Both the position numbers and the translations under genes were made by a program. Positions 1-64,000 of a DNA stretch of 64,000 nt are shown in pieces. The stretch is from Lunularia cruciata. Taxonomy: Eukaryota; Streptophyta; Marchantiopsida; Lunulariales; Lunulariaceae. How positions within the stretch are numbered: position 1 is the first letter of the stretch; every line of letters starts with the position of its first letter. Location of the stretch: positions 32,245,465-32,309,464 of the forward strand of contig OX419762.1 of the NCBI GenBank assembly GCA_948567375.1, in the 5' to 3' direction. The notes below the pieces were generated by a model that was given only the letters and a program-made list of their open reading frames with translations, searched no databases and was not told the DNA's origin.

Positions 1-600
1 CGTAGATATTGCTTGTGCTCTATTAGCATCCTACTGTAGACTAAGATGTCATCAAGAAAAATAATGATAGATTTATCCAAGTACAAAAAAATATGTCATT
101 CATCAAACTCATGAAAGTGACTGGAGAGATGGTGAGGCCAAATGACATCACCAAGTACTCAAACCGGCCATACCTTGTTTGAAAGGCCATTTTGTGTATG
201 TCTTCTTTCGCAATTCTAATTTGGTTGTAACTGCTCTACAAATCAAGTTTGTTGAAGTGCCTTGCCCCATTGAGTTGGTCAAAAAATTCATCCATGCAAG
301 GTAACAGATATTTGATCTTCACTATTTGTTGATTCACTCCTTGATAGTCAATGCATATGTGTATTATTCCGTCCTTCTTCTTCACAAACAATATAGGAGC
401 CCCATTTGGTGATATGTGAAGTTAGATAAACCCTTTCTACAATGTATCCTCTGTTTGAGCCTTACACTCCTTCAACTCATGAGTTGATAGTCAATATGGG
501 GCTTTACAAGGAGGTGTCTTTCCAAGAAGTACCTCAATTGTATGATCTACTCTCTTTTTTGGTGGTATACTTGCGGGTAATTCATTCAAGAAGACATCTT
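1..600 (-). pseudogene. A1 reverse transcriptase fragment (Ty3/gypsy chromovirus)
   Basis: Read on the minus strand, this encodes the palm and fingers of a gypsy reverse transcriptase: a VKKKDG block near 370-390, a [17 protein letters not shown] stretch near 200-260, and the catalytic LDDILVYS motif with the two Asp codons at 48-53. The same domain is much better preserved in copy A2 (17440-18140), which confirms the assignment. Several stops and frameshifts break the frame. The window edge cuts the domain, so RNase H and integrase of A1 lie outside. It would have copied element RNA into cDNA in the virus-like particle. It is a dead pol remnant. Confidence 0.85.
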
Positions 601-1150
601 GGAACTCATTGACCAAATCTCTCAATTCTCAAGAATTTTTCCATTATGTTGGGCACTCTGGACTTCTCTATTAGACTCGTGAAATATATGTCTATCTTGC
701 TAATAGATGTGGTCCTTATGACATATGAGGCAGCTCTTGCCTTTGTGATCTTCTTTAAACCCCAAAGATCTTCCATTGACTAGTTTTCACTACTTTCATC
801 TTCCAATCCACCATGGGATTGTAGTGCTCCATAGCATACCTAAGATTGCATCATAATGAGCTAGTTGTATCACTTGTCACTCAATTGCTTCTTGATACCT
901 TCCTATAGAAAGTTTTACCTTTCTAGGTAATGACTCAATCCTCTCTCTTTGACCATTAGTTAACTCCACTTCATCCTTCTTATCCTTCTCTAGTTCCATC
1001 CCCAACCTTATTGCAACAAAGCAGGACAAAAAAAATTTTTTGCCATATGGTCTATGAACACTCTCACCGGATTACCTTCTAGGACTCCATTTACAACAAT
1101 TAATTGTGCATTTATCTTCCTCCATCTTTGCACACTTTTCCTCTTCCTTC
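601..1150 (-). pseudogene. A1 aspartic protease and protease-RT linker
   Basis: This minus-strand stretch lies between gag and RT and aligns with 18140-18823 of A2. A conserved run VNGVLEGNPVRVFID near 1050-1105 marks the protease active-site strand. The usual D-S/T-G triad is degenerate here (D-H-M, codons near 1045), so the catalytic motif is broken. A YIDQM-like flap region cannot be recognised. The protease would have cleaved the Gag-Pol polyprotein. Numerous stops occur. Assignment rests on position and similarity to A2 more than on motif quality. Confidence 0.6.
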
Positions 1151-1339
1151 CCCCAATTTTACCCTTCTTCATTGAGCCAATAAGGCCACAAGGTAAATTT
1201 ACTAGCAACCTTTGTTTTCCAATGTGGTTTCTATATCATCCTCTTCAATTCATCTCTCTATGTGGTTTAGAGGTCACTTGTCACCATAGGACTCCTTCTC
1301 TCCTTTCTTTGACTCATTCTTGTTCTCCTTGGAGAGGTC
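1151..1339 (-). other. A1 gag-protease spacer
   Basis: Low-complexity coding remnant rich in Lys/Glu on the minus strand. It aligns with the isolated A2 piece at 22606-22765, which proves that piece belongs to A2. No zinc knuckle can be seen. Confidence 0.6.
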
Positions 1340-2172
1340 TTGCTCCTTGGTCTTGGAACCAAATGTTGCTCAATTCCATAGGAACTTGTCCACCAAAATG
1401 GTGTGTCTCAACGCAATAGACTTGCATCAATGTCATCACTTCACCTCCTCCAAGCGCCCTTGCTATTCTTTGAGTGCAGGTAAGGGCTTAAAAAATAGTA
1501 TGAGAATTTTGCACCATTTCCTCTTGGCAAATCCTCTCTTGAAATTGTGAAAGAGCTTAGACTAGACTCATATTGGTCATTGCAACCTATAGATCCAAAA
1601 CTGCCTCCACTAACTCTTGTATGCTATTCTTTTGCTTCAACCTCCAAGGGTTTAGTTTGGGCCATTTGCACAAAATCCACAAATTGGAAATTCTTGAGCA
1701 GCCCTTCTTGCATGGTTGTCCAAATGACCTCTCTTCCTTCTACCCGCAATGATCATTCCCAAGCATCATACCAAGCTTTATCGGTCAAGTACCCACATGC
1801 AAACACACTTGCATAATGATCAATGATCTCCATTGTGAGCAATTAAAGGCATCAATTCATTCTTGAAATCCAATTTTCCACTTCTCCCATGGAACATTGT
1901 CCCTTGTAAGGCTTGATGTTGCACATCTTTTTCATTCATAGTAACAATGTGGCTTGGTTGTTCATTGGAATCAGTGTCATTGGCATGCATAACTCTCCGA
2001 GTACTTCAATCGATGGTGTTGGTTATTGAGACAAATTCCCTTCTTACATTAATTGATCATTCTTCATAGTATGTAGTTGATTTTTCCATTCCTCCAAGGT
2101 CATCTTGATTTCTTGAAACTTGTTCAACATCCTTTGCATTCCTTGCATCAACTCCTGCAACTGTGGATCCAT
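1340..2172 (-). pseudogene. A1 gag
   Basis: Minus-strand gag remnant. The start is placed at the ATG complementary to 2170-2172, where both A copies read MDPQLQEL. The retrotransposon gag block around a W-x-A-x-E pattern and an AxACAQRIAxALGG run near 1450-1500 match A2 (35051-35882). Gag would form the cytoplasmic virus-like particle that packages element RNA. The frame is broken repeatedly. Confidence 0.7.
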
Positions 2173-2770
2173 GATTCCTACACGCTGCCAATGTTCAATT
2201 GTTGTTTCCTACTTCAATAAAGGGTAAGAATGATTACTTGGGAGGGAGAAAAAACTATAGGGACTACCATTGGGTACCTTGGAGGCTATCACTTGTTGAT
2301 AATATTCCTCGCCAAAATTGTGGACTACAAAATCCCTAAACATCACTTTTGGTCTAACTACACAACAGATTTCTACTTGTGTGTTGAAAGGTAAGGATTT
2401 GGTACATTCAGATCCATAACATCATAATAGAATGTAGATTGTCAAATCCCACTCTTTGTCATACACCACCATAGGCAAAATCACCAAGTTTGGTAAATTC
2501 ATCACTTTGTCCATGAATTCTACTCCAAAGTGATAAACAAGACACACTCTTATTTGCTCATGTTGGATCTACATAATCTTGATGTGGAATGGATTCAAGA
2601 ATAGGAAACTAGGAGCAAGAAATTGTCCTCTTGTGCCTCCATCCCATCCGCTCTCTAGAACTCTTCCTAGGTCTAGCAATTGCACTATGTTTTATCTCCT
2701 CAAATTATTTAGTTTCAGCAGCTTGTGTTCTTCCAAGAAGGGTGATCCACTCTCTTAGATTAAAACACTT
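2173..2770 (-). other. A1 untranslated leader
   Basis: About 600 bp between the primer-binding site and gag. It aligns with 35883-36470 of A2 and has no sustained reading frame. Confidence 0.6.
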
Positions 2771-2783
2771 GCTATGATATCAT
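2771..2783 (-). promoter_or_regulatory. A1 primer-binding site
   Basis: Directly inside the 5' LTR, the minus strand reads TGATATCATAGC, a decayed form of TGGTATCAGAGC, the complement of the plant initiator-Met tRNA 3' end. A2 has a better match (36471-36482). It marks which LTR is the 5' one and sets the element orientation. Confidence 0.65.
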
Positions 2784-3111
2784 TGTAATACTCCAAGGAC
2801 AAGAGAACTCTCCAAGAGATATACAAGAGAGAAAATATAGGTTTCACACTCAATACTACGATGTCCCAAAGGAGTACCTTCTCTTTATTATATAGCCAAG
2901 AGGATCCCCTCAAAGGAAGCTCCACCCTTGGATCAAGTACATGGATTGGTGACCTATCAGCAAGCTCTATCCTTGGATTATTTGTTTAGATGGGTGACAA
3001 GTCAATCCTTGTCCTATCTAGTTGGTCAAACTGGTTTGATGAAAGGGAATCTTTAGGGAATCTTCTTGTAAGGAGCTTAGAATTGCATGAGTGAAGTAGT
3101 GTTGGAAAGCT

Positions 3112-5064
3112 TGTGGTACCCACATTTTTCATTTTGGACGAGTTTAGAAGAAGAAATGGCTTGTTGAAACCAAATTGAAAGCAAATGGAGAAGAAATGAG
3201 TGCAAACTTGTGTTTTGATCAGACTCGAGGAAGTCAATTTTGTGTGAGAGGAAGAAAGGCTCGGTTTGGATAAGACCCGAAGAAGCTTACTTTGTGTCAG
3301 AGGAGGGAAAAACTCGGATCAGACGTTGAAGGAGGGCAAACCTAAAGGAGAAATAGAAGTTGCAGGTCAGGATTCTTGCGGGGGCCATATCTCAGTAACC
3401 ACAACTCCAAATCAAGCTTGTTATATCTCGTTGGAAGCGTCTTGTTCAGGGCTTTCCATTGCCATCAAAATTGCAAAATTTGAAGGTCTGTAAAAGAAGT
3501 AACAAGCATTTGAAGTTTCTGGAGTAGATGTACTTCGGGTCAAAGTGTCTTCAGGTCAATGACTTCGTACTTCGGATTTCGTATTTTGTACTTCATTCTT
3601 CGGGTTTACATGACTTCGGGTCATGAGACTTTGCCTCAAGATGAAGATGACTAAATCAGAGATAGCCGGACCTCGGAGTGCAATGAAGGTGACTTTGGGG
3701 AATCTTGCGGGAGGGATCAGAGGAAGTTAGAGTAGAGAAAGAAGATAGTTAGAATACCCATGACTTCAATTTCAGTTCTAATTGAAGATAGAACATGAAT
3801 TGAAAGAGAAGTAGCAGTAGTGAATAAACCCAAAGTGCAGGATCAGATAGTAAGTGTCTTTGGGTTAGTAACATGAGTGATTAGGGGAAAGTGGGTTACA
3901 AATTGAAGGTGTAGATAGTGTATTCATGGTTTCAATTACAATTCTTGATGATGACACAATAGAATTAGTAAAGGAATTGATAGTAGTTAAACCCGAGGTA
4001 AGAGAGATAGGAGTGCATGTGTCTTTTGACACTTTAGAGAAGAGTGGGTAGGGAGATAGAGATTTAGAAGGCTTAATTATGATAGGAATTGCAGATCAAG
4101 AGAAAGAACTATTAGATTTGGTAGAAGATGTAGGAGATCTAAAACCCGAGGATAGAGTAGTAGTAAGTAAAGTTACTTTGGGTTTGGGTTTGAAAGCCAA
4201 GGACAAAGTAGACATCTGATTGGATTAGTAACCGATTTGAGATTTGAAGAGGCAAATATGAAGAAGTGCATTATCATTTCGGATTTGCAGGTTAGAAAAG
4301 TTGTTGTAGAACAATAAAGTTATTAGAACTATCGATTGCTTCACTATTTAAGAGTGGCATTCATAGGAAATTGTTGTTCAGTGCTTATAATTTCTGAGAT
4401 AGATAAAGCAAAGTGTTGTGAAGCAGTGCTCGTTGCTTGAGCTTGATTCCGAGTATCAACTTTGTGATTGTGTTTGTGAGTGTGTGGAGAAATTTGAAGT
4501 GCAAGTTAGTGTGCTTGTTGGATGTTGGATTCCACAGCCTTGATCTTCATTCTGTGTGTTTGATCCGGAGTGAAGTGCAATCTAAGCAATGCCTTGACAG
4601 ATCTGAGAGGAATTGTAGTGTTGATATTCTAAGCAATGCCTTGACAGATCTGAGAGGAATTGTAGTGTTGGTATTCTTCATTTGTGAGTGCAGTGCAAGG
4701 TTGATGTGAAGCAATTTTGATCGAGGAAGTTGTGCCTTCAGTGGAGGGGTGGAACACAATTCTGAGGCAAAATCGTTTTGCAGTGAAGTGCCATTTTTAG
4801 GAGAGCTTGAATCATCACAATCAAGATTGTTTGGAAAGATTTGTTGGTGTTGTGATTAAGGAGTGTTAATTTGTGACAAGACTGCAAATCAGTGCTTGTT
4901 ACTCTCTTTTGGGTGTGGTTTCTACCTGAGAGACTAAAGAAGAACTCAAGAAGAACTAAAATTGTTAGTTTGCTTCATATTTGGACATTTCTGACTTGTA
5001 TCTTTGCGGGAACAAACTTTACTTACCCGATTACCGCAAAAGTGATATTTGCCGGGTTGTCACA
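3112..5064 (+). mobile_element. Solo LTR B1 (short variant of family B)
   Basis: Begins TGTGGTACCC and ends GGGTTGTCACA, the family B LTR termini. It is flanked by a perfect 5-bp target-site duplication AAGCT (3107-3111 and 5065-5069). At 1953 bp it is about half the length of the full-length solo LTRs B4 and B6: the N-terminal and central parts of the LTR ORF are absent, while the last 600 bp still reads as the ORF tail and U5-like end. No internal region remains, so it is a solo LTR left by unequal recombination. It sits in the A1 5' LTR, so it is younger than A1. Confidence 0.88.
4582..4675 (+). repeat. 47-bp tandem duplication in B1
   Basis: Two adjacent 47-bp units (4582-4628 and 4629-4675) beginning CTAAGCAATGCCTTGACAG differ at one base. 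Other B LTRs have a single unit here, so the duplication is private to B1 and recent. Confidence 0.9.
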
Positions 5065-5339
5065 AAGCTCTTGATGAGACAAATCATAAGGGGTAGAAGG
5101 CAAGCCTTTTGGCCTTGAGAGGAAGATCCTCTCTATTTGTTAGGCCTAATTCATCTGTTTAGGCTTCCAAAATTGGCTCTAAAGTTTTCAAGCTATTTTT
5201 GACTTCTGCCCTATTAGTAGGAGTGCTCTTTTGAGTACACCTCTATTTGATCTTCCTAGCTCATTGTACACAACATCCTTCTAGATGTTACCAAGCCAAT
5301 TTTCACCTCCAGATAATATGTCTAGCTACTTTAATTACA

Positions 5340-7336
5340 AAAAATCAATCAAGAAATGGAGAGTAGACATGATAGTAATGTTGAAGTCCTTAGCTGACAA
5401 CAAATTACATTCCTAATGTGGAATTTGAATCTGAGTTTTTGAAGGTTTGTGATAGAAATTGTTGTTATTAATTATGAGTGGAGTATGCTAGAGAAGGAGA
5501 AGAGAGGAAATCTTACTCATTGGACCAAAGATGATTGGAGACCTTTGTTGGGGGACAATGTAGGAGAACCAATGGGGATTACTTTTGATTGGAAGTGTGA
5601 TGCCTTGGAGGAAATGGAAAAGTTGAAGGTATCATTGAGTGCACTGAGGAAGAAGAATGTTTATTAGGTGGATACCTATGTGGATCCCATGAGGCAAAGT
5701 ATCATCGGAGCAAATATAGCAATGATGAAGCTGGAGCAAACCACTTACATTACAGAGCAACAAGGCCTCTTCTTCCACTTGATGTTTGCAGGTGTGAGTG
5801 TAAGTTGGGCAGGATGCTTTTACCAATGGATAAGGCAGATGGTGTTGTAGTGGAAAATGGACTTGCTGCTGCATTACTTTGTACTATTTGCAGCCAATTT
5901 CTACCTTGGGTTGAATCTATTGACACCCAAATAATGGTAGAGCATGGTGTCCCATTTCTATCCAGATTTACAACAAGTTGTGGATCCCAAAGAAATGTGC
6001 TACATGGTAAAGATGCCAAAGAACAATTAGGATTTCTCCCAAATGGGACAAGAGGAGGCAATATCCCAAAGTCAAAGAAATGTTCATTACTCAAGGATGT
6101 TGTGTCCTCAGCCAAGCAAAGGACAACCAAAAGACTCAACCCAATCTAAACCATTGTAGTGGTGTACTTGTCATTGGGAGTGGAAGAAAAAGAAGCCAAG
6201 TCAAACTTGGAGTCAAAAGAAGAGGAAGAGCTGACACTCAAAAGTCAAGATTCTAGAACAAGAAGCAAAGGCAAACCCAAAGTGCAGCAAGATGTTTTGG
6301 AAGGTGAGAATGCCGGATCAAACCGGGAGTTCCATGAAGAAGTTAGGTGCATGGAAAGCATTGATGTCCCTGGTATGGACTTGCCCAATAATGACATCCC
6401 AAAAGAATGGGAAGAAGAGCTGAGGATGGTGTTCCAATGGGGAACTCACTCACATCAAAGCAAGAGGCCAAGTGAACCCAACAAGGAAAGTTCTAAAGGC
6501 CTTCAAATAGGAGTAAGACAATCATGACTTCAGCCCAAAGTGCAAACATTTGTGTTCAAGGAAGAAAGGGAGCAAGAGGACAAGACATTCTAGGGGGTAC
6601 AAGTACTTGTCTAGTGTGGTGTGTTCTTTGTTGGTGTACCTACAAGAGAGGATGCAAGAGGTGAAAGCAAAGCATTTGGAAGTGAAGTCGAAACTTCAAA
6701 TGGCACAGGTGAAGAATATAGATGAACAACAACTAAAGTTGATGCTGACTAAAGTACACCATGAAGCCAAAGTACTTCAGGTTGATGCGGTGGTATAGCA
6801 GCAAACATTGACGGATTTGCAAGGGAGTTATGACCAATGAAGCAAGTACTTGGAGCAGTAGAAGGAAGAGCTCCTGGAGCAAAAAAAAGAATTGTATAAG
6901 GCAAACAACAAGCTGAAGGAGATGTAGATCAATTTGTTCCAACACACCCTTCAAATCCAAATGCAAGAACAAAGCATTGAAGAGTTAAGACGGGTTGTTG
7001 TAGATAAGGAGATGGCAAGCCAAGCCATGAAGGAAAAATGCCTACACAACCTTGTCCAGAAAGCCAACAAACAAGTATAAAAAAAGAGAGGAGAAGAATG
7101 TGATGGAGGAGAAGCACTTGGCGGAAGTGCCTAAACTTTGTATGTAGTTGGTAGAATCAACAACATGATGTGAGAAAATCTTAGTGAAGGAGGGTTTGGA
7201 TTGGATGGGCAATGTCACTTGGCATTTCAAAGCAATGCTCAACACTGAAGCCAAGGTGAAGCTAGAGGAAGCATACTTGCACAAGTTGAAGCTGCTAGTG
7301 TAGGAGACTTGTAGAAAGAAGACAAAGGATGTGGAT
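5340..7336 (+). pseudogene. B2: family B LTR fragment carrying the LTR ORF
   Basis: Plus-strand fragment of a family B LTR truncated on both sides: A1 is inserted at its left end and C1 at its right. It carries the decayed LTR-encoded ORF: a conserved N-terminal region (GNLTHWTKDDWRPLLG near 5500; YVDPMRQSIIGANIAMMKLE near 5670-5730), then an acidic linker (6180-6330), then a Gln/Glu/Lys-rich coiled coil (6640-7330). It ends in the codons for a KAKDVD-like run also seen in B5. The protein's function is not recognised. As the host of both A1 and C1 it is the oldest layer in the window. Confidence 0.75.
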
Positions 7337-8030
7337 TGTGAGCCGGCTTGCCTTTCACTCAAGTTGAACCTGTGATGGCTATTAATGTAGTGCACTATGG
7401 ACTAAGGAAGCAAGGAACTCCAACTCCATCACACTCCTCCAAAGCTAAAACTCCAAGACTCAATACTTGCTCACTAAAGAACTCAATGAAAGAAAGAGAT
7501 AGATAGTTGCAAATGAAAGGATTATGAGTACCTCCTCACCCTTAGCTTATATACTTGTGAAAAAGTACACCAAAGTTACTAATTACTAGAGTAAATCTAC
7601 TTACTGGGCTAAAAGTTAAAAAAAACTAAAATTCTAAAAAGAATATCCAAGCACATGGAAATAATCTCGTGGGTAGGTGATCTTATCCTCACCTACCAAC
7701 TAAGTCAAGGATTCCTTCACATGGGCTATCCTTGGACAATAGGAAAAGAATCTACCAACAAGACTTGTGGGCCCAAGAGCTCTCAACTCTTTCCTCAAAG
7801 TCAAATAACTAAGAATAATAACCAAGTCAATACACTAGAAGATAAAATATTGTTGCTCAATCTTTTCCCTTCTTCTAAATATTGTCACCTTTATCTTAGC
7901 TAGGACTAATTCTGGCTAACCATGACTACAATAAAAGCTTAGCTAACTCCATATAGATAATATTTCTCCACTACTTGCAATACCAAACTTAATATTCCTA
8001 GAGAGCATACATGCATCAATGGGTGTTACA
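7337..8030 (-). repeat. C1 3' LTR
   Basis: A 694-bp LTR (plus view TGTGAGCCGG ... GTGTTACA) matching C3 (60840-61532, 693 bp) and the solo LTR C2 (52122-52815, 694 bp). On the minus strand it runs TGTAACACCC to CTCACA. It carries a TATATAAG box at 7546-7553. Being on the low-coordinate side of a minus-strand element, with the polypurine tract on its right, it is the 3' LTR. Confidence 0.9.
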
Positions 8031-8045
8031 TTTACCCTCAGACTA
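8031..8045 (-). promoter_or_regulatory. C1 polypurine tract
   Basis: The minus strand reads a purine-rich run (TGAGGGTAAA) abutting the LTR, in the position used to prime second-strand DNA. C3 has the cleaner form TCTGGGGGTAAA at 61533-61545. Confidence 0.7.
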
Positions 8046-9095
8046 AAATTTCATTTGTCCCATAGTGAAGATTCTCTTTACCTTCTTTGATAGAACTTCA
8101 ACTTATCATGGTTAATCCTATCAAAGTGTCTTCCTTCCAATTCCTTGAGAGTGTAGGTGTAATTTCCCCACACATTTTCCACTATAAAAAGTCCAAAGTA
8201 CTTAGGCAAGAACTTCGTTTGCGCCCTCTTGAATCAAATAGAATCAAAAAACATTACCCAATCACCTTCCTTAAAAGGCTTCAACTTTTTCTTGCCTTAC
8301 ATCTTGTCATTTCTCTCTTTTTGTTTCTGTCAAGCTTGCTCTACTTGAACCATAGCAACTTCTCTTGCCTCTTCTTATTCCTTGAGCTGATCCTTGCTTG
8401 ACTTCTTTGAGTCATATCCTTGTGCCTTCTTCAATTTCCTATGAATGATTTGAAAAGTAGAAAGATCAAAGTGAATAGGTAAAGTAGACTCAATGTCATA
8501 TACCAATTGAAATGGAGAACATCCAATAGATATTTTCATGGTTGTCCTATACTCCCATAAAACCATATGAATCCTTTGGTCCCAATGATGTTTTGGCCCT
8601 TCTATTTCTTACATCTTTGGCCACATCATGGACAAGGTTTGATTGGTTATCTCTACCAAGCCATTGGGTTTAGCTTATAGGAGGTAGTCACTCTTTGTGT
8701 GATAGAGAAATATTGTAGAATGGTTGTAGTGAAACTTATTATAAACTCTCCTCTTCTCTCAAAAACCAATTGCAAAGGGTACCCAAACCTAGTGATGATG
8801 CATTCATAAAGAAATCTACCAACTTCATCTTTATTCTTGTTTCTCAATGGTCTAGCTTCAACCCACTTGGTAAGGTAATGATAAACTACCAAAATATATA
8901 GATTGTTCCTTCAAGTTCTATTGAGAAGACCTATAAAGGTTCTCTCAAAAGTTCCTAGCAATGGAGTTGATCCAAGAGATGGAGTAGAAGTAACTTTCTT
9001 AGCAAAAGCTTAACAAACATTATAAGTTTTGCAATAGTCAAGATAATCCTTGAAAATTCCCCTCCAATGGTAACCTTGAAAGCGGTCAGCTTTCA
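8046..9095 (-). pseudogene. C1 integrase (3' half of pol), broken
   Basis: Minus-strand remnant of a DDE integrase, aligned throughout with C3. Visible blocks are YLTKWVEARPLRNKNKDEV near 8830-8885 (after the first Asp region), the second-Asp block changed from SDRGGEF to FERRGEF near 8755, a GLVEITNQTL segment retaining the Glu near 8640-8670, and WEYRTTMK near 8545. The catalytic second Asp is lost and the frame has shifts and stops. The domain stops abruptly at about 9095, where D1 is inserted. The rest of C1 resumes at 55146 after a loss of about 345 bp. Confidence 0.8.
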
Positions 9096-9535
9096 TGTGA
9101 AGTGACCATCTAGATTGCTCGGACACTAGAGAAACATTGATAGTAGTTAGAGGTATTTTGGCAATTACTTATAGATTACTTTTTGGTAGTTAGAATTTGT
9201 GTTTGGGGTACTAATTACATGGTGGGGTTCACTGTCACTTGCACCATTTGCACTGCCAAGTGTGCCATCAACATGACCATTGGGGTGATACCTAGGTCAA
9301 AATCATGAGTATACCATAGAAGTGCAACTTTAGAGAGCTTACTTCTCTAATGTTAAGCCTTTGAGTTTTTGGCAAGAGTGAATAGAAAGTTGGCGAGCAT
9401 CACTTGGAGTCTCTTAGCTAAAGTGAGTGTGGCCTGATTGTAATCAATCAATCAATTGTTGGCAGATTATGGAATGATAAATCAAGTACTGATTTGATTA
9501 AGTGTGATTTGAGTTGTGTAAACAAACTGATTACA
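9096..9535 (+). repeat. D1 5' terminal repeat (L unit)
   Basis: About 440 bp matching the L units at 13032-13483, 44832-45283 and 54615-55039. It abuts C1 sequence directly on the left: the roughly 105-bp X unit that precedes L at the 3' end is absent here. It ends GATTACA. Confidence 0.8.
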
Positions 9536-10435
9536 TCAGAGAGATGAGACTCAAGGGGAAATCAGGTGCAAGAACAAAGTGTGGTGGTGGTATTTCCAAG
9601 CTTGATGGATTGTGGTACACTGATCATAGTTATGATTTCCTTGGGAGTGATTGTATGGGGAAGCGTTGGCCAAATTGAGCAAAAAGAAGCAATTTTCAAG
9701 TGGTACTTGTGATTTTGAGCTCAAGAGGTGAAAGCATGATCATTTGGTGCAAGTTGAGCTTAAAAAGTGAAATTGAAGGCGGAGTTAAGAACCCATTCCT
9801 ACAAATTAGAGATTTGAAAATCCACATCTTTCCAATTTGGCTTGAGTGAAGAGTTAGAAAAGGATTTGACAGTCAACCAACTTAGGGATTTATTGTCAAA
9901 TTTTATGTCAAATTTACATCAGATTTACATCAAATTTTGTGAAGGATTTCCAGCAATTTTGGTGAGAACTTTGATCCCATTCTTGGTGATCCTTGTAGCT
10001 CAAGAAGTAGATAAGTACTTGGATTATGTCAAATGCTAAATGGTGGCAGAGCCAATCTGATGTTGATTTATGAGATGTAGGGTTTTTGTTTAGGCTTCTT
10101 GTGGTTGGATCCCCTCTAGTCTCTACTTCCTGTTTGTGCATCATGTTTGTGTAAGGTGCCTTGAATCTAGAGCTTTGGTGCTATGGTGTGCTCTTGGTAG
10201 TGAGGTTGGAGTGATGGCCAATCAAACTACTTGTGTTTCTCTCCAATGAGGTAGGGAGTGATGATAACTTGCCATCACAACACGCACTCTCACAATTTAT
10301 AAGTGACCTATAGATTGTAAGAGTGAGTGTTGTGATAACAAGTTATAGGTTGCACTTTCTTTTAGTGTAATTGTTGTAGTTAGAGCTACATTAGTCAGTG
10401 ATGTTCAATTGGTGATGTTGGCACTTGGAGGTGTT
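9536..10435 (+). other. D1 leader
   Basis: About 900 bp without a sustained reading frame, aligned with the D2 leader. Two candidate primer sites: ATCAGAG directly after L (9535-9541), and TGGTGGCAGAGCC at 10041-10053, which resembles the initiator-Met tRNA site TGGTATCAGAGCC with two mismatches. Confidence 0.5.
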
Positions 10436-11935
10436 TGCACCTGGTGGTGATTTTTGGTGGGGTACTTGTGGTGGTTCCGATTAGAAGTTGTAGTCCTTGG
10501 TTACTTTGTCACGACAGAGTACTTTGGGGATTCTGGAGGGGATATTGCTGCAATCCATTGTGGATTTACTTGGAGTGGTGCTCAATATCAGCTTGCATAT
10601 CAAGTCCCAATGAGGGAGGAGATTGATTTTGAGTTGGAGTTTGGAACATGAGTTGATTCACTTGAGAGTGCACTTGGTGTGTCCACACCATTGTTGTGGA
10701 CATGGACAAGATTTATGGGGTCTCCAAAGGTCTCTAGTGTTACCCTAGTACAGTGGGTACCATTGAATTGTATGACTTTATCTAGAAGTTTGATAGTTGG
10801 TGTGATCTACAATAGATGCAAACTTTGTTCACATCCTTCTTGGCATGGAAGGGGGTGTTTTAGCATTTGGAGGCTCTACCAATGGACGAATACCAAGAGA
10901 GCTCACTTGGAGGAGATTGAGCTATGGAAACAATATTGGTCTATGAACTACATCTCCATCACTCTAAGCTTGGTTTCTAGGGGTATATCAACAATACCAA
11001 CGTGTTTTAGCTCTAGTAGCATTGGTGGATCTCTTAGAGATGGTGCTACTATGAGTGGATGTACTACTATAAGAGGTAGTTTAGTACCAAAGTTTAACTC
11101 CATGGTGAAGTTCTTCCAATGTTTGAGGTAGAACTACCAAGGAGTGCGGACTGACAAGTTAAGGAGCTTGCAGGTGTTCCAATGGAAGGCTAGAGAGCCT
11201 TTGTAAGGCATACACTCATAGTAGCACCATACTCACAGGAGATGGTTGATCAATTTTACTAAGGGAGTTATTGAGGCCCAACCAGTCCAGTTTTTGTATG
11301 GGATACTAGATAAGGAGTTGCAACGTAGAGTTTGTGATGTTATGTTGTTATAGGTTACTTTGCCTACTTTTGCAGTGGTCTTTGGTTTGGCTTAGCGTAT
11401 TGAACTCAACATGGTGGAGGAGAGAGTGGTGACATTTGGATTTGGTAGGGAGACCTCATCCACAATTGTTACTTCTTTTGAAGTGTAGCAGAGTGCACCA
11501 TGCCATGTTGGTTTTCAAGGATAGGGTGGACAACCCAAATCCTATGGGGCAATTGGAGGGCCTATTATAGCTAGATCCCTACCTTCATTTTTGAGTTAGC
11601 AGTAGTCAATGAGTGGTGGTGTTGCTTGTTGGGCTTATGGTGGACCTCACCATATGAGAGAGTGCACTCAAGGCGGCGGACCTGATACCTCTAGTGCATA
11701 ACAACCAACACAAAGATAGTGTAAGCATTGCCATAGATTTGGGTCACACTAGAGACCAATGCTTTGACCCACACAAGGAGTTATAGTGGTAGAGTTACTA
11801 AAGTAGGTGGTAGAGGAGCTCTAGGTCATGGAGGACAAGGTGGTAGAGGATCCACACCTAGGAGAAGTGCAATGCCTACCCTACGTTTGATACAGCCATA
11901 GCTACTTGGATTGAGTAGTTGGAGCAAAGATTGGC
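10436..11935 (+). pseudogene. D1 gag, heavily decayed
   Basis: Aligned with the D2 gag (37310-38670). Recognisable pieces are the LLW-DMDKIYG block near 10695-10720, the MDEYQ segment near 10880, and the region equivalent to the zinc knuckles near 11625-11765, where Cys/His spacing is only partly kept. Stops and shifts are dense. The 3' end runs into the N gap; 11935 corresponds to about 38671 in D2. Confidence 0.65.
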
Positions 11936-12135
11936 NNNNNNNNNNNNNNNNNNNNNNNNNNNNNNNNNNNNNNNNNNNNNNNNNNNNNNNNNNNNNNNNN
12001 NNNNNNNNNNNNNNNNNNNNNNNNNNNNNNNNNNNNNNNNNNNNNNNNNNNNNNNNNNNNNNNNNNNNNNNNNNNNNNNNNNNNNNNNNNNNNNNNNNNN
12101 NNNNNNNNNNNNNNNNNNNNNNNNNNNNNNNNNNN
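11936..12135. other. Assembly gap (200 N)
   Basis: Exactly 200 N, probably a gap of unknown true length. By comparison with D2 and with full-length B LTRs, the gap hides up to about 730 bp of D1 (gag-protease spacer) and the start of B3. Confidence 0.99.
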
Positions 12136-13031
12136 GCCTTCGGCTCAGCCTCCAGAGTTTCTTCTATTTCCACTATGGGTAATTTATCAGCATTGTCTCC
12201 TCCTCTTTGTTGAACTTCTACCTCACCTTTGCTTCCACTGCTTGACTCTTCAATTTGCAGAGTCAACTTTGGTTCTTCTCCTTCTTCCAAGTCTTTTGTC
12301 TTGTACTCAGCTTCACCCTCCAACTCTTTTGAGCTGGTTTGCCTCTCTTTTGTTCCTCCTCAGGTCCCTCCTTACATTCACTTGATGCTACTTTGGCCAT
12401 GAACCCTAGAAAGCTCAAATTCCAATTCCATGCCAGAAAAGTGATCCAAAGTCTACTTAGGATCTCAATCCAAGCTACCATATCTAATCTTCAAATCATT
12501 GGATTTCTTACTGTGAGTGAAGGCTCTTCTACTCACTCTTCTTTGGCATTGTGCAATCTCTAGTGCATGGTAATTGAAAAATGATTCTATCATAACCTGG
12601 TCTTGAGATCCTCACTCCTTCAACCTTGCTAAACATCAAACACTCAACCGGCTTCTCTATAGCCACTCCTTCGGGTCGACTGCTTAGTGGCGTAGGATAC
12701 TTGCGGGACATTTCAAAATCCCCTTGACAAAGTCTTGATTTTATAGTTCCTCATTGATCAGCCATTCCTCCATTGGTCATCACCAAAATGCACCCTTTTT
12801 GCATGACTTCCTCTTGACATTATATAGGTTTAGTGGTTTGCACTTTATCCGCCATTTCTTTGCTTGTACTTTCTTGATTCACCCCTACAAAGAGAAGTTG
12901 TTATGTCGTCTTTGCATCAAGTTGATCACCCAAAGACAAAGTCTCCTTACTTTGGGTCTCTCTTGGCCAATTTTGGCTCTAGTAATTTGCTTTGGACTTA
13001 GTTACTTTAGGTTTCAACCCAAGGTCACCCT
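12136..13031 (-). pseudogene. B3 LTR, first part (LTR ORF remnant)
   Basis: Minus-strand family B LTR fragment entering from the N gap. It encodes part of the acidic linker (LEEGEEPKLTLQIEESSS near 12240-12290), then jumps by internal deletion to the N-terminal region (FLAWNWNLSFLGF near 12400-12440; the SRPEGVAIEKPVE run near 12640-12690). D2 interrupts it at 13031 and it resumes at 45390-45493. The two B3 sides share CACCCTT at the D2 junction. Confidence 0.8.
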
Positions 13032-13483
13032 TGTCACACTATTTGTAGTGTCACATCTACATTGCTCAGGCACTGGAGTTGCAGTGATAGAAGTTAGAGT
13101 TATTTTAGCAATTTCTCAAAGACTACTTTTCGACAATCAGATTTTGTGTTTGGGGTACTAACTTCACTGTGGGGCCCACTGTCACTTTGCCCCATTTGCA
13201 CCATCAAGTGTGCCATCAGCGGGACTATTAGTGTTTCAAACCTAGCTCAAGTCCAAGGGTATACTTTTGATGTGCAGCTCCAGAGACCTCACTTGTTTGA
13301 TGTTGAGCATTCAAGTTCTTGGCTATGGTGGACAAAGGCCGACAAGCGTTACCTAGATTCTCTTAGCTAGAATGGATATGGCTTGATTATAATCAGTGCC
13401 CAATTGTTAGCAGTTTATAAAGTGACAAATCAAGTATTGATCTGAGTCGAGTTGATTAGAGAGTTGTAAACAATCTGATTACA
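13032..13483 (+). repeat. D2 5' terminal repeat (L unit)
   Basis: 452 bp from TGTCACACTATTTG to GATTACA. Its partner at 44832-45283 is also 452 bp. It lacks the X unit that precedes the 3' L. Confidence 0.9.
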
Positions 13484-14727
13484 TCAAAGAAATTAAGGCA
13501 GGGGGAAATCGAGTGCAAGAACTGTGAGTGTTGGTGGTATCTCCAAGCTTGGTGGATCATTGGTAGCTCAATTGAAGTTCAGTTTTTCCGTGGTGTGCAA
13601 AAGCTTGTTGCTTGATGCAGATTTGGTAGTAAGGCAGATGGTGTGTGAAAGCGCTGGCCAATTTTTGAGCAAAGAAGAAGCAACTCTCTAGTAGTGGATG
13701 TGATTTTGAGCTCAAGAGGTGAAGTCAGGACCAATTTGTTGTGAGTTGGGCTCAAAAAGTAAAATTGAAGGTGGAGTTGGGAAGCTATTCTTATGAATTT
13801 GTGATTTGGAGAAACCCGTGTTTTCAATTTGGCTTGAGTGAAGAGTTAGAGGAGGATTTGGTGGTCAGCCAAATTTAGGGTTTATATCAGATTTTACGGA
13901 GTTTATGTCAGATTTTGGCCAGATTTGGAGGAGTTTTGCTAACTTGGAGGAGTTTCACCAAATTTTGGAGGAGATTTGAAGTGGAAAGAAGAAAGGCCTG
14001 ATGTGGCTTAATTTTGGCATTTAGAGGCTTCAAGGCATAGGGCTGTGGGCTATAAGAGGCAATGAAAGCCTAGAAGGGCCAACAAGCTAGCTTGCTTGCC
14101 CTTCTAACCCTTCAAGGGTAGCTAGTTTAAAGTAGATCTTGGTCATTAGTTGAGAAAATCTGCACATCCTGCTAGATTGTGCGTAATAGTGTTTGACCCC
14201 TAGATCTCTTGTTCCTAGATTGGTGCCCTAGCCAACTGGTCCACCCTCACTTGTTGTCCTAATGACTATACCATTGTTATCTATACACTTGTAGCTTTGG
14301 CTAGGAGAGGCAATTTGATCTCATTCTTGGTGATCTTGGTAGCTTAGGACTGAGATACTTCTCTTATGTCAAATGCCAAGTGGTGGTAGAGTTAGTCTCA
14401 TGTTGTTTTATGAGATGGAGTGTTTTTGTTTAGATTTCTTGTGATTGGACCCCGTCCATTCTCTGATTCTTGTTTGTGCACCATGTTTGTGTGAGGTGCC
14501 CTGACTTTTTAGCGTTGGTACTCTAGTGTGCTCTTGATAGTGAGGCTAGAGTGATGACTAGTCATACTATCTTTGTTTCTCTCTGGTGAGGCAGGAAGTG
14601 ATGACCTACAAATTGTGAGAGTGCATGTTGTGATGGTAGGTTACAGGTTGCACTTTCCCCTAGTGTAGTTATCTTCGTTAGAGTTAAATTAGTGCGTGGT
14701 GTTTTGTGGGTATTGGCACTTGGTGGT
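13484..14727 (+). other. D2 leader, first part
   Basis: Non-coding leader aligned with D1. It contains a primer-site-like TGGTGGTAGAGTT at 14381-14393 and a palindrome-like stretch around AAGCTAGCTT near 14070-14105. A2 is inserted at 14727/14728; the leader resumes at 37221. Confidence 0.6.
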
Positions 14728-15462
14728 TGTAATACTCCGAGAACAAGAGAAGAGAGAAAACACAGATTACACATTCAACATTCGGTGAACCAAAGGAGCA
14801 TCTTCTCTTTATAATATAGACAAAGAAGATCTCTTCCAAGAAAGCTCCACCATAGGATTAGACACATTGATAGATGACATGTCATCAAGCTCCACCCTTG
14901 GATTACTTACTTGGATGGGTGACATGTCATTCTAGGTCCTATCTGGTTGGTCAAACAAGCTTTGACCAGAAGGAATCTTTTAGGGAATCTTCCTATAAGA
15001 GTCTCAGAATCACATGAGTAAGGTACTGTTGGAAAGCTCTCAACAAGACAAACCAGGGGGGAGGGGAGGCTAGCCTTTCCTCCATTGGGGGGCAATCTAC
15101 ACATTTTCAAGGCCTTATTCATCTATTCAAGCCTCCAAATTGCCTTCAAAGATTTTAGGCATATTTCGGTTCCTACTCTATTGGTAGAAGTCCCCTTTTG
15201 GTGATACCTCTTTCTGATCTGTTAAATCCATCATGTGTAACATCATTCCAGATGTTACCAAACCAATTCTCACCTTTAAATCATATGTCTAGCTATTGGT
15301 TCTAAGGTTCTCAAGTCTATTTCGGTTTATGCTCTATAAGTAGAAGTACTTTTTTGGTGATACTTCTATCTGATCTATTTTGACCATCATGTATAACATC
15401 ATTCCAGATGTTACCAAACCAAATTTCACATCTAGATTATATGGCTAGCTTGTGGTATTACA
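14728..15462 (-). repeat. A2 3' LTR
   Basis: 735 bp, TGTAATACTCC to GTGGTATTACA (plus view), ending on the polypurine tract. It includes a tandemly duplicated block of about 137 bp (roughly 15178-15300 and 15315-15440, both containing AACATCATTCCAGATGTTAC) that is single in A1. Confidence 0.92.
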
Positions 15463-15478
15463 GACCTCCCTCCTTTTA
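15463..15478 (-). promoter_or_regulatory. A2 polypurine tract
   Basis: The minus strand reads AAAAGGAGGGAGGTC immediately before the 3' LTR, a textbook second-strand primer. Confidence 0.85.
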
Positions 15479-15499
15479 AGATGCAATATCATCGTTGTG

Positions 15500-15675
15500 C
15501 AATTGTTGCTGAAATGCTTGCACCAACACTAGTGCATGTGTCAAATTGGCAGCGGGCTCCCATGTTGCTTCATAGAGGAGGTAACCTTTCCACTATACAA
15601 GATAGTCCACCTGTGGATGGCGAGTACCATGTATGCATTTTTGGAGAATACGCTCCACTTCATATTCTTCTATGC
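15500..15675 (-). pseudogene. A2 chromodomain
   Basis: Minus strand, fused to the integrase C-terminus. It shows the chromodomain series EEYEVERILQ (15640-15670), QVDYLV near 15600, a stop codon (15593-15595) where KWKG-type domains have Lys, then WKGYLLYEATWEPAANL down to about 15535. The aromatic positions typical of methyl-lysine cages (Tyr, Trp, and a W-E-P motif) are retained. In chromoviruses this domain guides integration to heterochromatin. A single stop truncates it. Confidence 0.9.
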
Positions 15676-16800
15676 CATCAATGAGTGTCGAACAAGGTCG
15701 AATGTCTAGTGTGGAATGACCCTGACCTGATTGGAGAGCAAATTTGCATAGAAGAGAAACATGGAACATTGGATGGATCTTCATGTGTGATGGTAGCTCA
15801 AGGGGATAGGCCACAGCGCCTACGTGACAAAGAATCAAGAAAGGCCCAATAAAATGAGGTTTGAGCTTATGAGGTCCAACTAATGTGAGGTTGGTTGTCA
15901 ATAGCTACACTTGATCCCCAACATTGAACTCCATGTGCCTATGGTGTGCATCAGCATACTACTTCTGTTGATTTTGTGCAATATGTAATCTGTGCTTGGC
16001 GCTCTCCACACCGTGTTAGATTCTAGAAACAAATGTGTTGACGGCATCGACCTTGGTAGCCATTGGACTGATCTTCATCAAGCTAGAAGGTGTGAAGGGA
16101 TGCTCACCATACATGAGAAAGAACGGAGTGACATGGGTGGATGCATTCACTAATTGTTGTAGGCAAATTCCACCAATGGGAGTAGGGTGTCCCACCTCTC
16201 TTGCTTTTCTAAGGTGAAGCCGTGTAACATGTCTTCATTTGTGCAATTAGCCCGCTTTGTTTGGCCATCTTTTTGTGGGTGGTAAGTTGTGGACATGGCC
16301 AACTTGGTTTTGAAGAAACCAAAGAGTGTTTGCCAAAACAAACTGGTGAATTGAGTGCCTCTATCAGTGATAAGTACTTTAGACAGGCCATGGTGAGAAA
16401 AGAGTGCATCTAAGTATAATTGAGCTAGTTGTGGAGGGGTCACATCCTTGGTGGTAGAGCGTACATGAATCATTTTGCTGAGCCAGTCTACAAAGACCAT
16501 GATGGAGTCAAACCTTGAGGTGGCCTTGGGTAATTCACAAACGAGATCCATACTCACTTGTTCCCAATGTTGGGTAGGTGTGGGGAGAGGTTGAAGGAGC
16601 CCTACATGAGCTTGATTAGAGGGTTTGTTCTATTGACAAAGTAGGCAGCTATGCATGTACTCCATCATGTCATTGCTCATCTTGGGCCATTAGTAATGGC
16701 ATTGGACTGCATCCAAGGTCTTGTCTACTCTGACATGACTTGCAATGGCCGAATCATGACATTCCGCTAGAATGGTGCTGCATAATTCTGGAACATTTGG
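15676..16800 (-). pseudogene. A2 integrase, catalytic Glu changed to Lys
   Basis: Minus-strand DDE integrase. The N-terminal HHCC zinc domain is readable near 16620-16790 (H and H in a HDSAIASH run, CLLC after it). The core has MDLVCELP (first Asp, near 16545), ITDRGTQF (second Asp, near 16365) and DGQTKRAN near 16255, where QTERxN is expected: the third catalytic residue is Lys, a single G-to-A type change. The C-terminal GPF block (FIGPFLIL near 15830) precedes the chromodomain. The core reads open for 135 codons. It would insert cDNA into the genome but is catalytically dead as read. Confidence 0.92.
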
Positions 16801-17430
16801 AATCCATAATCTACCATCACAAAAGGTGAGTCCTTGCGTGTTGGTGATGCCTTTGGATGACAACACTTCTACAATCTACGGATCAGTTTTTGTAGTAGCC
16901 AGAATCTTTGGCCAGAATTCAGGGTTAATCTTAAACTCTGCCACCAAGTTGTATGCTATTGGCACGCGGATAAATGCATCTACAAGTTGCTTCTTACCTT
17001 CCATGTAGGTGATTGACATGTTAAAGCGTTGTTGCCTCTTTGCCCACTGAATCTGGCAACAAGATAGATCCTTTTGCATCTTGAGGTAGACTAGAGGTTT
17101 GTGGTCTATCTCTACTACAAATGCCTTCTTGCCCAGATATTACTTCCAATGCTTGGTTGCCAAAACAATGGCCAGCTCGTCTCATTTGGTGGTGTGGTAG
17201 TTGCACTCTGCCGGTAACAACTTTCAAGAGAAATATGCAATTAGATGCCATCCATCATGCCACTCTTGTTGTAGGACTGCTCCTATTGCTACGCTTGATG
17301 CATCTGTAGCCAACTTGATTGGTCGTTTTGGGTCATACCACTTCAAGATTGGTGCATGTAGCAAGGTGGCTTTCAATTCTTAAAAGGTCAACTCTTGTGC
17401 GGTTCCCTATGTCCACTTCTTCCCCTTGCC
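16801..17430 (-). pseudogene. A2 RNase H and RH-IN tether
   Basis: Minus strand: YDPKRPIKLATDASSVAIGAVL near 17275-17340 holds the first catalytic Asp (ATDAS). IDHKPLVYL near 17085-17110 holds a later Asp. A tether with NINPEFW-like residues near 16905 leads to the integrase. RNase H would remove the RNA strand after cDNA synthesis. Several stops interrupt it. Confidence 0.88.
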
Positions 17431-18140
17431 AAGTAGTGCCGTTAAAGGCTATGCAACCTTGGAGAAGTCCTTGACAAATCTACAATAAAATCTTGTCAAC
17501 CCCAAGAAGCTCTTGAGTTGAGTCTGATCTTCTAAGGCATGCCATTTTTGAATGACCTCTATTTTATCTATCAATACTTGAATGCCCTTTGCACTTACTC
17601 TATACCCCAAGTTGTCTACTTCAGACTTGCCAAACTCACACTTTGAGATTTTGGCATACAATCGATTGTCTTAGAATCTGGAGGACTTCTTGTAGATGTT
17701 GTTTGTGTTCCATCATTGTGCTACTGTATACTAAGATATCGTCCAAGAAGACGATAACAAATTTATCCAAGTATGGATGAAATATGTCATTCATTAGACT
17801 CATGAAAGTGGCAAGTGCATTGGTGAGGCCAAAAGGCATCACAAGATACTCGAAGTGGCCATACTTGGTTCAAAAAGCAGTTTTGTACACATCTTCCTCT
17901 ACAATTCAAATTTGATTGTAACTGCTCCGTAAGTCCAATTTGGTGAAGTATCTTGCTCCATGGAGTTGATCAAATAGGTCATCCATGCGAGGTAAGGGGT
18001 ATTTGTTCTTCATTGTTTGCTGATTGAGACCTTGATAGTCAATGCACATGCGCATTGTACCATCCTTCTTCTTCACAAACAAGACAGGAGCCCCATATGG
18101 TGATACGCTAGGTTGGATGAACCCCTTATGCAGCATCTCC
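17431..18140 (-). pseudogene. A2 reverse transcriptase
   Basis: Minus strand, well preserved. [17 protein letters not shown] near 18040-18100, [19 protein letters not shown] near 17906-17965, [12 protein letters not shown] near 17810-17842 and the catalytic FLDDILVYS near 17720-17755 follow in order. Then comes the primer-grip/thumb region FGKSEVDNLGYRVSAKGI near 17580-17635. Two open stretches (17906-18427 and 17636-17842) are separated by a stop and shift. This gives the reference for calling A1. Confidence 0.93.
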
Positions 18141-18823
18141 TCAATTTGAGTGTTACACTCCTCCAACTCATGAGGTAATAGGCGATATGGGGCCTTACAA
18201 GGAGGTGTCTTCCCCGAGAGTGTCTCAATTTTATGATCTACTCTCCTTTTTGGTGGTAACCCTAAGGATAGATCATCAAGAAAGACATCTTGAAATTCAT
18301 CCACCATAGCCTTCAGTTTCTCAAGAACTTGTCCATCAAGTTGTGCACTCTGGACTTCTCTTATTAGACCCATGGAACATCTATCGGTCATACAGACAAT
18401 TGCCATCCCTATGACATATAGAGGCAAATCTTGCTTGGATGACTTTTCTTAAACCCCAATGATTGACTGGTGGTGGGTTCTCACTACTTTCTTCCTCAAA
18501 TCTACCATAGGAGTGTAATGCTCCATCCATGGCATGCCTAAGATTGCATCATAACGAGCTAATTGTATCACTCACCACTCAATTGCATCCTGATATTCTT
18601 CTACAAAGAGTGTTACACATCTAGGTAATGATTCAATCCTCTTTGTTTACTCATTAGGGAACTCAACTTCTACACTCTTATCCCTCTCTAGATCCATTCC
18701 CAATCTTATTGCAATAGAGCAAGTTAAGAAATTCTCTATTGCTCTCAGATCGATTAATACTCTCACTTGATTGCTTTCTAGGACTCCATTCACAACAATC
18801 ATATGTGAGGTTGCCTTTCAGGA
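18141..18823 (-). pseudogene. A2 protease and linker, cut by B4
   Basis: Minus strand. VVNGVLESNQVRVLIDLRA near 18740-18800 aligns with the protease strand of A1. D-S-G is replaced by D-L-R, so the site is degenerate. An ILGMPWMEHY-like block near 18520-18545 matches the conserved C-terminal protease G-x-x-W/D segment. The linker down to RT keeps [12 protein letters not shown]. The remainder of the gag-protease spacer continues at 22606 beyond B4. Confidence 0.75.
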
Positions 18824-21800
18824 TGTGACAACCCGACAAATATCACTTTTGCGGTAATCGGGTGAGTAAAGTTTGTTCCCGTAGAGATACAAGTCAGAAA
18901 TATCTAAATACGAGGTCAAACAATAACAATAGAGTTCTTCTTGGTTGCGTCTTTAATCTCTTAGGTAGAAACCACACTCAAAAGAGAGTAACAAGCACTG
19001 ATTGTCAATCTTGTCAAGAATTCACATTCCTTAATCACAACTTCTTCAACTCTTTCCAAACAATCTTGATTGTGATGATTCAGGCTCTCCCAAAAACGGC
19101 ACTTCACTGCAAAATGACTTCACCTCAGAATTGTGTTCCACCCCTCCACTGAAGGCACAACTTCCTTGATCAAAATTGCTTCACATCAACACTGCACTAC
19201 ACTCACAAATGCAAAATACTACCAACACTATACTTCCTCTCAAATCTGTCAAGGCATTGCTCCAATTGCACTTCACTTAGGATCAAACACACAGAATGAA
19301 GATCAAGGCTGCGGAATCCAACATCCAACAAGCACACTGACTTGCACTTCAAATTTCTCCACACACTCACAAACATAGACACAAAGTTGATACTCAGAAT
19401 CAAGCTCAAGCGACGAGCACTGCTTCACAGCACTTGGCTTTATCTATTCTTAGAATTATGAGCACTGAACAACACAAGACTGCAAATGCCACTCTTAAAT
19501 AGTGAAACAATCGACATTTATCTTCCTAATGCACCTCTCCCTTGCAACTCTACAAACCTGCAGATCTGAAATGACAATGCACCTCTTCATATCTGCCTAT
19601 TCAAATCTCAAAATTGATTACTAATCCGATCCGATGTCTACTTCTTCTTTGGCTTTCAAACCCAAACCCAAAGTAACTTTACTTCCTACTGCTCTGTCCT
19701 TGGGTTTCATAATTCCTACCTCTTCTACCAGATCTAACAGTTCTCTTTCCTGATCTAACATTTTACTAGTGGGTAATCTATCTAACTCCTTATCTTCTGA
19801 CCCACTCTTCTCTAATGTCTCCAATGGTAACTCCAAAGACAACTGCACTCCTACTTCATCTACTTTGGGTTTTGCTCTAACATCTTTTCAAAGTTTATCT
19901 ATCTCCAACTTTACCAAATCTAATCTAATCGTGATATTATCTTCTACTTCTAATATTTTCCTATCTACACGAGTTTTAAGACTAATAAACAAAGCATTCA
20001 AGTTTGTGTCCTTTGCATGTCTCCTCCTCGTCTCCTACACCAACAACTTCAACTCGTGTAGCCTTGTCTCTTCAATACAAACACTGGCCTATGTACTTAG
20101 CATCGCATTCATCCTAATTATGATCTCCTTCAATGGCTCCAATCTCATCTTCCTTTCCCGCTCCTGATTTGCAAGCCAATCTTCCTTGTACATTGCCAAT
20201 TCTGCCTCAAAATCAGCTTTCACCATTTTCTTCTCCTTCTCCTTCTCCTTCTATACAACCTTCTCTTCCTGATTATGAAGTAACTCTTGTAATCTCTCTT
20301 CTTCCCTATATCTCACTATCAACTCCTATTGCCATAGTTGCTTCTTCTCTTCTACACTCTCCATCACTCTATTGAGCTCTTGTTCCTTCTCTACTACCCT
20401 TGCCATAGCATGGATAATTTCTAGTCTTGAATCAACAAATTGCTGCTTCAAGATTTTGTACTCAGCTACTTGTCTTTCCCTTGCTATGTCACTCTTCTTC
20501 ACAAGTTCCTCTCGATAACTTGCTTCTTTCTTCAAGTTCTCAATCACTCGACTCTGCACTACTGCATCCACTTGAAGTACTTCCCTTTCCTCCTCACCTC
20601 GGATTATACTCTTCTTCAACTCCGAGTTCTCTTCTTCCAGTCTTGCTAATACCTGCAACACAGTCTTCACCTTTGGACACTTCGATTGCATCTCCTTCTT
20701 CTTGTGCTCTAGCTTTACTAACTATGGGCATACAACTTCTTGAAGGTACTCCACTCCATCACTCGCAACTACTACCACCTACGGAGTGATCTTCTTCTTT
20801 ACCTCTTCTTCTCCCGATACTCACCTTCTTCTCTGCAATAGTCGTATCGGAATAGACGCTTCACTTCCCAAACTAGCATTCTCCTCTTCCCTTGCCTTGC
20901 TTGGACCCGCTTCACACTTTGCCTTGCGCCTTGACCGAACTCCCCTCTAAATCGTGATCTTCTCCTCCTCCGGCTTGGGTACCTCGTCCTCCAACTTTGC
21001 GTTATTCTCTTCCTCGAGCTCCACCCCAACTTCTTCTTCTTCTGTAGGTACCAACGTCATCTCTACACCTTCATTGCTATCACTACTCATATCCTCACTT
21101 TGTAGCATGAACTCAGGTTCTTCCTCGTGTTTTGAGTCTTTGTACTTGCACTTGGCTTTGCCCTTTGAGTCTTCTTCCGATGATGCGATCACCACCATAC
21201 CTTTCCTCGGGTTTCCTCTCTTGGTCTTCCGAGGTCTTGTCTTCTCTACGTCTTTTCCTTCTCCTTGTTGGCTCTGCTTCTTTGACTTTGGAGTGCTTAC
21301 TTCTACCTGCATACTCTTCCCCGTTTGCATGTAGTACTCATCACTGCTTTGGATTTGAAGAATATATTGTTGCTCCTCCGCGTCAACTTCTTTTCTCAAG
21401 TCGGGATGAAAGTGAGACACCATTTTGCTGCGCTCCACCGCATTGAGCAAATTCAACCCAAGGTAGAAATGTGTTGCAAACGGCACGATGTAGTGTACAG
21501 GCGACTTATCCCACAAATTCTACACCATCTGCCTTGTTCTCCCATGGAAGCACCTTGCCTAGTTGATGGGTTCTCCTACAAACATCTTATGGAAGAACAC
21601 CGCTTGGTGTTTCATCACATAAGTCGTTCTCTCCGGCTTCAGGATTGCCATGAGAGCACTCACAATCCCTCTCTTCACCGGATCTTTGTAACTCTTGACC
21701 TTATACCCATTCTTCATGCTCTTTGAAGAGAAGGCATCCCTCACTTCTTGGGTTTCTTTGGCTACCTCTCCCTTCCTCAAGAACGTGGCACCCTGATCCG

Positions 21801-22600
21801 CGCTTGCCTCTCTTTCAAGTACCAATCTCCAATCCGACTCTGTCCAACAAGCTGGATTTCCTCTCTTCCCCTCTTCCTTGAGGCCATCAAGACACTTACT
21901 CTCAATTATCTCGGTCATGAATCCTGGAAAACTCACATTCCATGCCAAGAATGTGATCCAAAGTTGGCTCAAGACTTCAATTCTTGAGATCACATCTAAC
22001 CTCCAAATCGCATGATTTCTCACTACAAATTTGGACTTCTTCTTTCCTCCTCCCATCTTTCTTGCTTCCTCACTATCTCTTGGGTTAACTTTCTTGAATT
22101 CTCCTCTACACACTAGCGCGTCTTCAACTCTACTTCCCTTCCTCCAATCTCCTATGAGACGACTCCTTAACGGCGAAGGGAAATTGCTTGACATTACTTT
22201 GTCATTAGCCCAATAAAGAGTCGTGCCTTCTTCGCCTCTCTTCAATTTGAGTTTCTACCGAGAAATCACACCTCTTGCATGCGCATGTCATTGTCAAGTG
22301 TACTTCACACATATGACGGCCGGTTTTTGAACAGTCCCTTCTTGAGTTTCTTGCCCCAAAGAAAAGTTGTTACATTGTCTTTGCCTCGGGTTGAGTTCCC
22401 CCTAATACAAAGACTTCTTACTTTGGGTTGTATGCTAAAAAGGCAAGTCCAAGTACTTTGCCTTATGACCCAAAGCCACATTACCTTGGGTTTTATCTCG
22501 AAGACTCTTTTCTTTGCCTTCTTTGGCCATAGGGGCAATCCAACTTCTCTATACACTTCTTCTTCTCCATTTAAAAAAAACAAAAAATGTGGGTACCACA
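18824..22600 (-). mobile_element. Solo LTR B4 (full-length family B LTR, 3777 bp)
   Basis: Plus view: TGTGACAACCCG at 18824 and GTGGGTACCACA at 22600, with a 5-bp TSD CAGGA (18819-18823) / CGGGA (22601-22605, one mismatch). A2 sequence is continuous across the insertion when compared with A1, confirming the borders. No gag-pol is present. The length agrees within 4 bp with solo LTR B6 (3781 bp), so about 3.78 kb is the full LTR length, and most of it is the LTR ORF. Confidence 0.92.
19621..22245 (-). pseudogene. LTR-encoded ORF of B4 (unknown protein, about 870 codons)
   Basis: Minus strand, sense to the B element. Three long open segments follow one another: 21559-22245 (228 aa), 20947-21516 (189 aa) and 20326-20691 (121 aa), then shorter ones to about 19621. 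The start taken is Met at 22245. Part 1 has conserved ITFLAWNVSFPGFM and LKPERTTYVMKHQAVFFHKM runs; part 2 starts with HYIVPFATHFYLGLNLL and becomes a Lys/Glu-rich acidic linker; part 3 is heptad-rich coiled coil (EEENSELKKSIIRGEEE). No catalytic motif is seen. Function is not recognised; possibilities are a Gag-like structural protein or a captured host coiled-coil gene. Only a few stops separate the parts. Confidence 0.75.
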
Positions 22601-22605
22601 CGGGA

Positions 22606-22765
22606 TCTTTGCACATTAGTCTTCTTCCTTTCCTTGCTTCTCTTTCTCCTTATTGAGCCAGTAAGGCCGTGAGGTACATTTACTACCAGTCTTTGTTTTC
22701 CGAAGTGATTTCCACCTCCTCTTCAATGCACCTCTCCATGTTGTTCAAAGATTGCCTATATGAAG
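22606..22765 (-). pseudogene. A2 gag-protease spacer between B4 and B5
   Basis: 160 bp matching A1 1120-1275 (both contain TTGAGCCA.TAAGGCC). It proves that B4 and B5 are separate insertions into the same A2 copy. Confidence 0.85.
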
Positions 22766-25700
22766 TGTGGTGCCGACATTTTTTTTTCTCTATTTATTAG
22801 TGTTTAAGGGAAAAAGTAAGCACTAGAAGCTGAATTGCGGAAGAAAAATGGACAGAAGTGACTTCAAAGGACATCCGAAGAAGGCAACATTGGATCCGAT
22901 GATGGAGGTACTCAAAAGACGAGTACGATAGAAAAAGTCCAAAGAGCACCATCTTCAGGTCGGAAGGCACAAGTGATACGAAGACCATCTAACAACCTTG
23001 GTACGTGGCAAGAAAGTACACTTTAAGAAATGGCAGAGGCAAAAGAAGCATGTCTTGATAGTGACCGAACATCAACACGCAGAAGAGAGGAGGTCAAATT
23101 TGAAATTGACTAAAGAATGACTGCAATTCGGGGTAATATAAGATTGCGAGTGCATAGGGACAAGTTGAATATGCCAAGTAAATTCCCAATTCCTTTGAGT
23201 AGTCATTTTGCAATAATGCGTGTCTAGAAACCAATTGAGAGTGAAATTTTCCAAAATCCCAAAGGGGTTAGGGTGTCTCATCTAGGAGAGTGCATTATCT
23301 TTCATTGTTGTAGAACGCAAGAGCAGATTATGGTAAAGAAGTGTTTTCACCACCAAACGAGGCAAATGGTGATCAATTGGTGAATAGGTTCTCCACCGCA
23401 TTATTTTGCACCATCTGTAGTGCACTTCTACTTTGGGTTGAACCTGTTGACAGTAGAGGAGCAGCATCGCATGGTGTCCCATTTCCGTCCTAACTTAAGA
23501 TGGGAAGTGGACAAAGAAGAGCAACAATATATGATACACTTGCGAGCCAACGATGATCATTTCTTGAAGATAGGACAGAGGAAGATAGAAGAAGTCACAA
23601 GTCCAAAGACGAAGAAGCAAAGTTGCCTCCCGCTCAAAGCAAGACTCGAAGGTTGGTTATGCAAAATATGAAGATGGTGAGAGAAGCATCATTGGAATCA
23701 GAGTCTGAAGACGAAACGGAGTCACAAGAGGAGGAATCCAGAGAAGAGGAGCTCACCAATCAGTGGCGGTCAATGAAGCTTGTCTGGCAATGGTTGACAT
23801 AGAACCTAGAACAATGAGTCATTGCGCAGCCATGGTGGTGAATAAGCAAAGACCAGAGGACAAGGAGGAGTATCCAGCGGGGCCAAGTTCAATAGGTAAA
23901 GAAGAAGAAAGCGCAAATACGGTGTCTTTGAAGATACAAAGATCGCGACTTTGGATGAAGGAGCCAATGAAGGAGGTAAAGACTGAAGACGAAGACGGCG
24001 ACTAAGATGAAGAAAGCTTCGGTGGGATATCATATCTGACAAAAGTGGTCACCCCGTTATAGGAGCTATTAGAAGAGCATCGGAGGGTAATTCCCCAAGA
24101 TCGTAGGAAGGGGATGAATGAGTTGTAGGTGGTGAAGCATCCATTGAGTGAAGTGAAGGGATTGCAACAGCAACAAGTCCAAAGAAATGAAGAAATTGAA
24201 GAACTTTGGAGTGAGGAAGTCTTGAAGAAGAAGACTTTCAAGATGTTACAAGAGAACTGCAAGGTAAAAGAGAAAGAACTGCAGAGGCAAGCCGGAGAAT
24301 TAAAGGAGTAGGCGATGTGGCTGAGCAAAATAAAGGAGGAAGTGAGTGATTTGTGCATTGAGAATGTTCTTTTGAAGGCGATGACAATCGTAATGGAGTA
24401 GGAGGTGGACAGTTTGAAGAAGAGTGCAACAGGGAAGGATCAAGCATGGCAGAGGGAGTTAGCAGCCAGGCAGGAAGAAGAAGAACGATTACAAGAGCTA
24501 GTCAAAAGTGCTGAGTTACAGAGTACACAGTATGCAGAGGAGAATAAGATGCTCGCTACGGAGTACAAAGACAAGCCGAAGATGTATCGTGAAGAATTGA
24601 AGGTAGAGTGCTCTTGAGGATATGCGTCAGAATCAGTAGGAGAAGTTGCGGGGAAGTTGAGAGCAATCTTAAGCACGAAGGCTGAAGGGAGATTGGAAGA
24701 AGCCCGCCTACATGAGTTGAAGTTGCTTGTGCAAGAAACTCGGAAGAGAAAAGCCAAAGATGTGGATATGAACACCTTGCTGATTTGATTGAGGGAGCGT
24801 GTAGACCGGAAGATGTTAGAAGTAGAAGATAATGTTAGTCTCACATTAGATTTAGTTAATTTGGAGTTAGAGAAAATTCAGAATAGTGTGACAGCGGAGA
24901 GGAAACCCGATGTTGCAGAAGTAGGAATTCAAGTGTCATCGGACTTATTATTAGACACATTAGAGAAACATGGGTTAAGAGATAGAGAGTTAGATGAGTC
25001 ACTCCTTAGTGCAATTGTAGTTCCTAGTGTAGAAGTAGTGGAATTAGTGAAGGAATTAGTAGAATTAGCTATACCCGAAGAAGGAGAAGTAGTAGGAAGA
25101 TCATCGGGTTTGGAAGCCGATGATGAGGTAGACATCGGATTGGGATAAGTATCGATTTTGAGATAGGAAGAGGCAGATATGAAGAGATGGATTGTCACTT
25201 TGGATCTGTAGGTAGGAAGAGATGTTAGGAAGCGGTGCATAGGTAGGAAGAACAACTGTTTGCTTCAGTATGTAAGGGGAGCATTTGCAATCTCATGTTG
25301 TTCAGTATTCATATTTCTGAAGATAGATAAAGCAAAGTGTTGTTTTCAGTGCTCGTTGCTTGAGCTTAATTCTGATTGTCAATTTTGTGTTTGTGTTTGT
25401 GAGTGTGTAGAGAATTCCGAGGTGCAAGTCAGTGTGCCTATGGATGTTGGATTCTATAGTCTTGATCTTCATTCTGTGTTTGATCCTGAGTGAAGTGCAT
25501 TGGAGCAATGCCTTGACAGGTCTGAGAAGAATTGTAGTGTTGGTAGTAGTCTGCATTTATGAGTGTAGCACGAAGCTGATGTGAAGAAATTTTGATCGAG
25601 GAAGTTGTGCCTTCAATGGAGGGGTGGAACACAATTCTGAGGCAAAATAGTTCTTTGCAGTGAAGTGCCGTCTTTGGGAGAATCTGAATCATCAAAATCA

Positions 25701-25947
25701 AGAGTTGTTTGGACAGAATTTGCTATGTTGTGATTATGTGTGTGTGTATTTGTGACAAGTTGTCAAGATTGTGAGCTTGTTACTCTCTTTTGGGTGTAGT
25801 TTCTACCTGAGAGATTAAAGAAGAAATCAAGAAGAACTACATTGTGACTTTTGACTTTGTATTTGGACATTTCTGAATCGTATCTCTGTGGGAACAAACT
25901 TTACTTACCCAATTACTGCAAAAGTGATATTTTCCAGGTTGTCACAT
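22766..25947 (+). repeat. B5 5' LTR
   Basis: 3182 bp, TGTGGTGCCGAC to GTTGTCACA. Relative to the 3' LTR it lacks about 480 bp (equivalent of 32655-33155, junction near 23330). Over about 155 bp compared by eye (24230-24390 versus 34070-34230), roughly ten differences are seen, most of them transitions. Confidence 0.92.
23200..25148 (+). pseudogene. LTR ORF of the B5 5' LTR
   Basis: Decayed plus-strand copy of the family B LTR ORF. After MPSKFPIPLSS (23198-23230) a deletion leads to HYFAPSVVHFYFGLNLL near 23395-23445, then VSHFRPNLRWEVDKEEQQY (23478-23535). The acidic region is 23690-24000 and the coiled coil 24130-24780. The C-terminal tail is open from 24789 to 25148 (SSGLEADDEVDIGLG at its end). 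Stops include one at 24308 (CAG to TAG when compared with the 3' LTR). Unknown function. Confidence 0.75.
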
Positions 25948-25954
25948 GATTTTT

Positions 25955-25972
25955 GGTGCCACTGCCAAGGAT
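25955..25972 (+). promoter_or_regulatory. B5 primer-binding site (tRNA-Asp type)
   Basis: Seven bases after the LTR the plus strand reads TGGTGCCACTGCCAAGGA. The Tat/Athila primer site complementary to tRNA-Asp is TGGCGCCGTTGCCGGGGA; the differences are all transitions, mostly C/G to T/A as expected from methylated-cytosine decay. It sets orientation and lineage. Confidence 0.8.
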
Positions 25973-26364
25973 ACACAACTCGGAAGTAGAAGATACAAAG
26001 CCAAACTCAAAATGGGGCACCAAAACAATATGAATGTCAGCATCAAGAGAACATCGGGAAGAGAGAGTCCAAAGACAAACGTTGCATCGTGAAGAAGAAG
26101 AACATCTAAAGATTCAATCTAAGTTGGCCAAAACTGAGCGAGAAGCATTGGACGATCAACTTCTTCACGAAGTTCAAGAATCTTAATGAGAACTTGAACA
26201 AAAGAAACGTGAAGGAGGGTGGCAAGGCTACTTTTCATCCACATCTTCCAAGAAGAAGAAAGACTCAAGCGGGCAGACATATGCTTTATGACCCAGTACA
26301 CCGACTTCCCCTAAAGCTATAAAGGAAGTCAAATTCATTAAGAATTTTGTTCATAAAAAGACAA
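25973..26364 (+). other. B5 leader
   Basis: About 390 bp between PBS and gag with no sustained frame. Confidence 0.6.
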
Positions 26365-28030
26365 CATGAACACTTACGGAAGAAGAGTGTCAACATCTGG
26401 TATGAACAATTCCCTAGTTATCCCGAAGAAATTTCAAAGACCAGGTTGAAGGTGTGGAACCTCTTACTTCTAATCGGGTTGAAGTCGACAGAACTAGAGA
26501 AGAAGAAATTGTTGAAGAAAACCCCAATTTGAACTTGATTAATTGGAACCCTTGGGCAGACAACACGGCATCCATACCAAGTAGCTCTTCGGTTCCCGTA
26601 AGTTCAAACTTACCACAGCAAAATCTGCCGCATCAAACAATGACTTTGTTACCTGTAACCCCACATGCTTATCACAAGTATAAAGGTACGGAACAAGACA
26701 AAGACCCTGACAAATTTATCGAGGAGTTCAAAGTCATTTCCTTTGCCAACAAGGAACATGACTCCGCAGATTGACTGTGGTTTTTCCAAGTCTGCTCGGA
26801 AAGAAGGCTCGGAGTTGGTACACCCATGTAACGCAAAAGGGATTCACACCAACAGACTAGGCAGACTTACAAAATGGCTTCCTAGAATGATTTTGGGAAG
26901 TGGATTATGATACAAGTGTCTTTGTGGCACTTCATGATTTGGATCAAGGGAAGAAGGAAAAATTGAGAGATTACTCTGAGCGGTTCATGGCCTTATTGAA
27001 CCAAGTTCCAAAACAATCCGGTGTGGTGGGTTATTCCGATGCCCAAGCCATTACCAAGTTTCTTGGAAGGCTTTCAACGGAGATTTGAATCTTTGCCAGG
27101 GAGAGGAATGTAACTTCCCTGAACAAAGTCCTCAAACATATTGCCCGATATGAGGCAGCTCATTCTCACTCATCCAACAACCAAAGAAATCATGAGAAGA
27201 AGGGCAAGAAGCCGAGACAAAGAGCTTCTCACATCACCTCCCCTTCTTCTCAGGAATCCTCCACATCTTCTAGTTCTTCTTTGGAATCCAACAAAGAACC
27301 CAAGCCGCGGAGAATACAAAGACGCAGAGGAAAGAAGCTAGTAACGCCGCCAGTAAAGAATGTACCTAAGGCGGATCAGAAGTTGGAAACTCTTATTAAA
27401 GAGTTCACGGATTTCAAGATCCAGATGGTTTGGGCTAAGGACCAAAGAAAGCCCCCATCATTTGGTCGACCAAATGTATGGTGCACTGTGTGTGGTAAAT
27501 CCGGCCATGCTAATACGGAGTGTTTGACTCATATGGCATTTCCAATGCAACAAATTGATTGGGTTCCCGGATGGGATCAGGGTGATGAAGAAGAGTCTGT
27601 ATACCAAAACCCAAGAAATACAGCCTCTAGCAAGCCTATCATATCAAGGTCCCAGGTATGGACCACGAGAGTACAATCCTACTGCTCCTCCACGAAGACC
27701 ACCGATGGGTGGCCAAAATAGACCTTAAAATGTTGCATCGGATGCTTAATACAATTGTGGCTCGATGGGACATTGGTCTCCAAATTGTCCAAAGCCAAGA
27801 TGGCAAATTGGGTACGTGCCCCTTTGTGGGAATTGTAAAGGATTGGAGCACACAGGAAATCAATGCTTGCAACCACCCAATCCAAAGCCCCCTGTCAAGT
27901 ATGTATAGACACCAGCCAAGCGTGCTGCGCTCCAGGCAAAGGGGGATACAAATGTGAATTGTATCACACTTGAGGAAGAGAGGCCTCAAGAAGGGAGTCC
28001 TGCTTCAGAAGGAGAGTGGCCGGACCTTGA
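26365..28030 (+). pseudogene. B5 gag with three zinc-knuckle positions
   Basis: Start placed near the ATG at 26365 (MNTYGRR). An N-terminal Pro/Ser/Gln-rich part ends in KYKGTEQDKDPDKFIEEFK (26680-26730). After a frameshift the gag core follows (ARSWYTHV near 26805; EKLRDYSERFMALLNQVP near 26955-27010). A Ser/Lys-rich basic stretch (27150-27340) precedes CTVCGKSGHANTEC (near 27483-27525, perfect CX2CX4HX4C), then a damaged CGSMGHWSPNC (near 27755) and CGNCKGLEHTGNQC (near 27825-27870, perfect). Gag would bind and package element RNA. Frameshifts near 26770 and 27640 and several stops kill it. Confidence 0.88.
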
Positions 28031-28468
28031 AATTTTGAAGGTAGAAACTTGCGCAGAGAGGAAGAATTGAGCTCCCAAAGAAGCGAGTACTACGTCTTCA
28101 TCCTCATGAAAAACAAAGAGACTGTGACCAAAAGCTATCCTTTTTGCAAAGGAGGAAAAGGTCCTAGCAAAAGCTAAAGCAAAAGCCTTGCAGAAAGAAA
28201 TTAAGGAAGCAGTACTACGCACGCGGGAGATGAGTTTGGAGGAAAATATGAAGACACAACCTCCAGTTTTTCCGGCGGATATCAGGTCTGAAGTAAAAGA
28301 CTTGATCCAAGCCAAAGTTGGTCAACCCGATGATCATCGTGTCAAGAACCTACGCACTTTGATTACCATCCTTAACACCCCAAAGTCCGCTTTGAACAGG
28401 CATAAAATTAAGATCCAAAGACAAAGACAAAGCAAGGGAAATTCAGAGGAGTTCTACAATATGATATT
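28031..28468 (+). pseudogene. B5 gag-pol spacer, Lys/Ala-rich
   Basis: Coding remnant with a Lys/Ala/Glu-rich helix (KVLAKAKAKALQKEIKEAV near 28165-28220) and an SEVKDLIQAK segment. No known domain. Confidence 0.5.
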
Positions 28469-29236
28469 GTGGCAGATATGGCGTCTACAAGTGCTAACGT
28501 CACATTTAAACAATTGTGGGAGGACAACAAGCTATATAAAAAGCAGCTAAGTTCAGCCCTCAAGAAAGTAAGGGCGATGACCAAGAAAGACTTGCCCGCA
28601 ATTTATCGTATTGAACACGAAGATTTGGGATCTCCCAAGGTGGATGTGGAGATAGCAGGCTGTATGATCACATCCATACCCATTGATTTGGGGTCGGGTG
28701 TGAATGTCATGACAGAAGATATTGCACATCGACTGGGGTACACAACGTTTGAACCAACACCCCAAATTCTGAAGTTTGCAGATCAAACCAGGAGACGGCC
28801 CTTGGGCATGCTATTGAATATCACTATGATCATAGGAGGGGTGCCCTTCAAATTGAATTACATTGTGCTACGACCAATAACCAAAACTGGCTATCCGCTC
28901 TTGATCGGAAGACCCTGGTTGTATAGTGCCCAGGTCATGGTGGATTGGCACCAGCAAAAATTAAGATTTAAAGACATCTCATCCAAAGAGCAAAAGCTGG
29001 TGACTGTGAGTTGGACAAAGGTTCTTCACCTTGGGGAAACTACTTCATCAGAAGACGGTGATGAATCCAAAGATTCATTGTCTTCATCTTCCAAGGACTC
29101 CGAAGACGACGTCCAAGTTAATTACCTGGAATGCTACGAGGTAGAGGTCAAAGATGAAGACCCATACAACATTGCCTTAGGTGAACAAGACTTGGAGGAA
29201 GGGGGTTTGATAGCAGTACGTCTTGGATTGAGCTGA
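28469..29236 (+). pseudogene. B5 aspartic protease (255 codons open)
   Basis: Longest intact reading frame in the window. After a helical N-terminus (KQLWEDNKLYKKQLSSAL) the protease active site is IPIDLGSGVNVMTEDIAHRLG at residues about 70-90; the D-L-G form is usual in Tat/Athila elements. PLLIGRPWLYSAQVMVDW near residues 142-160 is the conserved second half. A Ser/Asp-rich acidic tail follows (SSEDGDESKDSLSSSSKDS). It would cleave Gag-Pol. The frame is open and the key Asp present, but downstream pol is broken. Confidence 0.9.
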
Positions 29237-30310
29237 GTAAGCCACATGGAAGGTGTCATTAACCCCGATGACTGTCAAGATGTGGTCTTGACTGAAGAAA
29301 AGATTTTAAAGATTTTGAAGACAGTCACCGCAGAGGAGTTGGCAGGATACACTGCGCTGTTTATAGAGTTCCAGGATGCCGGGAATTCCACAAGAATTTG
29401 GAGAGCACCGGATTGATCTGGTTGAAGTTGCAGTTCCGGTTTGGCAAAGACAATACCGCCTGAACCCGAAGTACTCCCTCTTGGTGAAAGACAAAATTGA
29501 TAAGTATTTAGGGGCCGGAATAGTTTTCCTTGTCCTAAGCAATGAGTGGGTTTCCCCATTGTCATTGTTCCAAAGAAGAAGACGGGGAAAATTTGAGTGT
29601 GCCAAGATTTTTGCAAATTAAATGCAGTCACACAAAAGGACCATCATCCTTTACCTTTAACTAATACAATCTTGGACCAAGTAGCTGGCCATCCTTGCTA
29701 TAGTTTTCTCGATGGATTTTCCAGATACAATCAAGTGTCCATTCAAGAAGAGGACAATGATAAAACTACATTCACCACCGATTGGAGCACCTTTGCGTAC
29801 AATCAAATGCCCTTTGGCTTCTGTAATGCTCCCGCTACTTTCTAGCGGATGATGAATTCAATCTTCAAAGATTTCCTGCACAAATTTGTGGAAGTCTTCA
29901 TTGATGATTTTTGTGAGTTTGGGCAAAGAGATGTACATTTAGATTACCTTTGCCAAACTTTTGAAAGGTGTCATTTTGTCGGCTTGTCATTACACCCGGA
30001 GAAATGCTTCTTTGCAATGAAGGAGGGAATTCTTTTGGGGCATCGGGTGTCAAGCCGAGGTATTGAAGTCGAGGTTGAGAAGGTTAAAGTAATCACAGCT
30101 TTGGAATCCCCAAAGAACATCTGGGAGCTGAGAGCCTTCTCGGGACATGTCGGATACTACAAACGCTTTGTGTCAAATTATGCGGTGCTTGTTGCACCCC
30201 TTACAAAGCTTTTGAAGAAATCCAAAGACTATCTGTGGGAAGCAAATCAAGAAGAAGCTTTCCAGGTGTTGAAGAAGAAACTGGTTGAAGCACCAGTTAT
30301 GAGGGCCCCG
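29237..30310 (+). pseudogene. B5 reverse transcriptase
   Basis: Fragments in order: DKYLGAGIVF (near 29500), DFCKLNAVTQKDHHPLPL (29600-29655), AGHPCYSFLDGFSRYNQV (29680-29735), MPFGFCNAPATF (29810-29845), a stop, then the catalytic VFIDDFCEFG (29895-29925), HPEKCFFAMKEGILLGHR (29993-30047) and the thumb LRAFSGHVGYYKRFVSNY (30130-30183). FIDDF with Phe after DD is typical of the Athila/Tat side. Two frameshifts (near 29400 and 29600) and one stop (29845) inactivate it. Confidence 0.93.
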
Positions 30311-30700
30311 AATTGGGACGTCCCTTTTCATGTGTATGTGGACACTTCGTCCATGGCCATCGGTGTTGTCTTACGTCAGAAGGACGAGAAGAAGAAGGAC
30401 TACCTAGTATATTATGCCAACCAACAATTATCAGACTCAGAAAAGAACTATTCGACGATTGAATGAGAAGCACTCAATATGGTGTATGCTTGCAAGAAAT
30501 TTTGCCACTACCTGTTGGGATACAAATTTGTCTTTTATGTGGACCATTATGCATTACAACACTTGGTCAAGAAGGCAGATTTGTCCAAGAGAATTGCACG
30601 GTGGATCTTGTTGTTACAAGAATTCACATACACTGTACAAGTAAGGAAGGGAGCTTCACATTCAAATGCGGACTTCTTATCCAGGTTAGAAACTTAAGAC
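30311..30700 (+). pseudogene. B5 RNase H
   Basis: Continues the RT frame: HVYVDTSSMAIGVVL (30330-30375) carries the first Asp, YYANQQLSDSEKNYSTIE (30412-30463) the Glu. A single stop at 30464-30466 is followed by FVFYVDHYALQHLV (30530-30573) with the third Asp and HSNADFLSR (30660-30687). All catalytic positions are kept; one stop codon splits the domain. Confidence 0.92.
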
Positions 30701-30769
30701 CAAGATTTGGAAATCAATGATCAGTTTCCTGATCAAGAGCTATATCATTTAATGGTTGTTTGAAGTACG

Positions 30770-32080
30770 AGGTATGTGGTAGAATATCACTATTTGCATA
30801 CGTCCCATTGTCCTAAGGGGCTGGACCCGGAACAAAGGGCAGTCTTCCTCCGGAAAATAGGACCGTACCAATTAAAACACAACATTTTGTTTAAAATGGG
30901 CGAAGATGAAGTACTTCGGAGATGTTTGGAAGCATACAAAGTCGGAGGAGTCATTGAATCTTTACACTCGGAAGCATCGGGAGGACACTCTGCCCTGAAA
31001 AATACGGTGAAGAAAATTCTGTAGGTAGGGTATTGGTGGCCTACGATGTATAAAGATACTCATGCTCATATTCGAAGTAGTGATGCCTATCAAAAGAATA
31101 GGGAAACCAACGGTGACTTCCCAATGGTCTTTGAAACTAATTTTGCCCCTGGCCCCATTTGAGAAATGGGGTATTGATTTTGTGGGTCCTATTCAACCAG
31201 TAACCCGTGTCATGAGGAAGAGGTACATCCTGGTATGTACCAATTATGCTACCAAAATGGTGGAAGTAGAGGCAACATGAAGAGATGATGCAGAGACAAT
31301 GGCAGAATTTTTCTTTTGAAACATCATCTCCCGATATGGGTGTCCTCTAGAATTGGTCAGTGATCGGGGAACTCATTTTTTGAGCTCAATGGTGGAAGCG
31401 TTAACCAAGTACTTCCAAATTAAACATTGGAAGACCACGCCTTACAACCCAAAAGCAAATGGACTCACGAAGAAGGCCAATGGATTGCTGTGCAAAATTT
31501 TGAATAAAGTGATAGTCAATTATGCCTATGACTAGGATACAAAGTTACCTGTAGCATTGTGGGCATATCAAACAACTGAAAAGATTACAACCAAGCAAAC
31601 TCCTTACTTCCTGACATACAGATTGCATCCCATACTACCAGTTGAATTTGAAGTACCGACATATCAAATTCTTTGTGAAGAACGCTTGTCAAAGGAAGAA
31701 AGCCAAGATCTTTGGATCCATCAACTAATGTGGTTGGAAGAGAAAAAGGATGATGCAATACAAACTACAAAGGAAATTCAAGAACAACAGAAGGTCAGGC
31801 ACAATAAAAGAATCAAACTTGTGGCTATTCAGGAGGGCAACTTGGTATTGTTATATGACAATTGCCGCATATGTTTTCTAGGAAAATTACATTTGAGGTG
31901 GATAGGGCCATATTGCGTGATGCACATATATGTTAATGGTTCTATTCAACTAGCAGACCTGGACAACAATCCTTCTGCAACTCACGTCAACGGTTGGAGG
32001 GTTAGAAAATATTGGACCCCAAACCCAACTTTGTATAAAAATCCGGTTGTCGGTGTTTGCGAGGATGCTCACATTTGAGG
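30770..32080 (+). pseudogene. B5 integrase, several key residues lost
   Basis: N-terminal zinc domain near 30950-31100: the two His are kept (HSEASGGH) but the C..C pair is degraded (SDAYQ in place of CDxCQ). Core: KWGIDFVGPI (first Asp, 31167-31196), LVSDRGTHF (second Asp, 31350-31380), then ANGLTKKAN near 31450-31485 where the catalytic Glu should be; it reads Lys. C-terminal: GNLVLLYD and LRWIGPYCV (31893-31920), ending WRVRKYWTPN (31995-32025) and a stop at 32077. No chromodomain. Stops at 31278 and elsewhere. Confidence 0.9.
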
Positions 32081-32085
32081 GGGTA
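32070..32085 (+). promoter_or_regulatory. B5 polypurine tract
   Basis: TTTGAGGGGGTA directly precedes the TGTGG start of the 3' LTR and overlaps the integrase stop codon. Confidence 0.8.
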
Positions 32086-35050
32086 TGTGGTGCCCACATT
32101 TTTGTTTTTCTTTTTTTATTAGTGTTTAAGAGAAGAAGTAAGCATTGGAAGCCAAATTACAGAAGAAGAATGGACGGAAGTGACTTTGGAGGACATCCAA
32201 AGAAGGCAACATCGGATCCGATAATGGAGGTACTCAAAAGACAAGTACAACGGAAAAAGTCTGAAGAGCACCATCTTTGGGTCGGAAGGCGTAGGTGATA
32301 TGAAGACCGTCTAACAACCTTGGTACGTGGCAAGAAAGTACACTTCAAGAAACGGCAAAGGCAGAAGAAGCATGTCTTGATAGTGACCGTACATCAACAC
32401 GCAGAAGAGAGGAGGTCAAATTTGAAATTGACTGAAGAATGACTGCATTTTGGGGTAATATAAGATTGCAATTCCGCAAGGACAAGTTGAATATGCCAAG
32501 TAAATTCCCAATTCCTTTTAGTAGTTGTCCTGCACTAATGCGTGTCCAGAAGCCAATTGAGAGTGAAATTTTCCAAAATCCCGAAGGGGTTAGAGTGTCT
32601 TGTCTAGGAGAGGGCATTATCTTTTAGTGTCATAGAACACGAGAGCAGATTATGGTGAACAAGGTCACAAATGCACTAGCGGTGCAAAGTTTCACAATTT
32701 GTAGGTTGGATGTAGTAGCCAAAATTGAAGTCTTGACTAGACTTTGAATTACATTTTTAGCATGGAACTGGAATTTCAGTTTCTCGGGAGTGATGGCAGA
32801 GATAGCTGCCAGTAATTGTGAGGAGGGTCCTGAAGTTGAAGGGAAGAGAGAAAATCTGGCTTGATGGACTGAGTTGGATTGGAGGTAAGTATTGGGGAAG
32901 GAAGTAGGAGAGCCGACGAGGATCACCTTCTACCGGAAGTGTGATGTTGTAGAAGAAACGATGGAAATTTGCACGCGTTCTTTGCTTCAAGAACTACAAA
33001 TGGCTACAAGGTGGAGTCCTATCGGGATCCAATTAAGAGAAGTATCATGGGAGCAATGATGGCCATGTTCAAGCTAGATCAAACAACGTATGTGAAGATG
33101 CAACAAGTGGTCTTCTTCCACCAGATGTTTGCAGGGGTTCCGGTGAATTGAGCAAAGTGTTTTCACCACCGAACAAGGCAGATGGTGATCACTTGGCAAA
33201 CAGGTTCTCCGCCGCATTATTTTGCACCGTTTGCAGCGCACTTCTACTTTGGGTTTCTGATAGTAGAGGAGCATGGGAAGTGGACAAAGAAGAGCGATAG
33301 TATATGATACACCTACAAGCCAACGATGATCATTTCTTGAAGACCGGACAGTGGAAGATAGAAGAAGTCACAAGTCCAATGACAAAGAAGCACAGTAAAC
33401 CCAAAGAAGCAAAGTCGCCTCCCGCTCAAAGGAAGACTCAAAGACTGGTTATGCAGAATACGAAGATGGTGAGAGAAGCATCATCGGAATCAGAGTCTGA
33501 AGAAGAAACCGAGTTGCAAGAGGAGGAATCCAAAGAAGAGGAGCTCACCTTAAAAAGTGAGGAGTCTAGAAGTGATAGCCAGGGGAAACCTGAGGTTCAG
33601 CAATCAATGGCAGTCAGTGAAGCTTGTCATGTGATGGTTGACATAGAACCTAGAACAACGAGTCATTGTGCAGCCATGGTGGTGAATAAGCAAAGACCAA
33701 AGGAGAAGGAGGAGTATCCAGCGGGGCCGAGTTCAATAGGTAAAGAAGAAGAAAGTGCATATACAGTGTCTTTGAAGATACAAAGATCGCGACTTTGGAT
33801 GAAGGAGCCGATGAAGGAGGTGAAGACTGAAGACGAAGACGGTGACAAAGATGAAGAAAGCTTTGGTGGGATATCATATCTGACGAAAGTGGTCACCCCG
33901 TTGCTAGAGCTGTAGAAGAGCATCGAAGGGTAAGTCCCCAAAATCATAGGAAGGGGATGAATGAGTTGCAGGTGGTGAAGCATCCGTTGAGTGAAGTGAA
34001 GGGGTCCAGGAGCAACAAGTCCAAAGAAATGAAGAAATTGAAGAACTTCAAAGGGAGGAAGTCTTGAAGAAGAAGACTTTCAAGATGTTACAAGAGAGCT
34101 GCAAGGTAAAAGAGAAAGAACTACAGAGGCAAGCCGGAGAATTAAAGGAGCAGGCAATGTGGCTGAGCAAAATGAAGGAAGAAGTGAGTGATTTGCGCAT
34201 TGAGAATGTTCATTTGAAGGCAATGACAATTGTAATGGAGCAGGAGTTGGACAGTTTGAAGAAGAGTGCAGCGGGGAAGGATCAAGCATGGCAGAGGGAG
34301 TTAGCAGCCAGGCAAGAAGAAGAAGAACGATTATGAGAGCTAGTCAGAAGTGTTGAGTTACAAAGAACACAGTATGCGGAGGAGAAGAAGATGCTCGTTG
34401 CGGAGTACAAAGACAAGCTGAAGATGTATTGTGAAGAACTGAAGGTAGAGCACTCTCGAGGATATGCGTTGGAATCAGTAGGAGAAGTTGCGAGGAAGTT
34501 GAGAGCAATCTTAAGCATGGAGGCTGAAGGGAGATTGGAAGAAGCCCACCTACATGAATTGAAGTTTCTTGTGCATGAAACTTGGAAGAGAAAAGCCAAA
34601 GATGTGGATATGAATACGTTGCTGATTTGATTGAGGGAGCGTGTAGACCGGAAGATGTTAGAAGTAGAAGATAATGTTAGTCTCACATTAGATTTAGTCA
34701 ATTCGGAGTTAGAGAAAATTTGGAATTGTGTGACAGTGGAGAGGAAACCCGATGTTGCAAAAGTAGGAATTCAAGTATCATCGGACTTATTATTAGACAC
34801 ATTAGGGAAGAGTGGGTTAGGAGATAGGGAGTTAGATCAGTCACTCCTTAGTGCAGTTGTAGTTCCTAGTGTAGAAGTAGTAGAATTTGTGAAGGAATTA
34901 GTAGAATTAGCTATACCCGAAGAAGGAGAAGTAGTAGGAAGATCATCGGGTTTGGAAGCCAATGATGAGGTAGACATCGGATTGGGATAAGTATTGATTT
35001 TGAGATAGGAAGAGGCAGATATGAAGAGATGGATTGTCAGTTTGGATCTG
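32086..35050 (+). repeat. B5 3' LTR, 3'-truncated
   Basis: Starts TGTGGTGCCCAC, matching the 5' LTR. It stops at 35050 (GGATCTG joined to A2 gag), so the final 740 bp present in the 5' LTR are missing. Confidence 0.92.
32490..34990 (+). pseudogene. LTR ORF of the B5 3' LTR
   Basis: More complete than its 5' twin. MPSKFPIPFSS (32494), ITFLAWNWNFSF (32750-32790), a segment with KLDQTTYVKMQQVVFFHQMF (33070-33130), HYFAPFAAHFYFG (33213-33255), an open acidic linker of 203 codons (33304-33915), coiled coil open at 34064-34336 and 34391-34630, and C-terminal tail open at 34631-34990 (119 codons) ending in VDIGLG. The tail is highly similar to that of the 5' LTR. No enzyme motif is visible; the coiled coil suggests self-association. 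Function not recognised. Confidence 0.75.
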
Positions 35051-35882
35051 TTCGGAATCAAAGGTTGCCCAATTCCATCGGTATTGGTCCACCCATGTGT
35101 GGCATTTTGCTCAATAATGTTGAGGTTGATCTTCTCCTTCACCTCCACCCAATGCTTCTGCTATTCTTTGCGCACAAGCAATGGCTTCAAATATTGTGCA
35201 AGGATTTTGCACCATGACTTCTTTGCAAATCCGCTCCTTTAACCTTTGTTTAAAATTGTTGAGAGCCTCTATTGGACTCATGTTGGTTATTGCAACTTGT
35301 AGATCCAGAAATACCTCCACATACTCTTGTATACTATTCTTTTGTCTCAATCCCCATACTCAGGTTTGAGCCATCTGCACAGAATCCACCGATTGGAAAT
35401 TCTTCAACAATCCTTCTTGCATTGCTGTCCACGTGACCTCTCTTCTCTTTGCCAACATGGATTGTTCCCAAGCATCATACCATGTGAGTGCTTTATCAGT
35501 CAAGTACCTACATGCAAACACGCCTCCAGCATGCTCGGTGATATTTGTTGAGAACAATGGGAAATATTGATTATTCTTGAGATCCAATTTTCCACCACTC
35601 TCATCATACACTGCCCCTTGTAAGGCTTGATGTTGCAGGTCTTCTTCATCCAGAGTAGCAATGTGGCTTCATTGTTGATAGGGTTCATAGGCACAAGTGC
35701 CTCTCCAAGTACTTTGGTCGTAGGTATTGGGTTTTGAGACGGCTCTTCTTCTTGCATGGCTTGATCGTTCCTGAGGATTTGCACTTAACTTTGTAATGTT
35801 TCCATGGTCATCTTAATCTCTCAAAATTCATTCAACATCCCTTCCATTCCTTGCACCAGCTCTTGCAATTGCGGATCCATGG
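35051..35882 (-). pseudogene. A2 gag
   Basis: Minus strand. Start Met at 35882 (MDPQLQELVQGMEGML). The core includes GVFACRYLTDKALTWYDAW (35450-35510), EGLLKNFQSVDSVQMAQT (35360-35415) and the helix IEALNNFKQRLKERI (35225-35270), ending AQRIAEALGGGEGEDQ near 35120-35165. Two segments are open (35360-35611 and 35111-35350). The 3' part of gag continues at 22765 on the far side of B5. Packaging protein; broken by shifts and the insertions. Confidence 0.88.
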
Positions 35883-36470
35883 TTCTTGCAACACTCAATT
35901 GCTAATGTCTACTTCAATATAGAGTCAATATGATCACTTTGGAAGGCGCACAAACTATTGGAACTACCATTGGGACCTCAAAAGCTATCACTCATTGATA
36001 ATACTCCTCACCAAAATTCCTAACCATAAAATCTCTAAACATCACTTTTGGTCTCACTACATAATGGATTTCTACTTGAGTGTTGAAAGGGAGAGAATTT
36101 GGGATATTCACATCCATATTATCATAATAGAATGTAGATTGTCAAATCCCACTCTCTGTCATATATCACCACAGGTAGAATCATAGGGTTTGGTCAGTTC
36201 ATCACCCTATCCATGAATTATGCGCCAAAGTGATAAACTAGCGATACTCTCATTTGCTCATGCTGGATGTACATAACCTTGGTGTGGAATGGATTTAGGA
36301 ATGGAAAGCTAGGTGTGGGAAATTGTCCTCCCGATGCATCCATCCCGTCTGCTCTCTAAAGTCCTTCCTAAGTCTAACAATTACTCTATGTTCTCCACCT
36401 CAAATTACTCAGTTTCAATAGTTCATGCTCTTCCAAGAGGAGTGATCCACTCTCTTGGACTAAGACAATC
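35883..36470 (-). other. A2 untranslated leader
   Basis: About 590 bp between PBS and gag, aligned with A1 2173-2770; no reading frame. Confidence 0.65.
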
Positions 36471-36482
36471 TCTTTGATACCA
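36471..36482 (-). promoter_or_regulatory. A2 primer-binding site
   Basis: Minus strand TGGTATCAAAGA, one base inside the 5' LTR, matching the initiator-Met tRNA site TGGTATCAGAGC at ten of twelve positions. Confidence 0.85.
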
Positions 36483-36483
36483 T

Positions 36484-37215
36484 AGTAATACTCCGAGGAC
36501 AAGAGAAGAGAGAAAAAAAAGATTACACACTCAACATTCGGTGCTCCAAAGGAGCACCTTCTCTTTATTATATAGACAAAGAGGATTCTCCTCCAAGGAA
36601 GCTCCACCATAGGATTAGGCACACAGATAGGTGACATGTCATCAAGCTCCACCCTTGGATTACTCTTTTGGATGGGTGACATGTCGGTCTAGGTCCTATC
36701 TGGTTGGTCAAACAAGCTTTGACTAGAGTGAATCTTTTGGGGAATCTTCCTGTAGGAGTCTTAGAATCACGTAAGGTACCATTGGAAAGCTCCCAATGAG
36801 ACAAACCAGGGGGAGGGGAGGTCAGCCTTTCCTCCATTGGGGGAAATTGTACACATTTTCAAGGCCTAATTCATACATTTAGGCCTCCAAAATTGCCTTT
36901 AAAGATTTCAGGCATATTTCAATTCCTACTCTATTAGTAGAAGTCCCCTTTTGGTGATTCCTCTTTCTGATCTGTTTAGTCCATCATGTGTAACATCCTT
37001 CTAGATGTTACCAGACCAATTCTCACCTTTAAATCTTATGTCTAGCTATTGGTTCTAAGGTTCTCAAGTCTATTTTGGTTTATGCTCTATTAGTAGAAGT
37101 ACTTTTTTGGTGATATTTCTATTTGATCTATTTTGACCATCATGTATAACATCATTCTAGATGTTACCTAACCAAATTTCATATCTAGATCATATGGCTA
37201 GCTCGTGGTATTACA
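36484..37215 (-). repeat. A2 5' LTR
   Basis: 732 bp, partner of 14728-15462, with the same internal tandem block. It ends GTGGTATTACA at 37215, followed by the TSD copy GTGGA. Confidence 0.92.
36541..36574 (-). promoter_or_regulatory. A2 LTR TATA box and adjacent hairpin
   Basis: The minus strand has TATATAA at 36568-36574 and, just downstream in the transcription direction, a perfect 7-3-7 inverted repeat GTGCTCC-aaa-GGAGCAC (36541-36557). The TATA box is shared by A1 (near 2887). Likely core promoter; the hairpin's role is unknown. Confidence 0.55.
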
Positions 37216-37220
37216 GTGGA

Positions 37221-37309
37221 GCTTAGTTGGTGTTGCCACTTGGTGGGGTACTTGTGGTTACAGTTTGTGGTTCCGGTTTGTGGTTGCAGTTGCAATTACT
37301 TTGTCACGA
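37221..37309 (+). other. D2 leader, last part
   Basis: Resumes the D2 leader after A2. It aligns with D1 10430-10510; GGTGGGGTACTTGTGG is shared. Confidence 0.7.
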
Positions 37310-38670
37310 CGGAGTTCATTGGGGATTCTAGAGGAGATTGAATCTGAGTTGGAGTTTGACACAGGAGCTGATTTAGTTGAGAGTGCACTTGGTGCGTCTA
37401 TACCATTGTTGTGGGACATGGACAAGATTTATGGGGCCTCCAAAGGCCCTAGGTGTTACTCTGGTACAATGGGTACCATTGATTTGGATGACTTCATCCA
37501 AGAGTTTGATAGTTGTTGTGATCTGCAGTGGACGCGGAACCCGACTTTTTTTATGCTCTTCATGGCATAGGGAGGAGTTGTTTGAGCATCTGGAGGGTCC
37601 ACCGATGGATGACTACCATGAGTTCAGGAGAGCTCATTTGGAAGAGATTGAGTTATGGAGACAATATTGGTCTCCGAAGTATGTCTTTATCACTTGAGGT
37701 TTGGTGGCCATGAGTAGATTGGTTGTACCTACGAGTTCTAGCTTGAGTAGTGTTGGTGGAGCTAGTGGAGGTGCACTAGTTGGAGATAGTGCTACTATGA
37801 GTGGAGGTACCACTGCAGGAGGTGGTGTGGTACCAAGGTTTAACCCCATGGTAGAGTTCTTCCAATGTTTGGGGCAGAACTACTAAGGAGTACGGACCAA
37901 CAAGCTGAGGAGCTTGCAAGAGTTCTAGTAGAAGGCTGGAAAGAGCCTACACGAGGCATACACTCGCATGAGGTGGCTAATCAATTTCACTCAGGGAGTT
38001 ACTGAGGCCCAGGCAGTCCAATTTTGGTATGGGATACTAGACAAGGAGTTGTGACGTAGAGTTTGTGATGCTACATTTTTACAAGCTACTTTGCCTACTT
38101 TGGCAATGGTCTTTGGTTTGGCTGAGCGTATTGAGCTCAACATGGTGGAGGAGAGGGTGGTGACATTTGGATTTGGTAGGGAGACCTCATCCACAACTAT
38201 TACTTCTTCCAGAGTGCAGCGTAGTGCACCATGCCCAGTTGGTTTTTGAGGACAGGGTGGACAACCCAAATCTTATGGAGCAAGTGGAGGGCCTAGTGGA
38301 GTTAGACCTTTACCTTCATTCTTGGATCAATAGTAGCCAGTGAGTAGTGGTGTTGCTTGTTGGACTTGTAGTGGACCTCACCATCAAAGAGAGTGTACTC
38401 AAGGCAATGGGCGTGATACCTTGGGTGCATCACAGCCAGCATAGAGGCAATGTGAGCATTGCCACAGATTTGGTCACACTAGTGACCGGTGCTTTGACCT
38501 ACACTTGGAGTTACGGAGTGGTAGGGCTGCTATGGCAGGTAATAGAGGAGTTCCAAATCAGGAGGACAAGGTGGTAGTAGAGGATCTACACCTAGTAGGT
38601 GTGCAGTACCAACCCTTACTTCTTATACAACTATGGCTACTTGGATTGAGCAGTTGGAGCAGAGATTGGC
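37310..38670 (+). pseudogene. D2 gag with two zinc knuckles
   Basis: Start uncertain. LLWDMDKIYGASKG lies at 37404-37445; then, after a frameshift near 37570, EELFEHLEGPPMDDYHEF (37575-37625) and EIELWRQYWSPKY (37643-37680). A Gly/Ser-rich stretch (37700-37840) precedes the gag core LHEAYTRMRWLINFTQGV (37950-38003) and ILDKEL. Near 38357-38395 is CWTCSGPHHQREC, and at 38446-38490 CEHCHRFGHTSDRC, a perfect CX2CX4HX4C. A Gly-rich tail follows. RNA-packaging role inferred. About a dozen stops. Confidence 0.85.
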
Positions 38671-39380
38671 TTGTATGGCTATCGCTTAGAGGAGATCAGA
38701 TTTGGGTGCTAAGGCTTCCACCACATATGCTGGTGATAGAGATGCTTTAGACTTCATGTGTGGAGCAACACAGGTGGATGCATCTGCAGCAGTGACTAGG
38801 AGTGCAGTACATGCTCCAGAGCGTAGAGGAGCATCAGTCAAGTTGGACCCAAAAAGAGGAGAGGTTGGAAGATAAGTCAGACTTACGTAGTCTTTCACAC
38901 TATCTGAGGCATTGTAGACGACATCCATGGCTCCTAGACGTCCCAGTGCAGGTGTGGTAGGTGGTGATGGAGTGCATGATGGACTACCTACTTGTCAGCC
39001 ACCTTCTACTACACAAATTGAGTCTAGCATGATGTTGGGGACGGCTTAGCTGATTATGTGTTGCCCTTTGTTTTCAACCAATGACATGTTTACATTGGGA
39101 GTTGACCTAACTCTAGTGTTCTGGTTGGTTGCCATGCTTTGTGAGAGTAGAGATGATGCAGTTCCTACTACTAGAGCAAAGGTGGTTGATAGTGGAGCTG
39201 ACTTGGTCAAGAAGCATGGGATCCGTTCAGCGACCAATGGTTTATGGCAAGCAGCAGCGGCTAGATTGGAGGAGTTGGCAACTAGACTGGAGGAGTTTCC
39301 AGCTAGACCGGCCTTTGAGAGAGCACGGTTCACACTTGGTGTTGTCCTATTGGATAACCAAAGGGGAATTTTCTGTCTGG
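38671..39380 (+). pseudogene. D2 gag-protease spacer
   Basis: Decayed coding stretch with short leucine/glutamate helices; from 39056 it is open for 152 codons and runs into the protease. The heptad-like RLEELATRLEEFPARP lies near 39270-39315. No known domain. The corresponding part of D1 is lost in the N gap. Confidence 0.6.
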
Positions 39381-39740
39381 TGGGACCTTTAGGGAAGGTC
39401 TATACACCCCAGAGAGTCTTGTTAGACTCTGGTGCACAACTCCTTATGTTGGGAAAGGCTGTAGATGTCAATCTGGAGTTACATAAGACCAATGAGGAGA
39501 GGTGTCTATTTTAGATCCAGACATCTCTAGGTGGTGGTTCGACATAGTACATCACACGTGGGGAGCTTGTTGTCCATGTTCAGCCTGGTCATCCGACTGA
39601 TAGCTCGGTGGTGAGAGCTCAAACTATTGCAACAATAGTTGAGTCATATGATGTGCTAGTTGGGGGAGCACTTTTATACCCCATGGGTTTTAGTATTGAC
39701 TATTGGGATGAGCCTCCTATAGACCAGGTTGGGAGTCTGG
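39381..39740 (+). pseudogene. D2 aspartic protease
   Basis: RVLLDSGAQLLMLGKAV at 39410-39465 is the canonical D-S-G-A active-site strand of a retroviral-type aspartic protease, with all three residues intact. YDVLVGGALLYPMGF near 39648-39690 is the equivalent of the conserved I-L-G-x-D/P strand near the C-terminus. It would cut the Gag-Pol polyprotein. Stops at 39513 and 39545 split it. Confidence 0.88.
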
Positions 39741-40120
39741 TGACGGACATGTATGTAGCCTAATAGTACGCTTCAGTAGTGGCAGTCTTGGCTCACTACA
39801 GTCCGAGACCATGGCAACATTAGTTTTAGCTTTCAATGGTGCAGTTACTTGGCCTGGTGACTTGTTGGAAGATTATGCCCATGCAGAGGATACTCTACTA
39901 CCAAAGGAGATCACTTGGATGTGGAGTATGAGTGGGATTATTCCATCCACCTTGGATGGAATAATTGAACCCCATTGTGGAGTTCAGAGGAGGCGTTGCA
40001 GCAACATGCAGATCAGTTGGTGCAATAGGCTTGGAGTGGAGCCTTTGTACCATCAAGAGATGAGTGTGAGGATGAGCCTCCAGAGTCAATTACTTTGACA
40101 CCTCTAGATACCACACTCAT
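39741..40120 (+). pseudogene. D2 protease-methyltransferase linker
   Basis: Coding remnant in which SNGAVTWPGDLLEDYAHAED and the EEALQQHADQLVQ helix (near 39985-40025) can be read, as also in D1. No known domain. It connects protease to methyltransferase without a stop signal conserved between the copies, which supports one polyprotein. Confidence 0.6.
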
Positions 40121-41120
40121 TGCTTGGTAATATCCAATAGAGGGGATATGTTTATTGGAGTTGTTTGGTAGGATTAGAACCGGACTAGCTGCGGTACTAT
40201 AGGTAGGTATACGAGTACAAAGGTACTTGTATGTAGAGAGAGATGAGACTGGTAGGCAATTCTCTCTACATCATGTGGCACACTTGGCCTATCGGTATCC
40301 AGAGTTATTGCCAATCTCAACAGTCAGAGGTTACCAAAAGGCTCTACTAGCAAACATTTCCTTACTAGGGGCGCATGATCTGGAGAGACATAGGTCTATT
40401 CACTTGGTGATTTCTAGATGGCCATGTTAAGGACATACATATGCAGGCCAAGTTTTGAGTCTTTAGGATCCTCATTCTTATGTGTTTTGGGAGATGTTAT
40501 GGATACTATGACATCTTTGGGTTCATCAATCCGTTTCTCCAGCTTACTTTTTGGAGAACATTCCTTTGATGGGTGATTCTTGCACCAGAGTGGTGGCGAG
40601 TACACATCAAGTCTATTCTTAGATATGACTTGCTGTATTGTCGGATGCACCTAGAGTGGGATCACGGGCTCATCATCTTTGTCTTTGGTGGACGAACCTC
40701 TTACCCATAGAGGTTTTACAACGTGCATATGATGGGATTCAGCAACTTGACCACATCCTTGTTGATGACATCTTGGATGTTGGGCATCAGTCTCAGATAG
40801 TGGTAGTGGCTGATAGGTCACCTATGGCAATGGTGAACGTAGTTAGACAACCTAGAGCCGCATTTCCCACACTCATGAGTTTCCCAAGCTCTCATGCTTT
40901 TCAAGAGGGAGGACTTGGACTTGTTGGGGACTCATAGTAACAACAGTTGGTGGAGCCCTACGCTGATGAGAGAGAGCGGGAGATGGATTTCCATACTGGT
41001 ATTACCATTGTTCTAGTAGTGTCAGAGGCATCTAGGCATCAGGTGTTAGGTCAAGCTATGGACCTTAACTATTTGACCTGGATTATGAGCCTTGGCTTGG
41101 CAGAGCAACGTAGGATGCAC
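40121..41120 (+). pseudogene. D2 cytosine-5 DNA methyltransferase domain
   Basis: A single frame runs about 330 codons with in-frame stops but no frameshift. It shows the C5-methyltransferase motifs in order: motif I LLELFGRIRTGLAAVL (near 40155-40200, SAM binding); motif II YLYVERDETG (40227-40257); motif IV HLVISRWPC then stop-GHTYAG (40401-40448), the Pro-Cys catalytic pair at 40422-40427 with the following Gln now TAA; VFWEML; motif VI PAYFLENIPLMGD (40540-40578), with the conserved Glu-Asn; motif VIII SRAHHLCLWWTN (40667-40700); and the C-terminal motifs IX/X (ADERERE ... ASRHQVLGQAMDLNYL, 40960-41075). The SRAH-xxxxWWTNL form and motif X resemble DNMT3/DRM-type enzymes more than DNMT1. 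It would transfer methyl groups to DNA cytosines. D1 has the same domain. Confidence 0.92.
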
Positions 41121-41500
41121 TTGATAGGCATCACCACTCAGACACTTGTGAGCCTCGTGCCTATCAAGATGATTCAAGCACATGCTGGGGGTGATGGACA
41201 AAGTGGACATGGTATTCTTGGGACATAGCCAGTAGCTACTAGGGAGAGTGGTCTACTTGGAGTCCATCCAGGTGAGCATGAGCTACTTGGATTACACCCT
41301 TGGTCCACTTGGGATGCAGCTAGAGGACATGTGGAGCCAGAGTGGAGCGAGTTTGTCACACAGAGGTTGGGACCTCTAGAAGTCGGGAGCATGACACTAT
41401 TGCTCCCAAGGGCCTAGTGAAGCAGCCAGTCAGTACGTCTTTCATTCCTACTACAGTTACAGAGGATACTTGGGAGCCAGATCTTGGACCCAAGCTTACT
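41121..41500 (+). pseudogene. D2 methyltransferase-RT linker
   Basis: Decayed coding region continuing the methyltransferase frame to 41228, then shifting. It aligns with 51011-51230 of D1, which is shorter. No known domain. Confidence 0.55.
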
Positions 41501-42440
41501 AGAGAAGAAAGATGTAGGGTTTGGAGGTTCTTGAGGAACCAAATGAGTTATTTTTCCTTCAGTATGAAGGATTTGGGTACTCTAAAGGGACTTGGTATAC
41601 AGATTGAGTTGACTAGCAATACACCAATTTTCTAATGTCCTTATTGATATAGGGATATGGAGAAGACATTGATTCAAAGCCAGAGTAGTGACCTTTTTGA
41701 GTCTAGTTTGGTGGAGATTTCACATGATGAGTATGCATCAATGATAGTGATGCCAGCCAAGAAGGATATGCATGGCAACTACACAAATAGGTGGATGTGT
41801 GGAGATTACAATTCTATCAACCAACAAACCAGGGCTGATTGATATGCCATGCCTACACTGGAGGAGATTTTTTATGCAATGGGCATGCAAAGATCTTCAA
41901 TACTTTGGATCTTAGAGCAGGATATCATTAGTTGCCAATCAAGGAGGAGGATTAGTCCAAGATAGCATTCTAGGCTATTGATACTCACGGCAAGAATGTG
42001 TTATATTAGTGGAGGTTCTTACCATTTGGGTTAAAGAACACTACTATTGAGTTCCAAAGTGTCATAGATAGGATCCTAGTTGGATTGGATTTTGCTTGGT
42101 GCTATACTGATGACATTTTGGTCTAGAGCACTTCTATGGAGGAGCATGAGAGATAGTTGTTGGAGGTGTTTGAGAGGTTGAGATCTCATGGACTCAAATT
42201 ACATCTTGGGAAGTGTAGGTTCTTCCACAAGCAGGTTGAGTATTTGGGTCAAACTATCTACCCCAGAGGACTTGGTGTTCAGTATACCAAGGTGGAGGCT
42301 ATTGCATGTATTCCTTGGCCTACAGATGTGAGCAGAGTGCGAGCATCTCTTGGATTGGCAAACTTTTATTGCCGCAATGTAAGAGGATTTAGTGTCATTG
42401 CCAAGGCCTTGATGAAGCTAACCAAGCTTACACATGAGTG
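41501..42440 (+). pseudogene. D2 reverse transcriptase
   Basis: LKGLGIQIELTSNTPIF (41583-41635), YASMIVMPAKKDMHGNY (41732-41780), MCGDYNSINQQT (41796-41830), FNTLDLRAGYH (near 41895-41930), RFLPFGLKN (42014-42040), the catalytic WCYTDDILV (42095-42120; Ile of YIDD changed to Thr), then HLGKCRFFHKQVEYLGQTI (42202-42260) and SLGLANFYCRNVRGFS (42346-42395). A typical gypsy RT; the C-terminal 99 codons are open. Dead through shifts and stops. Confidence 0.92.
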
Positions 42441-42900
42441 GTGTTGGAGAGATTAGCAAGAGAGAGCTTTTGTAGAGCTCAAGGAGAATTTGACATCTGC
42501 TTCTATTTTGAGGAGACCGATCAGAGGACAACCATTTCAGGTTCATACTGATTGGAGTATGTTGGGGCTTGGAGCGGTGCTCACTCAGCATGATGATGAG
42601 GGAAAGGAGTTTGTGGTGGCCTATGCTAGTCGTTCCAACAATTCAGTGGAGGCTAAGTAAAGTTCATATGAGGGAGAGTGCCTGGCAGCAGTTCAGGCAG
42701 TAGCACATTTCAGATGTTACCTACTTGGTAACCCCTTCACTCTCATCACTCATCATCAACCGCTGAAGTAGTTGATAGAGGCTTACAAGCTTTAAGGGAA
42801 GCTTGCATGATGAGCCCTGATTTTATAGGAGTATGATTTCACAATTGTTCACTGACCTGGAGTGGTGAACCGTGATGCAGATGGGTTGAGTAGAAACCCA
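42441..42900 (+). pseudogene. D2 RNase H
   Basis: FQVHTDWSMLGLGAVLTQ (42535-42590) with the first Asp, SSYEGECLAAV (42661-42693) with the Glu, LITHHQPLK (42745-42770), in which the third Asp position reads His (intact LIIDYQPLK in D1), and VNRDADGLSRNPC (42865-42902) with the last Asp. Multiple stops. Confidence 0.9.
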
Positions 42901-44300
42901 TGTCCCAGCCAGCAAGATCAGACCAGAGCACATTGGCATGGTGAGATAGATGAGGAGATGGTGCCAGGTTGGCATGCATCTGCCTTTCTATGTATATTTT
43001 TTAAGGCTTTGGTGGTATCTCTCTCAGTGCATCCAGGAGGAGTTATTGAGGTCATAGATCCAAAGAGTGAAGAGATAGGTACAATTCAGCAAGACATTCA
43101 CGATGATGTCTAAGTGATAGACTATCTTTGCACTGGTGTTGTGGGTGGCACAATTAGGGCCAAGGAGAGAGATTGTGTTCTTCAGCAAGCCAACGGTTCA
43201 CATTGGAGTGCAAACACCTTTTGCATGTATGGGAGGATGGTAGAGTGTGAGTAGTACCACTTCCATCTCAAAGAGCATAGTTGGTCCGTCATGCTCATGA
43301 GGAGCTAGGACATTTTGGAGTAAAGATTACATATAGCTTACTTCAGAGTCATTATTGGTGCCACAATATGCAGACCAAGGTACAACAGTTTGTTGCTAGA
43401 TGTGTGGTTTGTGACCAAGTTAGAGCATCATTCAATGCTCCTACGCCACAATTACACCCATACACCCACAGTTACACTGCCACAGTTACCTATCATGGGA
43501 TTGGGTTACCATTGGAATTTGGACTTTGCTGAACCTTTACCGCTAACTGTGAGACATCATTGGTATGTCTTGGTGATGGTGGAGCACTTTTCCAAGTGGA
43601 TTGAGTTGGTGGTACTTCTTGACAAGTCTAGTGAATGAACAACTTACTTTTTCATGGATCAAGTTCTTAGTCATTTTGGTGCACCAGCTGAGGTTTTGAC
43701 TGATCAGGGTATAGAGTTCTTGGAGGAGTTTCAGGTCTTGTGTGACAAGGCTTTGATTGATCATCATACTACATCCCAAGATCACCCTAAGGTAGATGGC
43801 TTAGCATAGAGAGTGGTTCATATGATGAAGAGAGGATTACAAAAGTATGGTTTGTAGAGAGGCCACTTGGGAGATTGGGATCTCCAATTACCTTGGTTGG
43901 CCATGAGCTATTGATCCAGCCGGCAAGCCTCCTTAGCATCCTTCTCTTCTTACCTCCTACTCTATGGACAAGATCTAGATTTACCTACAGCCATTTGTCA
44001 AGATGCAACTGTAGTTTTGGACTTGGATGACCCAGATGTATGGATGAGTGCATGTTCTCAACGGGCAGCAATCTTTCAAAGAGTGATGCCGATGGCCTTT
44101 GAGAACTTGGCGATTGCTTAGCATAGAGATACTTTATGTTGCCCTACCATTTGAGGAGGAGGTTATAGACCCTCCATCTATCGATTTCATCCAGGAGACT
44201 ATGTATATCTACAGCAAACAACACCAATGACACTTGATGTTTCAGTAGGCCCCACTATCTTGAGAGTGCGTGAGGTTTTGCCATGTAGAGTCCTTGTGTT
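42901..44300 (+). pseudogene. D2 integrase
   Basis: A WHGEIDEEMVPGWH tether, then the HHCC zinc domain AHEELGHFGVKITYSLLQ ... CVVC (43291-43415) with all four ligands. Core: HWNLDFAEPL (43513-43540, first Asp), LTDQGIEF (43697-43720, second Asp), HPKVDGLA-stop-RVV (43783-43820), where the catalytic Glu position is a stop codon. WDLQLPWLAMSY and LLYGQDLDLPTA follow (43880-43995); GDYVYLQQTTPM near 44190-44228 is the integrase C-terminal SH3-like start. A DDE integrase, not a tyrosine recombinase. Confidence 0.9.
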
Positions 44301-44415
44301 TGAAGGACATGATGGTATTGTTTGGAAGGATCATGTGCACAATTGTGTGCCATGCCACCTTCCAAACATTGATGGTATGGACCCAAGCTTGGCACATGTA
44401 CATGCGGGCTTGAGG
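44301..44415 (+). pseudogene. D2 integrase tail before PHD finger
   Basis: Open in the frame of the PHD finger: VLVFEGHDGIVWKDHVHN then CVPCHLPNIDGMDPSLA. It completes the integrase C-terminal fold and leads into the finger without a stop. The same words recur in D1 (54075-54205). Confidence 0.75.
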
Positions 44416-44556
44416 TGTATGTTATGTGGCTCTTTAGATGGAGCTACTACTATGTTAGTGTGTGATAGTTGTTTGAGAGGATGGCATATGGCATGTATGA
44501 CTACTCCTTTCATGGTGGTTCCTCAAGGATAGTGGCTATGTCCTAGATGTACTTGA
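44416..44556 (+). pseudogene. D2 PHD finger at the pol C-terminus
   Basis: CMLC, 11 residues, CDSC, LRGW, H, MA, C, 14 residues, WLCPRC, then ACT and the stop TGA (44554-44556). This is the C4-H-C3 PHD-finger spacing, with the conserved Trp two residues before the seventh Cys. The same frame is open from the integrase tail (44227) through the finger to a single premature TAG (44530-44532, Gln in D1). PHD fingers read histone H3 tails, so it could target integration as chromodomains do. D1 carries the same finger. Confidence 0.92.
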
Positions 44557-44726
44557 CCTATAGCTAGTTCATTTTTTATATGGTATAGATTGCAGACAGC
44601 CGACAAACGATGGGCTCCATAGCACCCGGCCTCCTGATCTTTGCCCATCAAAGGGCATACCATATACTTGGAGTACGTGGCTATCTGGAGTTAGAGGGAC
44701 CTAACTGCCAGCTAGGGAGGCAATTA
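44557..44726 (+). other. D2 3' untranslated region with polypurine tract
   Basis: No reading frame. It ends with AGCTAGGGAGG (44710-44720), purine-rich and immediately before the TGGCAC start of X1; D1 has AAGCTAGGGGATGA in the same place. This is where second-strand priming would start, so the retroviral-type LTR is expected to begin at X1. Confidence 0.65.
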
Positions 44727-45389
44727 TGGCACTTTAGAATTTATGTATGACTTATGTGTGAGTTGTGCTTCTAAATTGTATGGTGTTGACAGTAATGTAT
44801 ATTTTGTAGCAATGTATATATGCATGACAGCTGTCTCAATATTTGTAGTGTCGCATCTAGATTGCTTGGACATTGGAGTTGCAATGATAGTAGTTAGAGT
44901 TATTTCAGCAATTTCTTGGAGACTACTTTTTGACGGTCAGATTTCATGTTTGGTGTACTGACTTTACGATGGGGCCCCCATCAATTTGCACCATTTGCAC
45001 CATCAAGTGTGTCGTTAGCAGGACCATTAGGGTTTCAAAATGCTCAAGTCCAGGGGTATACTTTCAAAGTGCAGCTCTAGAGAGCTCACTTCTTTGATGT
45101 TGAGCCTTTGAGTTCTTGGCTATGGTAGACAGATGCCGGCAAGCGTCACCTGCATTCTCTTAGCTAGAGTGGGTGTGGCTTGACTATGACTATTATCAAT
45201 GCCCGGTTGTTGGCAATTTATAGAGTGACAATCAAGTACTGATCTAAGTTGAGTTGATTTGAGAGTTGTAAACAATTTGATTATTATGGCACTTTAGAGT
45301 CTATGTATGACTTATGTGTGAGTTGTGCTTCTATAGTGTATGATGTTGATAGTGATGTATATTCTATAGCAATGTATATATGCACAACA
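44727..45389 (+). repeat. D2 3' terminal array X1-L-X2
   Basis: X1 44727-44831 (105 bp, starts TGGCACTTTAGA), L 44832-45283 (452 bp, same length as the 5' L), X2 45287-45389 (103 bp, starts TGGCACTTTAGA). X1 and X2 are near-identical. The element's outer end is X2, while its 5' outer end is L. A standard LTR of this family would be X+L (TGGCAC ... GATTACA, about 557 bp). Confidence 0.88.
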
Positions 45390-45493
45390 CCCTTCTTCTC
45401 CTTCCAATGCCATTTGGGTTCAATATGACTTTGTCTATACACTTCTTCTTCAAAATTGCACAGAAACTCAAAAAAAAAAATATGGGTACCACA
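45390..45493 (-). repeat. B3 LTR, second part
   Basis: 104 bp ending TATGGGTACCACA, the family B LTR terminus. It is the continuation of 12136-13031 on the other side of D2; D1 resumes at 45494. Confidence 0.88.
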
Positions 45494-45830
45494 TTTATAC
45501 ACCATAGAGTGCCTTATTAGACTTTGGAGCGTAGCCTCTTCTGTTGAGGAAGGTTGTAATTTTTGGTCTGGAGCTACAAAAGACCAATGTGAAGAGGTGT
45601 CCATTTTAGATCCAGACATCTCTAGGTGGTGGTTTTACACAATACATCACATGTGGAGAGCTTGTTGTTCAGATTCAGCCCGGTCATTTGATTGATAGCT
45701 TTGTGGTGAGAGCTCAAGCCATTGTGACTATAGTTGAGTCATATGAGGTGTTAGTTGGAGGAGTAGTGGTATACTCTCTGGGTTCCAATATTGACTATTG
45801 GGAGGAGACAACCTCCTATAGACCATGTTG
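45494..45830 (+). pseudogene. D1 protease remnant
   Basis: Starts at the point equivalent to D2 39400 (TATACACC). The active-site segment is degraded (TLERSL in place of VLLDSG); SYEVLVGGVVVYSLG near 45738-45783 matches the C-terminal strand. Recognised only by alignment with D2. Confidence 0.7.
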
Positions 45831-46205
45831 GTAGTGAGGTGACGGAAAAGTATGTCACCAACTAGTATGCATCAATAGTGGGAATCTTGGCTCACTACAG
45901 TCCAAGAGCATGGCAACTTCAATTTCAACTATAAATGGTTTGTTACTGGGCCTGGTGACTTGTTGGAAGGGAACACCCATGTAGATGATACTCCAATACC
46001 AGAGGAGATCACTTGGATTTGGAGTATGGTGGGATTGTTCCATCTACCTTGGATGTTCCTTTGTGGAGTTCAGAGGAGGCATTGCAACAACATGCAGATT
46101 AGTTGGTGCAAAAGGCTTGGAGTAGAGCATTTGTACCACTAGGCAACCAATGTGAGGATGAGCCTCCAAAGCTGATTACCTTGACACCTCTAGATACCAC
46201 ACTCA
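45831..46205 (+). pseudogene. D1 protease-methyltransferase linker
   Basis: Aligned with D2 39741-40120; GPGDLLEGNTHVDDTPIPEE and the EEALQQHAD helix region are recognisable. Confidence 0.6.
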
Positions 46206-46680
46206 TTGCTTGGTAGTATCCAATAGAGGGAGTATATCTATTGGAGTTATTTGGTGGGATTAGCACTAGACTAGCTACCGTACTACAGGCGGGTATATGA
46301 GTATAAAGATACTTGTATATGAAGAGAGTTGAGACTATTAGGGAAGTCTCTTTACATCATATGGCACACTTGGCTTATTGGTATCCTGAGTTATTACCAA
46401 TGTGAGTAGTTAGGGGTTGCTAGAAGATCCTAGTAGATATTTCCTTGTTGGGAGCACAAGATTTGGAGAGACATGGTCCCATTTATTTGGTGATTTTTGG
46501 ATGGCCATGTTAGGGATATACACACGCTACTTGAGGTTTGGGTCTTTAGGATCTCCTTTCTAGTGTGTTTTGGGAGATGTTACATATACTATGATATCTC
46601 CAAGTTCATCAATTTTTTTCTCCAACTTACAATTTGGAGAACTTTCCTTTGATGGGTGATTCTTGCACCCGAGTGGTGGC
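46206..46680 (+). pseudogene. D1 DNA methyltransferase, N-terminal part
   Basis: Same domain as D2: motif I YLLELFGGISTRLATVLQAG (46230-46292, closer to the expected G-G-I than D2), motif II region YLYMKRVET (46311-46340), motif IV YLVIFGWPC-stop-GYTHA (46476-46525) with the catalytic Cys kept and the next Gln as TAG, and motif VI NLENFPLMGD (46633-46664). B6 is inserted right after this, between motifs VI and VIII. Stops are more frequent than in D2, consistent with greater age. Confidence 0.88.
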
Positions 46681-49600
46681 TGTGACAACCCGAAAAATAT
46701 CACTTTTGCAATAATCAAGTAAGTAAAGTTTGTTCCCATAGAGATACTGATCACAAATGTCCAAATACAAAGCAAATAGTAACAATCTCAATTCTTCTTG
46801 GTTGCATTTTAATCTTTCAAGTAGAAACCACCCAGAAGAGAGAAACAAGCACTGCTCACTATCTCGTCACACAAATATGTCACACTTAATCACAACTCCA
46901 TCATATCTTTCGAAACAATCTTGATGATTCAATCTCTCCCAAAAATGGCACTTCACTACAAAACAACTTCACCTCAAAATTTTGTTCCACCCCTCCAATG
47001 AAGGCACAACTTCCTCGATCAAAATTGCTTCACATCAACTCAGCACTACACTCACAACTGTAAGATACTACCAACACTACAATTACTCTCAAATCTGTCA
47101 AAGCATTGCTCTAATTGCACTTTACTCAAGATCAAACACATACAATGAAGATCAAGGCTGCGGAATCCAACATCCAACATGCACACTAACTTGCACTTCA
47201 GAATTCTCCAAACACTTACAAACACACACACAAAATTGATACTCAGAATTAAGCTCAAGCAACAAGCACTGAAATCAACACTTCTCTTTATCTATTCTTA
47301 GGAATAATGAATAATGCAATAGCATACTGAAAATGCCTCCTTTAATTGTCAAGATATCAACAATTATCTAACTTCTTAAAGTACTTCCTAACAACTTTAC
47401 CAACTTGCAAATCCAAAATTACAATACACCTCTTCTTATCTGCCCTTCAAGATCTAGAATTTTTTACTACTCCAATCCAATGTCTACTTCCTCTTCCTCC
47501 TCCTCTTCCAAACCCAAAGAATACCCCTTCATCTCCTATACTTTGGGTCTATCTAATTCTACTAAGTCCTTTGCTATTTCTGTTACTTCTTCATTGTAGA
47601 CTACAATTGCACTAGTAGGTAACCTATCTAACTCTATATATTGCAACCCACTCCTCTCTAATGTCTCAAATGACAACTCTGAAGATATTTATACTCCTAC
47701 TTCCTCTACTTCATATTTCACTCTTACATCCTTCCAAAGTTTATCTACTTCTAACTGAGCTAAATCTAATCTAATTGCGATATTGTCTTTTACTTCCAAT
47801 ATCTTCTTATCTACACAAGTTTTGGGACTAATCAATAAAGCATTCAAATCCTTATCCTTTGCATTTCTTTGCCTCATCTCATGCACTAAAAATCTTAACT
47901 TGTGCAACCTTGTTTTTTTCAATTCTTATATTGGCTTTAGTACTTAGCATTGCATTCATCTTCACTATTATCTCCTTCAATGGCTTGAGCCTCATCCTTC
48001 TCTCACGTTCCTGATCCGCCTGCCAGTCTTCCCAATACATTGCCAGCTCTACCTTAAATTTGGCCTTCACATTCTCCTTCTCTTTCTACACTATCTTCTC
48101 TTCTAGATTACAAAGTAGCTCCCGCAATCTTTCTTCCTCTCTATACCGCACTGTTAACACTCGTTGCCAAAGATGCTTCTTCTCTTCTACACTCTGCATC
48201 ACTCTATTGAGTTCTTGCTCCTTCTTTGCTACCCTTGCCATAGCATGGATGATTTCTAATTGAGAATCAGCAAACTGTTGCTTCAAGATTTCATACTTAG
48301 CTATATGTCTTTCCTTGGCTATGACATTCTGCTCTATTACTCTATCTTTACCCCCCACTTCTCTCTTTAAATTTTCAATCAACTGATTCTGTACTACTAC
48401 ATCTACTTGTAGTATCTCCATTTGCTCCTCTCCTTGGGTTATCCTCTCCTTCAACTCCAAATTTTCTTCTTCTAACCATGCCAGCACGTGCAATGCAGTT
48501 TTTACTTCAGGATACTATCTACATTTCTTTCCTCTTCTCCTCCAACTTCATCAGCAACGGGCAGACAATCTCTTGTAGATACTCTACCCCTCCAGTCTGG
48601 TTCCCTTCTGCTTGTGGGCTTTTCTCCTTCTTTGCCTCTTCTTTGCCTAACATTCTTCTCCTCAATCGGAGTTGCCTTATTAGAATTGATTTCTTGCTCC
48701 CCAAACTCTCACTTTCCATTTCTCTTCTTCAACTTGGCCCCGCTTCATACATCACACTTCTTCTTGAACAGATACCTCTCTGAATGATTACCTTCTTCTC
48801 CAATTTCTCTAGAACTTCCTCTTCTTCTTTCTTGTTATCTTCATCTGCTATCTCTAGCTTTCCCTCTTCTCCCTTTAGTACCGGCTGCATCTTCACTCTG
48901 TCCTCACTCTCACTACTTGCTTCACCATTCTGCAACATGAGTTTGGGTTCCTCTTCTCTCTCCAAGTCTTCTAACTTGTACTTGGCCTCACCTTTTGATT
49001 CTTCCTCTCACAATGCTATTACCACCATGTCCTTCTTTGGGTTCACTTTCCTGGTCTTCCATGGTCTTGTAGCCACCACTTCTTTGTTAGGTTGACTCCT
49101 CTTCTTTGACTTTGGAGCAATCATTGCCAATCTCACACTCTACCCCATTTGTGTAGTACTCATCACTGTTTCTAATCTAAAGAATGTATTGTTGCTTGTT
49201 CATATCAACATCTCTCCTCAAGTCAGGATGGAAGGGTGACACCATCTTGTGTCATTTTGCTGCATTCAACAGATTCAATCCCAAGTAAAAATGGGCTGAA
49301 AATGGCACAATGTAGTGTGGAGGTGTCTTATCTTGTAAATTCCACACCATTTGTCTTGTGCATTGATGAGAGCACTTTGCCCAATTAATTGGTTCCCCTA
49401 CAAACATCTTATGGAAAAACACCGCTTGGTATTTCATCACATAAGTTGTTTGCTCTGGCTTGAAGATGGTCATCATTGCTCCTACAATGCTTCTCCTCAT
49501 AGGGTCCTTATATTTCTTGATCTTATATTCATTATTTGTGCATTTTGAAGAAAAGGCTTCTTGTACTTCCAAGGTTTCTTCAGCTACCTCTCCTCTCCCC

Positions 49601-50461
49601 AAGAATATGGCTCCCTGCTCCTCACCCGCCTCTCTTCCAAGTACTAACCTCCAATCTGACTATGTCCATTGAGCTGGATTTCCTCTCTTACCTTCTACTT
49701 GGGTCCATCCAAACACTTACTCTTTGTTATCTTGGTCATGAAACTTGGAAAGCTAAGGTTCTAGTTCCATGCCAAAAATGTGATCCAAAGCCCGCTCAAG
49801 ACTTTGATCTTGGTGATCACATCTAACCTCCAAATTGCATGATTTCTCACTGCAAATTCTGAGTTCTTCTTTCCACCTCCCATCTTACTTTCCTCCACTC
49901 TAGGTTGGTGACAACTCTTCCGCCCAATTGGACCAACAATCCTTACTTCCTTTTGATGCACAATGCATCCATTACTACAATCCTTTTCCCCGATCTCTCT
50001 CTAGAGAACTCCTTAATGGCAATGGGAAGTTACTTGTGATCTCTTCATCTCAATCCGGATTCTTATAGTGACATGTCTCCTTAGACTTTCTTCACTTTGA
50101 GCTTCTATCGAGAAATCACATCTTCTACATGCTCCTATAGATGTCAATTTTCTTCCGCTCATAGGCCAACCACTTTTGTGTGCGGTACCTTCTTGAATAT
50201 CCAACCCCAAAGGAAACTTGTTGCACTGTCCTTGCCTTGGGTTGAGCACCCTGATATAACGTTTCCTTACTTTGGGTTGAATGCTGACAGGACCAATCTG
50301 AGTACTTTGTTTTTTGACACAAAGTCACTTTACTTTGGGTTACAACCCAAAGGCACCATTGTTGCCTTCTGATGTCCTATAGGTACAATAAGACTTCATC
50401 AATACACTTCTTCTTCAAAAATAGGATGAAAACTTAAAAAAACAAAAATGTGGGTACCACA
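46681..50461 (-). mobile_element. Solo LTR B6 (full-length, 3781 bp)
   Basis: TGTGACAACCCG at 46681 to GTGGGTACCACA at 50461 (plus view), with TSD GTGGC (46676-46680) / ATGGC (50462-50466), one mismatch. Removing it restores the D methyltransferase reading (VVA then ASTHQ). Matches B4 in length. No internal region. Confidence 0.93.
47480..49990 (-). pseudogene. LTR ORF of B6
   Basis: Third informative copy of the unknown LTR protein. Open pieces from the N-terminal side: 49761-49961 (MGGGKKNSEFAVRNHAIW, ITFLAWN), 49252-49602 (FKPEQTTYVMKYQAVFFHKM; HYIVPFSAHFYLGLNLL), 48729-48965 (acidic linker), 48086-48493 (135-codon coiled coil, EEENLELKERITQGEEQ), 47689-47922. Segment order and residues agree with B4, so the ORF is ancestral to family B LTRs. 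Function unknown. Confidence 0.75.
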
Positions 50462-51010
50462 ATGGCGAGTACACATCAGGTTCATTCTTGGATGGCACTT
50501 TTTGTTTGTTAGATGCAACAAGAGTAGGACAATGAGCTCATTGTCTTTGTCTTTGGTGGACAAACTTGTTACCTAGAAAGGTTCTACAATGCACTTATGA
50601 TAGGATTTAATGACTTGAGCACCTTATTATTGATGAGATTTTGGATGTTGTGCGTCAATCTCAAATGTTGGTAGTGGTTGATAGGTCACCTATGGTAGTG
50701 CTGAACCTAGTTGGATAGCATCAAGCTACTTTTCCTACACTTATGAGTTTTCCAAGCTCTCATGCTTTTTGAGAGGGAGGTTTTGGACTTGTTTGGGATT
50801 CACAATTATAGTAGTTGGTAGAACCCAAACCTTGATGAGAGAGAGCGAGTGATGGACTTTTGCACTAGTATTACCGTTATTCTAGTAATGTTAGAGACAT
50901 ATAGGCATCTGGTGTTAGGTTAGGCTATGGAACTATACTGTTTGACCTAGATTGTGAACCTTGGCTTCACAGAGTAGCAGAAGATGTGCTTGATAGGCAT
51001 CACCACTTGG
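50462..51010 (+). pseudogene. D1 DNA methyltransferase, C-terminal part
   Basis: Resumes with ASTHQVHSW (50465-50495), then the motif VIII neighbourhood VFVFGGQTC, DEILDVVRQSQMLVVVDRSP (50630-50690), FPTLMSFPSSHAF (50735-50770) and the motif X region LVLG-AMEL (50910-50930). Aligned throughout with D2 40600-41110. Confidence 0.82.
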
Positions 51011-51225
51011 ATACATATGAGCCCTATGCCTATCGAGATGATTTAGGCACTTGCTAGGAGTGATGGACCAAGTGGACAAGGTATTCTTTGGACACAACCA
51101 TTGGCTACTAAGGAGAGTGGTCTACTTGGAGTGAGTCTTGGTGAGTGTGGTCTACTTAGATTTCACTCTTGGGCTACTTGGGATGCAGCTAGATGACATA
51201 TGGAGCTTGCAACCAGATTGGAGGG
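51011..51225 (+). pseudogene. D1 methyltransferase-RT linker
   Basis: Counterpart of D2 41121-41500, shortened by deletion; no domain. Confidence 0.5.
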
Positions 51226-52121
51226 AACCAAGTTGTTTTACCTTCAATATAAAGGATTTGGGTGCTTTGAAAGGACCTCATATTTGGATTGAGCTGACTT
51301 GCAATACACCAATTTTTAGATGTCCTTATTGCTATAGTGACATGGAGAGAGCATTGATTTAGAGTCGGAGTAGTGACCTTTTTGTGGCTAGTTTGGTGGA
51401 GATTTCACATGGAGAGTATGCATCAGCTATAGTGATGCCAGCCAAGAATGATATGGATGGCAACTACACAAATAGGCAGATAAGCGTCCTATCAATCAAT
51501 AGACTAGGGCTGATTGGCATACTATGCCTACACTAGATGAGATCTTTGATTTGATTGGGCATGCAAAGGTCTTTAACACTTTGGATCTTTGAGTAGGATA
51601 TCATTAGTTGCCAATCAGAGAGGGAGATAAGTCCAAGACAACATTTTGGCTATTGATCCTCACAACAAGGATGTGTCATATTAGTGGATGATCTTACCAT
51701 TTGGGTTAAAGAATGCTCCTATTGAGTTCTAGAGGGTCATGGATAGGATCCTAGCTAGATTAGCTTGTGCTTGGTGTTATATTGATGATATATTTGGTCT
51801 ATAGTATAACTATGGAGGAGCATAACTATGGAGGAGCATGAGAGATAGCTATTGTAGTGTTTGAGAGGTTGAGATCTCATAGACTCAATTTACATCTTGG
51901 GAAGTTTAACTTTGCTCATCTTCCATGAGCAAGTTGAGTATTTGGATCACACTATCTACCTTGGAGGAATTGGTGTTTATCAAACCAAGGTAGAGGCCAT
52001 TGCACGTATTCCTTGGCCTACAAATGTGAGAAAAGTGTGAGCATTCCTTGGGTTGACAAACTTCTATCACTACTATGTTAGAGGATTTAGTGCCATTGCC
52101 AAGGCCTTGACAAAGATGACC
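51226..52121 (+). pseudogene. D1 reverse transcriptase
   Basis: FTFNIKDLGALKGPHIWIEL (51238-51297), FRCPYCYSDMERALI (51316-51362), YASAIVMPAKNDMDGNY, FNTLDL (near 51577), LPFGLKNAP (51690-51717) and the catalytic WCYIDDIF (51770-51795, the expected YIDD), then YLGHTIYLGGIGVYQTKVE (51940-51990). C2 is inserted at 52121. Frameshifts and a small local duplication (ATGGAGGAGCATAACTATGGAGGAGCAT near 51811-51840) disrupt it. Confidence 0.88.
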
Positions 52122-52815
52122 TATAACACCCATTTTTGCATGTGTGTGGTATTGTGATATTTAGCTTGGTATTACAAGTACTTAAGAGATATTATTTATA
52201 TAGAGATAAAGGATGGTTCTATATTAGTCATGGTTAGCTAAAGTTAGTCATAGCTAAGATAAAGGTGACCTTACTTTAGAGGAAGTAGAAAATATGAGCA
52301 CCACTATTTTGGATTTTAGTGTGTTGACTTGGTATTATTCCTAGGTGTTTGGCTTTGAGGAAAGAGTTGAGAACTCTTGGGCCCGCAAGCCTTTTTGTTT
52401 TGGATTCTTCTTTAGTCCAAGGATAGCCCATGTGAAGGAATCCTTGACTTAATGGTTGTATCAAGATAAGACCACATGCTTAGGGGAATATGCATATGTG
52501 AATGGATGTTCCTTTCTACTTTTTAACTTTACTTGACTTTTAGTTTAGTAACTTGAGTTACTATGGTAATTAGTAACTTTGGTACGTAACTATTTCACAA
52601 GTATGTAAACAAGAGGTGAGGAGGTACTCATCATCCTTTCATTTGCAACTATCTCTCTCTCTCATTGAGTTCTCTAGTGAGCAATGTATTGAGTCTTTGA
52701 GTGTTAGCCTTGGAGGAGTATGATGGAGTTGGGGTTCCTTGCCTTCTTAGTCCATGGTGCGCTACCATAATAGCCATCAGAGGTTCATCTTGAGTGAGAG
52801 ATAGGCCGGCTCACA
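52122..52815 (+). mobile_element. Solo LTR C2
   Basis: 694 bp, TATAACACCC (TG mutated to TA) to CCGGCTCACA, identical in length to the C1 LTR. TSD GACC at 52118-52121 and 52816-52819. Removing it joins the D1 RT and RNase H reading as in D2 (ACCAAGCTTACA). Confidence 0.9.
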
Positions 52816-52819
52816 GACC

Positions 52820-53350
52820 AAGCTTACATAGGAGCGGTGTTGGGGAGATGAGTAGGAGAGAGCTTTTGTAGAGCTCAAGGAGAGGTTGATATCTGCTCCT
52901 ATTTTGAGGAGATCCTCTCAAAGGATGACCATTTCAAGTTCACACTGATTGGAGTATGTTAGAGCTTGGAGCAGTGCACACCCAACATGATGATGAGGGG
53001 AAGGAGTTTGTGGTGGCCTATGCTAGTCACTCCAACAATTCAGCAAAGGCAAAGTATAGTTCATATGAGGGAGAGTGCTTGGCAATAATATGGACAATAG
53101 CACATTTTTTATGTTACCTATTTGGTAACCCCTTTACTCTCATCATTGATTATCAGCCACTGAAATGGTTGATGGATTCTGACAAGCTTTCAAGAAAGCT
53201 TGCACAATGGGCTCTAATTTTATAGGAGTATGATTTCACGGTTATTCATAGACTTGGAGTGGCAAACTATGATGAAGATGGGTTGAGTAGAAACCCATGT
53301 CCCAACCAACAAGATCAGCTAGAGCATGTTGGCATGGTGAGATAGATGAG
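52820..53350 (+). pseudogene. D1 RNase H
   Basis: SMLELGAVHTQHDDEGKEF follows the first-Asp segment (HTDW, near 52943). SSYEGECLAII (53058-53090) has the Glu, LIIDYQPLKWLMDSDKL (53139-53190) the third Asp. Open for 89 codons (52956-53225). DEDGLSRNPC near 53275-53305 closes the domain. Better kept than in D2. Confidence 0.9.
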
Positions 53351-54205
53351 GAGATGGTCTAGTGAAGGGACGGCTTACTTGCTCTTGGATTGGGTTCTCA
53401 ATCATTTTGGTGCATCAGTTGAGGTTTTCACTAATCAAGGTATAGAGTTGTTGGGGGAGTTTCAAGTCTTGTGTGATAAGGCTTTGATTGATCATCATAT
53501 AATCTCCTGATATCACCTTGATGCAGATCCTTTTGTAGATCATCCTGATGTAGATCCTTTTGCAATCCTCTCTTCCTTGTTTGAACCACTCTCTGTGAGT
53601 GGTTCAAACAAGGAAGAGAGGATTGAAAAAGTTTGAAAAGAGGTTTGAAGAGAGGCCACCTAGGAGATTAGGATCTCTAGTTACCTTGGTTGGGCATGGG
53701 CTATTGGTTCAGCCAGCAAGCCTTCTTAGCATCATTCTCTCCTTACTTTCTACTCTTTGGATGACATCCAAATTTACCTATAGCCATTTGTCAAGATGCT
53801 ACTATAGTGTTGGACTTGGATGATCTAGAGGTATGAATGAGCGCATGTTTTCAATGGGTAGAGATCTCTTGAAGAGTGATGCCAATGGCCTTTAAGAACT
53901 TGGTGATTGCTCAACATAGAGATACCTTATGCTATGCTACCATTCAAGGAGGAGGTTATAGACCCTCAATCCATCAATTTCATCCAGATGACTATGTTTA
54001 TCTATAGTAGACAACATCACAACACTTGATGTTTCTACAAGCCACACTATCTTGAGAGTGCATGAGATTTTGCCATCTAGAGTCCTTGTGTTGGAAGGAC
54101 ATGATGGTGTTTTTTGAAAGAATCATGTGCATAATTGTGTGCCATGCCACCTCCCAAACATTGATAGTACTATGGACCCAAGCTTGGCACTTGTACAAGT
54201 AGGCT
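53351..54205 (+). pseudogene. D1 integrase, zinc domain and first Asp deleted
   Basis: Directly after WHGEIDEEMV the sequence jumps to the equivalent of D2 43640 (LDWVLNHFGASVEVFTNQGIEL), so some 700 bp including HHCC and the first catalytic Asp are deleted; the second Asp reads Asn. At 53527-53625 a short direct repeat and a perfect foldback replace the catalytic-Glu block. WDLQLPWL- and VREILPSRVLVLEGHDG-like segments follow. Non-functional. Confidence 0.85.
53527..53625. repeat. Direct repeat plus perfect 29-bp foldback
   Basis: GATGYAGATCCTTTTG occurs twice (53520-53536 and 53548-53563). Then arms of 29 bp (53563-53591 and 53597-53625) are exact reverse complements around a 5-nt loop TCTGT. 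The right arm corresponds to the native integrase codons of D2 (43813-43842), so the left arm is the copied, inverted one. Confidence 0.92.
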
Positions 54206-54210
54206 TGAGG

Positions 54211-54351
54211 TGTATGTTGTGCAGCTCTTCTAGTGGAGCTGCTACTATGCTAGTGTGTGATAGTTGTTTTTGAGGATGGCATATGGCGTGTATGACTCCT
54301 CCCCTCACGGTGGTTCCTCAAGGACAATGGTTATGTCCTAGATGTACTTGA
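54211..54351 (+). pseudogene. D1 PHD finger
   Basis: CMLC, 11 residues (SSSSGAATMLV), CDSC, F-stop-GW, H, MA, C, 14 residues (MTPPLTVVPQGQWL), CPRC, stop. All eight zinc ligands and the Trp before CPRC are kept, with one internal stop (TGA for the Arg codon seen in D2). Retention of every ligand in two separate copies shows the finger is an inherited part of the element. Confidence 0.92.
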
Positions 54352-54522
54352 CCTATAGCTAGTTCATCTTTTATATGGTATAGATTGCAGACATATGACT
54401 AACAATGTGGCCCAATAGTACCAACCCTCTTGATCTTTTGCTCACCATAGGGTATACCATATACTTGGAATAGATAGTTATCTAGAGTTAAAGGGACCTA
54501 ATTGCAAGCTAGGGGATGACTA
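54352..54522 (+). other. D1 3' untranslated region with polypurine tract
   Basis: No frame; ends AAGCTAGGGGATGAC just before X1, as in D2. Confidence 0.6.
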
Positions 54523-55145
54523 TGGCACTTTAGAGTTCATGTATGACTTATGTGTGAGTTGTGCTTCTATAGTGTATGATTGTTGACAATAATATATGTT
54601 GTATAGCAATGTATTGCATCTAGATTGCTCGGACATTGGAGTAGTAGTGATAGTAGCTAGAGGTATTTTGGCAGTTACTCATAGACTACTTTCTGATGGT
54701 CAGGTTTTGTGTTTGGAGTACTTACTTCATGGTGGGACCCACTATCACTTGCACCATTTGCACTATTGGGTATGCTGTCAATGGGATTGTTGGAGTGAGA
54801 CGTAGGTCAAAATTAGTATACCGTGGAAGTGCAACTCTAGAGAGCTCACTTCTCTGATGTTGAGCCTTTGAGTTCTTGGCTAGAGTGGATAGAAAGCCAA
54901 CGAGCATCACTTGGAGTCTCTTAGCTAGATTGGGTGTGGGTTGATTATAATCAGTGCCCAATTGTTGGCAGATTATGGAGTGATAGATCAAGTACTACTC
55001 TGATTGAGTATGATTTGAGTTGTGTAAACAAATTGATTATTGTGGCACTTTAGAGTTCATGTATGATTTATGTGTAAGTTTTGCTTCTATAGTATATGAT
55101 GTTGACAGTAATGTTTGTTGTATATCAATGTATATACACAAGACA
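54523..55145 (+). repeat. D1 3' terminal array X1-L-X2
   Basis: X1 54523-54614, L 54615-55039 (lacks the first dozen bases), X2 from 55043 (TGGCACTTTAGAG) to about 55145. Same order as in D2 although the two D copies lie in unrelated flanks (C1 pol here, a B LTR for D2). Confidence 0.85.
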
Positions 55146-55560
55146 TCATAAGCCCTATATAAAAAATCAGCATTTTGCATATTTCTTTCCTAGCCCATCT
55201 TCAATGGTGTAATCATACTCAGACAAGAGTATCATCCATCTTGAAAAACTCCCTTCCACATTTGACTTTGTGATCACAAGGCATTGTGATCTGTGATAAT
55301 GGTGGCTTTCACTCCTATCAAGTAGTGTTTCTTGAGACCAAAATTCATTACAAACCCTTCTCATGATTGAATAGTTCTTCTTTGACAAGACCACTAGTAG
55401 ACTTTGTCTACTAATAGAAGCTATTGGATAATCATGCTCATCTTAGTCTAATTGACTAAAAGTGCATCCTATAGCTATATTGGAAGCATAGGTGTAAATA
55501 ATGAAGGTTTACTCCAATCAATTTTAGCAAGGGTTGGAGCCATAACAAGGGATTGCTTGA
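55146..55560 (-). pseudogene. C1 RNase H, decayed
   Basis: C1 resumes on the minus strand. RWMILLSEYDYTIEDGLGKK (55170-55245) and HYHRSQCLVITKS-type residues near 55280 align with C3 62990-63090. Strongly decayed. The roughly 345 bp between integrase (9095) and this point are absent. Confidence 0.8.
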
Positions 55561-56290
55561 GCTCCTCAAAAGCTTTGAGAGCCTTCTTATCCTCCAGAAT
55601 CACTATGTATTCTACCTCATTCTTCATGTAAATGCATAAGCCTTATTAGAAAATGAGAAGATGAATCTCCCATAATATCCAACTATCCCCAAGAATTGGC
55701 ATAAGTTTGTCAAGCTTGAAAGGAATGGAAGCTTTGAGATATAACTCACTTTTTAAGATCCACTACAACTCCATCCTTGGAAATGATATGCTCTAAAAGA
55801 AGACCTTCTTCACACCCAAAGATGCATGTCTATGGGTTGAGTGATGCATTATCTTCATTCAAGCATTGCAAATCTTTGATCAAGTACTCAAAGTGCTCCT
55901 CCTTGCTCCAATAAATACAAAAGTCATCAATGAAATCTTTCACAAATTTCCTAATGAAAGGTTCAAACACTTTGTTTATAAACAATTGAAAGATGGATGG
56001 AGCATTACAAAGCCTAAAAGTCATGACCTTCTCAACATAAGTTCTCCAAGGTGTGGTGAATGTGGTCAGTTGTTGATGCTCAAGTGCAATCTTGATTTGG
56101 TTGTAGCCATTATAACCATCCCCAAAAACTGTACCTCTCATGATTTAACAACCTCCTCCAAGATCTCAACAATGAATGGCAAAGTGTAGTAGTCCTCTTA
56201 GTAGCAACATTGAGCTTCTTGTAATCAAAACATACCCAAAGCTTGCTATTCTTATTCTTCTCAATTACAATTAGAGACACCCATTATGAA
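55561..56290 (-). pseudogene. C1 reverse transcriptase
   Basis: Minus strand, 103 codons open (55830-56141): GYNGYNQIKIALEHQQLTTF, FRLCNAPSIFQLFINKVFE, then KDFIDDFCIY with the catalytic Asp pair near 55922-55935, and LNEDNASLNP. FIDDF again marks the Athila/Tat side. The rest is broken. Confidence 0.9.
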
Positions 56291-56990
56291 TTCTCTACCT
56301 CAAAAATTAACTCAATCTCCTCCTTCACAACCAAAGCTATTGGTGGGCTAATATGATATTGTTTTTGGCAGACTAGTCTTCCATGTGAATTCTATCTGGT
56401 GCTCCCTTAAGGTGACTTCCTTGAGATCCTTGTAATTGAAAGCAAACACATGGATAAACTTGCAAAAATCTCCTCAAATTTTATATTTTCCTCCTTGGTA
56501 ACATTTGGACCATACTTGAGAGTAGATAATCTTCTCTCTATCTCCTCTAGTGTCAATTCTGATTTATCAAGGTCCTTCAACACCTATTGCTTAGGCACAA
56601 ACCTCATAGCATACAAGGGATGCATCTAAATCAAATTCAAAGTCATTGTCCTCCAATGACGTCACTTCTTCCATGCTTGTGTCCACACTTGAAGTTCCTT
56701 CTTCTAAATCTGATTCCCAATAATCAAAAGATGGTGTATCTGAATGTGATGGATGATTGGTGCTGGTTATAGGAATTGTAACCTGATGGTTTGATGCCCC
56801 AACTCTCAAGTATCCTTTTTGCCATCAATTAGATGTTTGAGTTGCTCTTGACCATGGTCTCTTAAGTAGAAAATCACAATTTGCATCCTTCAAAACTTGG
56901 AGAGTCATGAGATTTTGAAGTTCCATAACCAATACTACCACCTTGTCCATCACACTTACTGGTCAAAATTGCTGCTTGTTTGCCATACTT
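56291..56990 (-). pseudogene. C1 protease-RT linker
   Basis: Minus strand coding remnant including an acidic Ser/Asp-rich run (SDTPSFDYWESDLEEGTSS near 56690-56745). No known domain. Confidence 0.5.
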
Positions 56991-57440
56991 AGTAAAATTT
57001 TTGAAGACCTGGAGGGTTTCATACCCAACTTCTTCATTTACTTTTTTGACATGGCGTTCACCATAGATCCTCCATCAACAAGTGCATCCTTGATGTTGTG
57101 ACTATTCATCCTTACATTCATCTTGGAGGTATATTCACAAGTTTCCCATGGTGTTGGTTTTGCATCCACCACTCCCATTGATACAAGAGCCTTTGCTTCC
57201 TTCTTTCTCTTGCTCCTTGTAGAACTCAAACCACTCCTAAGCTCCTTCCTCAAGGTAGGAGGATTTAAAGCAATCAGTTGACCCACTGGGATGTTGGCCT
57301 TGTGACTACCAACACCCTCCAACATATTATTGCTCCATTGTTGCTTTGAGATAAAGAAATTATCCATCCCTAACTTCTTCCTTGGAGACTTTGTTGATGG
57401 TGTTGAACTAGAATTGTATGTACTCCTTGTGGGCATTGGA
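56991..57440 (-). pseudogene. C1 aspartic protease region
   Basis: Minus strand, 132 codons open (57038-57436). KDALVDGGSMVNAMSKK at its end (57040-57090) carries the protease active-site strand in the D-G-G-S form; the remainder of the protease beyond is broken. The upstream part is a basic, Ser-rich Gag-protease spacer. Confidence 0.75.
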
Positions 57441-58417
57441 CTATCCTTGCTAGAAATGAATTCTTGAGAGGACTATATGTTATCTAAAAAATTAGGCTCT
57501 CTTCTTTTCTTGTGCCAAAAGCCCCAAATTAAGACCTATGGAGTTTGAACATTCTCCTTTCTCATACTTTCTCTCCACCACATCTATGGATGTTATCTCC
57601 TTATCTTTATTTTGCATAGGATGTACTTGGGCTTCAATACCTTCTTCTTTCTCTCTATTTGACCTCTCATAACCCTTTCCTCCATTGTACATGGAATTTG
57701 GGCAATTCCTTTAGATGCAACCTCTACCTCCATACCCAAAACCATTTCTATCATTAAAATTGCTAGTTGGTTGACCTCCTCTATATGGATGGTTCCTATA
57801 ACTTCTAGGTTGTACAAGTTACTTTGTGATAATTTGAAGTAGATCCTTTGGTAGAGATGAAAGGACATGAGAAAGTACTACTTTTGGTGCTACCCTTTCC
57901 ACAATAGGATCAAAACCACTATACTTGTAGACTTGTGGAGGATGCACAACCTTTTTCACCACCAAATCACTCTCATCTCCTTCCAAACTCTCCTCCATAC
58001 AAATTGCAATCTTGATAGCTTCTACCTTGGATGAAGGTTTTTAATATCTCACCTTGCTTCTTATTGTAGTTTTGACTCTCTCACAAAACTTTTGGTAAAC
58101 ATAGCTCCTATCCCAATCATGGTAGTGTCCACATCATCTCCATTCTTCTTCAACACTATAAAAAACCTGAACTCTAACTTCTCCACTCTTTTTGCATAGA
58201 CTCTCACTTCCTCTTCATTTCCTTGCTTGAAGAAGGAAGGAAATTCTACCGCATACCATGTAAGAGCCACATCCTCAAAGAAATCTGGTAGTAGTGAGGT
58301 CTACTCATTCTTCTTTATTTTATTGTTTCCTATGCAAGCCTTCTTGGAGTCTCTCACAAAAGCCTCCATTTTCTCTCCATTCTTGCCAAAGAAAACCATA
58401 AGTTTCTCTATCTTAGC
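57441..58417 (-). pseudogene. C1 gag, 3' part
   Basis: Minus strand. A Gly/Arg/Asn-rich stretch (57700-57790; RGGRGC...NCPNS, a damaged zinc-knuckle zone) follows the gag core ALTWYAVEFPSFFKQGNEEE (58200-58270) and the helix VRVYAKRVEKLEFRFFIVLK. B7 is inserted at 58418 and the N-terminal half lies outside the window. Confidence 0.75.
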
Positions 58418-60839
58418 TGTGACAACCCGACAAATATTACTTTTGCGATAATCAATTAAGTAAAGTTTGTTCTTGTAGAGATACAAAACAAGAATGGTCA
58501 AATGCAAAGTAAATAGTAACAAGCAATTCTTCTTGAGTTTTTCTTTAATCTGTCAAGTAGAAACCACACCTAGAAGAGAGTAACAAGCGCTTAACAGCAA
58601 TTTTAGTCACAAATTACACACTCATAATCACAAATCTTTCAAATATTTCCAAACAAACTTGATTATGATGATTCAAATCCTTCTAGAACCGCTACTTCAC
58701 TACAAAACACCTTCACCTTAGAATTGTGTTCCACCCTCCACTAAATGCACAACTTCCTCAATCAAAACTGCTTTGCATCAACCCTATGTTGCACTCACAA
58801 CTGCAAAATACTATCAATACTACAATTCCTCTCAAATCTATCAAGGCATTGTTTTGATTGCACTTCACTCAAGAGCAAACACACAGAATGAAGATCACGG
58901 CTGTAGAATCCAACATCCAACATGCAACATCCAACATGCAACATCCAACAAGCACACTGATTCACACTTCAAAATTCTCCACACACTCACAAACACACAC
59001 AGAGAGTCAATACTTGGAATTAAGCTAAAGCGATGAGCATTGAGCAACAACACTTTGCTTTATCTATCTCCAAAAAATTGGAATAATAAACAACATAAGA
59101 TTGCAAATGCCTCCTTTAAATAGTGGAGCAATAGACAGTTGCTAACAACTTTATTGTTTGCCAACAACTTTACCAACTTGTAGATCTGAAATGACAATGC
59201 ACCGCTTCATATCCACCTCTTCAAATCTCAATTCTATTTCTAAATCCGATTTGATGTCAACCTCGACTTTGGTTTCCAAACCCGATGATCCTCCTATCAA
59301 TTCTCCTTCTTTGGATCTATCTAATCTACTACATCCTCCACTTTTTTTACTACTTCTTCATGTTGGACTACAATGGAGGTCATGGGTAACCTTTCTATCT
59401 CTTTATTCCCAACCCACTCTTCTCTAATGTCTCATGTAACTGATCTGAAGACACTTGCACTCCTACTTCTACTACTTTGGACTTCCTTTCTAATCTTGGC
59501 TCACTACAAAGTCTATCTAAATCTAATCTAACAAAATATAATCTAAGATAGACATTTTCCCTTAATTCTATCATGTTTTTATCTACATGATCTCACAGAC
59601 AAATCAACAGATTATTCAACTCTGTGTCTTTTGCTTTCCTCTTCCTCATCTCCACCACCAACAACCTCAACTTGTGTAGTCGGGCTTCTTCCAACTTCCC
59701 ATCAACTTTAGTACTAAGCAGCACCTTCAACTAGTTTACCATTGCATCCAATTCCACAACCAGCTCCACTTTCTCTTTCTTCCTCTCCTCTTCCAACTCA
59801 TTGCAATACATCATCAACTCGTCCTCAAATTCAGCCTTCATTGGCTCCTTTTCTTGTTGATTCTGCACAATTTTATCCTTTGCAACTCTCAACAATCCAT
59901 GCAATCATTCTTCCTCATGACTACACTCTATTAACTCCCGTTGCCAGGCTTGGTCTTTATCGGCCGCTTTCTTCCTCATACTTTTGAACTCCTACTCCAT
60001 CACTAATGCACTTGCCTTTGAATGTATCATCTCCACTCGTCCATTAGCAATTTCACTCTTTATCACTTTGACCAACCCATCTTCTCCTTGACTTCCTCTC
60101 TACATTTCAACAAGTCCTCCCTCATTGCTTTTGAGTTTCTATCCCAAAGAATTGCCTCCACCCAAAGTTCTTTGGCTTCTATTTCTACTCTTGTTAGCTT
60201 ACTCCTCAACAATGAGGTCTCCGCACTCCACTTTGTCACCAGGGCTAATTCATCCCTCCCATCCAAGTTAGCACTCTCCATCTCTGCCTTCTATTGCATA
60301 AACACCAATAGGGGACACACTACCTTTGAAAACTACTCTACTCCATCACACTTCTTGCCATTGGCTCCACCATCTTTGCCATCTGCAAGTTACTCCTTGA
60401 TTGGCACCTTAACCCAAAGATGAGATCTTTGTATCTTCAAAGTTCCCTCATCTAAGCTCTCCTCCATCTTGGTGGTAACCTTACTTGGTCTGAAAGTGAC
60501 ATCTTGAGCACTTCTCTTCCCCGTGGCACCTCTTGGACATACCAACACACCTTTTTCTTCCTTCTCATGCCCCATTCAATTGTGGAATCTCCGGAGTTGT
60601 CTTCTTTGCTTCCACAACTCTTCCTCTTGTCTACTGAACTTCAACTTCTCCTTTGCTGCCACTGCTTGACTCTTCACTTTGCAGTGTGAACTCTTCTCCT
60701 TCTAAGGCTTCTCCCTTTGACTTAGTTTCTCCTTTTGATTCCTCCTTTGGAATCAATTCCTTCACTTTCACCAACATTGGCTTTGGATTAGGCTTTTGCC
60801 TCTATTCTGGCTGTATTCACACCACTCATCCTTTGGGTC
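58418..60839 (-). pseudogene. B7: family B LTR fragment with LTR ORF
   Basis: Plus view starts TGTGACAACCCG (58418) within C1 gag and is cut at 60840 by C3, so at least 2422 bp of the LTR are present here. The minus-strand LTR ORF reads roughly 60700 to 59200: acidic N-part, MGHEKEEKGVLVCPRGATGK near 60520-60575, a coiled coil with EVKEKMGWSK at its edge near 60065-60110, and a C-tail near 59200-59300. Diverged from B4/B6. Unknown function. Confidence 0.8.
58910..58956. repeat. 14-bp tandem repeat in B7
   Basis: About three copies of AACATCCAACATGC in the LTR U5-like part, where other B copies have one. Local slippage. Confidence 0.85.
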
Positions 60840-61532
60840 TGTGAGACGGCCTGTCTCTCACTCAGGATGAACTTTTGATGGCTATTATGGTAGCGCACCA
60901 TGGACTAAGAAGGCAAGGAACCCCAACTCCATCATACTCCTCCAAGGCTAACACTCCAAGACTCAAGGCATTGCTTACTAGAGAACTCAATGAGAGAGAG
61001 ATAGTTGCAAATGAAAGGATGATGAGCACCTCCTCACCCCTTGTTTATATACTTGTGAAATAGTTATGTACCAAAGTTGCTAATTACCGCAGTAACTCAA
61101 GTTACTAGACTAAAATTCAAGTAAAGTTAAAAATTAGAAAGGAATATCCATTCATATGGGCATATTTCCCTAAGCATGTGGTTTTATCTTGACCCAACCA
61201 CTAAGTCAAGAATTCTTTCACATGGGCTATCCTTGGACTAAAGAAGAATCCAAAACAAAAAGGCTTGCGGGCCCAATAGTTCCTCAACTCTTTCCTCAAA
61301 GCCAAACACCTAGGAATAATACCAAGTCAACACACTAAAATCCAAAATAGTGGTGCTCATCTTTTCTACTTCCTCTAAAGTAAGGTCCCCTCTATCTTAG
61401 CTATGACTAACTTTAGCTAACCATGACTAATATAGAACCATCCTTTATCTCTATATAAATAATATCTCTTAAGTACTTGTAATACCAAGCTAAATAACAC
61501 AATACCACACACATGCACAAATGGGTGTAACA
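60840..61532 (-). repeat. C3 3' LTR
   Basis: 693 bp (plus view TGTGAGACGG ... GGGTGTAACA). Minus-strand TATATAAA at 61044-61051. It is inserted in B7; the TSD cannot be tested because the other end is outside the window. Confidence 0.92.
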
Positions 61533-61545
61533 TTTACCCCCAGAC
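61533..61545 (-). promoter_or_regulatory. C3 polypurine tract
   Basis: Minus strand TCTGGGGGTAAA directly before the LTR. Confidence 0.85.
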
Positions 61546-62690
61546 TAAGTTTTCACTTTGTCCTCAAAGTGAAGGTCTCTCTACCTTCTATGGTACATCT
61601 TCAGCTTATCATGGTTAATCCTATCAAAGTGTCTTCCTCCCAACTCCTTGAGATCATAGATGTAATTGCCCCACACCTTCTCCACTATGAAAGGTCCAAA
61701 GTACTTAGGCAAAAACTTAATTTGCACTCTCTTGAATCAAATGGAATCAAACAACATTACCCAATCACCTTCTTTGAAAGGCTCCACCTTCTTCTTGCCT
61801 TGTCTCTTGTCATAGCTCTCCTTTTGTTTCCTTTGGGCTTGCTCCACTCAAACCCTAGCAACTGCTCTTGCCTCTTCCAACTCCATGAGTTGATCCTTCC
61901 TTGACTTCTCTACATCACCTCCTTGTGCTTTCTTCAATCTCCTATGAATGCTTTGGAAGGTAGGAAGATCAAAGTGAAAAGGTAAGGTAGACTCAATACC
62001 ATATACCAATTGAAATGGAGAATATCCGGTGGAAGTCTTCATGGTTGTCCTATACTCCCATAAAACTGCATGAATCCTCTTGTCCCAATGATGTTTTGCC
62101 CTCTCCATTTCTGCATCTTTGGCCAACATCATGCACAAGGTCTGATTGGTTCTCTCTGCCAAGCCATTGGAATTTGGCTTATAGGATGTAGTTACTCTAT
62201 GTGTGATAGAGAAATGTCGTTTCATGGCTGTAGTAATGCTTCCTGTAAACTCTCCTCCTCTATCAGAAATCAACTCCAAAGGGCATCCAAACCTAGTGAT
62301 AATGCGTTCATAAAGAAATCTACCCACTTCATCTTCATTCTTGTCCCTCAATGGTCTGGCCTCAACCCACTTGGTAAGGTAATTAGTAACAACAACAATG
62401 TACCAATTGTTCCTTGAAGTTTTATTGAGAGGACACAATCAATTCCCCAATTCTCAAAAGGTCCTAGCAATGGAATTGATCTAAGTGGTGGAGTGGATGT
62501 AGACTTTCTAGCAGAAGCTTTACAAACATGACAAGTTTTGAAATAATCAAGACAATCCTTGAAAATCCCTCTCTGATGGTGACCTACATCTAGAATCTTG
62601 AAAGCAGTCACCTTTTTTACAAAGAGTCCTCCACATACTAAACCTTCATGAAACTCCTTTATAAGTATGATAGACTCTTCCTTACCCTCT
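61546..62690 (-). pseudogene. C3 integrase, core open with DDE intact
   Basis: Minus strand. Zinc domain near 62500-62650: one His of the HHCC set looks replaced (GGLF for GGHF), CHVC kept. Core open for 196 codons (61848-62438); WGIDCVLSI just upstream supplies the first Asp, LISDRGGEF the second (near 62265-62290), and NGLAERTNQTL the Glu (near 62145-62175). WEYRTTMKTSTGYSPFQLVY follows. No chromodomain. The last third reads KSRKDQLMELEEARAVARV and then breaks. The best-preserved integrase here. Confidence 0.92.
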
Positions 62691-63330
62691 GCTCTTCAAA
62701 GTAGACCATGTGGTCCTTGGTGAAAAAGAATATCCTCCACCATTGTGTAAGGTCTAGATCTTGCTGCAAGAGCCTTACTCTCCCTAGCATGGATCCCTTC
62801 TGGATAGTTACCTCTTGTCACAAAATCCACAATCTCCTTGTACTCCATTGGAACCTCTTGAGTGACTGAGATTTTCATGAGCTCCTCATCTAGGAATGAA
62901 TCATCCATTGGCTCATCTCCATCATGATCATAGGCTCTAGATAACAAATCAGCATTTGGATGTTTCTTTCTTGGTCTATCCTCAATGGTGTAGTCATACT
63001 CAGACAAGAGTATCATCCACCTTGCTAGTCTCTCTTCAACATTAGGCTTGTTGAAGATGTACTTCAAAGCCTTGTGATCCGTGACAATGGTGGCTTTCCC
63101 TCCAATCAAGTAGTGTCCAAACTTCTTGAGACCAAATATCACTGCCAACCCTCCTCTCTCCGTGACAGAGTAGTTCTTCTCTACTGAAACCATCTGCCTA
63201 CTAGCATAAGCTATTGGATGATCATGCCCATATTGGTCTAATTGACTAAGAGTGCATCTTATAGCTACATTAGAAGCATTAGTGTAGAGGATGAAAGGCT
63301 TACTCCAATCAGGTTTAGCAAGAATTGGAG
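62691..63330 (-). pseudogene. C3 RNase H and RH-IN tether
   Basis: Minus strand, part of a 244-codon open frame (62696-63430): KPFILYTNASNVAIRCTL, where the first catalytic Asp reads Asn (YTNAS for YTDAS); KNYSVTERGGLAVIF with Glu; TIVTDHKALKYIF with Asp; HPNADLLSR with the last Asp. The tether includes MEYKEIVDFVTRGNYPEG. It would degrade RNA in the hybrid. One catalytic change but no stop. Confidence 0.92.
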
Positions 63331-64000
63331 CTACAACAAGGGATTGCTTGAGCTCCTCAAAAGCTTTGAGAGCCTTCTTGTCCTCCAAAATCACCATGTT
63401 ATCTACACCCTTCTTCATGTAGATGGTCAATGCATAAGCCTTGTTGGAAAATGAGAAGATGAACCTCCTTTAGTGTCCAACCATCCCCAAGAATTGGCAT
63501 AACTTTGTCAAGTTTGAAGGGAATGGAAGGTTTGAGATTTTCCTCACCTTCTCAAGATCAACTGCTATTCCATCCTTGGAAATGATGTGCCCCAAAAGTA
63601 GACCTTCTTCACATCCAAAAATGCACTTCTCTGGGTTGAGTGATGCATTTTCCTCATCCAAGCGTTGCAAGACCTTGATTAGGTGCTCAAAGTGCTCTTC
63701 CTTGCTCCCATAGCCACAAAAGTCATCAATGAAGTCTCTCACAAATTTCTCAATGAAAGGTTCAAATACCTTGTTCATGAACCGTTGGAATGTGGCTGGA
63801 GTATTGCAAAGCCCAAAAGCGTAAGTTCATGACCAAACGCATGACCTTGAAAGCGTAAGTTCCCCAAGGTGTGGTGAATGTGGCAAGTTGTTGATGCTCT
63901 GGTGCAATCTTGATTTGGTTATATCTATAACCACCTCCAAAACTGTACCTCTCATGACCTGCAACCTCCTCCAAGATCTCATCAATGAATGGCAATGGGT
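63331..64000 (-). pseudogene. C3 reverse transcriptase, truncated by window edge
   Basis: Minus strand. MPFIDEILEEVAGHERYSFGGGY (63930-63995), NQIKIAPEHQQLATFTTPWG (63865-63925), then NKVFEPFIEKFVRDFIDDFCG (63720-63778) with the catalytic Asp pair, NPEKCIFGCEEGLLLGHII (63585-63640) and QFLGMVGH at 63470. A short imperfect duplication at 63818-63862 (GCGTAAGTTC and CATGACC each twice) shifts the frame between the two open parts. Confidence 0.92.

What the first reader, a model, noticed from the sequence alone, without database searches (positions are those of the whole stretch)
40121..41120. A gypsy retrotransposon family that encodes a cytosine-5 DNA methyltransferase inside pol
Seen: in D2, between protease and RT and in one frame without frameshifts, the C5-methyltransferase motifs occur in order: LELFGRIRTGL (I), YVERDE (II), VISRWPC + former Gln (IV), FLENIPLMGD (VI), SRAHHLCLWWTN (VIII) and ERE...LGQAMDLNYL (IX/X). 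D1 has the same domain in the same place (46206-46680 and 50462-51010), so it is a family trait. Known: cytosine methyltransferases captured by retrotransposons have, as I recall, been reported from charophyte algae and dinoflagellates (de Mendoza and colleagues, 2018). I know of no description in a vascular plant. Inference: the enzyme could methylate the element's own new cDNA, to mimic host chromatin or to tune silencing.
Basis: partly seen in the sequence, partly recalled or inferred. Interest (0 to 1): 0.96.

Follow-up and report, generated by a model that had tools for sequence, protein, structure and literature searches.

The report
Bryophyte retrotransposon carrying a DNA methyltransferase
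A copy-and-paste jumping gene, old and broken here but present in thousands of copies in the same (probably liverwort) genome, carries its own DNMT3-like DNA-methylating enzyme and a histone-reading finger; such elements were known from algae and dinoflagellates and had been stated to be absent from land plants.

Summary
Window 40134-41111 is a decayed but complete C5 DNA methyltransferase domain: a profile built without the window matches 326 of 326 positions (E 2.7e-133). D1 holds the same domain. Best profile and fold matches are DNMT3. D2 is 13032-45389 (TSD CCCT), nested in D1.

It is a family trait. Relatives occur in Marchantia, Riccia, Calypogeia and Sphagnum. The window's own genome has 1,974 recognisable family junctions and about 4,500 PHD sites.

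Young copies show more: ORF1 is Gag-protease-DNMT, ending at UAG-CARYYA, the tobamovirus leaky-stop signal (1,613 of 1,974 junctions; also in the distant L029). ORF2 is RT-RNaseH-integrase-PHD finger. Ends are A-coding-B-A-B, as reported for Klebsormidium KnitGypsy-Dnmt3.

So this is a land-plant branch of a known kind; new are the hosts, the leaky stop that would give the enzyme Gag-level dosage, and the PHD finger. The 'vascular plant' premise fails: all 22 named relatives are bryophytes. Enzyme activity was not testable, selection tests within the genome were inconclusive, and none of the ten copies read at length had a fully open ORF2 in my reading.

The parts
40134..41111 (+). D2 DNMT3-like C5-methyltransferase domain, decayed, one frame
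   Evidence: Profile of relatives, E 2.7e-133, positions 1-326 of 326
13028..13031 (.). D2 target-site duplication, left (CCCT)
   Evidence: Same four bases at 45390-45393
13032..13481 (+). D2 repeat A1 (left end of the element)
   Evidence: Match to A repeats of own-genome copies
13482..14727 (+). D2 leader and first part, before the interruption
   Evidence: Match to own-genome copies
14728..37227 (.). Stretch that interrupts D2 (other nested elements, not dissected)
   Evidence: Gap in the match to own-genome copies
37228..39800 (+). D2 gag and protease region (protease motif near 39415-39440)
   Evidence: Match to own-genome copies; tblastn of L029 ORF1 38936-39712
41420..41428 (+). Site of the ORF1/ORF2 junction in D2, decayed
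   Evidence: Aligned by the flanking words to the junctions
41432..44550 (+). D2 RT, RNase H, integrase and PHD region, with frameshifts and stops
   Evidence: tblastn of L029 ORF2 residues 11-1034, 45-52% identity
44416..44550 (+). D2 PHD finger
   Evidence: PF00628 E 5.1e-9
44723..44829 (+). D2 repeat B1
   Evidence: Repeat of 45283-45389
44832..45283 (+). D2 repeat A2
   Evidence: 82.7% to 13032-13481
45283..45389 (+). D2 repeat B2 (right end)
45390..45393 (.). D2 target-site duplication, right (CCCT)
9107..11935 (+). Probable 5' part of D1 (A1 remainder, leader, gag), upstream of nested D2
   Evidence: Match to own-genome copies, 71-78%; assignment to D1 inferred from the nesting
45496..46680 (+). 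D1 protease end and first part of the DNMT domain (domain from 46220)
46681..50462 (.). Later insertion in the D1 DNMT domain
   Evidence: Break in the D2-D1 match
50463..51226 (+). D1 second part of the DNMT domain (to 50977) and what follows
51231..54348 (+). D1 RT to PHD region, in pieces (51231-52121, 52816-53358, 53357-54348)
54211..54345 (+). D1 PHD finger
   Evidence: tblastn with the D2 C-terminal reading, 76% over 109 residues
54515..55145 (+). D1 repeats B1-A2-B2 (right end)

Best explanation
D1 and D2 are old, dead copies of a Ty3/Gypsy-type retrotransposon family of bryophytes. Younger copies encode ORF1 = Gag, zinc knuckles, protease and a DNMT3-like C5-methyltransferase; then a UAG-CARYYA stop; then, in the same frame, ORF2 = RT, RNase H, DDE integrase and a PHD finger. 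The ends are A-coding-B-A-B and insertion makes 4-base target duplications. Shown by sequence: domains, order, stop signal, repeats, duplications. Inferred: most ribosomes stop at the UAG, so the methyltransferase is made in Gag-like amounts as part of the particle protein, while a minority read through to make RT-IN-PHD; the enzyme methylates the element's own double-stranded cDNA before or at integration; the PHD finger tethers the integrase complex to histone H3 tails.
For: Domain. Host spread and the place after protease and before RT in relatives. Own genome: 111 scored, near full-length matches at 72-74% identity. Leaky stop: 28 of 30 copies, 1,613 of 1,974 junctions genome-wide, and a different CARYYA hexamer in L029. 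PHD: D2, D1, L029, 10 of 10 copies read at length. Repeats and 4-base duplications. Long-term constraint on the DNMT: four-fold sites saturated while second positions differ at about 0.30.
Against: D2 alone gives no PF00145 hit. Within-genome tests of selection do not discriminate. None of the seven long-read copies that I could follow from the junction has ORF2 open to its end (open for 211-841 codons), so a fully open copy was shown only in L029. No activity, readthrough or histone-binding data exist here. Self-methylation should also attract silencing.
Confidence: 0.8

Rival explanations
1. One old capture: this is the same family by descent as KnitGypsy-Dnmt3 of the charophyte Klebsormidium, so the enzyme was captured once in a streptophyte ancestor. 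(A rival to a separate capture in bryophytes; compatible with the mechanism above.)
For: Same Gypsy domain set, same DIRS-like A-coding-B-A-B repeat order and an unpermuted, divergent DNMT3-related domain, as in the text and legend of de Mendoza 2018; our own copies show these. All retro-DNMTs that I placed, with deep unnamed branches, form one clade (100/99).
Against: No K. nitens protein appears among the 96 homologue rows, and I had no K. nitens sequence to place in a tree. That paper calls its case an independent acquisition in the K. nitens lineage.
Confidence: 0.6
2. The enzyme acts mainly in trans, on host DNA or on competing elements or viruses (silencing rivals or tuning host silencing), and not on the element's own cDNA.
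For: A domain made at Gag-like level could be abundant in the cell (inferred from the stop). An opinion paper proposes an antiviral role for transposon methylases (passages of PMC6338049).
Against: The domain lies inside the Gag polyprotein, which is expected to go into particles (recalled for Gag proteins in general). No data on targets.
Confidence: 0.15
3. The domain is a structural or DNA-binding passenger, no longer a methyltransferase.
For: Motif IV is not PCQ in 2 of the 13 relatives of A2 (P0012, P0029); within-genome selection tests are flat.
Against: PCQ is kept in 11 of 13 and in L029, and the domain is constrained over a span that saturates four-fold sites.
Confidence: 0.08
4. ORF2 is reached by reinitiation, splicing or a separate transcript, and UAG-CARYYA is incidental.
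For: Readthrough was not observed. Some Marchantia gene models splice across this region (for example P0087, P0090).
Against: ORF2 continues in the same frame as ORF1 after the UAG; the hexamer is CARYYA in two lineages with different letters (CAATCA in L029; CAGCCA and others in the own genome).
Confidence: 0.2
5. A host gene fragment present only in these two copies.
For: D2 alone has no PF00145 hit.
Against: 111 scored near full-length matches in the genome and relatives at the same place in other bryophyte genera.
Confidence: 0.01

Closest known systems
KnitGypsy-Dnmt3 of Klebsormidium nitens (de Mendoza et al. 2018, PMC5890265; abstract, section 9 and passages seen)
   Same: Gypsy domain set with an unpermuted, divergent DNMT3-related domain in the polyprotein; DIRS-like A-coding-B-A-B repeats
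   Different: Host is a bryophyte; thousands of copies; a PHD finger ends ORF2 (the word PHD does not occur in that paper's main text); DNMT closes a Gag-PR ORF before UAG-CARYYA. The figure and supplements of that paper were not seen, so the last two could be shared.
SymbioDIRS-Dnmt3 and SymbioLINE-Dnmt of dinoflagellates (same paper)
   Same: Retrotransposon-borne DNMTs; SymbioDIRS has a Dnmt3-type domain and A-coding-B-A-B repeats
   Different: Tyrosine-recombinase (DIRS) or LINE elements; ours has a DDE integrase (rve)
DNMT3A/3B catalytic domain and plant DNMT3/DRM
   Same: Best PDB profile and fold matches are DNMT3; motif order I-IV-VI-VIII-IX-X
   Different: About 20% identity; longer domain; PCQ rather than PCN in motif IV; unlike DRM the order is not permuted
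Chromoviruses (Gypsy elements with a chromodomain after integrase)
   Same: A histone-reader type module at the end of integrase
   Different: PHD finger, no chromodomain found by Pfam in L029 ORF2
Tobamovirus-type (type I) leaky stop, UAG-CAR-YYA (PMC3542737, passages)
   Same: Same stop and hexamer class
   Different: Lies between Gag-PR-DNMT and RT of a retrotransposon; readthrough itself untested

Membership tests
C5 DNA methyltransferase (PF00145), DNMT3 type | Ordered motifs I, IV, VI, VIII, IX/X, not permuted | tested here: met
C5 DNA methyltransferase (PF00145), DNMT3 type | PF00145 above cut-off in the window's own copy | tested here: not met
   D2: 0 families at E 10
C5 DNA methyltransferase (PF00145), DNMT3 type | PF00145 match in less decayed relatives | tested here: met
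   30 of 37 members of A1, D2 included among the 37
C5 DNA methyltransferase (PF00145), DNMT3 type | Closer to DNMT3 than to DRM, DNMT2 or bacterial enzymes | tested here: met
   PDB profile: DNMT3A 5.4e-19; DRM2 7.7e-7 (4onj, named only DNA methyltransferase, 3.5e-9; recalled as a DRM); HhaI 7.2e-4. The 50 Foldseek rows listed are DNMT3A/3B/3C entries. In the tree the retro clade is sister to DNMT3 and DRM together, so it is DNMT3-like, not nested in DNMT3
C5 DNA methyltransferase (PF00145), DNMT3 type | Methylates cytosine | not testable with these tools
   Needs an assay
KnitGypsy-Dnmt3 | DNMT3-related domain in the polyprotein of a Gypsy element | tested here: met
KnitGypsy-Dnmt3 | A-coding-B-A-B repeats | tested here: met
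   9 of 9 copies in which A1 was found, one of them in tandem form
KnitGypsy-Dnmt3 | Common descent with the K. nitens elements | not tested
   No K. nitens sequence in hand
KnitGypsy-Dnmt3 | Purifying selection on the DNMT among copies of one genome (Ka/Ks < 0.2 in that paper) | tested here: inconclusive
   0.37 in frame against 0.40 in a control frame; single against shared variants p 0.25; long-term constraint against L029 is clear
Ty3/Gypsy | PR-RT-RNaseH-IN order with a DDE integrase | tested here: met
   tblastn order in D2
Ty3/Gypsy | Short target-site duplications (4 bases) | tested here: met
   7 of 8 untandemed copies exact, 1 of 8 three of four, read by eye; D2 exact
Ty3/Gypsy | Identical full LTRs at both ends | tested here: not met
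   Left end A only, right end B-A-B
DIRS | Tyrosine recombinase | tested here: not met
   Integrase core rve and H2C2 instead; no recombinase among the Pfam matches of L029
DIRS | Split direct repeats | tested here: met
Chromovirus | Chromodomain after integrase | tested here: not met
   PHD there instead
Type I (TMV) stop-codon readthrough | UAG followed by CARYYA, with an open frame beyond | tested here: met
   28 of 30 copies; 1,613 of 1,974 junctions; L029
Type I (TMV) stop-codon readthrough | Readthrough product made | not testable with these tools
   Needs a translation assay

The most novel reading that the evidence does not exclude
A mobile element with its own chromatin writer and reader: a leaky UAG sets the ratio between a Gag protein that ends in a DNMT3-like methyltransferase and a rarer RT-integrase-PHD protein. 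The particle would carry its own methylating enzyme and deliver pre-methylated cDNA to H3 tails chosen by the PHD finger (its PDB relatives by sequence include UHRF1, CHD4, AIRE and KDM5; that most of these read unmodified H3 is recalled).
Probability: 0.3. Interest if true: 0.88.

Novelty: new variant of a known kind. Interest (0 to 1): 0.72.

Why it matters
An element that may methylate itself seems to invite silencing, so its spread to thousands of copies is a puzzle for the view that methylation only suppresses transposons. [quoted passage not shown] bryophytes contradict the wider form of that statement. Marchantia, a model plant, has annotated relatives, so enzyme activity, methylome effects and the leaky stop can be tested directly. 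The family also lets one ask whether the enzyme was captured once in streptophytes.

Tried and rejected
D2 alone against Pfam and NCBIfam: no DNMT hit. IMG/VR: one scan without a match, one with 28 loci; nine of the 28 served as phage-type outgroups, picked by me. The genome-contig scan gave one relative, L029, a contaminant contig in a cyanobacterial bin. D1-D2 and within-genome dN/dS: rejected as tests because control frames gave similar values. Single against shared variants: not significant (the script stopped with an error before the CpG-free RT rows). IN and PHD rows were misframed; dropped and redone. The pattern was mis-spaced (1 match) and replaced. The count of a DNMT 31-mer did not complete, so the number of DNMT-bearing copies is known only through junctions and scored matches, and DNMT-less young copies were not looked for. 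Vascular-plant host: rejected for lack of any named vascular-plant relative. Host-fragment reading: rejected. Not done: comparison with K. nitens sequence, the second AlphaFold job, Rfam.

Full report
WHAT IS THERE. Alone, the decayed reading has no PF00145 hit and only a weak motif-I match to DNMT3A in the PDB (E 1.1). Against 5.8 billion proteins it has 81 matches at E up to 10 among 1,626 candidates (best E 2e-124, 63% identity, weakest 3e-11). A longer query scored on the same domain adds 15. A profile of 11 of these relatives, none from the window, matches D2 over 326 of 326 positions (40134-41111, E 2.7e-133) and D1 in three pieces; 200 codon shuffles reach at most 1.7 bits against 437.

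WHICH ENZYME. 30 of the 37 members of alignment A1 (D2 among them) hit PF00145. A profile of A1 ranks DNMT3A first in the PDB (5.4e-19), far ahead of DRM2 (7.7e-7) and HhaI (7.2e-4); an entry named only 'DNA methyltransferase' (4onj, recalled as a DRM) has 3.5e-9. An AlphaFold model of the L029 domain (pLDDT 84) has DNMT3A, 3B or 3C entries in all 50 Foldseek rows listed, out of 1,077 matches; TM by target 0.72-0.79 for chains that hold the catalytic domain only. The order of motifs is not permuted. Motif IV is PCQ in 11 of the 13 relatives of A2, PCN in DNMT3A; a gene of the same genome that I read as host DNMT3 also has PCQ (L030). In a 24-row tree the retro-DNMTs form one clade (100/99) beside host DNMT3-like, host DRM and human DNMT3A (94/89) and apart from nine phage-contig enzymes. 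The branch to the retro clade is long (1.29) and DRM and two other rows are flagged as long, so the donor is not resolved.

WHO CARRIES IT. 22 of the 96 rows bear organism names: Marchantia polymorpha, M. paleacea, Riccia sorocarpa, Calypogeia fissa and three Sphagnum species. None is a vascular plant, none is Klebsormidium. In a tree of 70 domains D2 falls among these without a supported neighbour. The RT of an unrelated element in the window has Marchantia paleacea as its only named match (76% identity over 66% of the query; 25 rows at E up to 1e-30). The window's genome has 566 Mb in 74 contigs. Lunularia cruciata is reported at 580 Mb with bursts of Ty3/Gypsy (passages of PMC9985172). I infer a liverwort host, perhaps Lunularia; this is not proven.

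THE FAMILY IN ITS OWN GENOME. A protein search scored 111 matches, each covering query residues 3 or lower to 366 or higher of 368, at 72-74% identity, out of 13,363 first-look candidates; by hand count 66 of 111 have no stop inside the match. These are the best-scoring copies, so that share is biased upward. In 29 equal-length copies the domain is 97.0-99.5% identical between copies. Ten copies were read at length: 10 of 10 have the RT-to-PHD region (61-66% identical to L029 ORF2) and a PHD motif at its end. In 7 of 10 the first in-frame stop after the start of the DNMT match is the junction UAG; the other three have earlier stops. From that UAG the frame stays open for 211-841 codons in these seven, short of the roughly 1,040 of ORF2, so none of them has a fully open ORF2 in this reading. 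Only L029 shows both ORFs open. The A repeats of 9 of the 10 copies could be paired and are 96.5-99.1% alike, so these insertions are young. D2's A repeats are 82.7% alike and those of D1, if its left part is rightly assigned, 82.0%, so the window's copies are old. Family words with up to three mismatches: RT 3,756 places, PHD 4,503 places; reversed-pattern controls 0.

LEAKY STOP. In 28 of 30 copies ORF1 ends, 104-105 codons after the matched domain, in UAG followed by CARYYA, and the frame goes on beyond it; one copy has CAGCCT and one is out of frame. Genome-wide, 1,974 places share the two flanking words at the right spacing; 1,613 of them (82%) read UAG-CARYYA; control 0. L029, about 50% different in the DNMT protein, has UAG-CAAUCA, another CARYYA. 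The consensus UAG-CAR-YYA and its use by tobamoviruses I read in passages of PMC3542737. Some gene models of relatives also end soon after the DNMT (P0083, P0084, P0085), as such a stop would give; others are spliced across (P0087, P0090). That readthrough occurs is inferred.

PHD FINGER. D2 44416-44550 matches PF00628 (5e-9), D1 keeps it, L029 has it (4e-10). Its PDB relatives by sequence include PHF12, CHD4, UHRF1, KDM5A/B, PHF21A and AIRE. That most of these read unmodified H3 is recalled; binding here is untested.

ENDS. In the nine copies with an A1 found, the left end is repeat A (TGTCACGC) and the right end B-A-B (GCACGACA); one of the nine is a tandem form. Read by eye, seven of the eight untandemed copies have an exact 4-base target duplication (in two of them after moving the computed B2 edge to the shared end); the eighth matches in three of four bases. 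D2 has CCCT on both sides, lies inside D1, and is itself interrupted at about 14728-37227. The legend of Fig. 4 in de Mendoza 2018 says the K. nitens element has the repeat structure of DIRS with Gypsy domains; the order A-coding-B-A-B is spelled out there for SymbioDIRS.

SELECTION. Between four own-genome copies and L029, four-fold sites differ at 0.73-0.76 (saturated) while DNMT first and second positions differ at 0.39-0.40 and 0.29-0.30, protein identity 51-53%. RT-RNaseH, IN and PHD behave alike. So the domain was under constraint in the long term. Tests inside the genome do not discriminate: dN/dS 0.37 in frame, 0.40 and 1.81 in the other frames; D1-D2 0.52 in frame, 0.38 and 1.15 in the others; single variants 64 N to 40 S, shared 19 to 19, p 0.25, and p 0.09 without CpG.

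LITERATURE. De Mendoza 2018 (abstract, section 9 and passages) described the charophyte and dinoflagellate cases. A 2025 survey (passages of PMC12344493) cites it for streptophytes and dinoflagellates. A 2019 opinion (passages of PMC6338049) states absence from land plants. The liverwort genome paper has no word beginning with methyltransferase or DNMT in its main text. My ten searches listed no paper that I recognised, from titles and abstract beginnings, as describing a bryophyte or vascular-plant DNMT retrotransposon, its PHD finger or its leaky stop. Only open-licence full texts are held, lists were capped at 10 to 40 papers, and supplements were not seen.

VERDICT. A real domain in a real family: a known kind of element in new hosts, with two features of which I found no description.

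Noticed in passing
   Followed up: yes
13028-45393: D2 is a whole element with target duplication CCCT, nested in D1 and itself interrupted by about 22 kb of other elements.
   Followed up: partly
L075 4800-6363: Three A repeats in tandem at spacing 557 (A plus B), a tandem form of the right end.
   Followed up: no
61848-63817 (-), 27089-32078 (+), 16046-18448 (-): Other Gypsy-type elements with RT and integrase matches to L029 ORF2 at 22-37% identity; the first has a 257-residue open stretch 76% like Marchantia paleacea.
   Followed up: partly
L030, L031, L033: Host methyltransferase exons in the same genome: two that read as DNMT3-like with PCQ (L030, L033) and one with DRM-type permuted order (L031).
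   Followed up: partly
L029 1-9285: A relative with both ORFs open sits on a contig binned as a Synechococcales cyanobacterium: surely eukaryotic contamination of that bin; the ends overlap by 127 bases.
   Followed up: partly
P0076, P0078, P0079: Deep sister branch of the retro-DNMTs, known only from metagenomes (host unknown); P0078 runs on into an RT-like start.
   Followed up: no
11936-12135: A run of 200 N inside the probable D1 gag region.
   Followed up: no
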